Part shown: positions 1-64,000 of the stretch, in pieces
Layout: the number at the start of each line of letters is the position of its first letter
Position numbering within the stretch: position 1 is the stretch's first letter
DNA from: Methanosarcinaceae archaeon
Lineage (GTDB): Archaea > Halobacteriota > Methanosarcinia > Methanosarcinales > Methanosarcinaceae
Reading direction: 5' to 3'
Assembly (NCBI GenBank): GCA_030611265.1
Contig: JAUWQD010000003.1
Coordinates: forward strand, 1 to 64,000
Length of the DNA: 64,000 bases
Position numbers and translations under genes: made by a program
The notes under the pieces: generated by a model
What the model saw: the letters and a program-made list of their open reading frames with translations, nothing else
The model's database searches: none
What the model was told of the DNA's origin: nothing

Positions 1-72
1 AGCCTTGTAGAACATGGCAAGCAAATAGTCGAAGAGCGCAAAAACGAATTTGTTAACATAGATGACCTTTGA
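1..72 (+). CDS. 3' end of an antitoxin gene (partial)
   Basis: An open frame from the first base of the window ends at TGA 70-72 and encodes 23 residues ending VNIDDL. It overlaps the start of the following RelE-type toxin by 11 bases, the usual layout of an antitoxin translated just ahead of its toxin. The visible charged tail does not identify the antitoxin family, so the assignment rests on position and overlap. The 5' part lies outside the window. Confidence 0.55.
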   Translation, partial: SLVEHGKQIVEERKNEFVNIDDL

Positions 73-337
73 TGTACTGGTTCTTCCAGACCTTTTTAAA
101 ACCCTCCCGCCTACTTTTAAGGAAAAAATTAAGGCAGCAATTAAAGAGTTGAATAACCCTTTCCCAGGCACTGGAAAAGGTGAGAAAAAAGAGATCAAAG
201 GTGCCAATGATGTTGCATATCGTTTAAGAGTAGGAAGTTTTCGCATTTTCTATCGAATCGATAAAGAAAAACGCACCGTTTACGTATTTGACATTCTTAC
301 AGCAGAACAGGCACATAAAAAATATGGCAGGTTGTGA
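62..337 (+). CDS. RelE/ParE-family toxin
   Basis: A 91-residue protein with the pattern of the RelE/ParE superfamily: a helical N-terminal half, a basic centre around GKGEKKEIKG, then beta strands rich in Arg and aromatic residues (YRLRVGSFRIFYRID). RelE members are mRNA interferases acting in ribosomes, while ParE members poison gyrase; which applies here cannot be read from sequence alone. The ATG at 62 lies inside the end of the upstream antitoxin frame, so the two are translationally coupled and probably autoregulated. Length and architecture are normal for the family and no disruption is visible. Confidence 0.8.
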   Translation: MTFDVLVLPDLFKTLPPTFKEKIKAAIKELNNPFPGTGKGEKKEIKGANDVAYRLRVGSFRIFYRIDKEKRTVYVFDILTAEQAHKKYGRL

Positions 338-400
338 CTTCAACTCAATGTATTTGTATAGCTATTGAAAGATCACCACGTAAATGAAATTGTTCAATCT

Positions 401-440
401 GAAACTAAAAACGATGCGAACGCCGCAGGCGGCACGTTCC
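401..440 (-). repeat. GC-rich hairpin repeat, copy 1
   Basis: Contains GCCGCAGGCGGC within a 40-base block. The block is closely similar, in reverse complement, to 7031-7070, and its core recurs at 59749-59768 and 59898-59917. A looser relative lies near 13113-13150. All copies lie between genes and the core can fold into a short GC hairpin. This looks like a dispersed REP- or MITE-like family in this genome. Confidence 0.6.
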
Positions 441-470
441 ATAACCCACAACAATAAATGTATGATTGGC

Positions 471-542
471 AATATCGTTTTTGGTATCAGTACATCTTCT
501 ACTTCACATGATTTTAGTGCGTTTGGAACACACCTTCCGCAC
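471..542 (+). repeat. Imperfect direct repeat, copy A (partner at 1249-1319)
   Basis: About 70 bases, sharing GTTTTTGGTATCAG and TGCGTTTGGAACNCA blocks with 1249-1319 at roughly 80 percent identity by eye. Neither copy overlaps a convincing gene. The pair frames the gene-poor stretch 338-1389, suggesting an old duplication or two copies of a degenerate small element. Confidence 0.5.
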
Positions 543-722
543 CAATCACTATTTTATTATTGCCATCAAGCTTAGGATCGATCAGTTCAGCGCGGGTTTC
601 TGCTTCATTCGTTTGTATCCTTTATTTTTTTGAAGGGATTGATTGAATAAGTCGAAAGATACCAAGGGTATTCCAGCACTGCATCAGTTGTCGGCCGCCC
701 TTTGTATCATTTTCAAATCCAA

Positions 723-747
723 GGGGGGGGACAATTTGTCCCCCCCC
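723..747. repeat. Perfect palindrome with G8/C8 arms
   Basis: Eight G, ACAA, a central T, TTGT and eight C give 12-base perfect arms around one base. The same GACAATTTGTC centre recurs at 937-947 inside a second dyad (935-949). Such structures can act as terminators, protein-binding sites or slipped-strand hot spots. No gene directly upstream explains them. Confidence 0.55.
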
Positions 748-1021
748 TTTAAAGGCGTATCAGACGAATTCACAAAATCAGTAATTACCACCACAACATC
801 ACTAATGACAAAAACTATTTGCCATCAACCGACTCTATTTTCAGTTGTCCGATTTTTTAGGACAACTCGCAACCTTCATTTTTATAATATTTTGTTTGGT
901 AGTTTTTGCCATCAGCTACTTTCATTTTCAAACTGTGACAATTTGTCACGGTTTCGTTTCCTTCCGCTTTAAAGCGTTCTTTGAGCTTGCGCCAGTAAGT
1001 AAGTAAATATTCGACGGGATG

Positions 1022-1081
1022 AACAGGATTTACAGGATGGGACGACCTACTCGTATCCTGTCAATCCTGTTAATCCTGTCC
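1022..1081. repeat. CAGGATT/AATCCTG inverted repeat cluster
   Basis: Two CAGGAT units face three ATCCTGT units (ATCCTGTCAATCCTGTTAATCCTGTC) across about 20 bases. The motif resembles a widespread short intergenic repeat type. No coding potential is visible. Together with the neighbouring repeats, it leaves 338-1389 without any gene I would defend. Confidence 0.45.
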
Positions 1082-1248
1082 ACTAATTAAGATAATGAGA
1101 TTCCGGTATCTCAAAATATATCCCCCACAACATCCGTGTCAAAACAGTTCTCTGCATGGATATCACGGAGTACTTTAGTGATATCGCGGGGGTCGGTTGT
1201 TGAATGGAGTGAGATTTTGGACATGTGTTTGTTTTTGAGAGGATTGGT

Positions 1249-1319
1249 ATTATTGTTTTTGGTATCAGCGAATCTTCCCTTTATGTGATTTTCGTGCGTT
1301 TGGAACGCATCTTGCGCAC
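1249..1319 (+). repeat. Imperfect direct repeat, copy B
   Basis: Partner of 471-542 and directly upstream of nothing coding on the plus strand. It lies just past the 3' end of the NACHT-HEAT gene on the other strand. Confidence 0.5.
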
Positions 1320-1389
1320 GGGTTATAATGTATATATGTAACGTGAAAAATGCCACTCTTTTTAATTTCAATTTAATGTTTAGTTTTTT

Positions 1390-4300
1390 TCAATGAATAT
1401 CTGGAAATAATGCTTTTTCCATCATTTCATTTTTTGTAATTTCATGTAAGATTTCAAAACAAATATCTGCAACAAGCGGATTTTTAGATTCTAAAAAAGA
1501 TTCCAAAACTTCCTTATGAGTTACAGTACCTAATTTTTTTAATACGAAATAAGAATTTACATAAATCGAATTATCTTGTTCTAAAGCAATAATTATTGGC
1601 TTGAATGCTTCGGAAAAATCCATCTTACCAAAACTCCATACTAGTTCATTTTTAAATATCGAATTATTCTCAGAAAATAAACTTAATAATGCATTACCAG
1701 CTTTTTCATTTTTAATCTCGCCAAGAGTATAAATTGTATTTTTCACTACATGAAAAGAAGAATCAGTCAACTTTTCAATTAAAGGTTCAATTGCTTTTTC
1801 TGATTTGATATTCCCAAGAGCCTTTATGGATGCTATTTTTACTTCTGAGTTCACGTCATAAAGTAGTTTTATTAAGCGATTCACAGCTTCTTCTGATTTA
1901 ATCCAGCCAAGGGCTTTAGCAGCAGCAATCTTAACCGAGTCTTCTTTATCTTCAAGTGAATTAATCAAAGGCCTAATGGCCATCTTTGAGTTTCTTTCAC
2001 CTAAAATATCCGCTGCACTACATTTTAAATGAACGTTTTCATTTTGAAGAGATTTTATTAGCAATTCATCTAGTTCATTAAATGTCATTTTTAGAAGAAA
2101 TGATTTTGCGCATGACCTAACAATAGGGTCGTTATCCTTCAGTGATTCTATCAATTGGTTAGCAGATCTTTCAGAATCAAAATTGCCAGTCACTTTAATA
2201 ATCGCCATCTTTACGGCGGAATTGTCGTTATCAAGTTTTTTAATATCTTCTTCAAATATATATTCCGGATATATTTTACCCAAAGCTAATATCACGTTTT
2301 CTCGAATTTCAGGGCATTTGTCATCTAATAACTTTTTAAGTGGTTCTGTCGCTGCTTTTGATTTTACTTTACCTAGGCACTTAACAGCTTCAATTTTTAA
2401 TTCGATATCTTCATCTTTAAGCATATCAATAACAACTGCAAAGTTTTCGTTCAATTCAAAAGGTAAGTAATTCAATACAGTTTTTTTAACAGAAATACAT
2501 TCATATTTAAGGACATCAAAAAGTGTTTTCTTTACTTTATCCGAGCCCATTAATCCAAGAATACGAGCTGTTTCAACTCGGATTTCACAACTAGTTTCAG
2601 TTTTGAGGATTTCGATGAGTTTTTCCATTGCAGTATCTAGATTGATTCTGTCCAAAATTTCATAATCGTTAATAGAATCTATTATAGATTTTCTAATTTC
2701 ATTACTTCCACATATTAGTAAATTATTGATAGCTTCTACGGCTTTAGTAGTGCCTATGTCAATAAGTACTTTAGTTGCTGATACTCTTACATCATAGTTT
2801 TCATCACTAAGTGCCTCTATTAAAAGTTCAACAAGTTTCTCACACTCTTTATTGGGAGGAAAGCAATTCAATTCAATTAAAAACATACAACTTATTCTTA
2901 AATTGTCATTTTCATCTGTTAAACCCTCAATAATTAAGTCAAAATCTATTTTGTCAATAATGTTGTTTAAAACATCAATAGTAGTTTCTGTGATTTCACT
3001 ATCTTCCAACTTAAAAGCATTAAATAAAGACTCAATTGCTTTACGTGAGCCCATTTTGCTAAGAGAAAAAAGTGCATTCTCCATAACCTGTTCGCTTTCA
3101 TCTTCAATTAAAATACACAATGTTTTGATTGCTTCATCAGAATTTACTTCTCCAAGACTTTCAGCTACTATTTCTCTTACACGAAAGTTTTTATCTTTTG
3201 CAAAATCAATTAAATGTGATATATCATTTAATCTTCCTAGACTTTTTACAGCAATAATTCTCTCCAGTGAATATTTGCTATTTCTGTTCTCGTAAAGCAA
3301 ATTACAAAAATCTGTTCTTGCTTTTTCAGTTATATTTTTGCTACATTTTGAAGCAAGTTCGAACTCATTTTCAACTAAAATCGCTTTAAAGAAATCATCA
3401 GAATTTTTAAACATCTCCGAAGCGAATATTACAGCATTTTCCCATTTAGGATGAATAAATGCTGGAGAGACATCCACCCCATTTTGAAAAAGTCCTTTAA
3501 GCTTGATGGCTGCAAAATATTCTTGGAATGATTGATGAATCCCGTATTTTATATAATCTCCATCTTTTTTAAGAATTCCTAAATTTAAGAGATCTTCGAG
3601 AACCTCTACACCTAAAACATTACGAAAGCCATCTACTTTGGATTTTTCTTCTGCTAACTTTACTGCATGTTCCCATTTACATCTGACTTTATTATGAGAT
3701 TGAAGGGTAAAATAGAGATGTGTAGCAACGGTTTCAATTTGTGTTTTGTCCGATTTAAGGCCCTTTCTCTTCTCCTTATAATGAGTAAAAAGATTTTCAA
3801 TAAAATAATTGTAAAGTTCTGTGCTAGTAGATGGTAATATCGTTTCTTCATCTAATCGTGAAGATGCGACATTAATCGCAATGAATAACATAAGAGGATT
3901 CGTGAATATAGATAATTTCTCTTTTTTGAGTATTTCATTTTTAATTACATTTGCAATTTTCTCATTATCAACATACCTATCAATGAAAGAGGATATTTTA
4001 TTTTCATTTAATTCTTCTATCTCACATATTTTAAATTCATACTTATCCAATCGATCAAAAAAACCAGGTCTAGATGAAATTACGTATCCACAAGAATTGA
4101 ATATTCCAATAAATTTTGATATTTTAGTGTAAGGATCAAATACTTCAGTTTCTGACACCAAATCAAGGCCATCAATTAAAAACATAACATTCCCTTTTGT
4201 GAGTAATGCTATGACTGCCTTTTCAGATAATCCTTTTCGATTTGTAATGAGAAATAAATAATCTAAAAAATCTCCTTCAGTGTAACTATTTAGCTCTACA

Positions 4301-5130
4301 TAAATAGGAATATAATAATTCATATCCTTAAGACATTTATTAGCACAAACATAAGTTAGCCATTGTAACGTAGTAGTTTTGCCAAATCCCGAATTTCCCG
4401 AGATAATTAGCTTGGATTCATTTTTAGCAAGTTCAGATATTTCAAATTCTTTCGGCCTATTTTTGTCATCATTGGCTTTGAATGCCAATGGAAACATATT
4501 TTTAGCAGGTATTTCGAGAACTGAAAGTTCAGTGTAAAGTTCATTTAGATTAGCTATCTTATATTCATTTAAGATTTTATCCAAATACGGATTAATCTCA
4601 CTTTCGTAATTAGCGTCTAATTGCTCTAAAGATAATTTCTTTTCCTCATTGGGAATGAATATGCTTTTAATTGCCTTCAAATCATTAGACATTTCTTTAA
4701 CATTAGCGCTAGTTTCCTTAACACCACTGAGTGTTTTCTCCTGTACGTGTAACATAAGATACTGACGTAGTTCTGGATCCTTCTTAATTTTACTATCCAA
4801 TATTTCAAAAAAATCATTTAGGATTAATTGAGCGTCTTTTTCTGTAAAATAAGCATCATCGAATAAACATAAAAATTCAGATGTTAAGATTTTAAAACTT
4901 ATTTCTTGTTCAAAATTTTCAAAATAATTACTAATCTCTTTTTCCACATTAGTACTCTCTAAAAAAGAAACAATATGTTGCGGTTCTAATTTATCATGTT
5001 TATTTGTCAATTGTTTGATTGACTCGTTAAAAATATCATCTACATTTGAGAATTTCTGTGCAAAATTTTTACATTTGTCATAAGATAAATTACATATGAA
5101 CCCAGTCGCTAAAGATTCTATAAATATCAT
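1390..5130 (-). CDS. NACHT NTPase with long HEAT-repeat C-terminus (STAND-type, candidate defence protein)
   Basis: A 1,246-residue three-part protein. Residues 1-210 are helical with no family I recognise. A NACHT NTPase follows, with Walker A GNSGFGKT at 245-252, Walker B FLIDGLD at 317-323 and a sensor-like VISSRP at 350-355. A winged-helix/helical stretch runs to about 580. From about 640 to the end there are roughly 17-20 HEAT (PBS-lyase-like) repeats with recurring patterns such as AIEPLIEKL and KAAAKALGWI. STAND NTPases of this design sense a ligand through the repeat domain, oligomerise and switch on an N-terminal effector; several prokaryotic ones (Avs/NACHT systems) are antiviral. 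The gene stands alone and is far more AT-rich than purB next door, which suggests transfer. Start choice: ATG at 5130, with no better internal start. Confidence 0.85.
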   Translation of the reverse strand: MIFIESLATGFICNLSYDKCKNFAQKFSNVDDIFNESIKQLTNKHDKLEPQHIVSFLESTNVEKEISNYFENFEQEISFKILTSEFLCLFDDAYFTEKDAQLILNDFFEILDSKIKKDPELRQYLMLHVQEKTLSGVKETSANVKEMSNDLKAIKSIFIPNEEKKLSLEQLDANYESEINPYLDKILNEYKIANLNELYTELSVLEIPAKNMFPLAFKANDDKNRPKEFEISELAKNESKLIISGNSGFGKTTTLQWLTYVCANKCLKDMNYYIPIYVELNSYTEGDFLDYLFLITNRKGLSEKAVIALLTKGNVMFLIDGLDLVSETEVFDPYTKISKFIGIFNSCGYVISSRPGFFDRLDKYEFKICEIEELNENKISSFIDRYVDNEKIANVIKNEILKKEKLSIFTNPLMLFIAINVASSRLDEETILPSTSTELYNYFIENLFTHYKEKRKGLKSDKTQIETVATHLYFTLQSHNKVRCKWEHAVKLAEEKSKVDGFRNVLGVEVLEDLLNLGILKKDGDYIKYGIHQSFQEYFAAIKLKGLFQNGVDVSPAFIHPKWENAVIFASEMFKNSDDFFKAILVENEFELASKCSKNITEKARTDFCNLLYENRNSKYSLERIIAVKSLGRLNDISHLIDFAKDKNFRVREIVAESLGEVNSDEAIKTLCILIEDESEQVMENALFSLSKMGSRKAIESLFNAFKLEDSEITETTIDVLNNIIDKIDFDLIIEGLTDENDNLRISCMFLIELNCFPPNKECEKLVELLIEALSDENYDVRVSATKVLIDIGTTKAVEAINNLLICGSNEIRKSIIDSINDYEILDRINLDTAMEKLIEILKTETSCEIRVETARILGLMGSDKVKKTLFDVLKYECISVKKTVLNYLPFELNENFAVVIDMLKDEDIELKIEAVKCLGKVKSKAATEPLKKLLDDKCPEIRENVILALGKIYPEYIFEEDIKKLDNDNSAVKMAIIKVTGNFDSERSANQLIESLKDNDPIVRSCAKSFLLKMTFNELDELLIKSLQNENVHLKCSAADILGERNSKMAIRPLINSLEDKEDSVKIAAAKALGWIKSEEAVNRLIKLLYDVNSEVKIASIKALGNIKSEKAIEPLIEKLTDSSFHVVKNTIYTLGEIKNEKAGNALLSLFSENNSIFKNELVWSFGKMDFSEAFKPIIIALEQDNSIYVNSYFVLKKLGTVTHKEVLESFLESKNPLVADICFEILHEITKNEMMEKALFPDIH

Positions 5131-5428
5131 TTTAACCCATTATTAATGTAACAATTTATAAAGTTATCAACGCTTCAGAAGTATTTATTAATAACTAATA
5201 AAAGTGCTAGAATAAATTGGCAAACGCTATTCTTGTAGTACACACCACTTTTAAACCATCACCCTAACATGAACATTCAAAGTAAGCGCCCTCTCATCCT
5301 TAGCATTCTATTCCACATAACACAAAATCCCCTCTTCTTCCAATCGATTCAAAGCCTATTTATTACTTACAAGAGTAATCCACACCAATTCAAATAACAC
5401 AAATTATCCACAATGGAGATTCAAAAAC
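5131..5428. promoter_or_regulatory. Divergent intergenic region, NACHT gene / purB
   Basis: About 300 bases between divergent starts. AT-rich stretches near 5150-5205 (TTTATAAAG-type) suit a TATA element for the minus-strand NACHT gene, and CTATTTATTACTTAC near 5354 could serve purB. No small gene or strong repeat is visible. The assignment is by position and composition only. Confidence 0.35.
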
Positions 5429-6766
5429 ATGGCAATTCACCCAATAGAATACCGCTACGGTACAGACGAAATGAAATACGTTTGGAGTGAGGCAAACCGC
5501 CTTGACAAACTCATGGAAACCGAAGCCGCTCTTGCAATGGCAGAGGCTGACATCGGGCTTATCCCAAAAGAAGCGGCCGAGAATATCGCAAAAAGCATTG
5601 AATCCGTACAACTTGAACGTGTAAAAGCGATCGAGGATGAAATAAACCATGACATGATGGCTGTGGTCATTGGAATAACCGAGCAGTGCACTGAAGAAGC
5701 AGGTAAGTGGGTGCACTTTGGTGCGACCTCCAACGATATTCTTGACACTTCAACAGGACTTCAGATCAAGGACGCTATCGAGATCCTCGAAAAGAAGATG
5801 GACCAACTTCTGGCAGTTCTTGTCAAACAGGCAAGCGATAACAAGAATCTGGTATGTGCCGGACGCACACACGGTCAGATCGGCGTCCCCACAACATACG
5901 GACTGCGGTTTGCCATCTGGGCATCCGAGGTTGCACGTCATATCGAGCGTCTTGAACAACTCAAACCCCGCGCCACTGTTGGTCAAATGACAGGTGCCGT
6001 AGGTACACAGGCTGCCTTTGGCAAGGACGGGATCGAGATCCAGAAACGTACAATGGAATATCTCAAAATTGGCGCGGTGGATGTCTCAAACCAGGTCATT
6101 CAGCGTGACCGCCATGTCGAGTTCGTCATGTGGATGGCAAACACTGTAACAACATTAGACAAGATCGCTGTTGCATTCAGATCGCTCCAGCGAAGCGAAA
6201 TTGCAGAGGTTGAAGAGAGTTTTGGCAAGAAACAGGTTGGCTCATCCACAATGCCACACAAACGAAACCCGATCAAGTCCGAGCAGATATGCGGACTAGC
6301 CCGCATCGTGCGTGCCATGATCGAACCAGAACTCCAGAACAACACACTCTGGGATGAACGTGACCTCACCAACTCGTCATGCGAAAGGATCGTGTTCCCT
6401 GAAGCATGCGTCCTCACAGACCACCTCATCAAACTCGCGATAGGTGTGATCGAGAACATGCGGTTCTATCATGAGAACATACGCCGTAACCTTGACCTCC
6501 TTCGCGGTCTCAATATGGGCGAAGCCGTGATGATGGAACTCGCAATGCGCGGCGTAGGCAGGCAGGAAGCACATGAGATCGTGCGAAGCAGTGCGATGAT
6601 TGCGCATGAAAGCGGACAGCACTTCAAGGATGTTCTGCTTGCCAACAAGGAAGTTGCAGAATACCTCAGCGAAGATGATGTTGTTAATCTTGTAGACCCT
6701 GACAAGTACATAGGGACAGCAGTCGAACAGGTAGAGGCTGTTGTTGCGAAATTGCAGAAGAAATGA
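5429..6766 (+). CDS. purB: Adenylosuccinate lyase
   Basis: The 445-residue protein belongs to the fumarase/aspartase superfamily. It catalyses two purine steps, SAICAR to AICAR and adenylosuccinate to AMP, each releasing fumarate. The signature loop GSSTMPHKRNP lies near residue 270, with the TSND-type motif (FGATSNDILDTS) near 100 and the catalytic-His region GRTHGQ near 150. Length fits the archaeal short form. The first ATG, just after an A-rich leader, is used. Neighbours are unrelated, so it is probably monocistronic. Its base composition is typical of the core genome here. Confidence 0.95.
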   Translation: MAIHPIEYRYGTDEMKYVWSEANRLDKLMETEAALAMAEADIGLIPKEAAENIAKSIESVQLERVKAIEDEINHDMMAVVIGITEQCTEEAGKWVHFGATSNDILDTSTGLQIKDAIEILEKKMDQLLAVLVKQASDNKNLVCAGRTHGQIGVPTTYGLRFAIWASEVARHIERLEQLKPRATVGQMTGAVGTQAAFGKDGIEIQKRTMEYLKIGAVDVSNQVIQRDRHVEFVMWMANTVTTLDKIAVAFRSLQRSEIAEVEESFGKKQVGSSTMPHKRNPIKSEQICGLARIVRAMIEPELQNNTLWDERDLTNSSCERIVFPEACVLTDHLIKLAIGVIENMRFYHENIRRNLDLLRGLNMGEAVMMELAMRGVGRQEAHEIVRSSAMIAHESGQHFKDVLLANKEVAEYLSEDDVVNLVDPDKYIGTAVEQVEAVVAKLQKK

Positions 6767-7030
6767 AATATTAATAGACTAAACATTTTTGTTTGGCTAG
6801 TGCAACGTCGTGGCGCAGAGTGTTTAATTAGTTCATGATAAATACAACTCTACAACCCGCGCGGCGTTGCCCTAAATACACATCGAATTTTCAATCGCTT
6901 CCAGCGCGTTCCACAATTTTTAATTGTATATGTTTTATAAACATATAGTTCGAGTTAAATCGACCGAAAGGAGATTTTTCTCGTACACTTTTTACTAACG
7001 ATTTAGATTATTCTATTTAGTATATGTGAG

Positions 7031-7070
7031 ACGTGCCGCCTGACGGCGGTCGCATTGTTTTTAGTTTCAG
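7031..7070 (+). repeat. GC-rich hairpin repeat, copy 2
   Basis: ACGTGCCGCCTGACGGCGGTCGCAT followed by GTTTTTAGTTTC mirrors 401-440 over its full length with a few changes. It lies in the convergent gap after purB and after uvrA. No promoter role is expected there, so a mobile or nucleoid-binding repeat is more likely. Confidence 0.6.
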
Positions 7071-7132
7071 ATCGAACGATCACATTTACGCAGCCATCCT
7101 ACTACAGCTATACAGATACCACTGAAATTTCA

Positions 7133-7218
7133 TTGTCCATAGTATAGTATGGATATTTGGGGATTTATCCCTATTATACTATGGACAATTGGCTGTTTAT
7201 CCATAGTATACTATGGAT
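7133..7218. repeat. Cluster of CCATAGTATACTATGG dyads
   Basis: TTGTCCATAGTATA (7133 on) faces TATACTATGGACAA (ending 7188), forming a long inverted repeat. A third unit at 7199-7218 is a perfect 20-base palindrome (ATCCATAGTATACTATGGAT). Three half-site pairs in 86 bases, between convergent purB and uvrA, indicate either a hairpin terminator pair or a DNA-binding site array. Confidence 0.6.
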
Positions 7219-7317
7219 GATTGCAAATCCACTCGCGAGTCACGTAATAGTTATTCAAAAACCAACCTGCGTATTAATAAAATGGTATGTGCCGGCGCCG
7301 CGCGCGCATGTTTACAA

Positions 7318-10140
7318 CTAACCCAACACCCGTCGCAAAAACTCCCCGGTATACGACCCCTCCACCTTCGCAACATCCTCAGGCGTTCCCTCCGCGATAA
7401 CTTCCCCACCGCCATCTCCACCTTCCGGCCCAAGATCGATAATCCAGTCTGCGGTCTTGATAACATCAAGATTGTGTTCAATAACAATGACCGTGTTCCC
7501 GCCTTCCACCAGACGCTGTAACACCTCAAGCAACTTCTTCACATCATCAAAATGAAGTCCTGTCGTAGGCTCATCGAGAATGTGTACCGTCTTTCCTGTT
7601 GATCTGCGACTAAGTTCAGTCGCAAGTTTCACACGTTGCGCCTCACCGCCCGAGAGGGTTGTTGATGACTGCCCCAGTTTTATGTAACCCAATCCAACAT
7701 CAAACAACGTCTGGAGTTTCTTCTTGATCTTCGGAATATTCTCAAAAAACCCAAGAGCCTCTTCCACAGTCATATCAAGAACATCCGCGATCGTTTTGCC
7801 CTTGTACTCAACCTCAAGAGTCTCGCGATTGTATCGCTTACTGTGACACACCTCACATGGAACATACACATCCGGCAGGAAATGCATTTCGATAGTGATT
7901 ATGCCATCACCCGAACATGCCTCACACCTGCCACCCCGGACATTGAAACTGAACCTGCCGGGCTTATAACCACGCGCACGTGCAAGTTGAGTCTGTGCAA
8001 ACAGTTCCCGTATCGGTGTAAAAAGATTAGTATAAGTCGCAGGATTCGAGCGCGGTGTACGCCCAATTGGAGACTGGTCTATCGTGATGACTTTATCAAC
8101 ATTCTCAAGCCCAACGATCTTGCCGTATTTCCCGGGTCGATCGCGTGCACGATGAAGTTTCTGTGCAAGTACCTTATTCAGGGTCTCATTTATGAGTGAA
8201 CTCTTGCCTGACCCCGAAACTCCTGTCACGCACAACATCACACCAAGCGGAATATCCACATCAATGTTCTTGAGATTATTCTGGGAAGCACCCTTGAGCG
8301 TGAGTGTACCACTCGGACTGCGCCTGCTCGTTGGAACATCGATCTTCAATTTGCCGCTAAGATATTGTCCCGTGAGCGAACCTTTGTCAGCCATAATCTG
8401 CTTCGGAGTACCTTCCGCAACAACCTCACCGCCGTGTATTCCTGCACCCGGGCCCATATCCACCACATGATCGGCATTGTGTATCGTTTCCTCATCATGT
8501 TCCACAACAATAACCGTATTACCGATATCCCGCAAGTGCTTGAGGGTATTGATAAGACGCAGGTTATCCCTCTGGTGAAGACCAATACTTGGCTCATCAA
8601 GAATATACAGAACACCCATAAGACTTGAACCGATCTGGGTCGCAAGCCGGATGCGTTGCGCCTCGCCACCCGAAAGGGTGGCGGCAGACCTGCTGAGCGT
8701 GAGATAATCAAGTCCTACATCCATCAAAAACCCGAGTCTGGATTTTATCTCTTTAAGGATAAGCCGGGCGATGGCATACTCACGTGGAGTGAGTTTTGGC
8801 TCAAGTTCATCAAAGAAATGAAGTGTATCTTCAACCGACATTTGTGTATTATCTACTATATTGACATCATCGATCGTGACTGCCAGACTTGTCGGTTTCA
8901 AACGGTTCCCATCACACACAGGGCAGTGTTTTGTACTAATGTACTTACGAACCCTTTCTTTTGTACTTTCGGATTCAGTCTTGTCATGTATACGTTTAAG
9001 GTTTGATATTACGCCGTGAAAATGACCATTGTGCTTCCAGACACTACCGCCCCTGCCAGTATGTACAAAGGGTATCAGTTCATGCGTTCCATGCAGAAGC
9101 ATCTTCTGGAATCTTGGTTCAAGTTCCTTAAAAGGAACATCCATCGAAAAACCGAAATAACGTGCAAGAGATACAACCGATTGCATGTGGTATCCGTCTT
9201 TTTTCCCCCATATTTCGATTGCGCCTTCGCTAAGACTCAACGTAGGATCGGGGACGATAAGTTCAGGATCATATTCCATTGCCGTGCCAAGCCCGTGACA
9301 TTCCGGACACGCACCCTGTGGGCTGTTAAAAGAAAACGCGGCAGGCTCTAAATCCTCAAACCCGATACCGCAGTCAGGACATGCAAGTTTCTCACTGAAT
9401 ACCAATTCCTCGCCTTCAAGTATGTGAACGATGATCGTGCCGCCGCTTTTTTCAAGTGCAGTCTCAACCGAATCCGACAGGCGTTCTTTGATACCTTCCT
9501 TTATGACAAGCCTGTCAACCACTATCTCAATGTTGTGTTTCTGGTAACGCCCGAGTTCAATAGTGTCAATATCTTCAAGTGACACCACTTCCCCATCGAC
9601 ACGGACGCGGGAATATCCTTCAGTCCCGAGGTCTGCGAGCATCTTACGGTATTCGCCTTTGCGCTCACGGACAAGCGGCGCAAGGATATGTATCTTTGAC
9701 CCCTGCGAAATATCCAATATGCTGTCAACGATCTGGTCAACACTCTGCGGCTCAATGATCCTGCCACAGTCAGGACAATGACGCACTCCTATCCTTGCAT
9801 AGAGCAACCTCAAGTAGTCGTAAATCTCTGTGACAGTTCCAACAGTCGATCGTGGGTTCTTGCTTGTGGTCTTCTGCTCAATGGAAATTGCAGGCGACAA
9901 ACCTTCGATGTACTCGACATCCGGTTTTTCCATGAGCCCAAGGAACTGACGTGCATAGGCTGAGAGCGATTCGACATATCTCCTCTGCCCTTCTGCATAG
10001 ATAGTATCGAATGCTAGGGACGATTTACCCGAGCCGCTGAGTCCGGTTATAACAATAAGTTTGTCGCGCGGGAGAGTGACATCAATGTTTTTGAGGTTGT
10101 GCTCTTTTGCACCTTTGACGATGAGGTTGGTTAATGACAT
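7318..10140 (-). CDS. uvrA: Excinuclease ABC subunit A
   Basis: A 940-residue damage-recognition ATPase of nucleotide excision repair. It has two ABC ATPase halves: Walker [10 protein letters not shown] at 33-41 and GVSGSGKSS in the second half. Both contain signature stretches LSGGEAQR and are interrupted by zinc modules (CPDCG...CPECHG and CEAC...CEVCH). The UvrA dimer loads UvrB on damaged DNA. Its partner uvrB lies 34 kb away at 44327, and uvrC is not in this window. A TATA-like CTTATAAAT on the minus strand lies only about 25 bases before the ATG, so the transcript may be nearly leaderless. The gene is full length and intact. Confidence 0.97.
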
Positions 10141-10321
10141 CTTGGCATCTGGATAGTGGGATTTATAAGTAAAACTTGCGGTGATATAAGATACGATAGT
10201 TACATTTAGGTCAAACAGCCATACCCCTGAAAAAGCAATATGTTTTAATGCAATCTCACCATATTTGAGAATAATACGATGCGATTATTCTATCCACATA
10301 TCTAATCAAAAGGTGTTAATT

Positions 10322-10573
10322 ATGATAATCCAATATATTCAGGCTGCACTCGAAAATGCCAAATATGAAATAATAGATGATGAAGAACCATATTACGGTG
10401 AAGTGCCAGGACTTGATGGTGTATGGAGTAGCGGCAATACTCTTGAAGAATGCCGTCAGAACCTTGAAGAGGTAATAGATGAGTGGGTAATCATCAGACT
10501 GGCAAAGGGACTACCAATACCACAAATAGGCAGCCATAGCATCAAAACTCCCGGAGAGATGGCAGTTGCCTAA
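10322..10573 (+). CDS. hicB: HicB-family antitoxin
   Basis: An 83-residue protein with the partial RNase-H-like HicB fold: a YYGEVPGLDGVWSSGNTLEECRQNLEEVIDEW core, followed by a PxP segment. HicB neutralises HicA and often represses its own promoter. An upstream in-frame ATG at 10265 exists, but the ATG at 10322 gives the normal family N-terminus (MIIQYI). The stop overlaps the start of hicA. Antitoxin-first order is the less common but known arrangement. Confidence 0.85.
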   Translation: MIIQYIQAALENAKYEIIDDEEPYYGEVPGLDGVWSSGNTLEECRQNLEEVIDEWVIIRLAKGLPIPQIGSHSIKTPGEMAVA

Positions 10574-10784
10574 AATCACACCGGTTAAGTGGACACATTT
10601 TGTTAAACGACTGCGAAATTTTGGATTTGAAGGACCATCATCCGGCGGAAAACACCCATTTATGATTAAAGGTGATTTGGTTTTAACAATCCCAAACCCT
10701 CATAAAGATATTATTAGCGTTGACCTTTTGGTACGAATACTTAAACAAGCCAAAATATCGAGAGAGGAATGGTTAAAAAAATAA
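10566..10784 (+). CDS. hicA: HicA-family mRNA interferase toxin
   Basis: A 72-residue dsRBD-like toxin. It shows the family pattern: KRLRNFGFE near residue 15, then the catalytic GGKHPFM (GSHxxF-type His) and a terminal DLLVRILKQAKISREEW helix. HicA cleaves mRNA. Translation starts at TTG 10566, inside the end of hicB (8-base overlap), so it is coupled to hicB. The module is intact. Confidence 0.85.
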   Translation: MPKITPVKWTHFVKRLRNFGFEGPSSGGKHPFMIKGDLVLTIPNPHKDIISVDLLVRILKQAKISREEWLKK

Positions 10785-10825
10785 ATAATTTTCTCATTAC
10801 TATGACATAATAGAAAATGCGAAAA

Positions 10826-10966
10826 TCATCGAAGCCCTTTCTGTATGGCTTTCTTGGATTCAACAGCATTCCCTTCCGCTTTTACAAATCCAATTATGTC
10901 ATCCATAGTTCTTTTTTTTCGTTGATGCACCAATATGTCATCATCAATATCCTTCAATTTCGTCAT
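10826..10966 (-). CDS. Small charged protein, function unknown
   Basis: A 46-residue reading frame, MTKLKDIDDD...KKAIQKGLR, rich in Lys and Asp and predicted to be helical. Its ATG overlaps the stop of the decayed TatD frame (ATGA at 10963-10966), which would couple the two. It is not a family I recognise. It could be a residual reading frame left by the decay of its neighbour. Confidence 0.35.
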   Translation of the reverse strand: MTKLKDIDDDILVHQRKKRTMDDIIGFVKAEGNAVESKKAIQKGLR

Positions 10967-11525
10967 ATCTCAATCTCAATATCATAAACCTTTTCAGGAT
11001 TCTCCTTGTGCACCTTCCAGAAAATCTCTTCCCCATGCTCCTCAACTAACTTCAACGTGCGCCGCGGTATAGTCTTTGGTCCCAATACCGCGCCCGGTCT
11101 CTCGGGATCATCGATATAATCCGTCTCCATCATAAACCGACTACCTTCCTCAAGTGCAGTCTCGATTGCGCCCTTGCCAGCGATCACACCCGGAAAAATG
11201 CCAAGCCGTTCGCACACATTTACCATCGGGGGCGCGAAGTGCTTCACAACCCTGTGGAGTTTAATGCCGGAACGCTTTGGCGCTCTGTAATGTCCACAAG
11301 TTCGGGCTCGCCCACACTTTCCGTATGCAACTGAACGGCACAATCAATATCCGCAGCAAGAGTGAAACCATATTCCATGATCTCATTGGACGCTGCCCAC
11401 ACCTCATCCGATACCGGATAATGCGGGCGTCCGGTCTTGATGCCAACCGCAGCCCCATCTTTGACCTACTGTGTTGCAAGTTCCAGTCCGCTTTTCATCA
11501 ACTTGACCGCGCGGTCGAGTTCCAT
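10963..11525 (-). pseudogene. Decayed TatD-related metal-dependent hydrolase
   Basis: Two frames join into the C-terminal two thirds of an archaeal TatD-like protein. The first part (from 11525) reads MELDRAVKLMKSGLELATQ, then TAG, then VKDGAAVGIKTGRPHYPVSD. A frameshift near 11275 leads into the second part, which includes ALEEGSRFMMETDYIDDPERP, the usual metal-site ETDYID region. A stop codon, a frameshift and a missing N-terminus mean it cannot make a functional TatD. The intact family consists of TIM-barrel DNases/hydrolases. Sequencing error could explain one lesion but not the N-terminal truncation. Confidence 0.7.
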
Positions 11526-12125
11526 GTTAGTTAACCAAAACCAACGCGGAGCGTATCTGCGTCCATCCGCGTGCATCTGCGGTTAATTCGCAGGCATTCG
11601 GCGCATTCCAAAATCCATACACAAAAAACACACACGCCAAAAACATCAAAAAACCGCAGGCTGAGAAACACCAAAAACTCAGTATCCCAAAACCAATGTT
11701 CACCCTCAACAAGATCCAACAGTTCAAAAAGCGACACGCATTTAAGCGCCTTGAAACCACATTGATGACCATACAATTTCGAACGAAAAAAAATACGTAC
11801 CAAAAAATTGAAACACTTACACAAAACCACCCTCGAAAAAAGACGTTTCGCATCACTTCGAAGCATCATGCGGGAACCGATCGAGAAATCAGATCCTTCC
11901 AAACCCACATATTCGATCAACTCTGCGGCCCTCAGCGCCCTCGGCGGTGAATTTTGTCCCATATTCATTGAAATAACAGGATTTTGGAACCAGTTGAACA
12001 CACCAACCTATAATGCATACACAAAACTACCATAGTGATGCCACATCATATACATACATGGGCACACATTTTCATTTTTTAGCAGTGGGTGATCAAAACC
12101 AACTGAAAAAAATGGCGGTGAGATT
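11526..12125. other. Gene-free stretch with low-complexity remnants
   Basis: Nothing convincing is coded here. The segments GCGTCCATCCGCGTGCATCTG and CCCTCAGCGCCCTCGGCGGTG resemble generic intergenic repeats. A promoter for the next gene probably lies near 12000-12050, where ATA-rich DNA precedes the ATG at 12126. Confidence 0.4.
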
Positions 12126-12758
12126 ATGGAACAACAACATAGTGTGGTAAAAAAGACAAATACAAACAATGAAAGTTCAGTAACAACTAATTTGTTTGAC
12201 ATCCTCGTAAACCTTCAAGATGTCGAATTGACCGAAAATAAAGACCGGACAATGACAACCGACCTATTGGACATAACTATGGACACACACGGTGCGGAAA
12301 TAACTGAAGAACTCATCCAACTGTCCAATCAAAAAAACGACCTGTTTGATATGCTTGTAGACCTGCATGGTGCTGAAATGACAGAAGAACTTATCCACAC
12401 ATGCGGAAAAATGAATGGACTCAATTTTGGAAAACAACTTGGAAAATTTGATAATCCACAATCTGCGATCAAACATGTACATGCGCACATACAATCTCAC
12501 TGTGAAATTAATGCTGACGATGTAAAACCAAACAATAAAAAATATGCAGAAAACATTCATTTTAAAAATGGATTGATAAAACAACTTTTAAGCCACGAAA
12601 AAACAACATCCATAAATCCACTTCACATACGCACACAAGGTTTTATCGAAGGTACACTATCCTTTATGACTGGCATGCAAGTCAATATAGACATAACCAA
12701 TCCAGATAAAGACAAAATACATTTTAAACCTGAAAAAAGTTTTTTCGGACTCCTATAA
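12126..12758 (+). CDS. Hypothetical protein with N-terminal triplicated motif
   Basis: A 210-residue soluble protein not assigned to a family. Residues 20-95 contain three related helical units: NLFDILVNLQDVELTE, DLLDITMDTHGAEITEEL and DLFDMLVDLHGAEMTEEL. The C-terminal part (GFIEGTLSFMTGMQVNIDI) vaguely recalls V4R/hydrocarbon-binding domains, in which a helix and strand cradle a small ligand; I treat that as weak. It stands alone, with no signal peptide or membrane segment. Confidence 0.7.
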   Translation: MEQQHSVVKKTNTNNESSVTTNLFDILVNLQDVELTENKDRTMTTDLLDITMDTHGAEITEELIQLSNQKNDLFDMLVDLHGAEMTEELIHTCGKMNGLNFGKQLGKFDNPQSAIKHVHAHIQSHCEINADDVKPNNKKYAENIHFKNGLIKQLLSHEKTTSINPLHIRTQGFIEGTLSFMTGMQVNIDITNPDKDKIHFKPEKSFFGLL

Positions 12759-13205
12759 TTCACTAGTGTCGAATCAACTTTCCAGTGTAAATTATGAAGA
12801 TAGGTCATATGGTACAATTTCAATTTTCTAAACTCCAAAATGACCGATCGGTTTTTGCACAGTGCCGTCAGCGCACCGATTTAGGAACACACACGGGCAA
12901 ATTATACGTACATGCTGCGTACATGCGGGTGCCGATGTTAAAAAGAAAGTCACAGCAATTGACCTAAACGAAAGAAAATGGAGCATCAGTTCCTGCATAG
13001 GCGGCATATTCCACTGCCACCAAACCCACAACAACTCACAACCCAAACATGCAATTCTCATATCTGCAAATATGACGCCGCTTAAAAACCGTTTTGTATT
13101 TTGCGTTCATGGTGTAGGAACGTGCCGCGCTCTTGCGCGATCGCGTCGTTTTTTGCATCTGTCTTAACCCCTTTCATCCCGCGACATTATGGTGTTGACT
13201 TGACA
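12759..13205. other. Intergenic region with possible gene remnant
   Basis: Short frames at 12809 and 12862 encode fragments such as KKKVTAIDLNERKWSIS but lack plausible starts and composition. I read them as remnants. A GC-rich block near 13113-13150 (GGAACGTGCCGC...) is a weak member of the hairpin repeat family. Confidence 0.3.
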
Positions 13206-15149
13206 CTAGTTCTTAATTTCCTTTTTCAAAATATCCGATGAAAGCGTAAACACAATCCCCAGCATCAACAGCAAACATCCGATCCAAACCAAACTCTCAA
13301 ATGGTTTAACCAAAACATCCAGTTTAATAACATCAGACTGGATCTGATGTGGAACAGAGCCCTGAAACTCGATCTTGGTATTCGAGAGCAGACCATACCT
13401 CATATCAGGACGCGAGATAAAACCGAAATGACTGCTCTTCCAAAAACTTACAGTAGAATGATACACACTGCCGCCATTTACATCCATCTCAACATCAACG
13501 ATCTGTATCCAATCATTATCGACCTGCTCAACCCTGAAATCCAAAAAACGCATACCTATTGGTCCATCCTCTTTGTAGACACCGGTATCATCCAGACCAT
13601 AACTGAAATGATATGTGGTTGCAAAAGAAGTGCTTATAATTGCACCCATAACCACAAAGACAAAACCAATATGGATCAAATTAATACCCGTAAATCGAAG
13701 AGCTATTCTCTTATTCCTCATCCTGACATCTTTGGACATCTTAAATATGATACTTGACACTACAAAGAAAAAAGCAGGCAAGTACGAAAGAACAGAGATC
13801 GAACCCAATATATTCTTCAATAATGAATCTGAAACGAATGTAGCCACAGAATAATCATCATGTGGAACTACAATGCCCAATATCAGGGACATTAACAGAT
13901 AAACTGCACATGCATAAATCAATGTACGGGATTTTATTCTGCCATACAAAAAACAGATACCGGCAAGATAGGTTAAAACAAAAACAAGAGGATAGGAAAG
14001 GATGTTATAAAAATCAGGTAATATAACTGTTTCTTGACCCAAAAAAGCTAAAATGACGTACAAAACCGGACCCCAAAATGATATGAACGCCATTAAGATC
14101 AATATCAAGACAGTGAAATAAAAGGTATTATGCGGTCCAAAAGCGGAACTGATACTACTTGGAGCGTCATCTTTGGGCAAACCGAACCACAACACAAGGA
14201 TCAAGGTATAATCAATTACCAATGCCATAAAGAGAACAAGTATCCACCAGGTGGATGTTCCCGGAAAAGTGTGAACAGATGTGATAAGACCACTTCGTGC
14301 AACCAATGTGATAAAGATCGAACTTAAGAATGCCCCGATACACAAAAACGGAAACATTACCTTGTATTCATACCTGTTGTTAAAACGTATAACTGCATGC
14401 AACACAGCAGTCAATAAAAGCCACATACCCATTGTTGCCGATTGAGTAGGATCCCACTGCCAAAAACCATTCCAGCCAAGTAGACGATTTGCCCAGAGAC
14501 CGCCTGTGACCATGCTTATGCTCAAAAATAACCAACTAAGACGAAGATAGTTTTTTATGTCAGGGATCTTTTCCTGCCTGAGCGTAAGATAAGATAGTGA
14601 TGCAGATGCAGGAATGATGGTAAAGGCATATCCCAAAAAGGCTGTGACAATATGAGGCGGCATCAAAATATCAGCAATTGCCGGACTGATGCTGTTTCCA
14701 AACAATGGCAGGGATGCACCGCTTACAAGAAATATTGACTTAAATGGTGTCATTACAATTGTAAGAACAATTAAAAATGCACATGTTAAAAGAGCATAAC
14801 CATTTGTGAAAAGTTTTTGTCGTGAGTCCAACCCACGTTGCATAATATTAGATAGTACGATCAAAATTGAGAAAAATGCCCATAATAGATATGTGCCTTC
14901 CTGACCTACGATCATGGCACCAAGTCTGTAATATAATGACAGGTCTGCACTGTTGTGCTGCCAGACATAGAATAAACTAAAATCAAGGAATACAAATGCG
15001 TATGTCAATATAAGGACACAAAGGGTCAATGAAGCCGCTGCAACCTTTGCTGCAAGTACACCTAAGTTCGATCTGCCGATGAACATGAGTACTGCACCGG
15101 ATATTGCAGATAAAAGACCGATGTACAGTAAAATGTCACCTATGATCAT
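13206..15149 (-). CDS. ccmF: CcmF-type cytochrome c heme lyase
   Basis: A 647-residue multi-pass membrane protein of the CcmF/CcsA (HemeHandling) superfamily with about 14-15 hydrophobic segments. The tryptophan-rich heme-binding loop appears as NGFWQWDPTQSA near residue 215, with further conserved His in membrane segments. CcmF ligates heme to CXXCH motifs outside the cytoplasmic membrane. Its ATG overlaps the stop of the giant multiheme cytochrome by 4 bases, so the heme lyase is translated directly after its likely substrate. No ccmA/B/C/E is nearby; they must be elsewhere. Confidence 0.88.
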   Translation of the reverse strand: MIIGDILLYIGLLSAISGAVLMFIGRSNLGVLAAKVAAASLTLCVLILTYAFVFLDFSLFYVWQHNSADLSLYYRLGAMIVGQEGTYLLWAFFSILIVLSNIMQRGLDSRQKLFTNGYALLTCAFLIVLTIVMTPFKSIFLVSGASLPLFGNSISPAIADILMPPHIVTAFLGYAFTIIPASASLSYLTLRQEKIPDIKNYLRLSWLFLSISMVTGGLWANRLLGWNGFWQWDPTQSATMGMWLLLTAVLHAVIRFNNRYEYKVMFPFLCIGAFLSSIFITLVARSGLITSVHTFPGTSTWWILVLFMALVIDYTLILVLWFGLPKDDAPSSISSAFGPHNTFYFTVLILILMAFISFWGPVLYVILAFLGQETVILPDFYNILSYPLVFVLTYLAGICFLYGRIKSRTLIYACAVYLLMSLILGIVVPHDDYSVATFVSDSLLKNILGSISVLSYLPAFFFVVSSIIFKMSKDVRMRNKRIALRFTGINLIHIGFVFVVMGAIISTSFATTYHFSYGLDDTGVYKEDGPIGMRFLDFRVEQVDNDWIQIVDVEMDVNGGSVYHSTVSFWKSSHFGFISRPDMRYGLLSNTKIEFQGSVPHQIQSDVIKLDVLVKPFESLVWIGCLLLMLGIVFTLSSDILKKEIKN

Positions 15150-18100
15150 CTAAAACGTCTCCATAACAAGAACAATAACCCTGCAAAACCAAATGCAGGA
15201 ATAATGTCCTTTAACAGAACCTCCGTAGCGGCAACGCCACCTGGTCGTTCTACTGTGAGTACTACAACTTCTGTTTTACTCCATTTTCCGGATGAGTCTT
15301 TTACATGTAAAAAGATCGGGTGTTTATCGTATGACAATTGGGATGTATCTATCACTGCACCAAGAACAGCTGATGAATCATTTGATTTCCCGACAATATA
15401 TTCCAATGGCAAACCATATCCATCTCGACCTATTTCATCGATAAAGTATTCAGCTCGTGTCAATTTCGTGAGCTGTGGTAATACTACAGTAGCCTGCAAA
15501 AGACTTACATCGTTACCATAGACTACATCAGGTTCAATTGTGACACCAAGACGTGGTATGAACTCACTTGTTGCAAGGGTATGGAAACTAATCGAATCGG
15601 CACCGCCATGACAAATTGTACAACTTGGCGCAAAACCATGTGCAGTTCCTGCTGGTGAAAGTCCCTGTGTACCCATATTCGTGGCATTAAATGGTGGCTC
15701 TCCGCCCTGGTATGTGTGGCAATCCTTGCATTCTGTGACATTACCTCCAGTCCAATTCTCCCAGCCAGGATCCTGGACAGTACCCATTGGATAAGTGTCA
15801 TAGTGGAAACTGTTCATTCCTGATGAATTATGACATGATGTACATGTTATTGGAGATTCATTCAAAGCGGACTGTGATATGGTTGACATTGTACCACCAA
15901 TGATCGATGATGAGCTGCTGAATTCCATTAAAGCATCAGTATCATCATGACAATCACCGCATGGTTCGTAAGCTTCTTCGGATACATTACCTACGATATG
16001 AGTCAGTTCATGGAATATATCTGCATCTTCGTTGTGACAGAGTGGACATGTGGAAGTGGTTGTGTTGGATTGACCTATTTTTAATCCTGCATAATGAACA
16101 CTGCCATATTCATTGTGACAATCCTCACATTTGATGCCTTCATAAGGTTGATATTCACGTCCTTCGTGTTCAGGGTGACATTCTGTACATTCGGTGTCGT
16201 ATTTGACAGTACCTCTCAGGTAACTCTTACCAAGAACAGTTGGAGTATGATATTTACTGACACCTTCTGCAGCGTGACATGAATCACAACCCACAACTAC
16301 CTTTATACCGGATCCGTGACGCACTTCTTCGAGTTGTGTGTCAGATTTGTGTGGGAATTTTCCTTCCGTGCTGTGACATGGGAAACAGAATCCCAAAGAT
16401 TCGTTTTGATATTCCCTAACCTCCATATCGGAGTGTAATGTATTGTTGGTTGCATTATGGCAAACCCGACAGGTGTAATCATTGATTTCAAGCGTGTTCG
16501 CTTTACCGTCAGGTGCACCTGGATAGTGTGTGAGTATCGGTGTGAGATTGAACTTTTCAGCCTGCTGTTTGTCAATGTGACATGTTTCACAATCGCGTGT
16601 TATGGTTATTCCCTTGTCATGGAATGTTGTGATACCTTCCCCTGCATGACAGAGTGCACAGTCATTACTTGAATTGTGTTTTGAGACCTGTGGTGCATTG
16701 CCCCAAAGGGTTGCATTGGTCTCATCTCCATGACATACAGCACAATCCGAGGTGTTCAGTAAATTCTTCTTTGCCGAGTAATGTGATGCAGCAGCGATTT
16801 CATTTTGTGGTTTGCTACTGTTTTGTTTGTTTGAATGGCAATCCCAGCAAGTTCCACTTGTTGATATCTCAGCACCCGGATAATGTGAGTATATCGGCTT
16901 TGCACCAAATTTTGAAGATGCATGACAGGTCATGCATGATTTTGGTGTGTGGTTTCCAATATATGGTGTCGGGTGCTCGTCAGGTTCACCACCCGTGCTG
17001 TTTCCATGACAACCCCAGCATGCCTTGTTTGCATCATCGGTGATAAAACTGGTATAGGTTGTGTCGTTGTTAAGATTGACGTGCACGCTTTGTTTGAATT
17101 CATCAAGGTCGAGTAGGATCGGTGCGACTCCATTTCCTGCATGGCAACTGATACAATCAGGACTGTATCCACCAGGTGTGACAGTTGCTGAATGGAAGTT
17201 TTCTGGTTCTTCACCAACTGTTATACTTCCATCGAGTGTGAGATACTTTGCAGATATAGCAGTCTGCAATAACTTGAAGTCTCCATCGACTACTTTTTGA
17301 TCCCCTGCTATGAGATCCACATTGGTCAGTACTACGAATTTAGAATCACCTACAAAGACACTGTCAACTTTTGCACTGAATACATTGATGTCCCTATCAA
17401 GCAGTGTTTCTTCGTGTGTAATGTAATCGGAAGTACTTACGATTTCATCTTCAAGAAGTGTTTCATTTCTGTAGAGTTGCAACCGTGCATTGCTCCTCTC
17501 AATGCTCACATCTGCAACATAGACGCTAAAGCCTTCTCCAAGATCCCAATTATCACCCATAGCAATGGTTTTCTTATCACCATCTGTGAAATTGACAGTC
17601 ATTTCCATTAAGGTTACATTTTCAAGATCCTTGTCAAGCACGTAGTAGTTCATACCATCCGGCATGTTGTTGCGATATTCACTGTCATGGCATGAATAGC
17701 ATTGTTCATTCTGTGTTTCCCTGTGGATATGTGACGAAAGCATGTATCCAGACAGGTCTGCCACATAACTATTCTCTGCCGTGAATAATTGGTCTACTGT
17801 GACATTTATGATAGCAGTATCATCAATTCCAAGTCCGCTAACTTCGTATTTGATGTTACCCCCAAGACCTGCTATATCCTTTTGCACAAGTACCCCGTCT
17901 TTTTTAATTTCAAACATTGCAGCATTTGTTGTTGTTTCAATCAGAGTGATCGTATAATTATCCACAAGTTCCCACGGCTTATCAACTGTGAGAGTCTTTG
18001 TGACGAATGCGAAATCAGTGTTGTTCCTCTGGTCAGGTGCATTGCCCCACCCATCTACGCTTCCATTGTGACACTGGATACAATCTTTAGTATCGAGTGT

Positions 18101-21100
18101 GACCCTTGGTGCATAGTGAGATGATCCCATTGCAGTTGCACTTGAAAGTTTACTTTCATGGCACAATATACAACTGGCATCTGTTGGAACATTGCTCTGC
18201 TGTGGCAAGTGCTTGAAAACCAATGGTGTTATGCCAAAACCGGTGATATGGCAGTCATCACAATCTTTTGCCATCATGATTCCATGTTTCATGGTCACAT
18301 TGATCGTTACAGTGAATGGTGCATCCCCTGTGATATCCCGTACCACAGCACTCCAGTTACCAGCTTGTGGTGAACTGATGTTTATCGAATTGCCACTATA
18401 GTTTGTTCCATTTGGTGAATGCAATGTCAGACCAAGTGTACTATCTCCTTCCCAAACAAGTGTAGCATTCAGGGATGTGATATTAGATATCATCGTGAAG
18501 TTGTATGCAAGTGATTCCTGATTGACTATTATGCCTTTGAATTCCTGTCTTGGTGTGTGACAATCTGCACAGTTAACGGCAGAATGAACTGATACTGTAT
18601 ATTCGCTGGATGTGACTCTCTTATCAGTCAAACCATCGTGACAACCAAGACATTCGCTTGAGTCACCACTTATTGACGGTACTTCCAAACTTGCATCGTG
18701 GATCTTACCTGCACCGTGACAGGAACTACAGTTGTCACCATGAGTTGTGGTCTTGGTAATGATGCTGGCGTTGTGGAAGATCGAATTGGAATTGCCATGG
18801 CATGCGAGACAGTAATCGGTACTGTTGATGTTATTCCTGTATTGACTGATGATTGTGTAGTTCTTGCCGTAGTGGGAAACTAAATGAGTACCGTTCTTAT
18901 CGGTTGGAGCACCACTGACTTTCATCTCTGTAAGGTTGTGACACTGGATACATGAACTGGCATTATCTGTGGCATTGGTTGCCTGAATATCAATGCCGTT
19001 GATGAAGTGTTCCTCAACACTGACGCTTTGGTTAAGTGTGGTGTTACCGTGACAATAGACATTGTCATAACATGTTCGAACTGCTGTAAGGTTAGAAAGG
19101 TGAATATCGGGTTGAGTTCCGTTACCGTGACATGACCAACATGCTTTGCTGGAATTGTAAACTAGAATTGTACTGTTGGTAGCTTCACTGTTCAGGTTGA
19201 TGTGAATACTATCGTTGAAAAGAGTGAAGTTAATGAATTTATTGATACCTGCATTTCTGTGACAATAAAGACAATCGGGCCCTGTTGCATCAGGCGATAA
19301 TTTTTCAGCATGGAAATCTACTGGAGTTTGACCATCAGTTGTGTGGCAAATGTAACATCCATCATCGGCAAAATAATTCGTGAAGTTTCCGTGGTTATTC
19401 TGTGTGGCATTTCCCCATATCGTTGCATTTTGTGTGGAGTTATGGCACATACCGCAATTAGAAGTATCAAATAGCGGATTTGTAATCCCGATAACTTCAC
19501 CCTGTGATCTACTCAAACCATAATGGGACACATTAGAAAATATCGTATTCCCCAATACCATTTCTGAAGTATCATTAAAATATGGATCAATGCTGTTGAC
19601 GTGGCAGTCAACACATCCGCCCGCTCCACTTATATTGGTTTTCACAGTTGAAGAGTTGGAATAGTGTGCATATATTCGTGGTGGGAGTTTGTTTGGTGGA
19701 TAACTGGCCGCCAGCCATGAGTCCCCGTCATGGGTAGCATCGACCCATTCACTGCTTCTGCCATGACAATCTTCGCATGTCCAAGGTTTCATGCTCGGAT
19801 CCGATACTCCATTACGATCCCCCATACCTTCCGGTTCATGCCCATCACTCTGGTGACAACCCCAGCACGGTTTTGATCTTGGATCGATACCAGGGACCAG
19901 TTCTATGGTATTGTTGCCCATATTTCCGTGTATGCCCTGGGCGATCGAGGTTACATTGACCAGAGATTGTATGTGGTATATACTGTTTACATCATGACAG
20001 TCCACGCAGTTCGGACCTCCGCCCGAGTATACAGAGCTATTGTGAAAATGTGCAATGCTGTTTTCATTGACAATACCAACATAATCCGGAAGCACATGAC
20101 AGTAAGTGTAACACTCCGAAATATTGGTAGTATCTGCCCCGTACATATTCCCGCTTACATTCATGGCATTGCCCCAGATAGCACCGTTTGTTGAGTTTGC
20201 GTGGCAGAATAAACAATCAGAAGTATTGACCAGCGGGTTTGCAATATCATAATCTTCACCCTGCGATCTGCTCAATCCATAGTGTGCGACATCGCCCGTG
20301 GTTGTTCTGCCTGTGAAATCCTGAAAACCACCTGTATATTTCCATACAGTTAGTGCTCCGATCGCTGAATCCGGAAGTCTGCTGGGATTGTGACAGTCAG
20401 CACATGAACCATTGGTTCCAACATTTGTCTGGATGTATACCGACCCTGCACCCTTGGTAGTAGGACCATGGTTATCGATTGCTGCAACAACCCCCTCCGT
20501 ATGCGGGGGCTGGCCACTAACGGGTCCGTGACATTTAGGACACCTATATGGAGCCAGTGTTCTATCCGGATGAAATCCTGGATATGGGGGTGTGCCATTA
20601 GTACTGTGACATGACCAGCAAATCGCATTATCGGTGGAAATATTCGAGGCATTATAGCCGCGCTCTGTACCCCACTCAGTCCAGTTCATGCCGGTTCCCT
20701 GAAGTTCACCACCATTGCGGAAATCCAAGCTTAAGTTGGTATGCATGGCAAGCTTAAGTGCAGATACATTCAAAATTTTACGGATTGCATCAGGATCACT
20801 GCTGTCATGACACCCCACGCAATCCGGACCACCTGCGGATTCGTAGTTTATAAATTCTCGATATACAAATTGTTTAGGAAGTTTTAGATGACATCCGCCA
20901 CAGGTTGATTGATCAAAACCCCCGGCTTGATTCAATGTTGAATTATCCCAATCAGCAGGATTATCCAACATAATCTGATTCGTGTAGTCCCCATAAGGAT
21001 AAAGACTGCCTGGAGCCGTAATATTTGTAATATAAGTCCAATCTAAACTTGGGCGTGTCACTGCTGGATTATTAGAACCGTGAGGATTGTGGCAATATTT

Positions 21101-24100
21101 ACATGTGTACCTCTTATGCCCAGGATGTAAATTATTGTTGGATCGCGTTATCGGCAAATCCAGTCCATCCCCGAATCCTGTCCTACCATAATATTCATCC
21201 CTGAAGTTCGTCTGATTATTAAAGCTGCCAAGATATCCAGTATCTGTCATACTTGCTACAAGTTTCTCCTCCAGATGACATACAAAACAGAGTGCATAAT
21301 CAGCTGAATCATACACTTTTAAACCAACATCTACATAGTTTCTATGCAAATCAAAGCGATAATCTGTGCCATGATTGCCATGGCAGGAAAAACATGACAT
21401 TTTCCCATCTCCAAGGTCGTGATGGGTAATCTGATTGAACTCTGTTTCCTGATCCAGTGTCGCCCTGACTGTGTCTGTATTGTGGCAATTCTGGTTGCCA
21501 CTGCCATTATAACACAATTGGGGACTTTGCTGAATAAGCATATCATTTCCGCTACCGGTTCCATGGGGCGTACTCGCAGAATCGTTCTCATCATGGCAAT
21601 CAATACACCGCCCGGGAGTATATGGATCTGACAAGTCGGTCAGGTTTGCAGTATAATCAGTCCAATGCACCATAGTTGTGTAAGTGAGTTTTTCCATGTG
21701 ACAGTAGTAACATTTACCATTCGGGGTATAACCTGCATTTACGATAATAGTAACACCGGGATTATGAATGGTGGTTGTGATGTTTCGATATAACTTATCA
21801 TCAATACTTTGCAGCTTGTCCCACATATTGACAACTGAGAAATTCATTGGAGTGGATTGATAATTGACCTTCCCGGTTGCATTTTCCTTGTATTCGATGA
21901 TTGGAAGCCAGTTATCATCGGAATTCGGAGGTCCCCAGTAATCCATCGAATTATTGCTCAATCTTCCGTTGGCATTCGGAACCTGACCATCCCATACAAG
22001 TATTCCTCCAACAGCACTATAATCGCCATACCTGACAGTAAGATTTCCCCATATTGGTTCTATGTGTTTATTGTCCCATGAAAACACATCAATACGCCAC
22101 ATCAATGTAATGCCCGAAGTATCTTCATAACCAACATTTGTTTTGTTGAATACAGTATCAAGCGTTACCAATCTGGTATCGCCGGTTAGATAGAACGTGT
22201 AATTGGTTGCTGTAGTTTCGTTGGGTGCAATGACATTATTGTTAGAGTCATTAATGCAAATATCGAATTCAGCACTGTTCCGGATTGAGTGAACATTACC
22301 AATTATAGTATTGTTCATTGAATATTCTATCAAACGGATGGCTGAGAGTAAATAATTGGTGATATTGTTGATTGATAAACTATTGTTCAACGATGTTTCC
22401 AATAGTATGCCTTCAGGACTGCCGGTAACATTGTTGCCTATGATGTTATTGTAATTTGAAAAATTGAAATATATGCCGGATATCACGTTTGATCCAAAAA
22501 TATTATTGGTAATTTCATTATAATTAGAAATATCTAAATAGATTCCTCGATCTTCGCTTGTGTTAATACTGTTTGAATTGTTGATAAAATTATTTGAAGA
22601 ATTGTATAAATATATTCCTTGATAGTTATTCATCACATTATTGTTTGAAATCGTATTATCTGTAGAATCATACAGAAAAATACCGGATGGGATGCCACCA
22701 TCGATGTATTTGTTATTTGAAAGAATATTATTCTCTATTAGAAAATTTGAACATTGTATCAAACTAATCTTGCCGACATTGCTCACATTTGCAGTTGTTA
22801 AAGGTTCAACCGTTACAGACTGCATCGTATTATCATTGAAGTAATAATATATTTTTTCACCGTTTACGGTGTTATTCTGATAAATATAATTACCATACTG
22901 CCCGAATTTAATATCGAATCCATAACCTGCAGTGGCCCCCATAGTTATAGTATTATTAGAAAATGTATTGCCATCAGCCTGTATAGAGATGCCGTTATCA
23001 CCATTGTTGATTAATATGTTATTTGAGATGCGATTTCCTGCAGAATTCACCATAGTACCATTTAACGTATTTAGTGATATGTTATTGTTATTGACTGAAT
23101 TATTAGTACCAGAGAGAATAGTCACGCCATTTCTCAGATCGTAAACTTCACCTCCATCATTGGATAAGATCTCATTATTTGAGATATTGTTGTGAGAACC
23201 GGCATCTATTGTAATACCACCCCAATCATTATTTGTGATATCATTATCCCTAATTGTGTTGTAGCTACTGCCACCATCTAAATAAAATCCAGATTTTCCT
23301 TTGTTCTTTACTGAATTGTTGATCAAATTGTTAGAATCGGCATCGTCGAGCCTAATTCCATTGGAACTGCCACTGTATATTAGGATATTTTCGATTAGAT
23401 TGTTGGAGTTGGAACTTGAAACCAATATTCCATCAACATCATCACCGGTTGCTGTTACTGTATTATTGACCAGAGCGTTATTATTGGAATTGGAAAGTTT
23501 TATTCCTAATGCAATATCGGTGCCCCCAGACACGACATTATTCATCATGTTGCTGTTATGGGAAGCGGAAAGTAAAATTGCAGTTTCATCGCTGTTTGTT
23601 ACGATGTTATTGGTAATATTAGCTTGACTTGATGCAAGAGCAATTCCATAATAGTTGCTATTGGAGAAAATATTATTGTCGATGGTGACATTTTCAGTTG
23701 AACTTACCAAGCGGATTCCGTCACCATCTGTTACAAATGTATTATCTTTGATTGAAACATTGGAACAATTATATAGCGTGATATGTCCAACATTTTCCCC
23801 GACAATTAAAACGCCGTTAGTATTGTACTTATAGTACACCAAATCGCCGTTTACCTTATTGCTGGCATCTATGTCATTAGTATAATTTCCTGAAACGTAC
23901 AGACCGCGTAAAGTGCCGTTTATATTATTATCACGTAAGATATTATTCCCGGATGATGCAATATTGATGCCCATTGGCCCATTATTTATGATGGTGCTAT
24001 TAGTGAGGTTAACATTTCCAGAAGTGGAAGTTAAAGAGATACCTTCGTACCGATTATTACGTATAATACTGTTGACAATTTTCAGATTATTTGAAGTATC

Positions 24101-24538
24101 AATTTGCAATTTATTACTATATTCAATAGTACTGTCACTTACATAACCAAAACTTCCATCAAAATATTTAAAATCATAATAATTGGAGTAACTAGTAATA
24201 GTTGATCCACCAGTCACATTCATGGTTCCATTAAAGTTGACATTTATGCCGTATCCCCACATCCTTATTGTTGCATTAACCAAATTCAATACAGCACCGT
24301 CTTTAACATTGATATTAGCATGCACAGTACTATCATTATTGCTAAGTACAGTGCTCCAATGGCTGCAATTGGTAGAAGTAATATCATCGATCCCACTACT
24401 TGCATTATATATTACGGCCCCTGCAACCCCGCAAAACATTAAAAATGATGCAATACAAAACGCACAGGCAACAAGTATAGGCACTGCTCGGGCAGGGTAT
24501 CCAGTATATGTGTTTGTAGTGATGGTGATTGGACTCAT
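15146..24538 (-). CDS. Giant S-layer-associated multiheme c-type cytochrome (45 CXXCH)
   Basis: 3,130 residues. Order: signal/anchor near 15-42; right-handed beta-helix (NosD/PbH1-like, NNxI.NN repeats) about 60-830; heme domain about 960-2,950. I count 45 CXXCH, plus CX3CH (CYTYCH), CX5CH (CYDNVYCH) and CX8CH variants. Inserted are a pre-peptidase-like beta domain and two segments like the methanosarcinal S-layer domain (TWELGEGYSL-type: DNWDLGEGFSVYVADVSI). The C-terminus is Ig-like, ending in a membrane helix with RR. Many N-x-S/T sites suggest surface glycosylation. ANME-2 S-layer-fused cytochromes are proposed to move electrons to partner bacteria; here that role is inferred. Heme units repeat internally (HYGLSRSQGE twice), showing growth by duplication. 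It lies between a pentaheme cytochrome and ccmF. Confidence 0.93.
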   Translation of the reverse strand: MSPITITTNTYTGYPARAVPILVACAFCIASFLMFCGVAGAVIYNASSGIDDITSTNCSHWSTVLSNNDSTVHANINVKDGAVLNLVNATIRMWGYGINVNFNGTMNVTGGSTITSYSNYYDFKYFDGSFGYVSDSTIEYSNKLQIDTSNNLKIVNSIIRNNRYEGISLTSTSGNVNLTNSTIINNGPMGINIASSGNNILRDNNINGTLRGLYVSGNYTNDIDASNKVNGDLVYYKYNTNGVLIVGENVGHITLYNCSNVSIKDNTFVTDGDGIRLVSSTENVTIDNNIFSNSNYYGIALASSQANITNNIVTNSDETAILLSASHNSNMMNNVVSGGTDIALGIKLSNSNNNALVNNTVTATGDDVDGILVSSSNSNNLIENILIYSGSSNGIRLDDADSNNLINNSVKNKGKSGFYLDGGSSYNTIRDNDITNNDWGGITIDAGSHNNISNNEILSNDGGEVYDLRNGVTILSGTNNSVNNNNISLNTLNGTMVNSAGNRISNNILINNGDNGISIQADGNTFSNNTITMGATAGYGFDIKFGQYGNYIYQNNTVNGEKIYYYFNDNTMQSVTVEPLTTANVSNVGKISLIQCSNFLIENNILSNNKYIDGGIPSGIFLYDSTDNTISNNNVMNNYQGIYLYNSSNNFINNSNSINTSEDRGIYLDISNYNEITNNIFGSNVISGIYFNFSNYNNIIGNNVTGSPEGILLETSLNNSLSINNITNYLLSAIRLIEYSMNNTIIGNVHSIRNSAEFDICINDSNNNVIAPNETTATNYTFYLTGDTRLVTLDTVFNKTNVGYEDTSGITLMWRIDVFSWDNKHIEPIWGNLTVRYGDYSAVGGILVWDGQVPNANGRLSNNSMDYWGPPNSDDNWLPIIEYKENATGKVNYQSTPMNFSVVNMWDKLQSIDDKLYRNITTTIHNPGVTIIVNAGYTPNGKCYYCHMEKLTYTTMVHWTDYTANLTDLSDPYTPGRCIDCHDENDSASTPHGTGSGNDMLIQQSPQLCYNGSGNQNCHNTDTVRATLDQETEFNQITHHDLGDGKMSCFSCHGNHGTDYRFDLHRNYVDVGLKVYDSADYALCFVCHLEEKLVASMTDTGYLGSFNNQTNFRDEYYGRTGFGDGLDLPITRSNNNLHPGHKRYTCKYCHNPHGSNNPAVTRPSLDWTYITNITAPGSLYPYGDYTNQIMLDNPADWDNSTLNQAGGFDQSTCGGCHLKLPKQFVYREFINYESAGGPDCVGCHDSSDPDAIRKILNVSALKLAMHTNLSLDFRNGGELQGTGMNWTEWGTERGYNASNISTDNAICWSCHSTNGTPPYPGFHPDRTLAPYRCPKCHGPVSGQPPHTEGVVAAIDNHGPTTKGAGSVYIQTNVGTNGSCADCHNPSRLPDSAIGALTVWKYTGGFQDFTGRTTTGDVAHYGLSRSQGEDYDIANPLVNTSDCLFCHANSTNGAIWGNAMNVSGNMYGADTTNISECYTYCHVLPDYVGIVNENSIAHFHNSSVYSGGGPNCVDCHDVNSIYHIQSLVNVTSIAQGIHGNMGNNTIELVPGIDPRSKPCWGCHQSDGHEPEGMGDRNGVSDPSMKPWTCEDCHGRSSEWVDATHDGDSWLAASYPPNKLPPRIYAHYSNSSTVKTNISGAGGCVDCHVNSIDPYFNDTSEMVLGNTIFSNVSHYGLSRSQGEVIGITNPLFDTSNCGMCHNSTQNATIWGNATQNNHGNFTNYFADDGCYICHTTDGQTPVDFHAEKLSPDATGPDCLYCHRNAGINKFINFTLFNDSIHINLNSEATNSTILVYNSSKACWSCHGNGTQPDIHLSNLTAVRTCYDNVYCHGNTTLNQSVSVEEHFINGIDIQATNATDNASSCIQCHNLTEMKVSGAPTDKNGTHLVSHYGKNYTIISQYRNNINSTDYCLACHGNSNSIFHNASIITKTTTHGDNCSSCHGAGKIHDASLEVPSISGDSSECLGCHDGLTDKRVTSSEYTVSVHSAVNCADCHTPRQEFKGIIVNQESLAYNFTMISNITSLNATLVWEGDSTLGLTLHSPNGTNYSGNSINISSPQAGNWSAVVRDITGDAPFTVTINVTMKHGIMMAKDCDDCHITGFGITPLVFKHLPQQSNVPTDASCILCHESKLSSATAMGSSHYAPRVTLDTKDCIQCHNGSVDGWGNAPDQRNNTDFAFVTKTLTVDKPWELVDNYTITLIETTTNAAMFEIKKDGVLVQKDIAGLGGNIKYEVSGLGIDDTAIINVTVDQLFTAENSYVADLSGYMLSSHIHRETQNEQCYSCHDSEYRNNMPDGMNYYVLDKDLENVTLMEMTVNFTDGDKKTIAMGDNWDLGEGFSVYVADVSIERSNARLQLYRNETLLEDEIVSTSDYITHEETLLDRDINVFSAKVDSVFVGDSKFVVLTNVDLIAGDQKVVDGDFKLLQTAISAKYLTLDGSITVGEEPENFHSATVTPGGYSPDCISCHAGNGVAPILLDLDEFKQSVHVNLNNDTTYTSFITDDANKACWGCHGNSTGGEPDEHPTPYIGNHTPKSCMTCHASSKFGAKPIYSHYPGAEISTSGTCWDCHSNKQNSSKPQNEIAAASHYSAKKNLLNTSDCAVCHGDETNATLWGNAPQVSKHNSSNDCALCHAGEGITTFHDKGITITRDCETCHIDKQQAEKFNLTPILTHYPGAPDGKANTLEINDYTCRVCHNATNNTLHSDMEVREYQNESLGFCFPCHSTEGKFPHKSDTQLEEVRHGSGIKVVVGCDSCHAAEGVSKYHTPTVLGKSYLRGTVKYDTECTECHPEHEGREYQPYEGIKCEDCHNEYGSVHYAGLKIGQSNTTTSTCPLCHNEDADIFHELTHIVGNVSEEAYEPCGDCHDDTDALMEFSSSSSIIGGTMSTISQSALNESPITCTSCHNSSGMNSFHYDTYPMGTVQDPGWENWTGGNVTECKDCHTYQGGEPPFNATNMGTQGLSPAGTAHGFAPSCTICHGGADSISFHTLATSEFIPRLGVTIEPDVVYGNDVSLLQATVVLPQLTKLTRAEYFIDEIGRDGYGLPLEYIVGKSNDSSAVLGAVIDTSQLSYDKHPIFLHVKDSSGKWSKTEVVVLTVERPGGVAATEVLLKDIIPAFGFAGLLFLLWRRFR

Positions 24539-24677
24539 ATCAATATCTAACTATGTATGGGTATTTTTTATCTCGTTGCAGTACCAATTGTCGAAATGGT
24601 TCACATTTATTACATCCGGCAATTTTGTTGATTTTTCACACATAATTCAAATGTAGCATTGACCCTTGCATCATAAT

Positions 24678-25187
24678 TTATTCCATGTAAGTCATCTTGT
24701 GAATAGTCTGGATATCCTGAATGTGACAAATGTCGCATGTGTAGCCACGTGTCATGTGTATTGTGATTATGTTTCCATAACTCGGGTCGGAAGGATTGGG
24801 ATAACCATGGCAAGAATCACATATCGACAAACTGTCAGGTAACTTTTGTGGGATTATTTGATCACCAACGTGGCATGTGACACATGTGAAGTTGTCAGAA
24901 GTGTCTTGTAATTTCTGCATGTGCAGGTCATGTATTCCGGTTCCGTGGCAAGCATCGCAGTAATTGCTGCCGTTTATGTGTTTTTTCTTATTCTCCGGAT
25001 TTACGTGACAGACGTTACAATTGACCGTTTGGTCAGGTATTGCTTCAAATTCGGGTATAATTACTTCTTGTTCGATATTATCATCTTTATCTACAAAAAC
25101 ATCCGTTGTTTCCGCTAGATAGATAACACTAAAAATAAGTAAAATACCTACAAATACTATCATTGATAAGTAATTTTTATCACTCAT
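24678..25187 (-). CDS. Membrane-anchored pentaheme c-type cytochrome
   Basis: A 169-residue protein. One hydrophobic segment (residues 8-25) serves as uncleaved anchor or signal. It is followed by an acidic linker and five CXXCH sites (CNVCH, CDACH, CVTCH, CDSCH, CDICH) with matching distal His residues. It is the first gene of the minus-strand cytochrome unit, 139 bases before the giant cytochrome. Inferred role: passing electrons from membrane carriers to the outer giant cytochrome. The spacing of hemes resembles small NapC/tetraheme-like proteins, but no specific family is certain. Confidence 0.88.
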   Translation of the reverse strand: MSDKNYLSMIVFVGILLIFSVIYLAETTDVFVDKDDNIEQEVIIPEFEAIPDQTVNCNVCHVNPENKKKHINGSNYCDACHGTGIHDLHMQKLQDTSDNFTCVTCHVGDQIIPQKLPDSLSICDSCHGYPNPSDPSYGNIITIHMTRGYTCDICHIQDIQTIHKMTYME

Positions 25188-25241
25188 ATTTCAAAACACC
25201 CGATTGTCGTATTCGAATAGTGTGTTACACACCCAAGTAAC

Positions 25242-25275
25242 ACATGTTAACATGTATTATATAATTATTTATAAT
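25242..25275 (-). promoter_or_regulatory. Promoter with 14-bp palindromic operator for the cytochrome operon
   Basis: A perfect palindrome ACATGTTAACATGT spans 25242-25255. Immediately upstream on the minus strand is a TATA-like TTATAAATAATTATATAA (25256-25275). The palindrome would lie between the TATA box and the expected start site, a classic repressor position in Archaea. A second imperfect dyad, GTGTTAC...GTAACAC, sits around 25220-25243. Confidence 0.5.
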
Positions 25276-25727
25276 TTTATTTAACACGACACAACAGTAC
25301 TCAATAACATTATTTATTAAACCTATATGAACCTATTTTGTAATTATATTTACATTAAATATTGACATTTTTCATTTTCAGAAAAAAATCCCCGTTTATA
25401 GAAGATTTACATCGTATCCTCCACATGTCCATCCCATCGAAAACATCTGCCGCATTTACTTTTTAGATTTTCGGAATCCTGACGTTTGTCGAGAAACATA
25501 GAGTCATTCCATATATTGTAAAACTGTTTTACCGCACTTGCCAACAGGCATCTGCATCAACATACTAAGAATAGGCCGTATCATCATTAGAATATACATG
25601 CAATTGATTTGACTGCACCACAGCAATCCTGCAGGTAATTGCTGTCGTTCTTTTGCCGATATAGCGCATCAAAAAATGCAATATTCAAATAATGTTGAAA
25701 AATTGTATGTGGTAAAAATAGATGTTA
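25276..25727. other. Intergenic region upstream of the cytochrome operon
   Basis: AT-rich, with no frame I would call. It is the original chromosomal sequence next to the displaced 3' end of tRNA-Glu, so it may hold the old tRNA terminator (T-rich runs at 25700-25725 on the minus strand). Confidence 0.4.
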
Positions 25728-25770
25728 TGCTCCGATGGGGATTTGAACCCCATTGGTTTCGGGCGGTTGG
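25728..25770. other. attL: tRNA-Glu 3' remnant plus inverted arm site
   Basis: Bases 25728-25752 match the T-arm/acceptor end of tRNA-Glu. No matching 5' acceptor (GCTCCGA on the minus strand) lies within reach, so this is a displaced tRNA end and not a second tRNA. The arm site follows at 25757-25770. Confidence 0.85.
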
Positions 25771-25776
25771 ATGCAT

Positions 25777-25858
25777 GAGCCTGCCAGGACTTGTAAGCAA
25801 TGAACCGGCAGACCGATTATTTTTAAAATTTATCGACAGGCTCCGGTGTTGACGCACC
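25777..25858. ncRNA. Structured three-way-junction-like sequence beside attL
   Basis: GAGCCTG (25777-25783) pairs with CAGGCTC (25837-25843). Inside lie two hairpins: GCC.GG/CC.GGC closing near 25782-25810, and CGAT/ATCG around an A/T loop (25813-25835). A further hairpin GGTG-TTGACG-CACC follows at 25845-25858. It could be a structured RNA or a DNA structure used in excision or replication. Strand unknown; no family recognised. Confidence 0.35.
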
Positions 25859-25914
25859 GCGCACCAACGTAATAGATAATTGTTTTATGGTTATATAAGC
25901 GTTATGATTAAGAT

Positions 25915-25968
25915 TAAAAAACTTTATATATTAATGCTTACAATGTTATTGGCGGGAAGGTTTTGACG
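25915..25968 (+). promoter_or_regulatory. Leading promoter and dyad of the element's left operon
   Basis: AAAACTTTATATATTAAT near 25917-25934 is a good archaeal TATA region. AAGGTTTTGACGAACCTT (about 25958-25975) forms a 6-base inverted repeat just downstream, a candidate operator ahead of the small-gene run starting at 26001. Confidence 0.45.
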
Positions 25969-26000
25969 AACCTTTACTAAACAATAGGACTTGTAAAAAA

Positions 26001-26192
26001 ATGGCAAAAGAAGTCAATAAAGCATTAGCCGAAGGCAACGCCAAGCGAACAACACGACGCGGATATTACCGCAGAATGAAATATTTTAGGATAGAGCTGA
26101 CACGATTTAGTAATGGTTTTCGAAAGACTGAGCCTAAACGCTGTTTGAAATGTGCATATGCGAAATGCAGGTGTGAAGGGGTGGCTGCATGA
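26001..26192 (+). CDS. Small basic Cys-motif protein
   Basis: 63 residues, strongly basic (KRTTRRGYYRRMKYFR), ending with CLKCAYAKCRC, a probable single zinc knuckle. DNA or RNA binding is plausible. It is the first gene of the element's left operon, and its stop overlaps the next ATG (ATGA). No family recognised. Confidence 0.6.
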   Translation: MAKEVNKALAEGNAKRTTRRGYYRRMKYFRIELTRFSNGFRKTEPKRCLKCAYAKCRCEGVAA

Positions 26193-26350
26193 TCTGTCCG
26201 GGACCTGACGCAGATTCATACAGGATCTGTGTTCACTGCAGGGCATGTTATCCGGGACTTTCCCCCCGGGTGCAAGAGATCCTTGATTTGAGTATGTCAA
26301 AAATAATAATTACTTCACAACAAAAGTTAGTTGAAGAGGTGATGGCATGA
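26189..26350 (+). CDS. Small Cys-rich protein
   Basis: 53 residues. The N-terminal CPGPDADSYRICVHCRACYPG holds four Cys and a His that could bind zinc; the rest is a short helix. ATGA overlaps with both neighbours support real translation. Too short for reliable family assignment. Confidence 0.55.
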   Translation: MICPGPDADSYRICVHCRACYPGLSPRVQEILDLSMSKIIITSQQKLVEEVMA

Positions 26351-26439
26351 GCAATCAGGATATGAACTTTCATCTGGGCCTGCTCGTTTATGCGATCGTT
26401 ATTGGATCTATAACCGGTTATGTGGTGGTGTCAACATGA
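26347..26439 (+). CDS. Single-pass membrane micropeptide
   Basis: 30 residues, with one hydrophobic segment LGLLVYAIVIGSITGYVVV. It is linked at both ends by ATGA overlaps to coding neighbours, which is the main reason to believe it. Could be a minor virion membrane peptide or a regulator; nothing in the sequence decides. Confidence 0.5.
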   Translation: MSNQDMNFHLGLLVYAIVIGSITGYVVVST

Positions 26440-26630
26440 GCACAACACGAATGCGGAAGTGTTGCCCGAAGTGTGACAGTGTCAATGTACAGAGGCGCAT
26501 GCGAATAAAACCCAGATACAAATGTACTCAATGTTTTTGGGAAGGTGATATCGTCAGCACCAAAGAAGTAAAGACTCCCAAGAGTTACAGGCGTGCATGC
26601 TTCGAAAAAGTGTTACCCCAGGTTGATTGA
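26436..26630 (+). CDS. Zinc-ribbon protein
   Basis: 64 residues with CCPKCDSVNVQRRMRIKPRYKCTQCFWEG, a CxxC-x17-CxxC ribbon in the style of transcription or transposon accessory factors. The basic surroundings suggest nucleic-acid binding. It ends directly before the winged-helix gene at 26631, consistent with one transcript. Confidence 0.7.
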   Translation: MSTTRMRKCCPKCDSVNVQRRMRIKPRYKCTQCFWEGDIVSTKEVKTPKSYRRACFEKVLPQVD

Positions 26631-27290
26631 ATGCTCCGGCATGATCAGAACCCCATCAGTACTCCTACCCCTACTGTGCAGATCTGCAAGATAAGAGGTT
26701 TCTCTCTGGATATCCTTGGAGAACTGTATAGTAAGAATGTGTTAACCACTCCTGAAATTGCAGCAGCACTTGACTGTAAAATACCTTATGCAAGAGTGTA
26801 TTTACACCGACTTTATCAATATGGTTGCATAGAAAGGAAAGCACGTTGGGGATGGATAATCGAACCTCTTGGTACCGATATTTTAAACCTTAATAATAAT
26901 AATAATAATAATATTGATAACACAAAGATAACAGAAAGGACACAGAAAGATAACACAAAGATAACAGAAATGTCCAACGATTCACGCACAACCGTTGAGA
27001 GTAGGCAATTGAACCTATCTCTCTATGAAACAGATCCAAACGTAACCGAACCAGAGCGAGGGGTAGTAATGCTAATGGTATCTCATTATGAGCGTACCGG
27101 TGAGAAATACCGCTACTTCAAGGACATGTATGATTTTTGTGAGCAAGCAGGTGTATCAGCTGTAGGTGTCATGGAATTGCTTGCAAAGCTCAAGGAAGAA
27201 GGTGTGATCTACATCCGGAAAGAAGAAATGCTTGGAATGTGGAAGATAGGACTAAAAGTAAATTTCATAGAGAGGTTACAACATTGTTGA
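26631..27290 (+). CDS. Winged-helix regulator of the element
   Basis: 219 residues. Residues 25-85 form a winged helix (ILGELYSKNVLTTPEIAAALDCKIPYARVYLHRLYQYGCIERK). A low-complexity linker follows, with an Asn run coded by AAT/AAC repeats and repeated DNTKITE units. A second helical domain occupies 140-219 (VGVMELLAKLKEEGVIYIRK). The N-terminal domain resembles the C-terminal winged helix fused to the recombinase at 37692 (EIAKHFNKKPNYIRPYLHRLEKQG). The same pair is therefore split here and fused there. It ends 8 bases before the integrase. Confidence 0.75.
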   Translation: MLRHDQNPISTPTPTVQICKIRGFSLDILGELYSKNVLTTPEIAAALDCKIPYARVYLHRLYQYGCIERKARWGWIIEPLGTDILNLNNNNNNNIDNTKITERTQKDNTKITEMSNDSRTTVESRQLNLSLYETDPNVTEPERGVVMLMVSHYERTGEKYRYFKDMYDFCEQAGVSAVGVMELLAKLKEEGVIYIRKEEMLGMWKIGLKVNFIERLQHC

Positions 27291-27298
27291 GGTAAAAT

Positions 27299-28261
27299 AT
27301 GAAACATCTCTATGAATTTCTGGACGATTGTGCAGCGAGGGGTCTATCCTCTCGTACCACATCCACGTACAAAAGCAATGTAAGCCATTTCCTTGATCAT
27401 ATCGACAAAGATCCCACAGAGATACAGATGGATGATCTCCGGGCATTCCTGGCACATCTGAGGACCATGTCGTACACCGTAGGACATCAACACCGGCAAG
27501 GTGTCGCGCCGGCAACACTGAATGCATACTACTCAGCGATCAGCAGTTATTACGACTTCCTGATGTGGGAAGATATCATCGATTCCAATCCTATCCCGAA
27601 GTTCCGGAAACGGTATCTCAGAATCAAACCACAGAGGAACGGAGAGAACACAAGGCAACTGATCAGTATCAACACAATGAGAGAACTGATCCGTTTGTCA
27701 GAGGATCCACTCAGTAAGGCCTTAATGACATTCGCTGCAAAAACAGGCCTTCGAAAAGGCGAACTCATTGCCATGGATATTACGGACCTGAACTTCGAAC
27801 GTGCAGAGTTCACAATCCCGGCAAAAGCAAAGCGCACAAATCGCCTTGGCTTCATGGATGATGAAACGATCATAATCCTTCAGCAATACCTCGAATGGCG
27901 TGAGCCCAGGGCAAAAGATAACGCGCTGTGGATATCTCCATTTGGTCACAGAATGGGGAAGGACGGACCTTATGATATCATAACCTGCTATGCCCGGATG
28001 CTCGGGATCCATGACGCAAGAGGATCCTTAAACAAAAAATTTACGACTCACTGCTGCAGGCACTTTTTCACAACTCACCTCAGACGATCGGGAATGCCAA
28101 GGGAATTTATCCAGGAGCTCCGGGGAGATCGCAGGGGTGATGCGATAGACATATACGACCACATAGATCCGGAAGAACTCCGGAGATCCTACCTGCAGCA
28201 CGTCCCAAGGTTCGGACAGGTTGACAGATGCCAGGCAACATTAACGGAGATGATACATTGA
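27299..28261 (+). CDS. Tyrosine recombinase (integrase 1)
   Basis: 320 residues. A SAM-like core-binding domain spans 1-100, then the catalytic domain with Arg152 (TGLRKGE), Lys near 177, His251-x-x-Arg254 (HCCRHF) and Tyr286 (IYDHI). All catalytic residues are present. It is a close paralogue of the recombinase at 37692, with long identical stretches such as GENTRQLISI. Likely the integrase for the 25728/41374 att pair, although the right-half copies compete for that role. Start: ATG 27299 after the AGGT-rich leader. Confidence 0.92.
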   Translation: MKHLYEFLDDCAARGLSSRTTSTYKSNVSHFLDHIDKDPTEIQMDDLRAFLAHLRTMSYTVGHQHRQGVAPATLNAYYSAISSYYDFLMWEDIIDSNPIPKFRKRYLRIKPQRNGENTRQLISINTMRELIRLSEDPLSKALMTFAAKTGLRKGELIAMDITDLNFERAEFTIPAKAKRTNRLGFMDDETIIILQQYLEWREPRAKDNALWISPFGHRMGKDGPYDIITCYARMLGIHDARGSLNKKFTTHCCRHFFTTHLRRSGMPREFIQELRGDRRGDAIDIYDHIDPEELRRSYLQHVPRFGQVDRCQATLTEMIH

Positions 28262-28461
28262 GAAAATTAACAGATGAAGAAATAGAGATCCTCGCAGAAA
28301 AGTATGCTTGTGAATTGATAAGAATAGGAGTTCTTGTTTGGTCTGGCCAGATAGAACGCGCTGATCGCTTGGCTGAGAAGATCCTGACAAAAGAAGGATT
28401 ATTAGTTCGCAATAGTTCAAACAACGATTCGAACCCCAAAATTTACAATGATAATTATTGA
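28258..28461 (+). CDS. Small helical protein overlapping the integrase stop
   Basis: 67 residues from TTG at 28258 (overlapping the integrase TGA), preceded by a GGAG ribosome-binding match. An ATG at 28228 in the same frame is the alternative. The acidic helical content (LTDEEIEILAEKYACELIRIG) could make it an excisionase-like accessory or regulator; that is position-based inference only. Confidence 0.5.
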   Translation: MRKLTDEEIEILAEKYACELIRIGVLVWSGQIERADRLAEKILTKEGLLVRNSSNNDSNPKIYNDNY

Positions 28462-28530
28462 TAATTTCGTACATTTTTTATTGTATTTTGCAGTACAAGT
28501 CCTTGTAGTTTGTTGTACGGATCCTTGCAC

Positions 28531-28782
28531 ATGATTTCAAAAGACTTGTACTTAAAAATAATATCCTTGTACCGCGCTGGAGCCACCCCTTACGCTATCT
28601 CAAGTGAGCTTAAAATCAATTACCGCACAGCGAAACGGTACATCGCAGCACATGAGGTAATAGTCGCGGAAATCTCTGAATCCTTGTACTCTTGTATTTT
28701 GGCAAAAACTGAACAAAACGACGAAAACCTGCAAATGTTTGCACATAAAATACAACAAAATACAATACCTCAAGAGGAGTGA
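28531..28782 (+). CDS. Helix-turn-helix protein
   Basis: 83 residues. A resolvase/Hin-like HTH sits at the N-terminus: IISLYRAGATPYAISSELKINYRTAKRYI. It is paralogous to the minus-strand gene at 33487-33741. Upstream DNA (28480-28560) carries repeated TTGTAC/GTACAA words that could be its operator. ATG 28531 is preferred over 28510 because the HTH starts directly after it. Confidence 0.65.
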   Translation: MISKDLYLKIISLYRAGATPYAISSELKINYRTAKRYIAAHEVIVAEISESLYSCILAKTEQNDENLQMFAHKIQQNTIPQEE

Positions 28783-28784
28783 TC

Positions 28785-29078
28785 ATGAAACAATCTAACA
28801 ATCCGGATGAAAATACCCAAACAAGTTCTCTGGCCAACGACATTAAAAGGAATTTTGGCATAGATGTTGGGGAGATTGGAACAGAACTTGGCAAGGATAT
28901 CCTCAAGGAGAATATCCTTGGGCGCAAACCAAAAAATACCGCACCCCGATCGAAGTTCGGGCGAACCCTCGAAGCCCTCACGAATGCCTGGTGGGTCCCG
29001 GCAGCCGTCTACTTCTCATTAGTGATCGCAATAATAGGCGCGAAGGTCCTGGCAAAGCTGGCAGGGGTGGAGATATGA
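28785..29078 (+). CDS. Small protein with C-terminal membrane helix (NFGID family)
   Basis: 97 residues. A polar N-terminus contains DIKRNFGIDVGEIGTELGKDIL, a basic middle follows, and then one membrane helix (VPAAVYFSLVIAIIGAKVL). The NFGID region recurs in the minus-strand gene at 35465-35665, so this is a small element-specific family. SD GAGGAG precedes ATG 28785. First gene of the putative virion block. Confidence 0.6.
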   Translation: MKQSNNPDENTQTSSLANDIKRNFGIDVGEIGTELGKDILKENILGRKPKNTAPRSKFGRTLEALTNAWWVPAAVYFSLVIAIIGAKVLAKLAGVEI

Positions 29079-29227
29079 GCGATCCTGTGAACGATCCAGT
29101 TCCTCCGGAGAGCACGCTCATCAAAGACCCTATATTCGCTTGGAGTGATAGGGATATGGCGAGAGTGTTTTGGTATGGCATACTGACAGGTGTTGGTGTG
29201 GCGTTGGTGGGATCTGCATGTCTATGA
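29075..29227 (+). CDS. Small membrane protein
   Basis: 50 residues, Pro-rich at the start, with a single hydrophobic C-terminal segment WYGILTGVGVALVGSACL. It overlaps both neighbours (ATGA at 29075; next ATG at 29218), pointing to coupled translation. Function unknown; suits a small virion membrane protein. Confidence 0.55.
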   Translation: MSDPVNDPVPPESTLIKDPIFAWSDRDMARVFWYGILTGVGVALVGSACL

Positions 29228-29442
29228 AAAAAAAACCTCAAGAGTCCGTATGCGTCACCGAAACACAGATGGAGCATATCATAGATGCCGCCCGGGAGGA
29301 AAAAGGCGCGTGTCCGAAAGCGAAAGCCTTCGTAAATGCCTTCAAGCCCAAAAAGGAGAGCCTTGAGTCTGTGGACTTCTTGGAAAAGAAGATCACAAAA
29401 AAGGTTGACAAATTCTTGAGTGATGTACAACGTTGGTTCTAA
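29218..29442 (+). CDS. Small charged helical protein
   Basis: 74 residues, rich in Lys and Glu, predicted to be mostly helical with no membrane segment (KAFVNAFKPKKESLESVDFLEKK). A second in-frame ATG at 29224 is possible. The overlap with the preceding gene supports expression. No recognised family. Confidence 0.5.
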   Translation: MSMKKKPQESVCVTETQMEHIIDAAREEKGACPKAKAFVNAFKPKKESLESVDFLEKKITKKVDKFLSDVQRWF

Positions 29443-29528
29443 CACCAAATATTAACATTTTTGATAGGTTTATATTCTTTTTTTCCATTCTTGAATTACT
29501 AACCTGGCATGTGCCAGGAGGGTTTCTA

Positions 29529-29657
29529 TTGGCAAAGAAAGGAATGACTAAAGGACTCAGGAAAGCGCAGTGTGTCCGGAAGCAGAAAGGCAAAGGAAAG
29601 AGCCTGACGGCTGCAAGGAAGATCTGCAAGGTAAAGACAAAAGGGAAACGGAAGTGA
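29529..29657 (+). CDS. Very basic small protein
   Basis: 42 residues from TTG 29529, chosen because GGAGGG lies just upstream. About 40 percent Lys+Arg (KGLRKAQCVRKQKGKGK), with two Cys. It looks like a DNA-compacting or nucleic-acid-binding virion protein. Reading further upstream would add a hydrophobic, unlikely N-terminus. Confidence 0.5.
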   Translation: MAKKGMTKGLRKAQCVRKQKGKGKSLTAARKICKVKTKGKRK

Positions 29658-29661
29658 CCTT

Positions 29662-29766
29662 ATGAACGAAAGTGAAGTAAAAGTTCAGATCCAGAAACTG
29701 GAAGAGAGAATCGCAAAGCTCGAAGGTACGAGCGCACCCTCTGAAGATGACACAGAGGAGGAATAA
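29662..29766 (+). CDS. Coiled-coil micropeptide
   Basis: 34 residues. VQIQKLEERIAKLEG has clean heptads, followed by an acidic tail (SEDDTEEE). It is placed tightly between two genes with 4- and 2-base gaps. Probably a small scaffold or assembly peptide; function inferred from position only. Confidence 0.45.
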   Translation: MNESEVKVQIQKLEERIAKLEGTSAPSEDDTEEE

Positions 29767-29768
29767 TT

Positions 29769-30149
29769 ATGGCAAAAAGACTGACCGGAATATCAAAGAA
29801 ATGGCTCGCATACATCCCACAGCTTGCAGCAGTGTATGCATTCTATGAGTACTATGCTGCAGTAGGCTTTGAAGGGATCAAAGCAGATCTCGAAGCATTG
29901 AACTTCGAAGGCCTCAAGGCAAGAGCAAAAGAGATCCTTGCAGCGTTAGCAACATTCCTTATCGGAGATGTGATCGCATCAAAGGTCAAAGACAAGTACA
30001 TGAAGACTGCAATTCGCTCAATTGCGTACTACGTAGGAGCAAAGCAGCTCGCATCAGCACTTGACAAGGGATCGACCATCTCAAGAATGACCGGAGATGA
30101 ACCACTGTTCAAGGCAACAGTGACACAGACCGCAATGAGGGGATACTGA
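29769..30149 (+). CDS. Predicted virion-associated membrane/amphipathic protein
   Basis: 126 residues, Ala-rich and helical, with hydrophobic stretches near 12-35 (LAYIPQLAAVYAFYEYYAAVG) and 58-75. A basic middle (KVKDKYMK) and a polar tail follow. Directly precedes the candidate capsid gene, sharing one base (TGATG). Fits a small structural protein. No homologue recognised. Confidence 0.55.
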   Translation: MAKRLTGISKKWLAYIPQLAAVYAFYEYYAAVGFEGIKADLEALNFEGLKARAKEILAALATFLIGDVIASKVKDKYMKTAIRSIAYYVGAKQLASALDKGSTISRMTGDEPLFKATVTQTAMRGY

Positions 30150-30937
30150 TGGGATATACTGTAATTGGATTCTATGAATCAAGAACAGGTGTAGCCGCAC
30201 TCGATAACGTTGCAGGCCTCGCTGATCAGTCTGTCGCCGTAGCAGGTGACAACATCACAGTCCCGCCTAAATGGAATGAGATCATCGCTGCATGGGTTGG
30301 TATGTCAAACGCAGCTGACGTTTTGGTTGCTGCAAGACTCTCTGCACCATCGATGAGAGGCAAGACTCTTTTGGATCTTGCAAACCTCGAGGCGATCGCT
30401 GCAGGTGGCACTCTGGAACCATCAAGCCCGACACCTATCAACATATACCTGAACAAGCCGATCAAGCTAACGTCAGGCGAGTTCCTGAACTTGCTGCAGG
30501 AGTCAGACGGAACAACCGCTGCGAATCTCTGCACCGGCATTATATTCCTTGGTGATGGCGACTATGGTAACCCATACGCAGGCATGCCAGTTCAGACCGT
30601 GAGAGCAACAGGAGCGACCACACTGACAGCAAATGCATGGTCAGCTTGCACCATCACGCTTGATCAGCAGCTCGCTGCAGGACGCTATGCGATTGTAGGA
30701 ATGCGTGCACAGTCTGCCGGCGCAAAGGCTGCCAGGCTTGTCATGCAGGAAACACCGGCACGTCCCGGAGTCATTGCATACGACTCAAATGCAGACATCG
30801 AGCATCCAATGTTCCGCAATGGAAACCTTGGGGTATTGGGTACTTTCGTACACACTGCAATCCCACAGGTAGAGTTCCTGAGCTTGTCTGCAGACACATC
30901 TGAAACCATCTTCTTCGATATCGTGAAGATAGCGTAA
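30149..30937 (+). CDS. Candidate major capsid protein
   Basis: 262 residues with no Cys-rich or enzymatic motif. It is composed mainly of beta-forming stretches separated by Pro/Gly turns (NIYLNKPIKLTSGEFL, TITLDQQLAAGRYAIVGMRAQ). Low charge, even composition and position in the centre of the small-gene block suit a beta-barrel capsid protein. Whether it is a single or double jelly roll cannot be told from sequence. Codon use resembles strongly expressed genes (mostly C-ending). It is not recognised as a known capsid family. Inference; an alternative is a cell-surface or spike protein, though no signal peptide is present. Confidence 0.5.
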   Translation: MGYTVIGFYESRTGVAALDNVAGLADQSVAVAGDNITVPPKWNEIIAAWVGMSNAADVLVAARLSAPSMRGKTLLDLANLEAIAAGGTLEPSSPTPINIYLNKPIKLTSGEFLNLLQESDGTTAANLCTGIIFLGDGDYGNPYAGMPVQTVRATGATTLTANAWSACTITLDQQLAAGRYAIVGMRAQSAGAKAARLVMQETPARPGVIAYDSNADIEHPMFRNGNLGVLGTFVHTAIPQVEFLSLSADTSETIFFDIVKIA

Positions 30938-30947
30938 GGTGGTTAGC

Positions 30948-31451
30948 ATGGCAACCTATTGGGAAGGAAGCAAGAAGATCTCAAAGACCCAGTACGATGC
31001 GATACAGGCAAAGCATGCCGCATGGACTGGGCCTAAGGTTGTAGATGCATCTACTGTCAGGCAGCCAAGCGGTAAGCAGCCTAGTTCGGCTGCTCCAACT
31101 CCACTGATCATGGATACCCAGAAGATTATAGAGGACTATCTCAAATCACCTGAAGGTATTGCTGAAGCAGAAAAAGCAAAGCTCCTGTTTTCAGGGGGTA
31201 AACAGCCGGTTGATACAAGTGCCTTGAACGCAATTGATCAGGACACTCTCCGGAGACTCCAAGAGGAAGCAGACCGCAAGCGAATTGAAGAGCAACTCGC
31301 AACAGCTGCTACTCACGGCAAAGAGATCGTGTTTGAGTTCTCAAAACCGGTAACATCAAAGGCAAATGCATATGTCTCAAAACTTGTGAAAATGCTTGGT
31401 GGGAAGCGGTCCTACATTGAGAATCAAACTAAACTTGTGGTGGTGATGTAA
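30948..31451 (+). CDS. Putative structural/scaffold protein with coiled coil
   Basis: 167 residues from ATG 30948, chosen because AAGGTGGT sits upstream; a GTG at 30939 is alternative. An N-terminal module (YWEGSKKISKTQYDAIQAKH) is followed by a Pro/Ser linker, a charged coiled coil (TLRRLQEEADRKRIEEQL) and a compact C-terminus. Shares one base with the next gene. Function unknown. Confidence 0.5.
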   Translation: MATYWEGSKKISKTQYDAIQAKHAAWTGPKVVDASTVRQPSGKQPSSAAPTPLIMDTQKIIEDYLKSPEGIAEAEKAKLLFSGGKQPVDTSALNAIDQDTLRRLQEEADRKRIEEQLATAATHGKEIVFEFSKPVTSKANAYVSKLVKMLGGKRSYIENQTKLVVVM

Positions 31452-31756
31452 TGGTTGTACCTATTATGGCAGCTGTTCTGATCATCGCAGCCATCATCGG
31501 CGGAACTCTGATCACTGCATACTGGAGAGATGCAGTAACAAAAGAATTCGATAGCGAGATGGCTCTAAGTAGAGATGATACAATAGACGATATCATGGAT
31601 GATCCTTCTATGTCTGATGATCAAAAGTTACAGCTGCTCATGAAGTATATGGGAACAAGTGCGCCTTCATCCTTTGACTTTGGGGAACTTGGCAAATACA
31701 TCCCTATTGTCGTAGGTGGCTATGTTGCTGCAGCAGTGCTTGGGGGTAAAAAATGA
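31451..31756 (+). CDS. Two-helix membrane protein
   Basis: 101 residues: an N-terminal membrane helix (IMAAVLIIAAIIGGTLITAYW), an acidic middle (DDTIDDIMDDPSMSDDQ) and a second hydrophobic segment (YIPIVVGGYVAAAVLGG). Such proteins are typical of membrane-containing archaeal viruses. Overlaps the next ATG by 4 bases. Confidence 0.6.
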   Translation: MVVPIMAAVLIIAAIIGGTLITAYWRDAVTKEFDSEMALSRDDTIDDIMDDPSMSDDQKLQLLMKYMGTSAPSSFDFGELGKYIPIVVGGYVAAAVLGGKK

Positions 31757-31914
31757 CAGAGATAGACCTGGTTTCCGTTGTAACAAATCAAGGATTTGCT
31801 ATAGCGGTTGCCCTTTTTCTTTTGTACGAACGGCAAAAGTTCAATGAAAGGATAGTAAAGCATCTTGAAAAAATCGCAATCATTATCGATGAGCGCATGC
31901 CTAAGGAGACATAA
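31753..31914 (+). CDS. YvrJ-like small membrane protein (holin-like)
   Basis: 53 residues: a short N-terminus, the hydrophobic segment GFAIAVALFLLYE and a charged C-terminal helix (RIVKHLEKIAIIID). This order matches the YvrJ family, common in phages and predicted prophage regions. Assignment is by pattern and moderately weak. ATGA overlap with the previous gene. Confidence 0.5.
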   Translation: MTEIDLVSVVTNQGFAIAVALFLLYERQKFNERIVKHLEKIAIIIDERMPKET

Positions 31915-31916
31915 TT

Positions 31917-32204
31917 ATGGTATATAAACCACGAGCAGTAACAGTCACGACAACGCCGGCTATGGAAGTTAATCCGGATCCTGACCGGGATGTTGTTGTG
32001 ATCACAAATTTATCCGGAGCAACGATCTACTGGGGAGTTGATCCGGAACTCAGCATATCAAACGGTGCACCGATCTTCAACAATGGAAGAGCAGAGTTCT
32101 CACGACTGAATGGAAGGGATCCCACAATTGCCAGGTACTTGGTGATAGCTGCAGGATCCGGAGATGTCAGGATAGATGAAGAGTCTGTAGGTGAGGTGAG
32201 GTAA
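31917..32204 (+). CDS. Small beta-rich virion protein (decoration or penton candidate)
   Basis: 95 residues, nearly all beta strand and turn (VVVITNLSGATIYWGVDP, RYLVIAAGSGDVRIDEES). It has the pattern of small capsid-associated proteins that present charge-rich strands. Starts two bases after the previous stop and shares its last base with the next gene. No family assigned. Confidence 0.5.
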   Translation: MVYKPRAVTVTTTPAMEVNPDPDRDVVVITNLSGATIYWGVDPELSISNGAPIFNNGRAEFSRLNGRDPTIARYLVIAAGSGDVRIDEESVGEVR

Positions 32205-32641
32205 TGTCTACATATTCGGATCCTGCGCTGATCCTTCCTGGGACTGTGGGGCAGACTGAGTTAGACGCGGCTTCGAAAAAAGGGGTTGCGAATGGTGCTG
32301 CAGGATTGGATGCATCCGTAGAAGTTCCAGATGCCCAATTGTCGGGATTGGTTGCTCGAATTGCATCTGGTTCATTTGTAGGGAACAATTCTGCAAACAG
32401 AGCGATACCTCATGGTCTTGGTTACACTCCTTCTAGGGTGATATTATCTGCAAACAGCCAATACTACAATAATATAACTATTCAAGTCCCAGGCTGGATA
32501 TCTCGTTCAATGTCGGCAGTGGATTATCATATGGCTGTGACAGCGGCGGACGATACGAATTTTTATGTGGGGAACGCCTCACAGTATAATTATTCTGGAA
32601 ATGGTACAGGTATAACTTATACATGGGTGGCATTCGCATGA
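32204..32641 (+). CDS. Tail-fibre or spike-like protein
   Basis: 145 residues. The N-terminal segment DAASKKGVANGAAGLDASVEVPDAQLS is typical of short phage fibre proteins. It is followed by a beta-rich C-terminal domain (ANRAIPHGLGYTPSRVIL, GTGITYTWVAFA) like the H-type or receptor-binding tips of phage fibres. Likely host recognition. The stop overlaps the next ATG (ATGA). Confidence 0.6.
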   Translation: MSTYSDPALILPGTVGQTELDAASKKGVANGAAGLDASVEVPDAQLSGLVARIASGSFVGNNSANRAIPHGLGYTPSRVILSANSQYYNNITIQVPGWISRSMSAVDYHMAVTAADDTNFYVGNASQYNYSGNGTGITYTWVAFA

Positions 32642-32850
32642 AATACTGGAAAAAATCAAACGGTGATTGTGGTACAATGGACAATGACGGGTTTGTTCCT
32701 GATTCAGAAGAGGCCACAAAGGCAGAGTATGACGCATACATAGCATCGTTGCCGGTAGTTCCAGAGATTGATCATAAGGATGAATTCTCTAAGCTGCTGT
32801 CTGCAGATGAGAAGATCGACTATATTGCTAAACAGCTTAAATTTGCCTGA
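32638..32850 (+). CDS. Small protein after the fibre gene
   Basis: 70 residues: KYWKKSNGDCGTMDNDGFVPDSEEATKAEYDAYIASLP, then an acidic helix. It resembles short proteins that follow tail fibres and act as assembly chaperones. Position and size support this; sequence identity to a family is not claimed. Last gene of the block, followed by an AAAGGT-type palindrome. Confidence 0.45.
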   Translation: MKYWKKSNGDCGTMDNDGFVPDSEEATKAEYDAYIASLPVVPEIDHKDEFSKLLSADEKIDYIAKQLKFA

Positions 32851-32864
32851 AAAGGTAAACCTTT
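32851..32864. promoter_or_regulatory. AAAGGTAAACCTTT dyad, copy 1
   Basis: AAAGGT-AA-ACCTTT, an almost perfect palindrome, lies about 190 bases before the AbrB-like gene at 33055. The same element occurs before the second AbrB-like gene at 40625 (40524-40537) and in a variant at 40456-40470. Confidence 0.5.
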
Positions 32865-33054
32865 AGAATAGGCTAAAACAAGAATGGTAGCAATGATAAT
32901 TAATGATATTGTCCTTATTGTACACAATGTTATTTACATCAATGTGATTCTAAGGCAGCATCCTGATTAATGATTATTACTCTCAACTCAGAGTGTTGGA
33001 GATCTTACATTGATTGAATACTGTTTTCAATAGTGCGAACAATATTAAGAATGT

Positions 33055-33225
33055 ATGCCTAAATTACAACTTGGTACTGATGGGAAGTACATTCTTACGG
33101 TCCCTAAATCATTTGTTCTTGCGAAGGGTTGGAAAAAAGGGGACAATATAGGTTTTGCAATTGTGGACAATATCAATGGACCCCTGCAGGGAGATATCTA
33201 TCTACGCAGAAGTAAAACAGCGTAA
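33055..33225 (+). CDS. AbrB/SpoVT-like regulator, copy 1
   Basis: 56 residues: MPKLQLGTDGKYILTVPKSF, VLAKGWKKGDNIGF and a short beta tail. This is the swapped-hairpin AbrB fold used by MazE-type antitoxins and transition regulators. Near-identical in design to 40625-40795. There it overlaps an intact serine recombinase; here the recombinase downstream is dead. Confidence 0.75.
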   Translation: MPKLQLGTDGKYILTVPKSFVLAKGWKKGDNIGFAIVDNINGPLQGDIYLRRSKTA

Positions 33226-33400
33226 AAAGGGATATCCCACGGTTAGCACTAAGAATTAAGACCTTCAGCAGCAGTATAACGCGCTCATTACAGCCAGCAT
33301 ACTGCAGGAAGAGATCCTTATTGACTATAAGCAGTACCGCTAACAATCGCACGAATTACCAGATCCTGAACAATGAGATCTGAATGTACCGGATAGATCA
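33226..33400 (+). pseudogene. Decayed serine recombinase (N-terminal part)
   Basis: Read against 40795-40990, this stretch keeps recognisable words (GATATCCCACGGTTAGCAC, CAGCAGCAGTATAACGCGCT, AGCAGTACCGCTAACAATCGCA). It carries frameshifts, stops and deletions, and fades out after the counterpart of YRIDRL. With the AbrB gene ahead, it is a broken copy of the cassette at 40625-41252. Confidence 0.75.
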
Positions 33401-33486
33401 CCCCTCACAAGTCAATGATCTGGCTTGTGTCGGTGGCCAGGCATTTAGTCTTTCCAGATTGTCCGGACATTTGAGTACTTAACCCT

Positions 33487-33741
33487 TTAATCCTTGGATC
33501 GGTATGATTGAAGTACCTTACTCGCGAGTTTACTCCATAAATTCGGCGGATTTTCCACCCGATCAGATATTTCATTGTAAAGATGCTTTTCAAATTCGTC
33601 TTTTATAGGTTGATACATCAAAACATACTTGTTTGCAGTAGCCCAACTGATTTTCAATTCTTTAGCAATCCGATAGGTCGTTTCTCCATCAAACATTAAA
33701 TCTATGATCTTTTTTTGCTTTGCTTTTGAGATTTGACCCAT
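33487..33741 (-). CDS. Helix-turn-helix protein, paralogue of 28531
   Basis: 84 residues. GQISKAKQKKIIDLMFDGETTYRIAKELKISWATANKYVLMYQ is a DNA-binding HTH; the C-terminal half is helical. ATG 33741 is chosen because the HTH starts right after it. Its upstream region contains the CAATTGAGATA repeat array, probably its binding sites. Paralogous to the left-half HTH gene. Confidence 0.7.
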   Translation of the reverse strand: MGQISKAKQKKIIDLMFDGETTYRIAKELKISWATANKYVLMYQPIKDEFEKHLYNEISDRVENPPNLWSKLASKVLQSYRSKD

Positions 33742-33786
33742 GGGCAAAAAATGCCAGAATAACATAAAAAGATATCTCACAATGTA

Positions 33787-33977
33787 TCTCAATTGAGACA
33801 TTTTACAATACAAGTTTTGCACTTGCATAAGGCAAAGCCAATTGAGATACTAAAACGCTATGCATAGGTCAAACTTGCATATCTCAATTGGCAATAAAAA
33901 TAGCTCAATTGCAATTGAGATAGTCAATTGAGATACTAAAACGCTATGCATAGGCTGATACTTGTATATCTCAATTG
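33787..33977. repeat. CAATTGAGATA repeat array (operator cluster or origin)
   Basis: Contains a TCTCAATTGAGA palindrome at 33787-33798, then two near-identical 53-56-base cassettes at 33837-33892 and 33925-33977. Each is bounded by CAATTGAGATA...TATCTCAATTG and encloses ACTAAAACGCTATGCATAGG. Between them is TAGCTCAATTGCAATTGAGATA. Seven half sites in 190 bases, beside an HTH gene in a mobile element, suggest iterons or a regulator array. Confidence 0.7.
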
Positions 33978-34149
33978 GATGAAAAAAACATACGTTTTTC
34001 ATGTTTTTTGCTAAAATTACTCTTTTTGACTGAAAATAAGAGAATTAGCGTAAATTATCACAGTTTGCAGGGTATGACTTGAAGCCAGAAGTTCATTAAT
34101 GACCAGAATTTCAACAGGGCAGATCTGATGTAAAATAAACTGTTCGTCG

Positions 34150-34235
34150 AAAACAATGATAAATATAGTCGAAAATATTGATAAATATCTATATTTTGCA
34201 CATGTTTAAATATTCTGGACATCTATTTGTAAAAT
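34150..34235 (+). promoter_or_regulatory. Direct-repeat promoter of the AbrB-DUF3800 pair
   Basis: GTCGAAAACAATGATAAATATAG is followed directly by GTCGAAAATATTGATAAATATC, a 22-base tandem with few changes. The repeats precede the AbrB-like ATG at 34236, as expected for autoregulation. Confidence 0.45.
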
Positions 34236-34409
34236 ATGGTTACAATACTATCACGCACAACGATTTCAGGAAATAACATCCCAATATCAGGGAAGTATTA
34301 CACGCGAACAGTGATCAGTCCTATTATCGCTGAAAAATTGAATGTCAAACCAGGTGATGGGCTTGTTTTCATCGAAGATGAAGGCAGGATTTACCTAGAA
34401 AAAGCATAA
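34236..34409 (+). CDS. AbrB/MazE-like DNA-binding protein
   Basis: 57 residues: TTISGNNIPISGKYYTRTVISPIIAEKLNVKPGDGLVFIEDEGRIYL. The LxVKPGD and short final strand are typical of the AbrB fold. Ends 38 bases before the DUF3800 gene; may regulate or neutralise it. One of four AbrB-like genes in the element. Confidence 0.65.
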   Translation: MVTILSRTTISGNNIPISGKYYTRTVISPIIAEKLNVKPGDGLVFIEDEGRIYLEKA

Positions 34410-34447
34410 TCATAAAGGCCCTGATCTAATTAATGAGGAAAGAAAAA

Positions 34448-35047
34448 ATGCACATATATCTTGATGAAAGTGGCGATCTCGGATTTCATTCAAACTCATC
34501 AAATCATATTATAATTGCTCTGCTTATCACAAAAAATCCCCATACAATTGAAAGATGCATAAAGAAAATCAGGCAGAGGAAGCTAAAGAAAAAATTGAAG
34601 GAACTGCCAGAAATCAAGTTTAACAAATCCAATGACTACATAAGAGAAAAAACCCTTAAATGCATCGTAAAGGAACCGATAGATATCGCTTATATCGTCC
34701 TTAATAAAAATAGGGTGAACCCCAATAGGCAATTCCACAAGGAAAAAATTTACAACTTTATTACAGGGCATCTCATGTGCAGTCTACCTTTTGAAAATGA
34801 TATTCATTCAAAGTTGATTGTTGATAAGAGAAGCCACAATAAGATAATCAGATCCGACTTTGATCAATACATAAAAGAAAAAGCGGCATTTAACCTGGAC
34901 ATTACTCATGAGAATTCAGAGTATAACCAATGCCTGCAAGCCACTGATTTTATCGCAGGTGCTATTTTTCGCAAATACGAATCCGGTGATGATAGGTTTT
35001 ACAATATAATTGAGGATCGGATAACGGTTGTTGAACATTTATTATAA
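34448..35047 (+). CDS. DUF3800 protein
   Basis: 199 residues from ATG 34448 (GAGGAAAG upstream; ATG 34433 is alternative). The start motif MHIYLDESGDLGF is the DUF3800 hallmark, with acidic residues thought to bind metal. An SKLIVDKRS strand and CLQATDFIAGAIFRKYES helix complete the RNase-H-like arrangement proposed for the family. DUF3800 proteins often sit in mobile elements and defence loci; function is unproven. Pairing with an upstream AbrB-like protein suggests a toxin/antitoxin-like unit. Confidence 0.75.
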   Translation: MHIYLDESGDLGFHSNSSNHIIIALLITKNPHTIERCIKKIRQRKLKKKLKELPEIKFNKSNDYIREKTLKCIVKEPIDIAYIVLNKNRVNPNRQFHKEKIYNFITGHLMCSLPFENDIHSKLIVDKRSHNKIIRSDFDQYIKEKAAFNLDITHENSEYNQCLQATDFIAGAIFRKYESGDDRFYNIIEDRITVVEHLL

Positions 35048-35204
35048 AAAAAGAAAATGAATCGAGCGACCCCTATTTACTTGGATCCATGCACCTCAAG
35101 GTACATTACTATTTCTATAGGACTTACTCGCTCAATTAGTAGTTAGTTGTTAGTACAATTTAAAACTTACGTTCGGTTTACCAGTACCTTCTGTCACATC
35201 AACC

Positions 35205-35420
35205 TCAAAGGATATCCTCAGGGCTTACGCCGGCAGATCAGATACTCAAGGATCTGAACATCTCCGGAACTTCAAAAGGGCAGAGATGCAATCAGGTACT
35301 ATGAGGATATCCCTGCCTGCAGCAGGCCAGAGTTTGAGATCCGGATACTCGAGGACAGGGACATCTCCAGAACTCCAACAGAACAAATCTACAAGTATCC
35401 GGAGCATGGATGATCATAGA
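35205..35420. repeat. Degenerate ~105-bp repeats, block 1
   Basis: Two imperfect units built around GATACTCAAGGATCTGAACATCTCCGGAACT and CACTATGAGGATATCCCTGC. Three further units lie at 35758-35995. No intact frame spans them. The sense frame reads like fragments of one protein (EIRILKDLDISGTP), so they may be shreds of a lost gene. Confidence 0.5.
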
Positions 35421-35464
35421 AGGTCAAAGGTTGAATGCCAGGCGTTGTTGTGTCAAACCTGCAG

Positions 35465-35665
35465 CTATATTCCACCTGCCCTGAGTTTGCCTAGTACTAC
35501 TTTTTCCTGTAGTTCTTGACGACTGTTTCGGTGATCTTCTCTATATCTATAGTTCTTGACGACTGTTTCGGCGATCTTCTCTATATCAATTCCAAAATTT
35601 TCCTTGATTTCTTCGACCAGTGATCCGGTAGTACTCCTATCCTGTTGTGTCGGTTCTTTTGACAT
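35465..35665 (-). CDS. NFGID-family small protein, frame altered by a 40-bp duplication
   Basis: 66 residues: MSKEPTQQDRSTTGSLVEEIKENFGIDIEKIAETVVKNY, then a scrambled tail. Paralogous to 28785-29078 around NFGID. A 40-base tandem duplication (35509-35547 and 35548-35587) repeats DIEKIAETVVKNY DNA but changes frame, replacing the C-terminal membrane helix found in the paralogue. Probably non-functional. Confidence 0.5.
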   Translation of the reverse strand: MSKEPTQQDRSTTGSLVEEIKENFGIDIEKIAETVVKNYRYREDHRNSRQELQEKVVLGKLRAGGI

Positions 35666-35757
35666 GATTTTCCTCATTGTTATGTTGTATTGTACTCCAT
35701 TTTTAACTTACCTAAAACAATGATATTTGGAATTGAAAACAACATTGCAAAAAGCAT

Positions 35758-35995
35758 GCCAGAGGTTGAGATCAGGATACTCAAGGATCTGGATATCTCC
35801 GGAACTCCGAGAGGGTAGATCTGCAACCAGACACTATGAGGACATCCACCTGCAGCATGTCAGAGCTTGATATCCTGATACTCAAGGATCTGAACGTCTC
35901 CGGAACTTCAAGAGGGCAGAGCTGCAACCAGACACTATGAGGATATCCCTGCAGCTCTATTCCCACCTGCAGCAGATCAGAGTTTGAGATCCGAT
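35758..35995. repeat. Degenerate ~105-bp repeats, block 2
   Basis: Three more units of the 35205-35420 repeat, the last cut where it meets GATAGTACTCCTATCCTGTTG. That word is also found at 35632-35650 in the NFGID gene. The junction shows recombination between repeat copies. Confidence 0.5.
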
Positions 35996-36439
35996 AGTAC
36001 TCCTATCCTGTTGTGTCGGTTCTTGTTTCATCAGGGCAATTTCTTTTAAGACTGTCCATTTATGTATATCTGACCTGTAACGTAGCAACAAAAAGATTAA
36101 GAATATTAGAGTGACACCAAAAAGAGCTGCAACTATACCAACAATGGAATTAGACAGTAAGATAGCCCTACCAGCCATATTTATGAAGATCGAGAGGGAA
36201 AGTAAAACAAAACCAAATACGACTGCCGCGTCATCCTGAAATATTTTTGACCGAGCTAATCTATTATCACAAATTTTAATAATTTGTACTAATTCAACGT
36301 CACCAGCTTCATCAAATGAAATATCATTCTTGGTTTCTTCAAAGTTGTTCCCAAAACTCCTCCAAGCTAAATTAAAATCGTGACACCATCCAGCTTTTTC
36401 AGTGCATTTTTCCAGTAGAACCTCAACATTTGACTTCAT
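35957..36439 (-). CDS. Two-helix membrane protein with chimeric C-terminus
   Basis: 160 residues from ATG 36439, which overlaps the end of the preceding small gene. A polar N-terminal half (VEVLLEKCTEKAGWCHDFNLAW) is followed by two membrane helices (AAVVFGFVLLSLSIFI, GIVAALFGVTLIFLIFLLL). The last 24 residues (QEPTQQDRSTIGS...) are the start of a NFGID-family protein, attached by recombination. Element-specific; function unknown. Confidence 0.5.
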   Translation of the reverse strand: MKSNVEVLLEKCTEKAGWCHDFNLAWRSFGNNFEETKNDISFDEAGDVELVQIIKICDNRLARSKIFQDDAAVVFGFVLLSLSIFINMAGRAILLSNSIVGIVAALFGVTLIFLIFLLLRYRSDIHKWTVLKEIALMKQEPTQQDRSTIGSQTLICCRWE

Positions 36440-36557
36440 GTTCCAGATCCTTAATTCTAGATTCCACAGTTCGACTATAAGCAGCATAAGCTAACAGAAG
36501 CGTAGCTGGTGCAGTAATGAGGGATGTCAATATAATATTTACGTACTCAGTTGCCAT
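36423..36557 (-). CDS. Small membrane protein, paralogue of 36870-37079
   Basis: 44 residues: MATEYVNIILTSLITAPATL, LLAYAAYSRTVESRIKDLE. This matches MVTEYVNIGLTAIGSASITL and the following YRVKIEARFKDLE in the gene at 36870-37079. One membrane helix plus a charged helix. The copy is shorter at the C-terminus; overlaps the next gene by 17 bases. Confidence 0.55.
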   Translation of the reverse strand: MATEYVNIILTSLITAPATLLLAYAAYSRTVESRIKDLEHEVKC

Positions 36558-36660
36558 GTCAGTTATCTCCTTTATTTGCTTTCAGTTTCTCTTTTACGCA
36601 ACACTCACAGCGCCAGAGCAACCACTATTATCATTGCATCTTAAACATTATAACCCATTG

Positions 36661-36873
36661 TCATGTATCACTGATTGCTTTTGCAACAATGTACAACCCA
36701 ACAAGGATTAATCCAAGCTTGATCAATTCGTCCAGAGAACTGTCCTCTGCAGAAGGTTGCTCTTTTATAATTAAATCACGCAATTCGACTTCTTCCTTGT
36801 GATTTAGGATGCTAAATTTGGATTTACCAAGAAGATATTCCATCTTTTCGGCTTCTTGAGGTGTCAGGTTCAT
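36661..36873 (-). CDS. Small protein with C-terminal membrane helix
   Basis: 70 residues from ATG 36873 (4-base overlap with the preceding stop). The N-terminal LTPQEAEKMEYLLGKS and charged middle are followed by LIKLGLILVGLYIVAKAI, a tail anchor. No family recognised; part of the three-gene minus-strand membrane set. Confidence 0.5.
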   Translation of the reverse strand: MNLTPQEAEKMEYLLGKSKFSILNHKEEVELRDLIIKEQPSAEDSSLDELIKLGLILVGLYIVAKAISDT

Positions 36874-37079
36874 TTGTCCCACCCTTTGAAAACTTTCTCT
36901 GCTTGTTCTAATCCAACTTGCTGCAGAAGATCTTTGAGCGGTTCCAGCAACTTGATTTCATTCTCCAGATCCTTAAATCTGGCTTCTATTTTCACACGGT
37001 AACTAAAATAAGCAAATAAAAGTGTAATGGATGCAGAACCAATAGCTGTTAAACCAATATTTACATACTCAGTCACCAT
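36870..37079 (-). CDS. Small membrane protein with coiled coil
   Basis: 69 residues. One membrane helix (IGLTAIGSASITLLFAYF) is followed by a charged heptad region (KIEARFKDLENEIKLLEPLKDLLQQ). The SD-like AAGGAGAT lies upstream. Design resembles holin- or YvrJ-like phage proteins; paralogue at 36423-36557. Confidence 0.55.
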   Translation of the reverse strand: MVTEYVNIGLTAIGSASITLLFAYFSYRVKIEARFKDLENEIKLLEPLKDLLQQVGLEQAEKVFKGWDK

Positions 37080-37181
37080 GTAATCTCCTTTATTTGCTTA
37101 ATTTGCCCTGCTTTTCTAACCAAATCATTATTGCTTCAGTTACAGCCACACCCATTTTGATGTTCTTTTCAGCCCTATAAA

Positions 37182-37436
37182 TTATAACCACGTATTAAGT
37201 AACATAATCAATGAAATTCCAAAGACCACACCAAGTACGACCCCTAATAAAAGAGTCCAGGTTTGTGTTTTATCAAATTCATGTTTCGGCATTGACACTA
37301 TACCGTCTTTAATTTCCATCGTAGCACACCCTCTTCTAACCAAGCCTTTTCGTTGTAGTAGTTCCTCGCCGCAGCCTTTACAAAAACTATCGCTATCCTC
37401 TATTTCATTTCCACAATTTTGACAATATTGTGCCAT
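37182..37436 (-). CDS. Zinc-ribbon membrane protein
   Basis: 84 residues. The N-terminal CQNCGNEIEDSDSFCKGCGEEL is a zinc ribbon of the DZR/zf-ribbon_3 kind. A linker follows, then one membrane helix (LLLGVVLGVVFGISLIML). Common small archaeal architecture. Lies between the small membrane genes and the AbrB-like gene. Confidence 0.65.
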   Translation of the reverse strand: MAQYCQNCGNEIEDSDSFCKGCGEELLQRKGLVRRGCATMEIKDGIVSMPKHEFDKTQTWTLLLGVVLGVVFGISLIMLLNTWL

Positions 37437-37458
37437 ACTCAATCACCTGATGAACGCT

Positions 37459-37596
37459 TTAAAGCGGTTTGATCAAGATGCCTTCTTCCGTGTCTACAAC
37501 CTCAATATAGTCTTTGAGATTATACTTAGTTCTTAATTCTTTAGGAATTGTGATCTTTCCTTCAGAACTCATTGGTTTAATGATTCTATCTGCCAT
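37459..37596 (-). CDS. AbrB/MazE-like regulator
   Basis: 45 residues: MADRIIKPMSSEGKITIPKELRTKYNLKDYIEVV, then EEGILIKPL. A textbook AbrB hairpin with KITIPKELR. Divergent from the integrase at 37692; the intervening operator (37663-37683) could serve both. A CGCTTTAAAGCG palindrome overlaps its 3' end. Confidence 0.75.
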   Translation of the reverse strand: MADRIIKPMSSEGKITIPKELRTKYNLKDYIEVVDTEEGILIKPL

Positions 37597-37662
37597 GAAT
37601 ACTTTTTTAGTTCTAAAAGTAAATAAGACTTTTGGAAGATTAGTCGATAGGTATATGTAGTT

Positions 37663-37683
37663 TAATAGTCCAATAGACTATTA
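37663..37683. promoter_or_regulatory. Inverted-repeat operator before integrase 2
   Basis: TAATAGTC-CAATA-GACTATTA, perfect 8-base arms, 9 bases before the integrase ATG and 67 bases before the divergent AbrB-like start. Likely a repressor site controlling recombinase expression. Confidence 0.55.
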
Positions 37684-37691
37684 GAACGGTT

Positions 37692-39080
37692 ATGAAACCG
37701 TTTAAAACCCTACAGAAAAAACCGGCAGACGTGAGTAAAATGGATATCGACATCAACAATTTCCTGAAAGATTGCAGGTCAAGAGGGCTGACAAAGCAGA
37801 CCATAGCGACCTATAAATCAAACGTTGCTACATTCCTCAACTTTGCAGGAGATCCTCTCAATGTCGATATCCCTATTCTCCGCAATTTTCTTAACTATCT
37901 CAGGGAAGATATGATCTACACCGTTGGAAAGACAACGAAAAAAGGAGTATCCCCCAGCACACTAAATGCTTACTTTTCAGCCATCAGTTCATTTTATGAT
38001 TATCTCGTATACGAAAATGCCATGAAAACAAACCCAATCCTGCCCTTCAGAAGGCGATACCTGGCCAACCACAAGCCCAAAACAAATGGTGAGAACACAA
38101 GGCAGCTCATCAGCATTGAAGAAATGACCAAAATGATAGAGCTGGCAGAGCCTATCCTGCACAAAGCCATTATGATCATCCTGGCAAAGACCGGAGTACG
38201 CAAAGGCGAACTATTGGCTATGGATCTGGATGATCTCAATTTAGAAAAAGGAACAATTATCATAAAACCAAAGGCGAAGCGGACTAACCGTCTGGCCTTC
38301 ATTGATGATGAAGCTCTTCTTGTAATCAATGAATACCTGAAATGGAGAAAACCCAGGGCAAGATGTGAAGCACTCTGGATAAGCCCTATGGGCCACAGAA
38401 TGCACAAAAACGATCCCTATGAGATTGTGACCAATTACGCCAAGACATTAGGCTTACATGACCCAAATGGCACGCTTAACCGCAAATTAACACCCCACTG
38501 TTTCAGGCATTGGTTTACTACGTATCTAAGCCGTGCCGGCATGTCAAAGGAATATATCCAGGAACTTAGGGGAGACAGCCATCAAGATGCCTTTGACATC
38601 TACAACCACATTGACCCTGACGACCTCAGAGAAGAATACATGGGCTGTATTCCTGTCCTGGGCGTATCCATCAAGAGCATGGTAACAAGGGTAACAGAAA
38701 CAGGGTTCAAACCTTCATTAGAGCATCAAATGGTAACAGGGGTAACAATGGTAACACAGGGAGGGTTCAAATTTTCATCGGAGCCTCGAGGGGTAACAAT
38801 GGTAACAGGAGTAACAGCCAGTCAGAACCTCAAAGGACTAAGCCATGATCTCTATTTACTGATCTGCGATCTACCCGGGTTGAAACCTGTAGAGATCGCC
38901 AAACACTTTAACAAAAAACCGAATTACATTAGGCCTTATCTGCATAGGCTGGAAAAACAGGGATTGATATCAAAAGACAATTACTCAAGGTGTTTTGTAA
39001 ATTCTCCATCGCCTGATATCCAGCAAGAGCACAGCAGCGCGTTACTCACACCTATTCTTGTGGAGGCTTGCCATGGTTAG
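37692..39080 (+). CDS. Tyrosine recombinase fused to winged helix (integrase 2)
   Basis: 462 residues. The recombinase domain (20-325) has Arg170 (TGVRKGE), His269-x-x-Arg272 and Tyr304 (IYNHI). A Thr/Val repeat linker (330-380) repeats VTMVT and GGFKFS-like units. The C-terminal winged helix (385-440) reads LKPVEIAKHFNKKPNYIRPYLHRLEKQGLIS. The recombinase is a close paralogue of integrase 1, and the winged helix resembles the separate gene at 26631. The gene thus joins what the left half keeps apart. Overlaps integrase 3 by 8 bases. Confidence 0.9.
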   Translation: MKPFKTLQKKPADVSKMDIDINNFLKDCRSRGLTKQTIATYKSNVATFLNFAGDPLNVDIPILRNFLNYLREDMIYTVGKTTKKGVSPSTLNAYFSAISSFYDYLVYENAMKTNPILPFRRRYLANHKPKTNGENTRQLISIEEMTKMIELAEPILHKAIMIILAKTGVRKGELLAMDLDDLNLEKGTIIIKPKAKRTNRLAFIDDEALLVINEYLKWRKPRARCEALWISPMGHRMHKNDPYEIVTNYAKTLGLHDPNGTLNRKLTPHCFRHWFTTYLSRAGMSKEYIQELRGDSHQDAFDIYNHIDPDDLREEYMGCIPVLGVSIKSMVTRVTETGFKPSLEHQMVTGVTMVTQGGFKFSSEPRGVTMVTGVTASQNLKGLSHDLYLLICDLPGLKPVEIAKHFNKKPNYIRPYLHRLEKQGLISKDNYSRCFVNSPSPDIQQEHSSALLTPILVEACHG

Positions 39081-40323
39081 CCAGAAAGGATATGTAAGAC
39101 AAATAGACAGGATCCTTGCAGATGCCAGGATAAGCAAATCTAACCTTGTGATCCTCAAAAAATACGATACTCATGGCAAATTTCAGCAGCTAACCGTGGG
39201 TACAAGATCGCAGCGACTTATAACCATCAGGCAGCTTGCATTGTTTGTGAATAAGAATTTCAAAAAAATGAGCCGGGAAGATATCGAGAATTTCTTTTCA
39301 TCACTCGGAGAACTACAGCCTAAAACATGGTCAACCAAAGGCGCATTTATCAAATCGTTCTTTAAATGGCTCCATGATTCTGATGGATATCCATCAAATG
39401 TCAAATGGATAAATACCACCGTCAAAAACAAAAACCATAAACTGCCATCGGATTTACTCACAAAGGATGAAATAAAATCCATGGCTGCCTTCGCAGGCAA
39501 TCTTTCAGACAAGGCTTTTATCCTGGCACTCTATGAAAGCGCCTGCCGCATCGGGGAGATCCTTAATCTCAAAATCAAAGACGTGACCATAGATCAATAT
39601 GGTTGTGCCATCGTAGTAAACGGCAAAACTGGTATGCGAAGGATCAGGTTAATAGATTCATCACCAGATCTTGTTATGTGGATCAATAACCACCCGAAAA
39701 AACAAGAACGTGATGCACCGCTATTCACACACTTATCTGATAAGAACGGACATCACTTATTTGGAAAAGAACTTAGTTATGAATCGGCAAGCACAATTAT
39801 AAAAACACTTGTAAAAAGAGCAGGGATACAGAAAAGGGTGCATCCTCACCTTTTCCGACACAGCCGACTGACCGAGTTAGCCAGGGACTTTTCAGAATCA
39901 GAACTTAAAATAATTGCAGGATGGACCGGCAGCAGCACAATGGCAGGGGTTTATGTTCATCTTAGTGGTGGGGATATCGAAAAGAAGATCCTTGAGAAAA
40001 ACGGCTTGTTAAACAAAGTCGATGCTCGAGGGCAAGATGTATTAAAACCGATAACGTGCCCCAGATGCAAGGAAATTAACCCGAATACTGCAAAGTACTG
40101 TTATGCCTGCAGTATGGTTCTTGATATCAGGGAAACCATGGAAATCGAATATAAAGAACCTGAAGAGCCGCAAACAGATGATGTATTATCAAAAGAATTG
40201 TTAAAATTCGTCATTCAGAAGCATCCAGATCTAGTTTTTGAATTCCTAAAAGAAAATGGCATGGATTATCCGACAGTTACCCACATCCCCGCCATAACCA
40301 ATACTGCTGTTTTGATGGGATGA
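39073..40323 (+). CDS. Archaeal tyrosine recombinase with zinc ribbon (integrase 3)
   Basis: 416 residues from ATG 39073, preceded by GGAGG. SAM-like domain 20-110, catalytic Arg159 (ACRIGE), Lys185, His259-x-x-Arg262, Trp284 and Tyr294 (GVYVHL). After it a zinc ribbon (CPRCKEINPNTAKYCYACS) and an acidic tail. This is the common archaeal site-specific recombinase layout found on chromosomes and plasmids. Coupled to integrase 2 by overlap; possibly its partner in a heteromeric reaction. Too divergent from integrases 1 and 2 to be a recent copy. Confidence 0.9.
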   Translation: MVSQKGYVRQIDRILADARISKSNLVILKKYDTHGKFQQLTVGTRSQRLITIRQLALFVNKNFKKMSREDIENFFSSLGELQPKTWSTKGAFIKSFFKWLHDSDGYPSNVKWINTTVKNKNHKLPSDLLTKDEIKSMAAFAGNLSDKAFILALYESACRIGEILNLKIKDVTIDQYGCAIVVNGKTGMRRIRLIDSSPDLVMWINNHPKKQERDAPLFTHLSDKNGHHLFGKELSYESASTIIKTLVKRAGIQKRVHPHLFRHSRLTELARDFSESELKIIAGWTGSSTMAGVYVHLSGGDIEKKILEKNGLLNKVDARGQDVLKPITCPRCKEINPNTAKYCYACSMVLDIRETMEIEYKEPEEPQTDDVLSKELLKFVIQKHPDLVFEFLKENGMDYPTVTHIPAITNTAVLMG

Positions 40324-40375
40324 TGGAAAATACCCAACATCCGGGAAACCGGGGAAAAATGCATTTTTCTTGATT

Positions 40376-40414
40376 TTGTCCGCAAACGACAATATATTTG
40401 CACAATGCGGACAA
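40376..40414. repeat. TTGTCCGCA/TGCGGACAA inverted repeat
   Basis: Nine-base arms with a 21-base spacer after integrase 3 and before the AbrB-recombinase cassette. Could form a terminator hairpin or bind a regulator. Confidence 0.45.
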
Positions 40415-40455
40415 TTCCAATTTGAAAATAGGACAGAAGTACACCACATATTTGT

Positions 40456-40540
40456 AAAAGGTTTGCCTTTTCTTGTAGTATAAGTGAAAAGGGCACGAAA
40501 CCTTTCATGCTTAGTTCATGTCAAAAGGTAAACCTTTTTT
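40456..40540. promoter_or_regulatory. AAAGGT dyads upstream of AbrB copy 2
   Basis: AAAAGGTTTGCCTTTT near 40456-40471 and AAAAGGTAAACCTTTT at 40523-40538 are two close dyads. The second is the same as 32851-32864. The cassette also shares about 50 bases of leader with the left copy (GATACTGTTTTNAAT...ATGCCTAAATTACAAC). Likely AbrB autoregulatory sites. Confidence 0.5.
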
Positions 40541-40624
40541 GAGATCTGGAATATCATTATTTCTATTACTAAATAATGATATTTTAGATACTGTTTTTAA
40601 TGTTGTGAACAACATTATGTTCGT

Positions 40625-40795
40625 ATGCCTAAATTACAACACGGTCCTGATGGAAAGTACACTATTACGATCTCAAAACCTATTGTTAAAGCGAAGGGTT
40701 GGAAGAAAGGGGATGAGATAGGTTTGGTCATTACTGATGAAGTTAACAGACCTCTCTCCGGAGATGTCTTCCTCCGGAGATCTTCCCCCGCGTAG
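40625..40795 (+). CDS. AbrB/SpoVT-like regulator, copy 2
   Basis: 56 residues: MPKLQHGPDGKYTITISKPI, VKAKGWKKGDEIGLVITDE. Overlaps the serine recombinase start by 32 bases in another frame, so expression of the two is coupled. Copy 1 at 33055 has the same leader and length. Inferred role: limiting recombinase production. Confidence 0.75.
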   Translation: MPKLQHGPDGKYTITISKPIVKAKGWKKGDEIGLVITDEVNRPLSGDVFLRRSSPA

Positions 40796-41252
40796 AGCTG
40801 GATATCTCAGGGTTAGCACGAAGGATCAGAACCCACAGCTGCAGTATGATGCCCTGGTGGCTGCCGGTGTAAGGCCTGAGGATATCCTCACAGATATCGA
40901 GAGCGGGACCGTTAACGATCGCAAGCACTATCAGGTCCTGATCAATAATATTTTAAAAGGCGCCATAGATGAGGTTTGGGTTTATCGCATTGATCGTCTG
41001 GGGAGAGATCAGTACGAACTTGTTCATTTCCTGCAGGTCCTCGAGGACCACAACTGCACACTGATCAGTATTTGTGAACCATTCGTGAAAGACTGGCAGA
41101 GCTCGAGCTGGGCGTTCCGGGCACTGTGGGAAGCGATAGGGGATGCAAGGTTTGAGCTGCTGCGCTTAAAGGAGCGACAGAAAGCCGGCATAACGGCTGC
41201 CAGGGCAAGAGGGGTACATCTTGGTAGGCCAAGGAAAAAAGCTAAGATCTAA
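40764..41252 (+). CDS. Serine recombinase/resolvase
   Basis: 162 residues from ATG 40764. Catalytic Ser in YLRVSTKDQNPQLQ near residue 18, then the conserved DILTDIESG and VYRIDRLGRDQYEL (two catalytic Arg). The E-helix region ends in GITAARARGVHLGRP. It lacks most of a C-terminal HTH, so it is shorter than the usual 180-190 residues; target recognition may rely on the basic tail. Probable resolvase or invertase of the element. Last gene before tRNA-Glu. Confidence 0.88.
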   Translation: MSSSGDLPPRRAGYLRVSTKDQNPQLQYDALVAAGVRPEDILTDIESGTVNDRKHYQVLINNILKGAIDEVWVYRIDRLGRDQYELVHFLQVLEDHNCTLISICEPFVKDWQSSSWAFRALWEAIGDARFELLRLKERQKAGITAARARGVHLGRPRKKAKI

Positions 41253-41373
41253 ACTTTACAATGTGGAAAATGTGGATCCGGAAGAATGCAAAAAAAGGGT
41301 GGTTCAATTTTTTGGGAGTGGTTCAGGATCCTTAAAAGGAAGGAAGGGGGTGAATCACCCAACCGCCCGAAAG

Positions 41374-41448
41374 TGCTCCGATGGGGATTCGAACCCCAGT
41401 CGCAGGAGTGAGAGTCCTGCATGATTGGCCGTGCTACACTATCGGAGC
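41374..41448 (-). tRNA. trnE: tRNA-Glu (anticodon CTC)
   Basis: 75 nt. Acceptor GCTCCGA/TCGGAGC with discriminator A. The D-arm matches archaeal tRNA-Glu (TGTAGCACGGCCAATCAT). The anticodon stem CAGGA/TCCTG encloses CTCTCAC with anticodon CTC. T-arm is CTGGGGTTCGAATCCCCA. No encoded CCA and no intron. Its 3' 25 bases are the attachment site of the element; integration regenerated a full gene. Confidence 0.95.
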
Positions 41449-41539
41449 ATTATGAATCTCGCCTGACGGCATACCCAGAAGTAACTTAAGCATTATTAAA
41501 CTTTCGTTTGACATACATAAAAGTGGACAGGAGTCCACC

Positions 41540-42781
41540 TTATGCGAACATCCCGACAGGAACATTTGCCTGTTCTTCATCGACTACAACTTTATCAAAG
41601 CCATCCTGAATATCCTGCATTGCGACACTATCGCCACGTCTTCGGATAACAAACATTCCGGCTTCCTTGATAATAATATTAAGGTCAGCGCCGCTAAGAC
41701 CATCAGTAATCTTTGCGATCTTATCAAGATCCACATCATCTGCCAGATTCATCTTCTTGGTATGGATCTTCAATATCTCCAGACGCCCCTCTTCATCAGG
41801 CAGGGGAATCTCGATCACACGATCAAACCTACCCGGACGCAAAAGTGCAGGATCAAGCAGATCTACCCTGTTTGTCGCAGCGATTATCTTCACATTTCCG
41901 GAAGTGTCAAAACCATCCATCTCTGACAAAAGCTGAAGCATGGTACGATTGACCTCTGCAGAACCGGTCGTACCGTCATGGGTACGCATGCCACCCACAG
42001 CATCGATCTCATCAATAAAAAGAATAGACGGAGCCTTATCCCTTGCCAGTTGGAACACATCCTTAACAAGTCTTGCACCCTCGCCTACAAACTTCTGTAC
42101 AAGATCCGAGCCGGACATTCTAATAAACGTCGCACTCGCCTCAGATGCCACCGCCTTTCCAATGAGTGTTTTTCCAGTACCGGGCGGACCATAGAGCAAA
42201 ACACCTGATGGAGGCTCAATACCCACATTCTCGAACAGCTCCGGCTCGGTCAGTGGCAACTCCACAGACTCCACAACCTCTTTGATAACATCCTCAAGAC
42301 CACCGATCATATCGTAACTTACACCGGGTGAACGAATAACCTCCATCACCTGGGCACGTACATCCGCAGCCCTGCTGATGACTGAAATAATTGAAAATGC
42401 CGCATTAACACAAACACGCATACCAGCTTCTACCTCACCCTCAAATTCAGGCGGGATCTGGGTCAAAACTTCCTGATTATTACCGTGTTGCCTAATAAGA
42501 GCCAGATCATCCTCAACCTCCAGCACACTCGCAATAAACAACGGCGGATTGGTCAACTTCTCCAATTGCTCTTTAAGATTATTTGCTTCCTGCAAATAGT
42601 TGTTCGCGACCATACTCGCCTCAAGGAGTTTCGCTCTCATAGCCTCATTTTGTATCCTGAGCGTCTCAACTTCATTTTCAAGAAGGTGAACATTCTTATG
42701 ATCAACGCTGACCGAATCCGCACTGGATTTCGCATTCGGGCTAATTGTTTCAATAGGTGATTCTGCACTAACATCAGACAT
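41540..42781 (-). CDS. pan: Proteasome-activating nucleotidase
   Basis: 413 residues from ATG 42781. An N-terminal coiled coil (28-77) and OB fold (80-135) lead to an AAA+ domain with Walker A GPPGTGKT at 198-205, Walker B ILFIDEID at 253-260 and the arginine-finger region LLRPGRFDR. PAN unfolds proteins and feeds them to the 20S proteasome. The extreme C-terminus ends GMFA, where Phe replaces the Tyr of the HbYX docking motif. An upstream in-frame extension to 42817 is unlikely. Downstream of tRNA-Glu in opposite reading order; monocistronic. Confidence 0.92.
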   Translation of the reverse strand: MSDVSAESPIETISPNAKSSADSVSVDHKNVHLLENEVETLRIQNEAMRAKLLEASMVANNYLQEANNLKEQLEKLTNPPLFIASVLEVEDDLALIRQHGNNQEVLTQIPPEFEGEVEAGMRVCVNAAFSIISVISRAADVRAQVMEVIRSPGVSYDMIGGLEDVIKEVVESVELPLTEPELFENVGIEPPSGVLLYGPPGTGKTLIGKAVASEASATFIRMSGSDLVQKFVGEGARLVKDVFQLARDKAPSILFIDEIDAVGGMRTHDGTTGSAEVNRTMLQLLSEMDGFDTSGNVKIIAATNRVDLLDPALLRPGRFDRVIEIPLPDEEGRLEILKIHTKKMNLADDVDLDKIAKITDGLSGADLNIIIKEAGMFVIRRRGDSVAMQDIQDGFDKVVVDEEQANVPVGMFA

Positions 42782-43331
42782 GGACAATATTATAGGATAC
42801 ATATAATATAAAACCAACCACTGAGTCTAAAATTGACGCGACTTTTTTTGCAGATATCCATTCACCAACAAACAAATTAGTAATTATAATAAATGTATTT
42901 TTCAAAAACAAAAGACATATATGGAGTTATTTAAGAAATTACGGGATAATAACAGTGTTTAACTAAAAAAAACAACCCCCCTATTTCGACTGGAACATCC
43001 ATGTACTATTTATATGAATAGTATATACATATAATCTGATAAAACCAAAGTAAAAAAACAATAATACCATAATATATCATAAAAAAAGCCATAATATTAC
43101 TTCGATTTTGTTTAAAACATATACAGACACGAATTAATCACAACGCTTATATATAACAACTTACAATCTTTAATATGTAGATTGAATAACAATTCATCAC
43201 AATGGTTGTGAACACAACCAGACATGTGACAATTATACAAAAACAGCAAAAAACCATTGATCTGAGGGGATGAATGGTTCGCAAATCCGCTTTTCTGAGG
43301 GGATGAATGGGTTTGCATACGAGGTAAAAGG
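42782..43331. other. AT-rich intergenic region with a tandem TCTGAGGGGATGAATGG
   Basis: No gene seen on either strand. Two copies of TCTGAGGGGATGAATGG start near 43259 and 43294, with 35-base spacing. The second ends about 20 bases before the ATG at 43332. They may duplicate the leader of the next gene or form binding sites. Poly-A and poly-T tracts near 42960 could end the PAN-side region. Confidence 0.45.
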
Positions 43332-44123
43332 ATGAAGGTACGGATTGAGATCTTCGAGGACGATGGCACGGAAAAAGCAAATGCCCAATTCAATGGCGAA
43401 CATTGGAAGGAACAAGTAACTAATTTCATTAATTTTATTGATGACACGAAACCTCCATCAACCGTACCTTCATCCGAAATACCTACACAACAACCGACAC
43501 CACAGATCGTACAAACACCTGTACAAACACCTGTACAAACACCAATGCAGATACCTGCACCACAAAATCCACAATTACAACCTTACACTTATCCTTATCC
43601 ATACCCACCTATGCAACAGCCATTTTACTATTATCCACAGCCTGTGCAATACCAACCACAACCCAATACCCCACCACAGGTAAACCACCACCCATTGCAA
43701 CAGGCTGTCTTTCCTACTAACCAACCACCACAACCGCAGCAGTATGCTGCCCAGCCAGTGGCCATATTACAATCACAACCACAGGCACAAGTACAACCAC
43801 AGACGCGCCAACCACATGTCCCATTACGAGACAAGATCAACGATACAACACTCACAATAAGCGAGCGCCTGGAACTGTTCTTGAAATATGAATATCCACA
43901 CGTATGGTTCACATCCCAGGAGATCCAGGGACATTATGAGCGAGTCTACGGCTTCATCAAGCTAAGCACTGTTTCAACATATCTTTCTCGTATGTATCGC
44001 AAAGATCTGCTCCAAAGACGCGGAAACCGCACACAACGCGAGTACATGTACATTTGTGATGAACTCGATATACCTCACACCGATGGCATAACCGCCTCCG
44101 AGGCTAATGGGATCATGCAGTAG
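43332..44123 (+). CDS. Pro/Gln-rich protein with C-terminal winged helix
   Basis: 263 residues. The N-terminal 36 residues form a small beta-helix unit (VRIEIFEDDGTEKANAQF). Residues 45-170 are a Pro/Gln/Tyr-rich disordered linker with QTPVQTPVQTP. Residues 175-250 make a winged helix with TSQEIQGHYERVYGFIKLSTVSTYLSRMYRKDLL. Likely a DNA-binding regulator with a long flexible arm, a type seen in Methanosarcinales. Target unknown. Confidence 0.75.
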   Translation: MKVRIEIFEDDGTEKANAQFNGEHWKEQVTNFINFIDDTKPPSTVPSSEIPTQQPTPQIVQTPVQTPVQTPMQIPAPQNPQLQPYTYPYPYPPMQQPFYYYPQPVQYQPQPNTPPQVNHHPLQQAVFPTNQPPQPQQYAAQPVAILQSQPQAQVQPQTRQPHVPLRDKINDTTLTISERLELFLKYEYPHVWFTSQEIQGHYERVYGFIKLSTVSTYLSRMYRKDLLQRRGNRTQREYMYICDELDIPHTDGITASEANGIMQ

Positions 44124-44196
44124 GCAAACACTTCACATGCCGAATTCTTTTTTTGTTTTGAACGAGAACCATGGTAGTGTTCACACCACAATAAAA

Positions 44197-44275
44197 ACAC
44201 ACGATCAACCTGGTGAATACGTGATCGTGTGAACAGGAGACAAACATACGTTCTTATATATGAGGAAAACACGAT
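44197..44275 (+). promoter_or_regulatory. Putative uvrB promoter with ACACGATCA repeats
   Basis: CACACGATCA and TGATCGTGTG form a 10-base inverted repeat (about 44198-44230), and AACACGATCACC recurs near 44267. A TATA-like CTTATATAT lies at about 44252-44260, 65-75 bases before the ATG. The flanking dyads could bind a damage- or redox-linked regulator. Confidence 0.45.
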
Positions 44276-44326
44276 CACCCCGCAAGAATACGTTTATAGG
44301 CATTCACATCCATATTCACAACTACA

Positions 44327-46315
44327 ATGCGCCCTTTCAAACTTGTATCAAGCTATAAGCCAAAAGGTGACCAGCCAAAAGCCATCCGGAAACTCACAGA
44401 CGGAGTACTGAAAAACCAGAAGCATCAAACATTGTTAGGAGTAACCGGATCCGGCAAGACGTTCACAGTCGCAAATGTGATCGAGAACGTGCAAAAACCC
44501 ACACTTGTAATAGCACACAACAAAACACTTGCAGCCCAGTTATATTCAGAATTTGTGGATTTCTTTCCCAATAATGCTGTGGAATATTTTGTCAGTTACT
44601 ACGACTACTACCAACCTGAAGCATACATTCCCACAACAGATACATATATTGATAAAGATGCACACATCAATGATGAGATCAGCAGGCTACGCCTTTCTAC
44701 AACAAGATCACTTATCGAACGCAGGGATGTCATTGTAGTTGCAAGTGTTTCCTGCATATATGGACTCGGCTCCCCTGAAGAATGGCAGGAGATGGCAGTC
44801 ATCCTTACATCGGGCGAGGAGATCAACAAGAGCCAACTTTTTACCAGCCTGATAAACATCCAATACGAACGTAACAGCATAGAGTTCAAGCAAGGAACAT
44901 TCCGCTCACGCGGAGATACAATTGAGATATATCCTGCACAGGAGAATCACGGCATCCGTGTCGAACTTTTTGGGGACGAGATTGACAGGATCTCTTATTT
45001 TGACCCGATCACAGGCAAAGTGATTGATACGATAGAACATGGCGAAAAACTTGTGATATACCCTGCCAAACATTTTGTAATGCCACAAGAGCGTCTCGAA
45101 CAGGCAATACGTTCCATCGAATCGGAACTCAAAGTTGAGACTGCCAAACTGGAGAAAGAGAACAAACTGCTGGAAGCCCAGCGCCTCATGCAGCGTACAA
45201 AGTTTGACATCGAGATGATGCGCGAGATTGGATACTGCTCCGGTATTGAGAACTATTCCCGCCATTTCGATGGCCGAAAACCGGGAGAACCACCAGCCAG
45301 TTTGCTTGATTTCTTTCCTGACGATTACCTCATGGTAATCGACGAATCCCACGCCACCATCCCGCAGATACGCGGAATGCATAACGGCGACCGCGCAAGG
45401 AAAAATGCGCTTGTTGAGAACGGCTTCCGCATGCCATCGGCGTATGATAACCGCCCCCTGCGCTATGATGAATTTGAAAAACGCATCGATCAGGCGATAT
45501 ATGTTTCTGCCACTCCTGCCGAATATGAACTTGAGATAAGCAAAAATGTTGTTGAGCAGATCATCCGCCCGACCGGTCTTGTTGACCCAGATATCATTGT
45601 GCGCCCTGTGGAGAACCAGATAGACGACCTGATCGGAGAGATCAGAAAAGTCACTGAGCAGGGGTTCCGAACTCTTGTCACAACACTTACCAAACGCATG
45701 GCAGAAGACCTGACAGATTATTTTCTGGAAATGGGGGTCAGAGTCAGATACATGCATTCAGATATCGATACCATTGAACGTACACAGATCGTGAGGGGGC
45801 TACGAAAACATGAGTTCGATGTTCTTGTGGGCATCAACCTTTTGCGAGAGGGACTGGATATCCCGGAGGTTGCGCTTGTTGCCATACTTGATGCGGATAA
45901 GGAAGGATTCCTGCGCTCTGAGCGCTCGCTCATCCAGACCATAGGCAGAGCCTCAAGAAATGCAGAGGGGCGAGTGATATTGTATGCCGACAACATGACA
46001 GGTTCGATGGAACGGGCCATCAGGGAAACTGATCGACGGCGCGAGATCCAGATAAATTACAATGACGAGCACGGCATTGTTCCGCAGACGATCCAAAAGG
46101 ATATCCAGAAGGAATTGGTCAAGACGTATGCAAAAACAGGTGACGAGGCAACAGGTGTGATGATGATCGCAGAGGACATGTCCGGCATGGAAATTGCGAA
46201 TATCATCATCGACCTTGAGGCTGATATGCACATGGCTGCCAAGAATCTTGAATTTGAAAGGGCAGCCCAGATTCGTGATAAGATCAAGGAACTTCGGACG
46301 AGTTACGCATTGTGA
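44327..46315 (+). CDS. uvrB: Excinuclease ABC subunit B
   Basis: 662 residues, an SF2 helicase of nucleotide excision repair. Walker A GVTGSGKT at 38-45, the beta-hairpin region [12 protein letters not shown] near 95, helicase motif [11 protein letters not shown] near 340, GLDIPEVAL with [11 protein letters not shown] near 540, and a C-terminal UVR domain. Loads onto damage with UvrA (7318-10140) and recruits UvrC. Complete and typical length. Ends 9 bases before the convergent ABC gene. Confidence 0.97.
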
Positions 46316-46324
46316 TCTTTTGGG

Positions 46325-47326
46325 TTAGCGCCTTCGGGACTGCATCATGAATCTCATTCTGTCCATCTCATCGACATTTGATTCACGAATGGCGCGCCCG
46401 GTGTGATATAAAAATACATCGTCAAGGGTTGGTTTCCTGAGATTTACGGATTCGATCGGGAAATCTTCTTTTGAAGCGGCGTTGAGAACCTGAGGGATTG
46501 CGCGCTCACCCGATGTTGCAGTTATTCTGATGGTGTTGCCTGAGATGGAGATCTCATCCACAAGATCGAGTTCTTTGCAAACTTCGAGCAATCCTGCTGC
46601 AGCATCTTCTGTTGCGGTTGTGAGTGAGATTATGTCGCCGCCAAGTTCTGCTTTTAATTTGGCAGGCGTGCCAAGTGCTGCGATCTTGCCATGGTCGATT
46701 ATTGCGATCCGCTCACAAAGGTTGTCGGCTTCTTCCATGTAATGAGTTGTGAGCACCATTGTGATGTTTTCTTTCAGGTTCAGCCGCTTGATGTAATCCC
46801 AGATATGGTTTCGGGTCTGCGGATCGAGTCCGAGCGTGGGCTCATCCAGAAATAGCAGGTTCGGACGATGCATAAGCCCTCTTGCGATCTCAAGACGGCG
46901 CATCATGCCGCCGGAGTATGTCTTAACAATATCATCGGCACGCCCGGATAGTTCGACAAGTTCAAGAACTTCCACCATCCGCTCATGGCGCAGGTTCTTA
47001 GACATGCCATACAGCCGCCCGTGAAGATCAAGGTTCTCCCGCCCTGTGAGCCTGTCGTCAAGGGTGTTGCCCTGGAATACCACGCCAATCGACCTACGCA
47101 CGTTGGTAGGATCGGATGATATGTCATAGCCCCAAACTGTGGCAGTGCCAGAGGTTGGTTTGAGCATTGTGGAAAGCATGTTGATAATTGTGGTCTTGCC
47201 GGCTCCGTTGGGGCCGAGAAGTCCGAACAACTCCCCTTTTTCGACGGTAAGGCTGACATTGTCCACAGCAGTCAATTCTTTGAAGTTGCGAGTCAGGTTT
47301 TGCATGTCAATTGCGTATTCTGCCAC
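46325..47326 (-). CDS. ABC transporter ATPase, drug/lipid export type
   Basis: 333 residues. Walker A GPNGAGKTT at 38-46, signature YSGGMMRRLEIA near 140, Walker B LLFLDEPTLGLD, H-switch LTTHYMEEAD, and a DrrA-type C-terminal domain. Would pair with an ABC-2 permease, but none lies on either side; the next upstream DNA is gene-free for about 680 bases. The permease is elsewhere or lost. The gene is intact. Confidence 0.88.
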   Translation of the reverse strand: MAEYAIDMQNLTRNFKELTAVDNVSLTVEKGELFGLLGPNGAGKTTIINMLSTMLKPTSGTATVWGYDISSDPTNVRRSIGVVFQGNTLDDRLTGRENLDLHGRLYGMSKNLRHERMVEVLELVELSGRADDIVKTYSGGMMRRLEIARGLMHRPNLLFLDEPTLGLDPQTRNHIWDYIKRLNLKENITMVLTTHYMEEADNLCERIAIIDHGKIAALGTPAKLKAELGGDIISLTTATEDAAAGLLEVCKELDLVDEISISGNTIRITATSGERAIPQVLNAASKEDFPIESVNLRKPTLDDVFLYHTGRAIRESNVDEMDRMRFMMQSRRR

Positions 47327-48011
47327 TTTTTACCCTCGTATTTTGGAGATTTTGTAACACATCTGGATTAACGATTATGGTTAAGAAGATGAAACACAGA
47401 GGACATCATGGGTTTTTGATTATCCCTGTGTCCTCTGTGTGTTCCCTAACCGCTCCGCAAGAAAATCTTCGCTGACGCTCAGATTAACTTGCACCATATA
47501 TTTATAAAATATATGCCGGAACAAAGATAAAAAGAATCTGCACCTATTTATAGCAATTTATTATCCGGCGTGCGATATATGGCTTTTCCGCGCGATACGA
47601 TTGATCTCATATAACCACTGCAAAGAAAATTAGTACCTGGGCCTCTGGCAAAACAGACAGAAATCCTCTAAAACTCTATCAAAAGCATCAGAATATCCCT
47701 TATCCGTAAAAATTGCCTCTAAGCCCTTAGATTGACACCCTTCTGAAAGCACTTGGTGATCTAATTAAATCCAGTCTTCCAACTTTAAAAGCAGTTAATG
47801 CCGTAAGCAAAGCAGTAATATTAGAAATATACACAAAAATTCTAGCTTACATGGAAATTACGAAAATCGTGATCCAGAACTCAATACCATTGAGATTACT
47901 TACGGCCACCCAAAACTGAGACTTAAATTTGAAGGACTTGAATCTGAAAATATCCACGGTGATACACAGCGCATAATCGCACCACTACCAAGCGGAATTG
48001 CATATTACCCT
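47327..48011. other. Gene-poor region with coding remnants
   Basis: A generic TCCCTGTGTCCTCTGTGTG repeat lies at 47425. Two fragmentary frames, around 47730-47850 and 47880-48010 (ITYGHPKLRLKFEGLESEN), look protein-like but lack starts and are cut by stops. They may be the debris of a lost permease or another gene. I cannot identify them. Confidence 0.35.
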
Positions 48012-48695
48012 TCAATCGCCACTGCATTCCATATTAATACTCCACCCCGCACCAACACTCCTATACGCCGCCGGAAACCGCATGGCAATCTCTTCTTTGT
48101 GAACAGTACAGTGACATGCTGCAATCAATGTCATTCCCTCAAGTACCTCATATTCCGTGCTCCCATGCAGCCCCCCTACTATACCCGCAACCGTGCCAAA
48201 GTGAGATGCCGCGTTCATGATCCTGGTCAGTCCGGGATGGGAACATCCGGTAACAATATACAGCCCCCTGCCGGAATCCACAACAAGAGACTGTTCTTTC
48301 ATACCTTTTACACCAGTGTCTAGTTCGCCTGTGGTATAGATGTTGCGGCATATCTCCGCTGCCTCCGACACCTCGATCAATTTAGCTCGCGCCGATATCT
48401 CATCTTTGAGGCGTTTCGAGAACGATGCCGGCACATACACTTCCATGTCGGGATTTGCATTCAACAAAACCGAAAGCCCGCCGCTATGATCCCAATGCTG
48501 ATGCGAAATGACTAACTTCTCGATCTCCCTCGGTGAGATGTTCGCTTTTTTAAGGTTTTGGAGCAGTACACACCCATCCCAACCCGTATCGAACAGGATC
48601 TTTGTATCACCGGTATCAATAAGACAGGAAAATCCCCAGCCGCTTATAAAACCGTCTTCAGCTTCGTTGTCATATAATATTGTCAACCCAATCAT
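48012..48695 (-). CDS. MBL-fold metallohydrolase, COG1237 type
   Basis: 227 residues. The metal-binding signature SHQHWDHSGGL lies near 65, TGCSHPG near 152 and GGLHG near 174. This is the layout of the dihydropterin/RFA-P synthase-like metallo-beta-lactamase group (COG1237), active in pterin or related small-molecule chemistry. Last gene of a minus-strand unit, 10 bases after the DUF1847 stop. Substrate not deducible. Confidence 0.8.
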   Translation of the reverse strand: MIGLTILYDNEAEDGFISGWGFSCLIDTGDTKILFDTGWDGCVLLQNLKKANISPREIEKLVISHQHWDHSGGLSVLLNANPDMEVYVPASFSKRLKDEISARAKLIEVSEAAEICRNIYTTGELDTGVKGMKEQSLVVDSGRGLYIVTGCSHPGLTRIMNAASHFGTVAGIVGGLHGSTEYEVLEGMTLIAACHCTVHKEEIAMRFPAAYRSVGAGWSINMECSGD

Positions 48696-48705
48696 ATCTT
48701 CATCC

Positions 48706-49278
48706 TTATTCGCTCATATCGAACCTGTTCTTAAGATAATAATTAGAATATATCGCACCAAGCGGATTGTGTGCCAAAACCCTATCCTTGACTGCCAGGG
48801 TTGTCACAGGCGCAACGGAATGTTGGGTAAAAAGAATATCATGACCAATACACAATCCGAGTATGATATTCAGGTCGGTCTTTTTCTCATTAAGCACAAG
48901 GGACTGACCTATCGGATTACATATCGCCTCAAAACCATCGGCGTGCAGTTTATCCAGACCATATTGATCCTTATCGATCCCGCACACCTTGCAACAGACA
49001 GAGAACACCTCGAAATCTCTTGCCAGTATCTTGTGAATAATCCTTGCTTCCTTTTCCAGACCAATACAAAATACAATCCCCAATTTCGTGTATCCCATAT
49101 CCCCGGCATATTGTATCAGTTCTTCCAGCCGCGTCTTTTTCATATAATACTTGGATTCGATCTCAGCCGAAACTTTCATGGATTCGAGTGTTTTCCCCTC
49201 GTAACTGACATCTTCCGCAACTGTGGAACAGTCTTTACCCTCACGACACTTCTTATCATCACATAAAGCGCATTGCAT
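48706..49278 (-). CDS. DUF1847 metal-binding protein
   Basis: 190 residues. The N-terminal MQCALCDDKKCREGKDC and later SVCCKVCG, GLCIGHD and NPIGQ motifs are typical of DUF1847. The many Cys suggest metal or Fe-S binding. Sits 18 bases after the MinD-ferredoxin ATPase pair, as in other anaerobes. Function unknown; probably part of the same cofactor or redox unit. Confidence 0.75.
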   Translation of the reverse strand: MQCALCDDKKCREGKDCSTVAEDVSYEGKTLESMKVSAEIESKYYMKKTRLEELIQYAGDMGYTKLGIVFCIGLEKEARIIHKILARDFEVFSVCCKVCGIDKDQYGLDKLHADGFEAICNPIGQSLVLNEKKTDLNIILGLCIGHDILFTQHSVAPVTTLAVKDRVLAHNPLGAIYSNYYLKNRFDMSE

Positions 49279-49296
49279 TGAATATCTCCTATCAAT

Positions 49297-50193
49297 TTAT
49301 TTTGCCATAGTTAACAAAGTATGACCTGAGGTTTCATGCAAGTGTCTCCTTACATTTTCCCATATTTCTTTGACCCTCCTTGAGAACTCGCCATCCGAAT
49401 ACTCAACAACAGTCATCTCCCGCAGCATGGCTTTGGTCGGAGTATCATCATAAGGAAGTTTGCCCACAACCTCCACCCCATTCTCACTGCAATACTTCTC
49501 AATGAGCAGGACATTCTCCTCGTTTATATCATACTTGTTAATACAGACCACAGCCGGAATATTGAAATGACCCGCCACACCAAGCACCCGTTCCAGATCG
49601 TGAATACCGGATACACTCGGCTCGGTCACAACCATCACCATATCGACACCGGTAATCGAGGCGATTACCGAACATCCTGTTCCCGGAGGTCCGTCAATGA
49701 TGATCATATCCTTATCGTGTTTTTCTGCAAGTGTCCTTGCATTGTTCCTGACAAACGAAACCAGTTTTCCGCTTGCCTCCTCCCCAATACCAAGTCTTGC
49801 ATGTGCCATTGGTCCGAATCGTGTTTTTGATAGGTAGGCATCCCCTGCCTTTCGCTCAACCATACTGACCGCCCCCTCGGGACAGACATACTCACATACC
49901 CCGCACCCTTCACATTCGTAAATGTTGATCGTGATATCATCACGAATGGCATCAAACCTGCATGCGTCCTTGCATTTGCCGCACTGTACACAAAGCGACT
50001 CATCAATGGATGCAACATCCAGCCCCGTAAAATCAATCGTCTCCAAAATTTCAGGCTGCAATATCAAATGCATATCCGCTGCATCCACATCACAATCCGC
50101 GATTACGGCATCTTTTGCAAGAGAAGCAAATGCCGCCGCAATAGTGGTCTTGCCTGTACCGCCCTTCCCGCTTATTACCGTAAGTTGTTTCAT
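49297..50193 (-). CDS. MinD-family ATPase with inserted ferredoxin domain (second of pair)
   Basis: 298 residues. Deviant Walker A GKGGTGKTT at 9-17, then two [4Fe-4S] motifs (CVQCGKCKDAC and CEGCGVCEYVC near 65-110), switch region IIDGPPGTGC near 170. The family (COG1149) occurs as tandem pairs beside NifX-like and CDF genes and is thought to act in Fe-S or metal-cofactor assembly or sensing. 4-base overlap with its upstream partner, so both are made together. Confidence 0.88.
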   Translation of the reverse strand: MKQLTVISGKGGTGKTTIAAAFASLAKDAVIADCDVDAADMHLILQPEILETIDFTGLDVASIDESLCVQCGKCKDACRFDAIRDDITINIYECEGCGVCEYVCPEGAVSMVERKAGDAYLSKTRFGPMAHARLGIGEEASGKLVSFVRNNARTLAEKHDKDMIIIDGPPGTGCSVIASITGVDMVMVVTEPSVSGIHDLERVLGVAGHFNIPAVVCINKYDINEENVLLIEKYCSENGVEVVGKLPYDDTPTKAMLREMTVVEYSDGEFSRRVKEIWENVRRHLHETSGHTLLTMAK

Positions 50194-51038
50194 GATCTCG
50201 CCTCCTCGTACTCATGCCTGATCGTGTCAAACAACTGAACAAACCTATCCTTCCACTCCGGCATCCTGACAACGAACGGGATACCTTCAGAATACAACCT
50301 TGCGATCTTCATATCATGCGGGATCTTCATCAATATTGGAATTTGCTGCGAGATACAATATTCCTCCACACTATTATCTCCGATATCATACCGGTTTATG
50401 ATCACACCAAAAGGAATCTCCAGCGTCTTTACGACATCAATAGCAAGCAACAGGTCATGGAATCCAAATGGAGTGGATTCCGTAACAAGAACACAATAAT
50501 CCACATCCCCGACAGAAGTGATCACAGGGCACGCAGTGCCGGGCGGTGAATCAATGATCGCAGTCCTGTCCACATCAATATGTTTTTTCAGGGCTGCAAT
50601 GACAGGAGATGCCATCGGTTCCCCGATATCCAACAACCCGCGATAGAACTCAAATCCATCATTGCCTTTGTTCTTATCAATAATCCCGATACTCCGGTCT
50701 TCTTCACTAATCGCACCATTCGGACACACCAGTGTGCATCCGCCGCATCCATGACAGAGTGCAGGAAAGACCATTACTTCCTTTGGAAGTACGGCGATCG
50801 CATTGAACCTGCAAAATTCTGAACACTTGCCACACAGATCACATTTGCTTTTGTCTATCACAGGTGTGGGAATATTTACATCCTCTACCTTTTCAAGATC
50901 AATATCCAAAAAGAGATGGCAGTTCGGCTCCTCCACATCACAATCGAACAACTGTACATTTTCAAGTGCGAGAGCAAGGTTCACTGCCACTGTTGTTTTC
51001 CCTGTTCCGCCTTTTCCACTTGCTATTGCTATTTTCAT
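50190..51038 (-). CDS. MinD-family ATPase with inserted ferredoxin domain (first of pair)
   Basis: 282 residues from ATG 51038 (the open frame extends upstream but MKIAIASGKGG is the family start). GKGGTGKTT at 8-16, CDLCGKCSEFC and CHGCGGCTLVC near 62-105, and IIDSPPGTACP near 160. Paralogue of the next gene. A TATA-like ATATATTTATAAAATATATA on the minus strand sits at 51061-51080, giving this pair its own promoter. Confidence 0.88.
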   Translation of the reverse strand: MKIAIASGKGGTGKTTVAVNLALALENVQLFDCDVEEPNCHLFLDIDLEKVEDVNIPTPVIDKSKCDLCGKCSEFCRFNAIAVLPKEVMVFPALCHGCGGCTLVCPNGAISEEDRSIGIIDKNKGNDGFEFYRGLLDIGEPMASPVIAALKKHIDVDRTAIIDSPPGTACPVITSVGDVDYCVLVTESTPFGFHDLLLAIDVVKTLEIPFGVIINRYDIGDNSVEEYCISQQIPILMKIPHDMKIARLYSEGIPFVVRMPEWKDRFVQLFDTIRHEYEEARS

Positions 51039-51112
51039 AATATCCCTATTTTGTTTTAGTATATATTTTATAAATATATAGTGCGAGATAATCCGAGCTT
51101 TAGCGAGGATTT

Positions 51113-52369
51113 TCACGATTCCGTAGGCGATGTGATCACATTCAGATCAGCGATTTGTCCCACAACCCCTTCAACATCATCCACACCATCCGGTAATTGT
51201 AGTATCTTCACAAAATCATCACGAAGCGAATGGAATGGTCCCTCTCCAATGTCGAGTACAACCAGCACATTAACTCCATGTTCTTTCAAGAACTCCGCAG
51301 TCTTAACACCCTTTTTCCTCTCCAGACTTGCGGCAGGATTCTCCAAAATTTCCCAGTTTTTTACCCCATCATCTTCCAGTTCGATGAAAATATAATACGG
51401 AGCCTTACCAAGATGGTGATAGGGTTTAGATCGCAGACCAGCCTCTGCCTCACCCTCAACCATACTTGCAACCGGAATAGCGACTTTCACAACTGCCATC
51501 TTCCCCGGCTTTGCATTAACAACAAGATGTTCCAGATTCCCTACTTCTCCCTTCACCGCACTTTCAATCTCCTCGGAAAGTATCTCCACTCTTTTAAGAT
51601 CGGCTTCACCCTCAATTTCGACTGAAATTTCCCCGAACACAACCAGACCTGATCTGCGGAGCCTTATGTCCTCCACCGTATTCACTCCAGTGATACCGCC
51701 TACAGCCTGCCGTATCCCAACGATCGAATCCTCGTCAAGCCATGCGTCCATTAGTGTCAATGCCGCAGTTTTTGCAATCCCGAACCCAAGCCGGAATATC
51801 ATAAGAGAGATGACCAGAACACCCACACTATCAAGCCACGGAATACCCACCATTGAGCCTGCGACCGCAACTACAACAACAAGGGAACTGAAAACATCTG
51901 TGAATGAATGCATTGCATCAGCGATAAGAGCCTGTGAATCTATCTGCCTGCCCACTTTTAATTTGTATCGAAACAGTGCATAGATCGTGATAGCTGATAA
52001 AACGGCTGTTCCAAGTGCAATTCCTTGATATTCGATCACTGTGGGCTCTTTGATGCCCAATATTGCCTCGCGCACAAGTTCGACACCGGACAGGAGGATT
52101 ACAACAGAAACGAAAAGAGCGATAAGGTTCTCTGCTTTGTAGTAACCGTACGGAAACTTTTCCACGGTGCCTCTAAGGCTGAGTTTTAATCCTACCCACA
52201 CTGCAAGGGATGTGAAAATATCAAGAGATGTGTGAACCGCATCGGCGATTAAGGCAATGCTTCCTGAATAAAAGCCAACAATGCCTTTTAAGGTTGCAAG
52301 AAAGACAAGTGTAAGAGTGGAATTCTTTGATGCATTGGCACCAATTTGTAAGTTCTCCTGCACAGTCAT
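51113..52369 (-). CDS. CDF-family metal transporter with C-terminal NifX-like domain
   Basis: 418 residues. Six membrane helices in 15-210 carry the CDF metal sites (LIADAVHTSLD near 40 and LIADAMHSFTDVFS near 150). The cytoplasmic dimerisation domain is followed by about 115 residues of the dinitrogenase FeMo-cofactor (NifX/NafY) family (VLVVLDIGEGPFHSLRDDF). CDF proteins export Zn, Fe, Mn or similar ions. The fusion joins metal export to a cofactor-binding domain; known in methanogens. Precedes the MinD pair. Confidence 0.85.
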   Translation of the reverse strand: MTVQENLQIGANASKNSTLTLVFLATLKGIVGFYSGSIALIADAVHTSLDIFTSLAVWVGLKLSLRGTVEKFPYGYYKAENLIALFVSVVILLSGVELVREAILGIKEPTVIEYQGIALGTAVLSAITIYALFRYKLKVGRQIDSQALIADAMHSFTDVFSSLVVVVAVAGSMVGIPWLDSVGVLVISLMIFRLGFGIAKTAALTLMDAWLDEDSIVGIRQAVGGITGVNTVEDIRLRRSGLVVFGEISVEIEGEADLKRVEILSEEIESAVKGEVGNLEHLVVNAKPGKMAVVKVAIPVASMVEGEAEAGLRSKPYHHLGKAPYYIFIELEDDGVKNWEILENPAASLERKKGVKTAEFLKEHGVNVLVVLDIGEGPFHSLRDDFVKILQLPDGVDDVEGVVGQIADLNVITSPTES

Positions 52370-52382
52370 TCTTTCACGTCTT

Positions 52383-52410
52383 AAAAAAAAAGAGAGGAGA
52401 AAGACCTCTC
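52383..52410 (-). terminator. Hairpin-plus-T terminator of the sulfite reductase operon
   Basis: GAGAGG-AGAAAGA-CCTCTC (52392-52410) is followed on the minus strand by nine T residues. Lies between the sulfite reductase stop and the CDF start, separating the two units. Confidence 0.65.
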
Positions 52411-52421
52411 AGAGGAGAAGT

Positions 52422-54341
52422 TCAATCTCCTAGAACTTCTCTGACAAACTGTCCTTCCCCAACCAGTTCAATGATGTTTCCAAGTCTCTCCTTTCCTGGT
52501 TTTGTCCTGTATTTGACAAACGTAGAGGCGATCTTGTCGATCAGCGCAGGAATCTCTTCCTTTGTGCAGAATTCCTTCAACAGAACACCATCAGTTGGTC
52601 TTCGGGCATCATTTGCACCAATCCAGACTGAATAGCCGACCTTGTCTTCCAATGCAGCTTCATGTGGGCATCCACGCACACACCATCCGCAATTGCCGCA
52701 CAGGTCACGGTCAATAACAGCCTTTCCGCCGGAAATCGAGAGCGCATTGAACTTACACAATTCAATACATCTTCCACATCCCGTACATTTCTCATTATCG
52801 ATCTTTGGTTTCATTTGTCCCAACAGACCAATGTCATGACGGTGAGTCCTTACACAATTATTGGCACAGCCTGCAATTGCAATCTTCATCTTGTGTGGAG
52901 TAAGTTTTTGTGCGAACATTGGAGTAAGTTCGTTTGCAAAATTCTTAGTTTCAACAAGTCCTTCAGGACAATATGCATTGCCTGGACAGGCAGAAACAAA
53001 GCCCATGCCAATCGTCATGAGTCCATTTCCATATACATCTGCCATTATGTCATCAATATCTTCGTTTTTGACACCCTGGATCTCAATGCTCTTACGGTTT
53101 GTGAGTTCAAGTTTGCCATCGCCGTACTTGTTTGACAGTTCTGCAACCTTTGCAAGATAACCGTTGTCTACAAGACCGGATGGGGTTTTGATCTTCACAA
53201 AGTTGGTACCACTGACCTCTAATCTTACACCAGGATAATCACGTACCCAGTAACCTTTGACAAGTCTTTCGTCTTCAAGACGTCTCTTAAGTTCCGCTTT
53301 GAACCTGCGCATCTTAAGCTCAGCGAACTCTTCAATCAAAGAGATATCCACTTCATCGGAAGTTTCAATGTAACCTGCTTTCTCTGCAGCCTCAAGCAAT
53401 TGCAATCCTTTGGCATTTCTTGCGATCAATGTTGTCCAGCCTTTGGATGATCCTGCATATCCTGCTGAAATATCGGCAACCTTTGAGACCGCATCCCTGC
53501 ATATACGACATCCATCTGACACACAACTTGCGAGATCCTTAAGTGAGAATTCCACGTCGCCTTTGTCGGTGGTTACTATCATCTCATCGATATGAATTGC
53601 CATTTTTTTGACCTTATCCATGTCAATACCGGCATTTGTCAGGTAAGCATACAACTTCTCATTATTGAAGTTCTCCATGCAGAACAAACCAATGGTGTAT
53701 GCGATGTTTGGTATCTTTGCCTTTTCTCCGTCTTTCCCGACTTCAATTGGATGAACGTTCAAACCGCCAAAGAACTGGGTTCTTCTGGTTCCGTAAGTGT
53801 GGCATGGAAGTCCTATCACTGCAACGTTTTTGAGAGTGTCAGTTGTTTCCCGAAGTGCGGCCATCACAGGCACTGTGGAATATTTTGCACCTGCTGCATC
53901 CAAAAGTTCTTCCTTGCTTGTTATGATGTGTGAACTTGGTTTTGCTATCCCTGCAGTGGTAACTGCCCCGTCGATCAAATCGTTGTCAAAACAGTATGTC
54001 AAAAGTGCTGTCACAGCACCGCCGTCCTGTCCTTTTTCAATGATTGCGGAATCTGTTGCTCTTGCTGCAACGATCTTTTCATATTGTCCAATTGTTGTTG
54101 GGGGTTTTGCCTTGAAGTTGAACACATTCATGGATATGCGTGAAGCATCGGTAATAACTCGCTGGCACACATCCTTGCATGCACCTTCTCCATTTCGGTA
54201 GCATTCCTCTTTCAACTTAGGACCGTTCTCATCGAATTCAATTATATCATATGGACACACAGCGGCGCATGCACCACAATATGTGCACATACCGGTGTCT
54301 ACTATCGTGTCTTTTAAAAACCATTTGTATTCATCAGACAT
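52422..54341 (-). CDS. fsr: F420-dependent sulfite reductase (Fsr-like, group II)
   Basis: 639 residues. N-terminal ferredoxin site (Cys19, 22, 25, 29), an FrhB/FpoF-like F420H2-oxidising domain (about 80-345), then a sulfite/nitrite reductase domain. The siroheme-[4Fe-4S] ligands are Cys452, Cys458, Cys492 and Cys496 (CPGNAYC, GCANNC). An inserted ferredoxin has Cys519-529 and 548-558. Reduces sulfite to sulfide with electrons from F420H2, for detoxification or assimilation. Group-II Fsr proteins are known in ANME and some methanogens; their substrate is less certain. Follows a NifX-like gene by 50 bases and ends at a hairpin terminator. Confidence 0.88.
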   Translation of the reverse strand: MSDEYKWFLKDTIVDTGMCTYCGACAAVCPYDIIEFDENGPKLKEECYRNGEGACKDVCQRVITDASRISMNVFNFKAKPPTTIGQYEKIVAARATDSAIIEKGQDGGAVTALLTYCFDNDLIDGAVTTAGIAKPSSHIITSKEELLDAAGAKYSTVPVMAALRETTDTLKNVAVIGLPCHTYGTRRTQFFGGLNVHPIEVGKDGEKAKIPNIAYTIGLFCMENFNNEKLYAYLTNAGIDMDKVKKMAIHIDEMIVTTDKGDVEFSLKDLASCVSDGCRICRDAVSKVADISAGYAGSSKGWTTLIARNAKGLQLLEAAEKAGYIETSDEVDISLIEEFAELKMRRFKAELKRRLEDERLVKGYWVRDYPGVRLEVSGTNFVKIKTPSGLVDNGYLAKVAELSNKYGDGKLELTNRKSIEIQGVKNEDIDDIMADVYGNGLMTIGMGFVSACPGNAYCPEGLVETKNFANELTPMFAQKLTPHKMKIAIAGCANNCVRTHRHDIGLLGQMKPKIDNEKCTGCGRCIELCKFNALSISGGKAVIDRDLCGNCGWCVRGCPHEAALEDKVGYSVWIGANDARRPTDGVLLKEFCTKEEIPALIDKIASTFVKYRTKPGKERLGNIIELVGEGQFVREVLGD

Positions 54342-54391
54342 TTATTTTTCTCCTGTTATTCTATTGAATGTAAACTAATAAAATCGATTTA

Positions 54392-54874
54392 TCATTGGCG
54401 TCTGCCCATTCCTTGGCCGCCACCACCACCAGCACCTCTGCCGCCACCAGCGCCCCTGCCTCCACCACCAGCTCCTCTGCCAGTGCCACTGCCTCCGGCA
54501 CCTTGACCTCCACCCATTCCTGCATGAGCAGCTGCGGTCGGACCAGTTAGAACTTGCAGTTTACCGTTCTTGTACTGCTCAATTGCATCTGCAACCGACC
54601 CTCCGGCTACTGATACAACTTTGATGCCGGATGCATCCAAAATCGGAAATGCATTGGGACCAACACTCCCCGTGATCAATACTTCTATGCCTTTGTTTGC
54701 TATTGACTGTGCAGATTGAATTCCTGCACCGCCTGATGCTGATATACTTGGATTCTCAATTGCTTCGAATTCCATTGTATCTGAATCAACTATAACAAAA
54801 TACTGGCATCTGCCAAAACGTGAATCTACAGCAGCTTCTAAACTCCCGCCCGCAGCGGTTATACAGAATTTCAT
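54392..54874 (-). CDS. NifX-like dinitrogenase-cofactor family protein with Gly-rich tail
   Basis: 160 residues. Residues 1-112 form the NifX/NafY fold (AVDSRFGRCQYFVIVD, LITGSVGPNAFPILDASGIKV). Residues 113-160 are a low-complexity Gly/Arg tail. Family members bind metal clusters or small ligands. First gene before fsr on the minus strand and divergent from DUF134. The tail could bind nucleic acid or other cofactors; unknown. Confidence 0.8.
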   Translation of the reverse strand: MKFCITAAGGSLEAAVDSRFGRCQYFVIVDSDTMEFEAIENPSISASGGAGIQSAQSIANKGIEVLITGSVGPNAFPILDASGIKVVSVAGGSVADAIEQYKNGKLQVLTGPTAAAHAGMGGGQGAGGSGTGRGAGGGGRGAGGGRGAGGGGGQGMGRRQ

Positions 54875-54999
54875 TCAATTGCCCCCATATAGAATTCGTA
54901 TGTGTTTGCTTTATAAATTTTAATTGCGTATTGCATCTTTACCACTTCATTATCTCGCTTATAAGTCGGTTTTGTCAGAACCTCACATTACACACATAA

Positions 55000-55057
55000 G
55001 AGAGGAAATATATAAAGTTTTCCTGCCATTGAAAGATATCCTTATATATTTCCTCTC
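55000..55057. promoter_or_regulatory. Mirror-image divergent promoter (nifX-like/fsr versus DUF134)
   Basis: GAGAGGAAATATATAAAG at 55000-55017 and CTTATATATTTCCTCTC at 55041-55057 are inverted copies with 23-base spacing. Each arm reads as BRE plus TATA in opposite directions, giving overlapping face-to-face promoters. The right arm ends two bases before the DUF134 ATG. Expected start sites fall inside the opposite arm, so a single bound protein would affect both operons. Confidence 0.7.
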
Positions 55058-55059
55058 AT

Positions 55060-55389
55060 ATGAGTAAGAATGTTATGAAATCCCCTGGAAGACCAAAATG
55101 TCCAAGACGCATTGAAAATGCGCCTGAGGTTACCTACTTTAAACCGAGAGGAGTTCCGATGTCAAACCTCGAAGTGGTTTCACTTGCGATGGAAGAATTT
55201 GAAGCATTGAGACTCGTGGATCTGGAAGGATTGCAGCAGGAGGAAGCTGCCCAAATAATGGGAATTTCAAGGCGGGCGTTTTGGAAAGATATTCAAAATG
55301 CAAGAGCAAAAGTGGCTTTAGCACTGGCAACAGGTAAAGCGATCGAGATCAAAGGGGGCAATTATGTTAGAAACCCAAAGAATGTTTGA
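55060..55389 (+). CDS. DUF134 helix-turn-helix protein
   Basis: 109 residues: an N-terminal basic segment ([22 protein letters not shown]), then a sigma-like HTH ([26 protein letters not shown]). DUF134 proteins are predicted DNA-binding regulators next to NifX-like genes. Located directly at the mirror promoter, so it is a good candidate for its autoregulator and for fsr control. Overlaps the next gene by 26 bases. Confidence 0.88.
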
Positions 55390-55582
55390 ATGCTACGATT
55401 GTAAACATGAGTGGGAAGTGCCATACGGTACAGGCAGGCCTCACCAATGTCCAAAATGCGGTAGTACCAATATTCACAGGCACTCTGCTGACAAAGGAAG
55501 CAGAGGAGTTAATAGTTCCCGGCGTGGAAGGGGATTGTGCCTTCATGGAACACAAAGAAAATCCTCGCTACGCTCGGATTGA
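55364..55582 (+). CDS. Zinc-ribbon protein
   Basis: 72 residues. [28 protein letters not shown] is a rubredoxin-like CxxC-x16-CxxC ribbon; the basic C-terminus is disordered. Commonly beside DUF134 and Mrp in methanogens. Overlap with DUF134 makes coupled translation likely. Confidence 0.75.
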
Positions 55583-55636
55583 CTTGAACTATATAATTCT
55601 ATAAATTATATACTACAAAGAAAATGAGGAAATAAA

Positions 55637-56473
55637 ATGACAGATGAACCTATAACAGCAGAGAATTTATTGACTGCAAAACCAGAAGAACCAAAGATCA
55701 TTACGAATCTGCGGGGCGTCAAGCATACGATCATGGTCATGAGCGGCAAAGGCGGTGTCGGGAAAAGTACTGTTGCTGCCAACCTTGCAGTCTCATTGGC
55801 TGAACGTGGATTGGAAGTAGGGTTGCTTGATTGTGATATCCATGGACCGACCATTCCGAAGTTATTCGGGGTCGAAAATGAAAAACCGGAAGTTGATGAA
55901 TCCGGACTAATTCCTGTACCCGTTTCTTCGAATCTTAAGATCATGTCTATCGGGTTCTTCCTTGATGATGCTGATTCCCCTGTCATCTGGCGGGGACCTG
56001 CAAAGATGGGTGCCATCAAACAGTTCTTGGAAGAAGTGGCATGGGGCAAATTGGATTATCTTATTATTGACCTGCCACCAGGAACAGGAGACGAACCTCT
56101 TAGTGTGGCACAGTTGATACCTGAATGCGACGGTGCGATCGTGGTAACAACACCGCAGGATGTGGCGCTTATAAGTGTGCGAAAATCCATCAAATTCGTT
56201 CAGACGGTCGAGATCCCGGTTATCGGACTGGTGGAGAACATGAGTGGAATTGTGTGCCCACACTGCAATGAAAAGATCGATGTCTTTGGAAGTGGCGGCG
56301 TATCCAAGGCTGCATCTGACTTTGGCATCAAGGTATTAGGAACACTCCCGATCGAGCCTGAAGTTGCTTCAAGTGGAGATAGCGGAAAGGTGTTTACAGG
56401 TAAGAGTGACACCTCGCAGTGGCACAGTGAATTTGAAAAGATCGTTGATGCTGTTGTAAAAATCGATGAATGA
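55637..56473 (+). CDS. Mrp/NBP35-family Fe-S carrier ATPase
   Basis: 278 residues. Walker A GKGGVGKST near 38-46, switch IIDLPPGTGDEP near 137 and CPHC near 207 for a bridging [4Fe-4S] cluster. Mrp/ApbC proteins hold and transfer Fe-S clusters. Belongs to the DUF134 operon; probably supplies clusters or cofactors for the Fe-S-rich sulfite reductase or nitrogenase-like partners (inference). Confidence 0.9.
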   Translation: MTDEPITAENLLTAKPEEPKIITNLRGVKHTIMVMSGKGGVGKSTVAANLAVSLAERGLEVGLLDCDIHGPTIPKLFGVENEKPEVDESGLIPVPVSSNLKIMSIGFFLDDADSPVIWRGPAKMGAIKQFLEEVAWGKLDYLIIDLPPGTGDEPLSVAQLIPECDGAIVVTTPQDVALISVRKSIKFVQTVEIPVIGLVENMSGIVCPHCNEKIDVFGSGGVSKAASDFGIKVLGTLPIEPEVASSGDSGKVFTGKSDTSQWHSEFEKIVDAVVKIDE

Positions 56474-56521
56474 ATTGAATTTAACTTATCAAATTTACAT
56501 AAAAATAAAAGGAGATAAAAT

Positions 56522-56893
56522 ATGAGAGTATGCGTACCAAGTTTTTTGCCCGGTGGTTTGAATGCACCGGTTTCCGAACATTTCGGACATTGTGAAGTAT
56601 TTACCATAGCTGACATCGAAAATGGTGAGATTGTAAAGGCATGGCCTCTTTCCAATGACGATGAAGGTCAGGAACACACTTGTGCAATTCCTGTGCAAAG
56701 GGTTGTTGATGCAGGTGTGGAACACATGATTGTAGGCGGCATTGGACAAGGACCCCTGACGGGTTTTATGCAGGAAAATATTAAAGTTTACTCTGGTGCT
56801 TCAGGAACAGTTGAGGAAACCGTAAAAAGATTCATTGCCGGAACTCTTTCTGACACAGATTCAAAGGGTGTCTGTCAGGGTGGATGCCACTAA
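56522..56893 (+). CDS. NifX-like dinitrogenase-cofactor family protein
   Basis: 123 residues. APVSEHFGHCEVFTIADIENGEI and the MIVGGIGQGPLTGFMQENIKVYSG strand-helix pattern mark the NifX/NafY family; the tail CQGGCH adds a possible metal site. Preceded by AAAGGAGAT, a strong ribosome-binding site. Second NifX-like gene of the cluster, after Mrp. Confidence 0.85.
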   Translation: MRVCVPSFLPGGLNAPVSEHFGHCEVFTIADIENGEIVKAWPLSNDDEGQEHTCAIPVQRVVDAGVEHMIVGGIGQGPLTGFMQENIKVYSGASGTVEETVKRFIAGTLSDTDSKGVCQGGCH

Positions 56894-56916
56894 ATAATAT
56901 ATACATAAGACTATCG

Positions 56917-56940
56917 GAAAGCCCAACTAAAAGGGCTTTC
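56917..56940 (+). terminator. Hairpin after the Mrp-NifX operon
   Basis: GAAAGCCC-AACTAAAA-GGGCTTTC with 8-base arms, followed by a T-rich stretch. Lies 24 bases after the NifX-like stop. Confidence 0.6.
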
Positions 56941-57108
56941 AACTTATTTGATTAATGCAGCATAACGCTTTATTTTCGGACATTGGTTGAAATGTTTCGA
57001 TTTCATCACTTTTCCATCATCAAATTAAACGAAGAATCGTTTCGGATTATTAATATGTAAGAAGCGCAAAATTCAATTCTATCATTCCATTATTGCGGAG
57101 GTATTTGT

Positions 57109-57810
57109 ATGGACTATGCACAAATGAGTGAAAAACTCGTAGATTTATTGGGACTAAATGGAAAACCAATTGCAGTATCGCTTTTGAAAAGGTCTGGAGA
57201 TATTCCGGATGATATGGAAGAGATCAAAGATCCTTTGAGATACTGCCAGATGTTGCAAAAAGCAAGATACGATGGAGTTGTGAGTCTTGCAAATTCTGTG
57301 AAACATTCATGCAAGGGCGGTGCAGCGGCGATAGGATTGGAAGATTATCCAGAGAATATCAAAACAGGTGCGTTGTATTTCGAAAAGTTGGAAAAGGGAA
57401 TATCGCTGAGTACATCCAGGCGTGTGGTTGACAATATGCCAAGACCGGCACCCGGTTCAACCGTTGCAACAATTGTTGCTCCACTGGACAACACACCAAC
57501 AAGACCGGATGTAGTGATAGTCATTGGGAATACACTTGCAGCCAGGCGTATCGCCCAGGCTGTCATATACCGGCGCGGTGGAAGGATGCATTCCAACTTT
57601 GCAGGAATACAGTCAACCTGTGCCGATGCAACAGGTTCGCCATACACCACAGGAGAGGTAAATATCTCCATTGGATGCGATGGTGCTGCCAAAAATGCAG
57701 GATTAACAGATGACGAGATGGTTGTCGGAATTCCGGAAGAGTTGCTTGAGGACATAGTAAATATTCTTACAGAACGTGCGCCCGGTTGGGACGATTGGAT
57801 GAGATCATAG
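57109..57810 (+). CDS. DUF169 protein
   Basis: 233 residues. Typical DUF169 features: LLGLNGKPIAVSLL near the start, CQMLQKARYDGVV, KHSCKGGAAAIGL (conserved Cys) and CADATGSPYTTGEVNISIGCDGA near 180. DUF169 members are linked with Fe-S/redox gene clusters in anaerobes but lack a proven reaction. Preceded by GCGGAGGT ribosome site. T-rich terminator region at 57863-57885. Confidence 0.85.
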   Translation: MDYAQMSEKLVDLLGLNGKPIAVSLLKRSGDIPDDMEEIKDPLRYCQMLQKARYDGVVSLANSVKHSCKGGAAAIGLEDYPENIKTGALYFEKLEKGISLSTSRRVVDNMPRPAPGSTVATIVAPLDNTPTRPDVVIVIGNTLAARRIAQAVIYRRGGRMHSNFAGIQSTCADATGSPYTTGEVNISIGCDGAAKNAGLTDDEMVVGIPEELLEDIVNILTERAPGWDDWMRS

Positions 57811-57938
57811 ATCTCATTCAACATTTTTGGTTGAACGCTTTATCGCTATAGCCAACCAACATTCTTTTCTTTTTTTTTATTGTATATGTTTTATGACCTG
57901 CAATTAAACATATAACCTTTGAATGCAAATTATATTAT

Positions 57939-59741
57939 ATGGCAGTGGGAGCTGGGAAACAAAGTGTCGATAGACTCGACTTTACCGATCCAATTGAACT
58001 TGTTGATGACGTTCTGCTTAACCAGACCTGGCTTTTGAAAGAGAACTCGAACACGCGCACAAGTCCGTCAGTCATAGACCTGCACCTTGCGTCCCAGATC
58101 AAGAAACGATACGCTCTTGACAAATTGTACTCCCCTGATGTCGCGCGCGCACACCTTGAGGGCAGGATACACATACACGACCTGCACAGCCCGTTCAAAC
58201 CATACTGCAACGGCATCGATGGTCGTATTTTCCTGATGGACGGACTACGATTCCCTGATTGCAGAAGTAATCCTGCAAAACGTTTCGATGCCGCAGTGTA
58301 TCACACAATGTCGTTCATGATGCATTCGCAGCAGTTCTTTGCCGGCGCGCAGGCTGTGGATATGTTCAACTGGCTGCTGGCACCGCATTTGCATTATGAT
58401 ACACTAGATGAGGACAGGGTTCGACAGATAATTCAGGGATTCATGTTCCAGATGAACCAGTCCAACCGAATTGGCGCGCAGAGTGCGTTTACCAATATCG
58501 GTCTTCGCATACGCTGCCCGCCCTCACTTGCCAATGAGCGCGCGGTCTATGCCGGAAAACTTCTGGATGAGACGTATGCCGATTTCGAGGACGAGGCGCG
58601 GATGATATACAGTGCTGTGATGGATGTTGCCGGAAGCGGTGATGCTGATGGCGCGCCGTTCACATTTCCGCTAATTACTACCGCGATCACAAAAAACCAT
58701 GACTTTGATGATCCATTGTGGCTGGATACGATGAAAGCCGCAGCGTCCACGGGCGCGCCCTATTTTTTAAATCTTGCAGCCGATTATCTGGAAGAGGATT
58801 TCGTGCAGGCGATGTGTTGTCGCTTGCTTGTGAAACATGCCGGAGGCATCTGGACGGCAGGCGGCATGGGGACAGGTTCGAACAAGATCGTCACCATCAA
58901 TCTTCCAAGAGCCGCACTTGAGGTGTGGAGTGTGGATGATTTCTTTGTGGAACTTGACAATGTCATGGATACTGCACGCACAGCACTGCTTGAGGGACAG
59001 GAGATCATCAGGCGCTCCCTGTATGAGTGGAACCTCTTGCCGTGGCTTCGCAACAGTACAAAGGACGGAGTGTCGTATTATGATTTCAAGACCCGCCGCC
59101 TAACATTTGGAGTGGTCGGGCTGAACGAGTGCCTGCTAAACCTTACCAACGAATCCCTGATACAGCAACAGGAACTTGGTCTTAAGATCATCCGACACAT
59201 GTTGTCCCGTATTCAAGATTATTCAAAGGAGGACGGTATCGAGTATACTCTTGAACAGACACCTGCCGAGAGCACGGCGCACCGTCTTGCAAGACTCGAT
59301 TGCCAGCGCTTTAAGGAGCAGGCGCATGAGCAGGGATGCGGGGAATCGGTGTATTATACGAACTCCACTCATGTACCTTACAAAGCCGATATATCGCTTA
59401 TCGACCGGATCAATATCGAGGCTGAGTTCCACCCATATTTCACAGGCGGCACCATCAGTCACATCTGGATGGGGGAAAGTTTTCCCGACCCTGATGGATT
59501 GAACGAACTGGTGCAGAAGTTGTCGAAGACAAAACTGGCATATTTTTGTTTCTCGCCTGATTTTTCAATATGTGAAAATGGACACACCTCGCGCGGCATG
59601 AGCGAACGGTGTCCTTTGTGCAACGAGAAAATTGTTGACCACATATCGAGGGTGACTGGATACTTCGGGCATTCGAGCCAGTGGAATCCGGGTAAGCAGA
59701 GGGAGTTCAAGGAGCGACATCGATATCGGATTGGGGTTTAA
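57939..59741 (+). CDS. nrdD: Anaerobic (class III) ribonucleotide reductase, NrdD-like
   Basis: 600 residues. The core shows HIHDLHSPFKPYCNGID near 75, a thiol-radical Cys region and the C-terminal zinc motif (CENGH...CPLC). The glycyl-radical loop is RVTGYFGHSSQWNPGK at the end. Makes dNTPs without oxygen after NrdG activation. About 150-180 residues shorter than NrdD with an N-terminal ATP cone, which it lacks. No nrdG is adjacent. The start at 57939 is two codons before GAGKQS and close to a TATA-like upstream region; a longer start is not available. Confidence 0.88.
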   Translation: MAVGAGKQSVDRLDFTDPIELVDDVLLNQTWLLKENSNTRTSPSVIDLHLASQIKKRYALDKLYSPDVARAHLEGRIHIHDLHSPFKPYCNGIDGRIFLMDGLRFPDCRSNPAKRFDAAVYHTMSFMMHSQQFFAGAQAVDMFNWLLAPHLHYDTLDEDRVRQIIQGFMFQMNQSNRIGAQSAFTNIGLRIRCPPSLANERAVYAGKLLDETYADFEDEARMIYSAVMDVAGSGDADGAPFTFPLITTAITKNHDFDDPLWLDTMKAAASTGAPYFLNLAADYLEEDFVQAMCCRLLVKHAGGIWTAGGMGTGSNKIVTINLPRAALEVWSVDDFFVELDNVMDTARTALLEGQEIIRRSLYEWNLLPWLRNSTKDGVSYYDFKTRRLTFGVVGLNECLLNLTNESLIQQQELGLKIIRHMLSRIQDYSKEDGIEYTLEQTPAESTAHRLARLDCQRFKEQAHEQGCGESVYYTNSTHVPYKADISLIDRINIEAEFHPYFTGGTISHIWMGESFPDPDGLNELVQKLSKTKLAYFCFSPDFSICENGHTSRGMSERCPLCNEKIVDHISRVTGYFGHSSQWNPGKQREFKERHRYRIGV

Positions 59742-59748
59742 AAACGCA

Positions 59749-59917
59749 ACAACCGCCGCAGGCGGCACATTTCGCCATCACCAATAAACTGCGGGTTAAT
59801 GTATGACGAATTGACCGATAAATCAACTGTTTCTTCGGTCATTACAGTTATGTAATTGCAAATTATGCACTTTTTTGTGGGTTGGTGTTTATGGAACGTG
59901 CCGCCTGCGGCGGTTGT
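59749..59917. repeat. MITE-like element with 20-bp perfect terminal inverted repeats
   Basis: ACAACCGCCGCAGGCGGCAC (59749-59768) and its exact reverse complement (59898-59917) bound 129 bases of non-coding DNA. Directly after nrdD. The same core is the GC hairpin repeat at 401-440 and 7031-7070. A non-autonomous mobile unit or paired terminators. Confidence 0.6.
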
Positions 59918-59962
59918 CGCATTGGCTTTATTTACAGAAACACAAATATTTTCCACATCACC

Positions 59963-60133
59963 AACACAATAGACTGGTCTGCCCACTCTCGGTCAGGTGA
60001 ATCACTTCCACGCCTTCGTTTTCAAGTTCCATTGAAAGATAATGCCGATGGCAGTCCTTCGGGCTTTTTTCCGCACACATCAGAACGATCTCACCCTCAA
60101 GCCCAGAAACATTATTTATCTTATCCAGCAATA
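59963..60133 (-). pseudogene. Truncated DUF488 gene copy
   Basis: The last about 57 codons of DUF488 (LDKINNVSGLEGEIVLMCAE through TSLLCW) repeat here at about 90 percent identity to 60581-60755. The 5' two thirds are missing. Reading frame and stop are kept in the fragment, so it arose recently by duplication and deletion. Confidence 0.75.
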
Positions 60134-60404
60134 AAAGCAAATACGCTCTGCATTGGTTTTCTTGATTTACCATACATTTTTCGGTTATTTTTTCAGATAC
60201 ATGGATTTGCAGTCATATTTGAAACTGTACCATTAAAACACCGTAAATTGTTTAAGTTAAAGCTTACCATACATACAATATCGTAATGTGGATATCGGAT
60301 TTACTATATCTATTGACCTTTTAAGAACATTTGTGAAATATTCAATGGAAATATTCAATATGAACACATGTAAAAAAATTGTAACATTGGTGGGGGTCGC
60401 TAAT

Positions 60405-60502
60405 GTGGAGGCAAATTGCCTTCATCAAATGTTATGATTGGTAATGGTTATACAAATCCGCCACGGCTGCGGCTCTCGAGGGTTCAAATCCCTCACTCCA
60501 CT
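60405..60502 (+). pseudogene. tRNA-like remnant
   Basis: The acceptor strand GTGGAG pairs with CTCCAC and the T-arm GAGGGTTCAAATCCCTC is perfect, but the D- and anticodon arms do not fold normally in the 98-nt span. Possibly a decayed or insertion-bearing type II tRNA, or an intron-containing gene I could not resolve. Lies between the two DUF488 copies. Confidence 0.4.
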
Positions 60503-60580
60503 TAATTGTTCTATTTATAATATTTAATCAAATTCAACACCTGATAAAAAGCAAATGATTTTGTGGCGATAGTTTCCGTA

Positions 60581-61027
60581 TCACCAACATAAAAGACTGG
60601 TTTGCCCACTCTCAGTCAGGTGAATCACTTGCACACCCTCATTTTCCAGTTCCATTGAAAGATAATGCCGATGGCAGTCCTTCGGGCTTTTTTCCGCACA
60701 CATGAGCACGATCTCCCCCTCAAGCCCGGATACATTGTTTATCTTATCCAGCAGCCGCGTAAAACTCTCTTTGAACGCACCGGTCTGCATGTATTCGGGA
60801 TACGTGGATTCTCGAAATCCTCCGACACCCGGGCAGTGATAATAGACTATCTCGTACATCGGTATCGTATTCTGCAACGCGTCTTTGTTAAACTCCTCAC
60901 GCCGTGATTGCGGAAACCTGCGGATGTCCACCAGATATTTGATGTTGTTTTTTTGCAACATGCCTGTAAACTCATCCATTGGTCTGTTGCTGTATCCGAT
61001 GGTGTAACATTTGGGGTTTAGGTTCAT
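60581..61027 (-). CDS. DUF488 protein
   Basis: 148 residues. TIGYSNRPMDEFTGMLQKNNIKYLVDIR, PQSRREEFN, and CAEKSPKDCHRHYL near 118 are the DUF488 family marks. The conserved Arg/Lys/Cys/His cluster suggests a nucleotide- or metal-linked activity; the role is unknown. Complete; its 3' end was duplicated to 59963-60133. Confidence 0.85.
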   Translation of the reverse strand: MNLNPKCYTIGYSNRPMDEFTGMLQKNNIKYLVDIRRFPQSRREEFNKDALQNTIPMYEIVYYHCPGVGGFRESTYPEYMQTGAFKESFTRLLDKINNVSGLEGEIVLMCAEKSPKDCHRHYLSMELENEGVQVIHLTESGQTSLLCW

Positions 61028-61150
61028 AAGTGTGGGTTAATGGATATTATGTTTCAGTTGATTTATTATAAGTCGATTTTTTTATTCATGCGTGTTATGA
61101 GACCCTTTACCACAGTTTCCAAATCATCTGCTTGTATAAAATATACATTG

Positions 61151-61474
61151 TTATGCTTTAAGTGATAATGCAGCCCCTATTAATAAACTAATAAAACCAA
61201 AAATGTAGGTTATACTATCGTTTATTTTTATTAATTCTAATATAAGTGCTAGGGACAAAAAATTCAAATAAAACAATATTGGGATTGCAAAAGCAAGGAA
61301 TTTGATTATTCTGGGCGCTCCTTGTATTCTCGTCCATTCCTTAAATGTAGCGCATTTTTTGAATTTTTTTGGGTTTTTACAGAAATCAGTTAAACATTCA
61401 TCATCGGGACGGAATTTTCCTCCAGTAACACATGAATATGAGTGTGGAGTATTTGTTAAATATGGACAAGCCAT
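61151..61474 (-). CDS. Small Cys-rich membrane protein
   Basis: 107 residues. The N-terminal CPYLTNTPHSYSCVTGGKFRPDDECLTDFCKNPKKFKKC has five Cys typical of archaeal Fe-S/zinc-like heads. Two membrane helices follow (RIIKFLAFAIPILFYLNFLSL, ITYIFGFISLLIGAALSL). Preceded by AGGAGGTT, a good ribosome site. Function unknown. Confidence 0.7.
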   Translation of the reverse strand: MACPYLTNTPHSYSCVTGGKFRPDDECLTDFCKNPKKFKKCATFKEWTRIQGAPRIIKFLAFAIPILFYLNFLSLALILELIKINDSITYIFGFISLLIGAALSLKA

Positions 61475-61809
61475 TTGTGTAACCTCCTAATATTTCTAAG
61501 CAACTATGCAAGATTTACTTATTTTCCTTGTGCAGTTCTTGTATATATCCACATGCAAAATATTTAAAAGTTCACCCCATCATATTTCATGCATGCTCAA
61601 ATAATGTTATTGTAACTTAAATATAGAATACAGATTTATTTCTAGGAAAATGTAATATTTAACCTGCTATATAATCCAGCAATGTCTGTACACAAACGAC
61701 ACCTATTTTATATCATAAAATGCATTCAAAAGTAGTGCAAAAATCGCACTACAATCAAACTTAATACTCAATTTACTAATATCAATTAACCAACCAAGAG
61801 AGGTTTTTC
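61475..61809. other. Divergent intergenic region
   Basis: AT-rich with TATA-like words (TTTAAATATAG near 61617 and ATATAAAATAGG near 61707 read on the minus strand). No gene seen. CAACCAAGAGAGG before 61810 is the thyA ribosome site. Confidence 0.4.
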
Positions 61810-62463
61810 ATGACAGAAGATGCAGTAATTGGAAGGATAATAAAAGCCAGCACCATAAGTGATGCGTGGTATCGCGGGCTTAACACGATCTGGAACCATG
61901 GCAGCGTAATAACTGATGAGAGAGGGAGCCAGATACGTGAGTTCCTGAACTTGATGATCGTAATCGAAGATCCGTACACCGACAATATTCCAAAAGATAT
62001 CTCATGGAATGAAGAGCGTCTGGAAGAATATGCCAAACAGTTGGTAACTGGGGAGAACGTGCAGGATTTTGAATACACCTACGGGCAGCGTCTTCGCAAC
62101 TGGGATGACAAGGTTGACCAGATCGCTTATGTCATCGAAAAACTAAAAGACAGCAAAACAACCCGCCGCGCGACTGCGGTCACGTGGGTTCCAACAACCG
62201 ACACGGTTGTAGATGAAGTCCCGTGTATGATAATCGATGACTTCAAAATTCGTGAAGGGAAAGTACACCTGACTACACTGTTCAGGAGCCATGATTTCGC
62301 GGGAGCGTATCCTGCGAATCTTTATGGTTTGTCAAAACTGCTCGAATATGTCGCGGAAAAAGTCGGTGTGCCGGCTGGAAAGATAACAACCGTCAGCGTT
62401 TCTGCACACATCTATGACCACGACTGGGACAAGATCGAGGACATCATAAAAGGGGTTCAGTAA
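61810..62463 (+). CDS. thyA: Thymidylate synthase (archaeal ThyA type)
   Basis: 217 residues, the short archaeal/methanogen form. Catalytic Cys in DEVPCMIIDD near 138, and conserved TTLFRSHDFAGAYPANLYGLS near 155-175 for dUMP and folate/pterin binding. Converts dUMP to dTMP; methanogens use tetrahydromethanopterin/tetrahydrosarcinapterin C1 carriers (established for the family). Ends 3 bases before aroA, so both are likely one transcript. Confidence 0.93.
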   Translation: MTEDAVIGRIIKASTISDAWYRGLNTIWNHGSVITDERGSQIREFLNLMIVIEDPYTDNIPKDISWNEERLEEYAKQLVTGENVQDFEYTYGQRLRNWDDKVDQIAYVIEKLKDSKTTRRATAVTWVPTTDTVVDEVPCMIIDDFKIREGKVHLTTLFRSHDFAGAYPANLYGLSKLLEYVAEKVGVPAGKITTVSVSAHIYDHDWDKIEDIIKGVQ

Positions 62464-62466
62464 AAA

Positions 62467-63750
62467 ATGAAAGTCACAGTCAACAAATCAAAAATATTCG
62501 GTGAACTGTACGCGCCGCCATCGAAAAGTTACACCCACAGGGCAATAACAATAGCAGCCCTCTCACATGAATCAGTCATTCACAAACCCCTGCTCTCAGC
62601 AGATACCATAGCAACCATCCACGCATGCGAAATGTTTGGTGCATACATCGAAAGACATGACGACGATCTTATCATACATGGTGTAGATGGAAAACCCGGT
62701 GTACCGGATGATGTAATAGACGTTGCAAATTCAGGAACAACACTGCGTTTCATGACAGCCGTTTCCGCGCTTGCCGATGGCATAACAGTTCTCACAGGAG
62801 ATAGCTCCATAAGAGCAAGACCAAACGGACCATTGCTTGATGTACTGAACGATCTAGGGGTTGAATCATATTCAACACGCAACAACGCTTGCGCTCCAAT
62901 CGTTGTGCGTGGCGGTCTTAAGGGTGCGATCGTCCAGATTGACGGGTCGATAAGTTCACAGTTCATATCTGCACTTTTGATTGCCTGTCCTCTCACGAAT
63001 AACAGTACAACACTCTCCATAAAAGGAGAACTCAAATCAAAACCCTATGTCGATGTCACACTCGATATGATCGAAAAAGCTGGCGGGGAAATTCATGTTG
63101 AGAACACGAACAACATCAAATTCATAATTCCGGCAAACCAGAAATATAACCTCAAGGAGTACACCGTGCCAGGCGATTTCTCATCTGCATCGTACCTGCT
63201 CGCCGCTGCCGTAATGACCGGCTCGGATGTCATCGTCAAAAACCTGTTCCGATCGGAACAGGGAGACATTGCAATAATAGATATCCTCAGGCGCATGGGT
63301 GCGAACATTGAATGGGACGTTGAAAAAGGAATTGTCACAGTAAAGGGTGGTGAACTTCACGGAACAACAGTTGATGCAGGTGCAACACCTGACCTTGTCC
63401 CGACAGTAGCAGTCCTTGCAGCAGTGGCAGATGGCGTGACCGTTATCGAGAACGCGGAACATGTCCGGTACAAAGAAACCGACCGACTGCGCGCGATGGC
63501 AGTGGAACTGACAAAGATGGGAATTCAGGTTAAGGAAGAAACCGACAAACTAACCATCACAGGCGGGAATCTCGTTGGTGCTGAAGTAAACGGCTGGCAT
63601 GATCACAGGATCGTAATGGCGCTTACAATTGCCGGAATGGTAGCAGGCAACACAACAATCGATACCGCCGAATCCGTTTCAATATCCTATCCGGATTTCT
63701 TTGACAAAATGCGCTCGTTGGGCGCGGATGTTTCTACAATTGAAAAATAG
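62467..63750 (+). CDS. aroA: 3-phosphoshikimate 1-carboxyvinyltransferase (EPSP synthase)
   Basis: 427 residues, the sixth shikimate-pathway step, joining PEP to shikimate-3-phosphate. PSKSYTHRA near 18, NSGTTLRFM near 88, and RYKETDRLRAM near 335 are the key signatures. Two inside-out alpha/beta domains, full length. Starts 3 bases after thyA. ATG at 62467. Confidence 0.96.
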   Translation: MKVTVNKSKIFGELYAPPSKSYTHRAITIAALSHESVIHKPLLSADTIATIHACEMFGAYIERHDDDLIIHGVDGKPGVPDDVIDVANSGTTLRFMTAVSALADGITVLTGDSSIRARPNGPLLDVLNDLGVESYSTRNNACAPIVVRGGLKGAIVQIDGSISSQFISALLIACPLTNNSTTLSIKGELKSKPYVDVTLDMIEKAGGEIHVENTNNIKFIIPANQKYNLKEYTVPGDFSSASYLLAAAVMTGSDVIVKNLFRSEQGDIAIIDILRRMGANIEWDVEKGIVTVKGGELHGTTVDAGATPDLVPTVAVLAAVADGVTVIENAEHVRYKETDRLRAMAVELTKMGIQVKEETDKLTITGGNLVGAEVNGWHDHRIVMALTIAGMVAGNTTIDTAESVSISYPDFFDKMRSLGADVSTIEK

Positions 63751-63883
63751 GGGATATTCTCCTCATTTTTATTTTATTTTTACTGATAAATAGCCATGGC
63801 TAACAAAAATCCCTAAAACACCGCTTGAATATATTAGTCACACAGCCACAGCTACGCGTATCCGGTTTTATGGTAACATAATC

Positions 63884-63919
63884 AAAAAAAAGAAAAAAAG
63901 TAGGCGAAACGCCTACTTT
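63884..63919 (-). terminator. Hairpin-plus-T terminator
   Basis: AAAGTAGGCG-AAA-CGCCTACTTT (63897-63919), followed on the minus strand by a run of T broken by one C. Ends the cut gene at the window edge. Confidence 0.75.
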
Positions 63920-63930
63920 AAATTTTGTGT

Positions 63931-64000
63931 TTATTTTGCTGGGATGATAAGTGATCTCTCACCAGCTGGCACGAACTCTCTTATTGCACCTCTACCGAAC
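63931..64000 (-). CDS. 3' end of an unidentified gene (partial)
   Basis: 22 complete codons, ending REFVPAGERSLIIPAK then TAA at 63931-63933. Continues beyond the window. A strong terminator directly downstream supports it as real. Too short to name. Confidence 0.5.
   Translation of the reverse strand, partial: FGRGAIREFVPAGERSLIIPAK

Follow-up and report, generated by a model that had tools for sequence, protein, structure and literature searches.

An ANME-3 S-layer cytochrome that appears to join the front of one giant multiheme protein to the rear of another

For the methane cycle, it is still unsettled how electrons leave ANME cells for their partners. In a stretch of 64,000 nucleotides from a Methanosarcinaceae archaeon (GenBank assembly GCA_030611265.1, contig JAUWQD010000003.1; here called the window), one gene encodes a giant cytochrome in which heme motifs, S-layer domains and a long beta-helix lie in a single chain, and a first-pass annotation took the beta-helix to be an addition to an S-layer cytochrome. 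Where such a combination comes from, and what it would do, are the questions that this locus raises.

Layout of the cytochrome

The gene occupies 15146..24538 on the minus strand, to which the coordinates of its parts below also refer; it starts with ATG and runs as one uninterrupted frame of 3130 aa, as had been annotated. The earlier count of 45 CXXCH motifs is likewise correct (over 500 residue shuffles, the average is 0.118 and the highest count 2), and the motif positions run from aa 943 (first) to aa 2973 (last). Three additional motifs with other spacings, CX8CH (1009), CX3CH (1476) and CX5CH (1823), all recur in the orthologue from HMMV2, and the first two are also found in a fused protein of genome G086 and in the MHC-C of genome G039, so that the protein could carry as many as 48 hemes. 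The description of the protein as one of the larger multiheme proteins is fair, yet it holds no record: the available text of two papers gives 86 heme motifs for an ANME-2c fosmid protein (PMC9012536) and 113 for a Methanoperedenaceae protein (PMC7327174). Domain searches recovered the annotated NosD-like beta-helix at the N-terminus (Pfam NosD, E 3.1e-36; Beta_helix, E 6.7e-36) and the S-layer-type domains (PF07752, E 8.8e-14, two subdomains), together with an MtrC/MtrF domain (E 2.5e-46) and c7/c3-type heme domains (Cytochrome_C7, E 7.3e-41).

Read from the N-terminus, the protein begins with a hydrophobic stretch, a probable signal sequence (aa 14-47, 24398..24499; hydropathy scan), followed by a right-handed, NosD-like beta-helix of apparent MHC-C derivation (~aa 45-830, 22049..24406), recognized by Pfam, NCBIfam, periodicity and identity to MHC-C proteins. 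The rungs of this region have a period of ~22-24 residues and, at a rise of 0.48 nm per rung, the ~28 rungs over aa 131-770 would give a helix roughly 13 nm long. Single-sequence AlphaFold models were of very low confidence both for aa 31-945 (mean pLDDT 42.1) and for aa 1985-2480 (mean pLDDT 31.7), and none of 33 results from a fold search with the former reached E<=0.001. Behind the outer heme arms lie two tandem S-layer subdomains (~aa 2181-2265 and 2318-2414, 17297..17998), which match the same part of PF07752; the first alone scores 27.0 bits, under the Pfam cut-off of 30. A profile of seven MHC-B-type proteins matches the S-layer protein MA0829 (structure 3u2g) with E 3.6e-5. Between the subdomains sits a lone CXXCH (aa 2280-2284, 17687..17701), whose two cysteines and histidine are unchanged in all seven MHC-B-type proteins aligned, in agreement with the heme that Chadwick et al. 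2022 place between the subdomains of ANME S-layer cytochromes (PMC9012536, available text). An inner heme arm with 17 CXXCH motifs follows (aa 2462-2977, 15608..17155), conserved in the MHC-B-type alignment, and the annotated C-terminal anchor corresponds to a hydrophobic stretch at aa 3106-3126 (15161..15223), seen by a simple hydropathy scan only.

An orthologue and two parent genes

Among 15 loci from a genome contig scan, only L012 matches the protein over its full length: 3,132 residues, 45 CXXCH motifs and 95% identity throughout. Its record, 'Methanosarcinaceae archaeon isolate HMMV2', appears to be the same as genome G001 of our set (the coordinates of a neighbouring 169-aa gene are identical), and its accession belongs to the series that Chadwick et al. 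2022 give for ANME-3 sp. HMMV2. Judged from this orthologue, we assign the organism of the window to ANME-3, which bears out the earlier suggestion of an ANME protein that fuses hemes with S-layer domains. As two gene families meet here in repetitive heme modules and the assemblies are fragmented, the join could have been produced by a chimeric assembly or a mis-binned contig. This is extremely improbable, mainly because HMMV2, an independent assembly, has the identical join and is collinear with the window over 12,248 bp at 96.0% DNA identity, across the whole gene; the frame is also open all along.

The protein is already known in kind because Chadwick et al., in one sentence, describe an HMMV2 polypeptide with features of both MHC-B and MHC-C, outside their three categories (PMC9012536, available text); the window adds a further genome of the genus. 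We infer that the large HMMV2 MHC drawn in that paper is the L012 ORF. The drawn protein has the same order of parts as that of the window, in a different genome of the same genus; the text, however, puts the MHC-C features at the C-terminus and those of MHC-B at the N-terminus, whereas in the sequence here MHC-C is N-terminal. In the literature searched, no description of an MHC-B/MHC-C fusion was found besides this paper. New here, and likewise found nowhere in our literature search, are the tracing of the protein to two genes with separate ancestries, a second fusion in another family with another junction, and the co-occurrence of the two gene types in 21 of 21 genomes.

On comparison with its relatives, the protein appears to be spliced from two giant cytochromes, each of which has its own gene in most of those relatives, with residues 1 to ~1760 assigned to MHC-C and those from ~1860 on to MHC-B. 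When aa 901-3130 were compared with 60 relatives, partial matches in large ORFs fell into two classes, one spanning residues 2 to ~1083 of this query and the other ~756 to 2230. Proteins of the second class have 2125-2159 aa and 34-35 motifs, with CcmF immediately behind (n=5 compared), which is the layout of MHC-B; CcmF2 adjoins MHC-B in the account of Chadwick et al. (PMC9012536, available text). Those of the first class have 2316-2565 aa and, in G043, G047, G039 and G053 (complete N-terminus), are devoid of an anchor-like stretch, which is the layout of MHC-C; the one scanned, from G043, contains the Pfam beta-helix. Over aa 931-1740 of the window protein, identity is 59-67% with MHC-C proteins and 75% with the G086 protein; over aa 1901-3130, it is 84% with the unfused 2139-aa MHC-B of a congener, G002.

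Identity to MHC-C falls past residue ~1760, and identity to the G002 MHC-B climbs from ~1840. Accordingly placed between the MHC-C-derived heme arm (aa 943-1760, 19259..21712) and the MHC-B-derived outer heme arm (aa 1863-2157, 18068..18952) is a junction zone of ~100 residues (~aa 1760-1863, 18950..19261) that clearly belongs to neither parent. A breakpoint scan with nine parent pairs put the best points at 1808 to 1997, and at 1808, 1863 and 1863 with the closest MHC-B parent, G002. The zone fits both parents poorly and is itself a heme module that also resembles the inner arm, which a join between repeats would explain; the join probably arose by recombination between repeated heme modules common to both gene types.

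The rear half resembles ANME MHC-B in its S-layer subdomains with the linker heme between them, its 17-heme inner arm, its C-terminal transmembrane helix (by hydropathy) and the CcmF2 gene beside it. In place of the N-terminal, peptidase M6-like, heme-free region of MHC-B, however, the window protein has the beta-helix: compared with the MHC-B of G002, which has an InhA-like MAM match in Pfam, the M6/MAM-like N-terminal domain and the first ~9 heme motifs are gone. The front half resembles ANME MHC-C in its signal sequence, its beta-helix and its heme arm with CX3CH. MHC-C has neither S-layer domain nor C-terminal membrane anchor, whereas the window protein has both, and MHC-B sequence replaces the C-terminal hemes, the last 13 motifs of the G039 MHC-C being absent. 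The idea of a beta-helix added to an S-layer cytochrome is thus not supported: the beta-helix is the normal N-terminus of ANME MHC-C, and would have arrived with the ~800-residue heme arm as the MHC-C front.

Separate histories of the two halves

Trees of the two halves conflict. In that of the front half (LG+G4, 17 rows kept from 24 match rows, with the partial rows of G044 (two), G045, G052 (two), G074 and G079 left out and the second G039 copy retained), the window, HMMV2 and G086 form a clade at 100/100; the clade is the same without the long row, and a constraint joining the window to family f2 is rejected. In that of the rear half (16 of 44 match rows kept, leaving out a partial row of G062 and every row with 34-41% identity), the window and HMMV2 group with G002 at 100/100, with f2 alongside, and a constraint joining them to G086 is rejected (p-AU 1.55e-6). 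This conflict indicates that the rear half is the resident MHC-B of the genus and that the front half has another ancestry, common to a fusion in another family. At the DNA level, window positions 13231-18742 match the MHC-B/CcmF contig of G002 at 84.3%, the match ending inside the cytochrome gene (18742), and the far flank at 24676-25673 matches a different G002 contig at 81-82%; for the 5.9 kb in between, neither G002 contig gave a DNA-level match. The G002 assembly is 83% complete, so a separate MHC-C could have been missed there.

The distribution of the halves was surveyed across 185 genomes of the order, with aa 931-1740 as front probe (E<=1e-40) and aa 1901-3130 as rear probe (E<=1e-60). 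The front half was matched in 21 genomes and the rear half in 38, and 21 of the 21 front-half genomes also contain the rear half. In three of the 21 (the window genome G000, G001 and G086) a single frame encodes both, and in the other 18 the frames are separate, some of them cut by contig ends; MHC-B and MHC-C share a contig in at least four genomes (G043, G047, G056 and G044). As an alternative to a splice, ordinary divergence would start from a single ancient gene type that combined beta-helix and S-layer domains, later split into MHC-B and MHC-C in other lineages, and the ANME-2c ERB4 fosmid protein with 86 heme motifs, described as having S-layer and pectin-lyase-like domains in one polypeptide, would fit this (Chadwick et al., PMC9012536, available text). 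Given the conflict between the front and rear trees, the separate frames in 18 of 21 genomes and a congener MHC-B with a complete N-terminus of its own, we regard such divergence as very unlikely and retain the splice of two genes.

The fusion in G086, a genome of family f5 (probably Methanoperedenaceae), has 3346 aa, 50 CXXCH motifs, a beta-helix front and an MHC-B rear, with CcmF adjoining. It is the sister of the window protein in its front half, but it differs in having five more motifs, a rear half of another lineage and a different junction, at ~aa 1920-1950 of its own sequence; compared with the window junction, it leaves MHC-C later and joins MHC-B nearer its start (~740-755). With the Pfam S-layer model, this protein gave no match at E 0.01 or better, although its rear aligns with MHC-B throughout. 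CcmF lies directly behind the G086 fusion and a small cytochrome divergently in front, an arrangement that deletion of the interval between MHC-C and MHC-B in a G056-like cluster would leave; f4 genomes have another order, with MHC-B and CcmF ahead of MHC-C.

Two separate joins would account for these differences, but a single fusion is a plausible competitor: a G086-like fused gene would have entered ANME-3, where the resident MHC-B overwrote its rear and some heme repeats were lost, the differing junctions being secondary. The single front-half clade of window, HMMV2 and G086 (100/100) speaks for it, and because the G086 junction lies further into MHC-C and earlier in MHC-B, loss of an internal segment from a G086-like fusion would yield the window form. 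On the other side, the rear halves do not group, and transfer, replacement and deletion would all be needed, as against two separate joins. The reading of the protein as a conduit, set out below, is unaffected by this choice.

On the same strand, overlapping the cytochrome gene by 4 bp, is a CcmF paralogue of the CcmF2 type (13206..15149), 82% identical to the CcmF beside the G002 MHC-B. Upstream lies a small multiheme cytochrome of 169 aa (24678..25187, minus strand), with relatives beside MHC-C or the fusion in several ANME-type genomes. Its import together with the MHC-C part was considered and rejected: it is resident, because the congener G002 carries it at 78% identity with flank synteny at the DNA level. 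Signal peptidase and 8xTMH-type genes adjoin the MHC-B of G002 but not the window gene, and the nearest counterpart of the 8xTMH-type gene in the window genome is a distant relative at 31%. Flanking repeats of at least 25 bp were not found around the cluster within 12000-27000. A 141-bp dispersed repeat at 12850-12990 has four matches in its own genome and 41 in HMMV2, where it also stands at the edge of contig L012; notable single-strand folding was not found for this element. A mobile-element region at 26631-41252, upstream of the cytochrome cluster, contains tyrosine integrases (27299-28261, 37692-39080 and 39058-40323) and a resolvase (40737-41252) and ends near tRNA-Glu (41373-41448).

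Further observations concern other genes of the window and other giant cytochromes. The window holds a DUF3800-X RNA (Rfam RF02984, 35064-35133) just behind a DUF3800 gene (34433-35047), a 1246-aa protein with a NACHT domain and a long HEAT-repeat array (1390-5130), resembling a STAND-type sensor, and a protein with FrhB-type and sulfite-reductase-type parts (52422-54341), similar to F420-dependent sulfite reductase. Elsewhere in the same genome, contig C36 encodes a second giant cytochrome (L027:4317-13799; 3160 aa, 32 CXXCH) with MG2 and other Ig-like domains and a divergent CcmF-like gene beside it. In G050, an MHC-B-type protein of 5428 aa and 52 CXXCH motifs has a very long heme-free front with MG2 (L093:2818-19104); a similar long-front layout in G106, again with MG2 in front, is split into frames of 1964 aa and 3441 aa (L101:3564-19844). 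G039 encodes a second MHC-C-like paralogue of at least 2988 aa with 40 CXXCH motifs, near a small cytochrome (L192:4033-12999).

A possible path for electrons across the S-layer

The order of parts suggests, with good probability, that the protein is an S-layer electron conduit anchored in the membrane, with an MHC-C arm and its beta-helix in place of the original outer arm. From the membrane outward it would consist of the anchor, 17 hemes, an S-layer subdomain, the heme at aa 2280, the other S-layer subdomain, the outer arm and the beta-helix tip, so that 17 hemes would lie inside, one in the layer and 27 outside; with the three differently spaced motifs, the outer arm would hold 27 to 30 hemes. 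Most of the hemes and the beta-helix would then be outside, much as the first-pass annotation had proposed in placing a heme wire beyond the S-layer. Electrons from membrane carriers may first reach the 17 hemes of the inner arm, in the space beneath the S-layer, then pass the layer via the heme between the two subdomains, and proceed over the 27 to 30 outer hemes to the beta-helix tip, which would touch partner cells, matrix or other cytochromes. This flow, by which the protein would work like MtrCAB, is inferred from the sequence, and a role of the beta-helix as adhesin or spacer is a guess, here as in the literature.

The weak point of this path is the layer itself: on the two sides of the S-layer heme are gaps of 127 and 182 residues that contain no heme motif, and an interruption of the wire would be most serious here. 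These gaps, the large N-terminal beta-helix and the association that Chadwick et al. draw, in the available text, between this type of domain and carbohydrate binding and host attachment would suit a protein that mainly serves adhesion or partner recognition, with hemes for redox storage rather than a trans-S-layer wire. We consider this unlikely. Heme spacing around the S-layer is nearly identical across the compared MHC-B proteins, the unfused ones (n=5) having gaps of 127-131 and 181-184 residues at the same place. Moreover, among eight contigs of the window genome with an S-layer match, CXXCH occurs only in the ORF described here, two of the others being cut by contig ends; within this 98%-complete assembly, it may therefore be the sole heme-bearing S-layer protein of the cell. 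The conduit thus remains our preferred assignment.

That two giant cytochromes occur naturally fused is an argument for both acting in one pathway. More tentatively, MHC-B and MHC-C could be two segments of one outward wire in ANME generally, with MHC-C as the outer segment that docks on S-layer-anchored MHC-B; the basis is that MHC-C was never found without MHC-B in the genomes of the order searched (21/21). The two would have been joined perhaps twice, each time shedding terminal modules that separate proteins would need to dock. The fusion fixes the order of the segments as membrane anchor, inner hemes, S-layer, outer hemes and beta-helix tip. It also indicates that the outer arms of S-layer conduits can be swapped between families, which would bear on how preferences for partners and acceptors evolve.

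Follow-up and report, generated by a model that had tools for sequence, protein, structure and literature searches.

The question raised by positions 28785–32850 of the 64,000-nucleotide stretch of Methanosarcinaceae DNA analyzed here (the window) is whether a tight run of small genes encodes the virion of an undescribed virus, as an earlier note had proposed, and, if so, what kind of virion. The interpretation that we favor, and regard as likely, is that these genes form the morphogenesis module of a tailless, temperate icosahedral virus, probably membrane-containing, that is integrated in an archaeal chromosome.

The block is real, and a chance arrangement is rejected. It consists of 13 plus-strand ORFs with, as had been claimed, mostly overlapping junctions (1–4 bases in 7 of 12; four others are gaps of 2–10 bases and one is a gap of 86 bases), and L003, from a genome of another genus in the same family (G033), carries counterparts of 12 of the 13 genes in the same order, with amino acid identities of 29–87%. 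The remaining gene, 29075–29227, encodes a 50-residue single-helix membrane peptide, and its slot in L003 is occupied by a 40-residue single-helix ORF without clear sequence similarity. Between the window and L003, dN/dS is 0.055–0.44 across all of the aligned genes for which it could be computed, synonymous sites being saturated for two genes of the block, and these values indicate purifying selection; constraint in the block is strongest for the capsid candidate and the 95-residue protein discussed below and far weaker for the spike gene.

Before the capsid gene, the block encodes a 97-residue single-helix membrane protein (28785–29078, with an L003 counterpart), the 50-residue peptide, a 72-residue protein (29224–29442; 61% identical in L003), a basic peptide of 41–42 residues and pI 11.7 that is a candidate for condensing the genome (29529–29657; 76%), an acidic coiled-coil-like peptide of 34 residues (29662–29766; counterpart at L003 12424–12546), and a membrane-associated protein of 126 residues (29769–30149; 69%, dN/dS 0.19), whose gene lies just upstream of the capsid gene and in the window shares 1 base with its start. 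The capsid candidate of 262 residues (30149–30937; 80%) is followed by a protein of 167–170 residues (30948–31451, with a possible alternative GTG start at 30939), of which the C-terminal third is conserved, and by a 101-residue membrane protein (31451–31756; 38%), a 53-residue YvrJ/holin-like membrane peptide (31753–31914), a 95-residue beta protein that is a candidate for the vertex, or penton (31917–32204; 87%, dN/dS 0.055), a 145-residue spike or fibre protein (32204–32641; 45%), and a 70-residue protein (32638–32850; 56%). The small membrane proteins and the basic DNA-binding-like peptide of the earlier note are thus borne out, hydropathy supporting membrane segments in 28785–29078, 29075–29227, 31451–31756, and 31753–31914, with 29769–30149 borderline. 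The fibre-like protein also stands, as its similarities are to families of phage tails and fibres, among them the minor tail protein phrog_1446 (E 6.5e-6). The proposed YvrJ/holin-like peptide does match YvrJ (E 2.8e-4) and a holin family (phrog_4898, E 0.008), but the former score misses the curated Pfam cut-off; apart from this weak match, no lysis gene was found in the element.

The block is part of an element inserted in an archaeal chromosome at tRNA-Glu, a context of integrase, regulator, candidate initiator, and iterons that the earlier reading of virion genes, although upheld, had missed. The insertion is 15.6 kb long, and at each of its ends lies a copy of a 25-bp sequence from the tRNA-Glu 3' end; the left copy (25728–25752, minus strand) is identical at 24 of 25 positions, whereas the right copy (41374–41398) lies in the tRNA-Glu(CTC) gene itself (41373–41448, minus strand). 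In a genome of the same genus (G106), the site is empty, with an intact tRNA-Glu contiguous with the left flank of the window (25568–25752). The insertion is composite, and a second element occupies 33.3–41.37 kb of the window; a serine resolvase gene at its right end (40737–41252, plus strand), identified by resolvase/invertase models, is 68% identical to L003 15798–16304. The copy in the window may be defective, because the resolvase end is absent beside the block and the second element is present. The syntenic element of L003 spans 8.69 kb and lies between copies of a 23-bp sequence from the purQ 3' end.

The block is accompanied, also on the plus strand, by genes for a tyrosine integrase (27299–28261; Phage_integrase E 9e-20; 60% identical in L003), a helix-turn-helix regulator (28510–28782; 39%; HTH_23 at E 0.001, under the cut-off), and a MazE/AbrB-like small DNA-binding protein (33055–33225; 66–70%; Pfam MazE at E 0.13 only). 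A further gene (26631–27290, plus strand; 66%) encodes a 219-residue protein that is winged-helix-like at both ends and matches a DnaD-like helicase loader (phrog_7498, E 6e-4), Pfam DnaD_N (E 0.003), and FaeA/MarR winged helices. Five 11-bp iterons (GATAACAGAAA) lie inside this gene at 26916–26970, and an equivalent array is present at L003 9478–9534; none of 2000 synonymous shuffles of the window gene attained this periodicity, and the same holds for the L003 gene. These sequence features suggest that the protein is a replication initiator and the array its origin. An initiator of the Rep-Arvir type was rejected, because in such proteins the catalytic residues lie past position 280 and the C-terminal domain falls at about 400–470 (PMC13107129), and all of the element proteins are far smaller. 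Among the scanned element proteins there was no match to a rolling-circle Rep family, a P12-type nicking initiator, or PolB and none, in Pfam, PHROGs, and NCBIfam, to a ParB-like protein or a PD-(D/E)XK nuclease.

The nature of the virion depends chiefly on the 262-residue protein, which was modeled with AlphaFold2 from a four-sequence alignment. The model is of low confidence (pLDDT 57, pTM 0.57, with most of the N-terminal half below 60), but its top Foldseek match in the PDB is the double-jelly-roll capsid protein P2 of PM2 (E 5.9e-5, probability 1.00, TM ∼0.27), the only one with E <1e-3; the structural comparison that the earlier note had suggested places the protein nearest to a capsid protein and not to an adhesin or pilus. 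Further full-length matches include those to the capsid proteins of PBCV-1, PRD1, and PR772 and to a cellular exo-arabinofuranosidase, which we take to be a double jelly roll of the DUF2961 type. In a viral structure library, the model matched the capsids of Wip1, GC1, and STIV, and a control model of the same protein with pLDDT 33 gave no PDB match. HAV2 was rejected as the source of another viral fold match, D5L264 (152 residues), since none of its listed ORFs is that long. The protein is similar in length to P2 (262 versus 269 residues) but has no sequence similarity to it (hhalign P 0.03 over 46 columns), and a PDB sequence search returned chance matches only. With moderate support, the 262-residue protein probably has the double-jelly-roll fold of the PM2/adenovirus lineage; we infer that the 95-residue protein is the penton and the 145-residue protein the spike.

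Both the capsid and the penton candidates are conserved in a third lineage. In a search of genome contigs, distant relatives of the 262-residue protein were found only on two contigs of the Methanophagales MAG CR_Bin_179, L018 and L019 (hhalign P 3e-17), and both also carry relatives of the 95-residue protein, all three of these proteins matching phrog_30212 weakly. L018, from a methane-oxidizing archaeon, has a 77-bp terminal overlap and closes as a circle of 5,346 bp, in which a Pfam scan revealed no recognizable replication protein. The profile searches that had been called for (Pfam, PHROGs, and NCBIfam) gave nothing for either protein beyond phrog_30212, and neither tblastn against phage and plasmid collections nor IMG/VR scans found a relative, although the IMG/VR scans rely on short exact peptide matches, which distant relatives escape. 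No CRISPR spacer against the L018 DNA appeared among the best five candidates per genome in 53 Methanophagales genomes; two short DNA matches, in G080 and G012, were rejected as spacers because they are outside repeat arrays.

The virion-like reading of the earlier note is sustained by the integrated element and its circular relative. The note had left open whether the virion is icosahedral or pleomorphic, and the evidence favors the former shape. In a membrane-vesicle virus of pleomorphic shape, or a plasmid transmitted in vesicles, similar to pleolipoviruses or pR1SE, small membrane proteins would coat vesicles and the beta proteins would be spikes, which would suit the many one-helix membrane proteins, the small genome, and the lack of a packaging ATPase. 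However, the main virion proteins of Pleolipoviridae are a membrane-anchored spike and a membrane protein, whereas the 262- and 95-residue proteins, the two most conserved here, have no membrane segment by hydropathy, and the fold search indicates icosahedral capsid proteins, so this explanation is unlikely. That the block is a cell-surface adhesin or carbohydrate-binding apparatus, built on jelly-roll domains and carried by an integrative plasmid, also appears improbable: cellular double-jelly-roll families such as the DUF2961 type exist (PMC8812541), the exo-arabinofuranosidase is among the fold matches, and L019 has a CBM_4_9-like domain, but the 262- and 95-residue proteins have no apparent signal peptide, the gene order is like that of PM2, and the fibre protein matches phage families.

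No packaging ATPase, protease, or polymerase was found, as had been noted from the start. There is no credible Walker A protein among the four elements and no ATPase match in Pfam scans; Walker-A-like strings occur only in an integrase, a resolvase frame, short spurious frames, and the capsid candidate, where the string is not conserved. A satellite that forms its own small shell and leaves packaging, replication, or exit to a helper virus would explain these absences and the lack of a replication protein in the L018 circle, but no helper was identified, a candidate initiator is present both in the window element and in L003, and packaging ATPases are typically absent from the Odin and FLiP double-jelly-roll groups (PMC5894146, PMC8812541), making this proposal very improbable.

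Among known viruses, PM2 (Corticoviridae, Belvinaviricetes) provides the best structural match of the capsid candidate, at similar length, and shares a capsid gene neighbored by genes for small basic proteins and membrane proteins, a spike gene downstream, and a circular genome with regulators; the element differs in its archaeal host, its integration, and the absence of the P9 packaging ATPase, the P12 nicking initiator, and capsid sequence similarity. The Odin group (Yutin et al. 2018; Huginn virus), compared by description and not by capsid sequence, resembles the element in lacking a packaging ATPase and in its archaeal hosts, genome size (7–11 kb versus 8.7 kb), candidate jelly-roll minor capsid protein, helix-turn-helix and AbrB/MazE-like genes, sporadic integrase, and small conserved gene immediately 5' of the capsid gene, the likeness to cons1 being by position alone; unlike that group, the element has no ParB or PD-(D/E)XK nuclease match, and its Methanophagales relative is just 5.35 kb. 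The Chaacviridae and Ixchelviridae (Coyopavirales) of ANME-1, a host group shared with L018, are tailless and icosahedral with a predicted double-jelly-roll capsid protein without sequence homologues, but the chaacvirus genome is linear (10–11 kb), has terminal inverted repeats, and encodes a protein-primed PolB, none of which the element has, whereas the element shows site-specific integration with direct repeats and has a circular relative. FLiP (Finnlakeviridae) and PhiCjT23 share a very small double-jelly-roll capsid protein (239 residues in PhiCjT23), a small circular genome, temperate relatives, and, in FLiP, the lack of a packaging ATPase; their genomes are circular ssDNA, and they differ in their Flavobacterium hosts and in the rolling-circle replication of the FLiP group, no Rep endonuclease having been found in the element. 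Methanosarcina spherical virus is likewise small and non-tailed, with many small genes and a Methanosarcina host, but is linear and has PolB and an annotated putative ATPase; it was rejected as a relative when tblastn of the 262- and 95-residue proteins gave no match to it. The Helvetiavirae (Sphaerolipo- and Simuloviridae) have two single-jelly-roll capsid proteins and an ATPase, in contrast to one full-length two-domain match and no ATPase here.

As a temperate icosahedral virus, presumably infectious, the element would insert its circular genome into the tRNA-Glu 3' end by means of the tyrosine integrase, and after excision the winged-helix/DnaD-like protein would bind the iterons in its own gene and recruit host replication proteins. 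The 262-residue protein would form trimeric capsomers over a vesicle bearing the small one-helix proteins, and the 95-residue protein would seal the five-fold vertices and bear the 145-residue spike. The basic 41-residue peptide would condense the genome, which, as the element codes for no packaging ATPase, may be enclosed during assembly rather than pumped in.

The description as an undescribed virus type holds in that no relative was found in the collections searched, the Odin-group and Chaacviridae capsids being compared by description, and the element appears to be a new family-level double-jelly-roll lineage of unusually small size rather than something categorically new. A broader proposal is tentative: that a methanogen-type family and the Methanophagales, which belong to two classes, harbor a new archaeal virus lineage with an ATPase-less double-jelly-roll capsid, genomes down to 5.35 kb, smaller than those of the double-jelly-roll viruses in the literature consulted, and possibly a capsid of T<21 and an initiator resembling phage lambda O with the origin in its own gene. 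T=21 is the smallest capsid so far observed in the double-jelly-roll lineage (PMC9719478), and the view that motor-less double-jelly-roll viruses are relics from the first stage of their kingdom has been discussed (PMC8812541). Because the G033 provirus is in a near-complete assembly and has clean attachment repeats, its induction may be feasible if the strain is cultured. If the interpretation is correct, the 8.7-kb integrated form and the 5.35-kb circular relative would make the minimum size of such viruses testable, and the enclosure of DNA without ATP-driven packaging would become testable in an archaeal lineage.

The thirteen genes at 28785-32850 all lie on the plus strand and are closely packed, with overlaps of 1-4 bases at 7 of the 12 gene junctions, as the earlier note had described. 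The same gene order recurs in G033, a genome from another genus of the family, which indicates that these are real genes. Amino acid identity between the two copies is 87% for the 95-aa β-protein (31917-32204), 80% for the 262-aa capsid candidate (30149-30937), 69-76% for the 126-aa protein (29769-30149) and the basic peptide (29529-29657; 76%, pI 11.7), and 29-61% for the remaining proteins. Synonymous sites are near saturation; dN/dS, where computable, is 0.055-0.44 and is lowest for the 95-aa (0.055) and 262-aa (0.105) proteins. By hydropathy, most of the small membrane proteins have a single helix.

Structure prediction for 30149-30937, proposed earlier as a check, gave an AlphaFold2 model from four sequences with pLDDT 57 and pTM 0.57, most of the C-terminal half (pLDDT about 70-85) being better than the N-terminal half. 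In a Foldseek search of 350,542 PDB chains, the top match, and the only one with E < 1e-3, was the PM2 capsid protein P2 (E 5.9e-5, probability 1.00). Subsequent full-length matches include the PBCV-1, PRD1, and PR772 capsid proteins together with cellular proteins of kinds known to have the double-jelly-roll fold (PMC8812541). The TM-scores are low (about 0.27), as a wrong relative orientation of the two domains in the model would produce. A control model of the same protein with pLDDT 33 gave no match below E 3. The best viral fold match was D5L264, a 152-aa uncharacterized protein of an uncultured virus, which is 24% identical to the 262-aa protein over 133 columns. A double jelly roll is probable, but not proven.

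The 262-aa protein is encoded in only two of 186 genomes of the order, the window genome and G033. One further genome with a relative was found among 394 sampled from the phylum, the Methanophagales (ANME-1) MAG CR_Bin_179. Its two carrier contigs are L019, a fragment, and L018 (JAFNKG010000094.1; 5,423 bp), which closes to a 5,346-bp circle through a 77-bp terminal overlap. Each contig encodes a capsid relative (27-30% identity by BLAST; P 3e-17 in profile comparison) and, after it, a β-protein of 90 or 122 aa as well as spike-like and membrane proteins. The 95-, 90-, and 122-aa proteins each match weakly the same region of phrog_30212, and a profile comparison between the two pairs of these proteins gives P 8e-4. 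The capsid candidate and the small β-protein thus form the conserved core of the group. Just before the L018 capsid gene, a 142-aa protein has, by inspection, an N-terminal half resembling the basic peptide. L018 looks like a complete minimal circular virus genome binned with the MAG; no recognizable replication protein was found on the circle.

The 145-aa protein (32204-32641), which had been called fiber-like, indeed matches the phage minor tail family phrog_1446 (residues 23-131, E 6.5e-6) and is a natural candidate for the spike. In L019, the gene in the spike position matches a carbohydrate-binding domain, CBM_4_9, below its cut-off (E 2.6e-4); such differences would be expected of exchangeable receptor-binding parts.

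The virion block belongs to an integrated element. The 3' end of tRNA-Glu(CTC) is repeated over 25 bp at 25728-25752 and 41374-41398 (24/25 identical). In G106, a genome of the same genus, the left flank directly adjoins the tRNA gene, and the 15.6-kb insertion is thus absent there. The G033 element (8.69 kb) is flanked by a 23-bp repeat of the purQ 3' end (7967-7989 and 16657-16679 of its locus, L003). Insertion there restores the last purQ codons; the window element uses tRNA-Glu. Both elements encode a tyrosine integrase (60% identical despite the different integration sites), a 214-219-aa winged-helix protein, an HTH regulator, and a MazE-like protein. Immediately beside the window integration site are two neighboring minus-strand genes rich in CxxCH motifs, encoding a 3130-aa multiheme cytochrome-like protein (15146-24538; 45 motifs) and a 169-aa protein (24678-25187; 5 motifs).

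Between the virion genes and the tRNA gene, the right part of the window insertion (33300-41372) consists of another element, which is partly degraded. It has two further tyrosine integrases, at 37692-39080 (with a C-terminal winged helix and GGTAACA repeats) and 39058-40323, a DUF3800 protein, tandem 101-bp repeats, and minus-strand remnants of the first element's HTH (33487-33828) and membrane (35465-35677) genes. In G033, the resolvase gene comes directly after the MazE-like gene, but in the window it is found only at the far end of this intervening element, so that the window copy may be defective, whereas that in G033 looks complete.

The C terminus of the 219-aa protein (26631-27290) matches DnaD-like helicase loaders (phrog_7498, E 6e-4), and its N terminus matches winged helices. 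Midway through the gene, an 11-bp iteron with a [AG]TAACA core occurs five times (26916-26970), and the G033 counterpart carries the same array (L003 9478-9534). The repeat length is not divisible by three, and none of 2000 synonymous-codon shuffles of either gene reached the periodicity, for which the encoded protein does not account. This suggests an initiator whose gene contains its own origin, an arrangement known from phage lambda O. On L018, neither a 219-aa-type protein nor an iteron array was found.

The absence of a packaging ATPase noted earlier for the block extends to all four elements (window, L003, L018, L019), in none of which a P-loop ATPase was found. This is shared with the Odin group and FLiP, for which genome enclosure during assembly has been proposed (PMC5894146, PMC8812541). 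With the Odin group, the elements also have in common a conserved small gene immediately before the capsid gene. They differ from the Chaacviridae, the double-jelly-roll viruses described from ANME-1, whose genomes are linear and which encode a protein-primed polymerase (PMC9894754). The PM2 P2 fold match, the phage-tail-like 145-aa protein, and the related elements support the virion-like interpretation of the block. The host of the window element is archaeal and probably belongs to the Methanosarcinaceae, judging from how large the searched family is, how it is structured, and its membership of the phylum that includes Methanophagales. Most likely, the elements belong to small tailless viruses that form a new family-level group within the PM2-like part of Varidnaviria (Belvinaviricetes). 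Known double-jelly-roll genomes include PhiCjT23 (7.6 kb) and the Odin group (7-11 kb); if autonomous, the 5,346-bp L018 relative would be the smallest among these described genomes.
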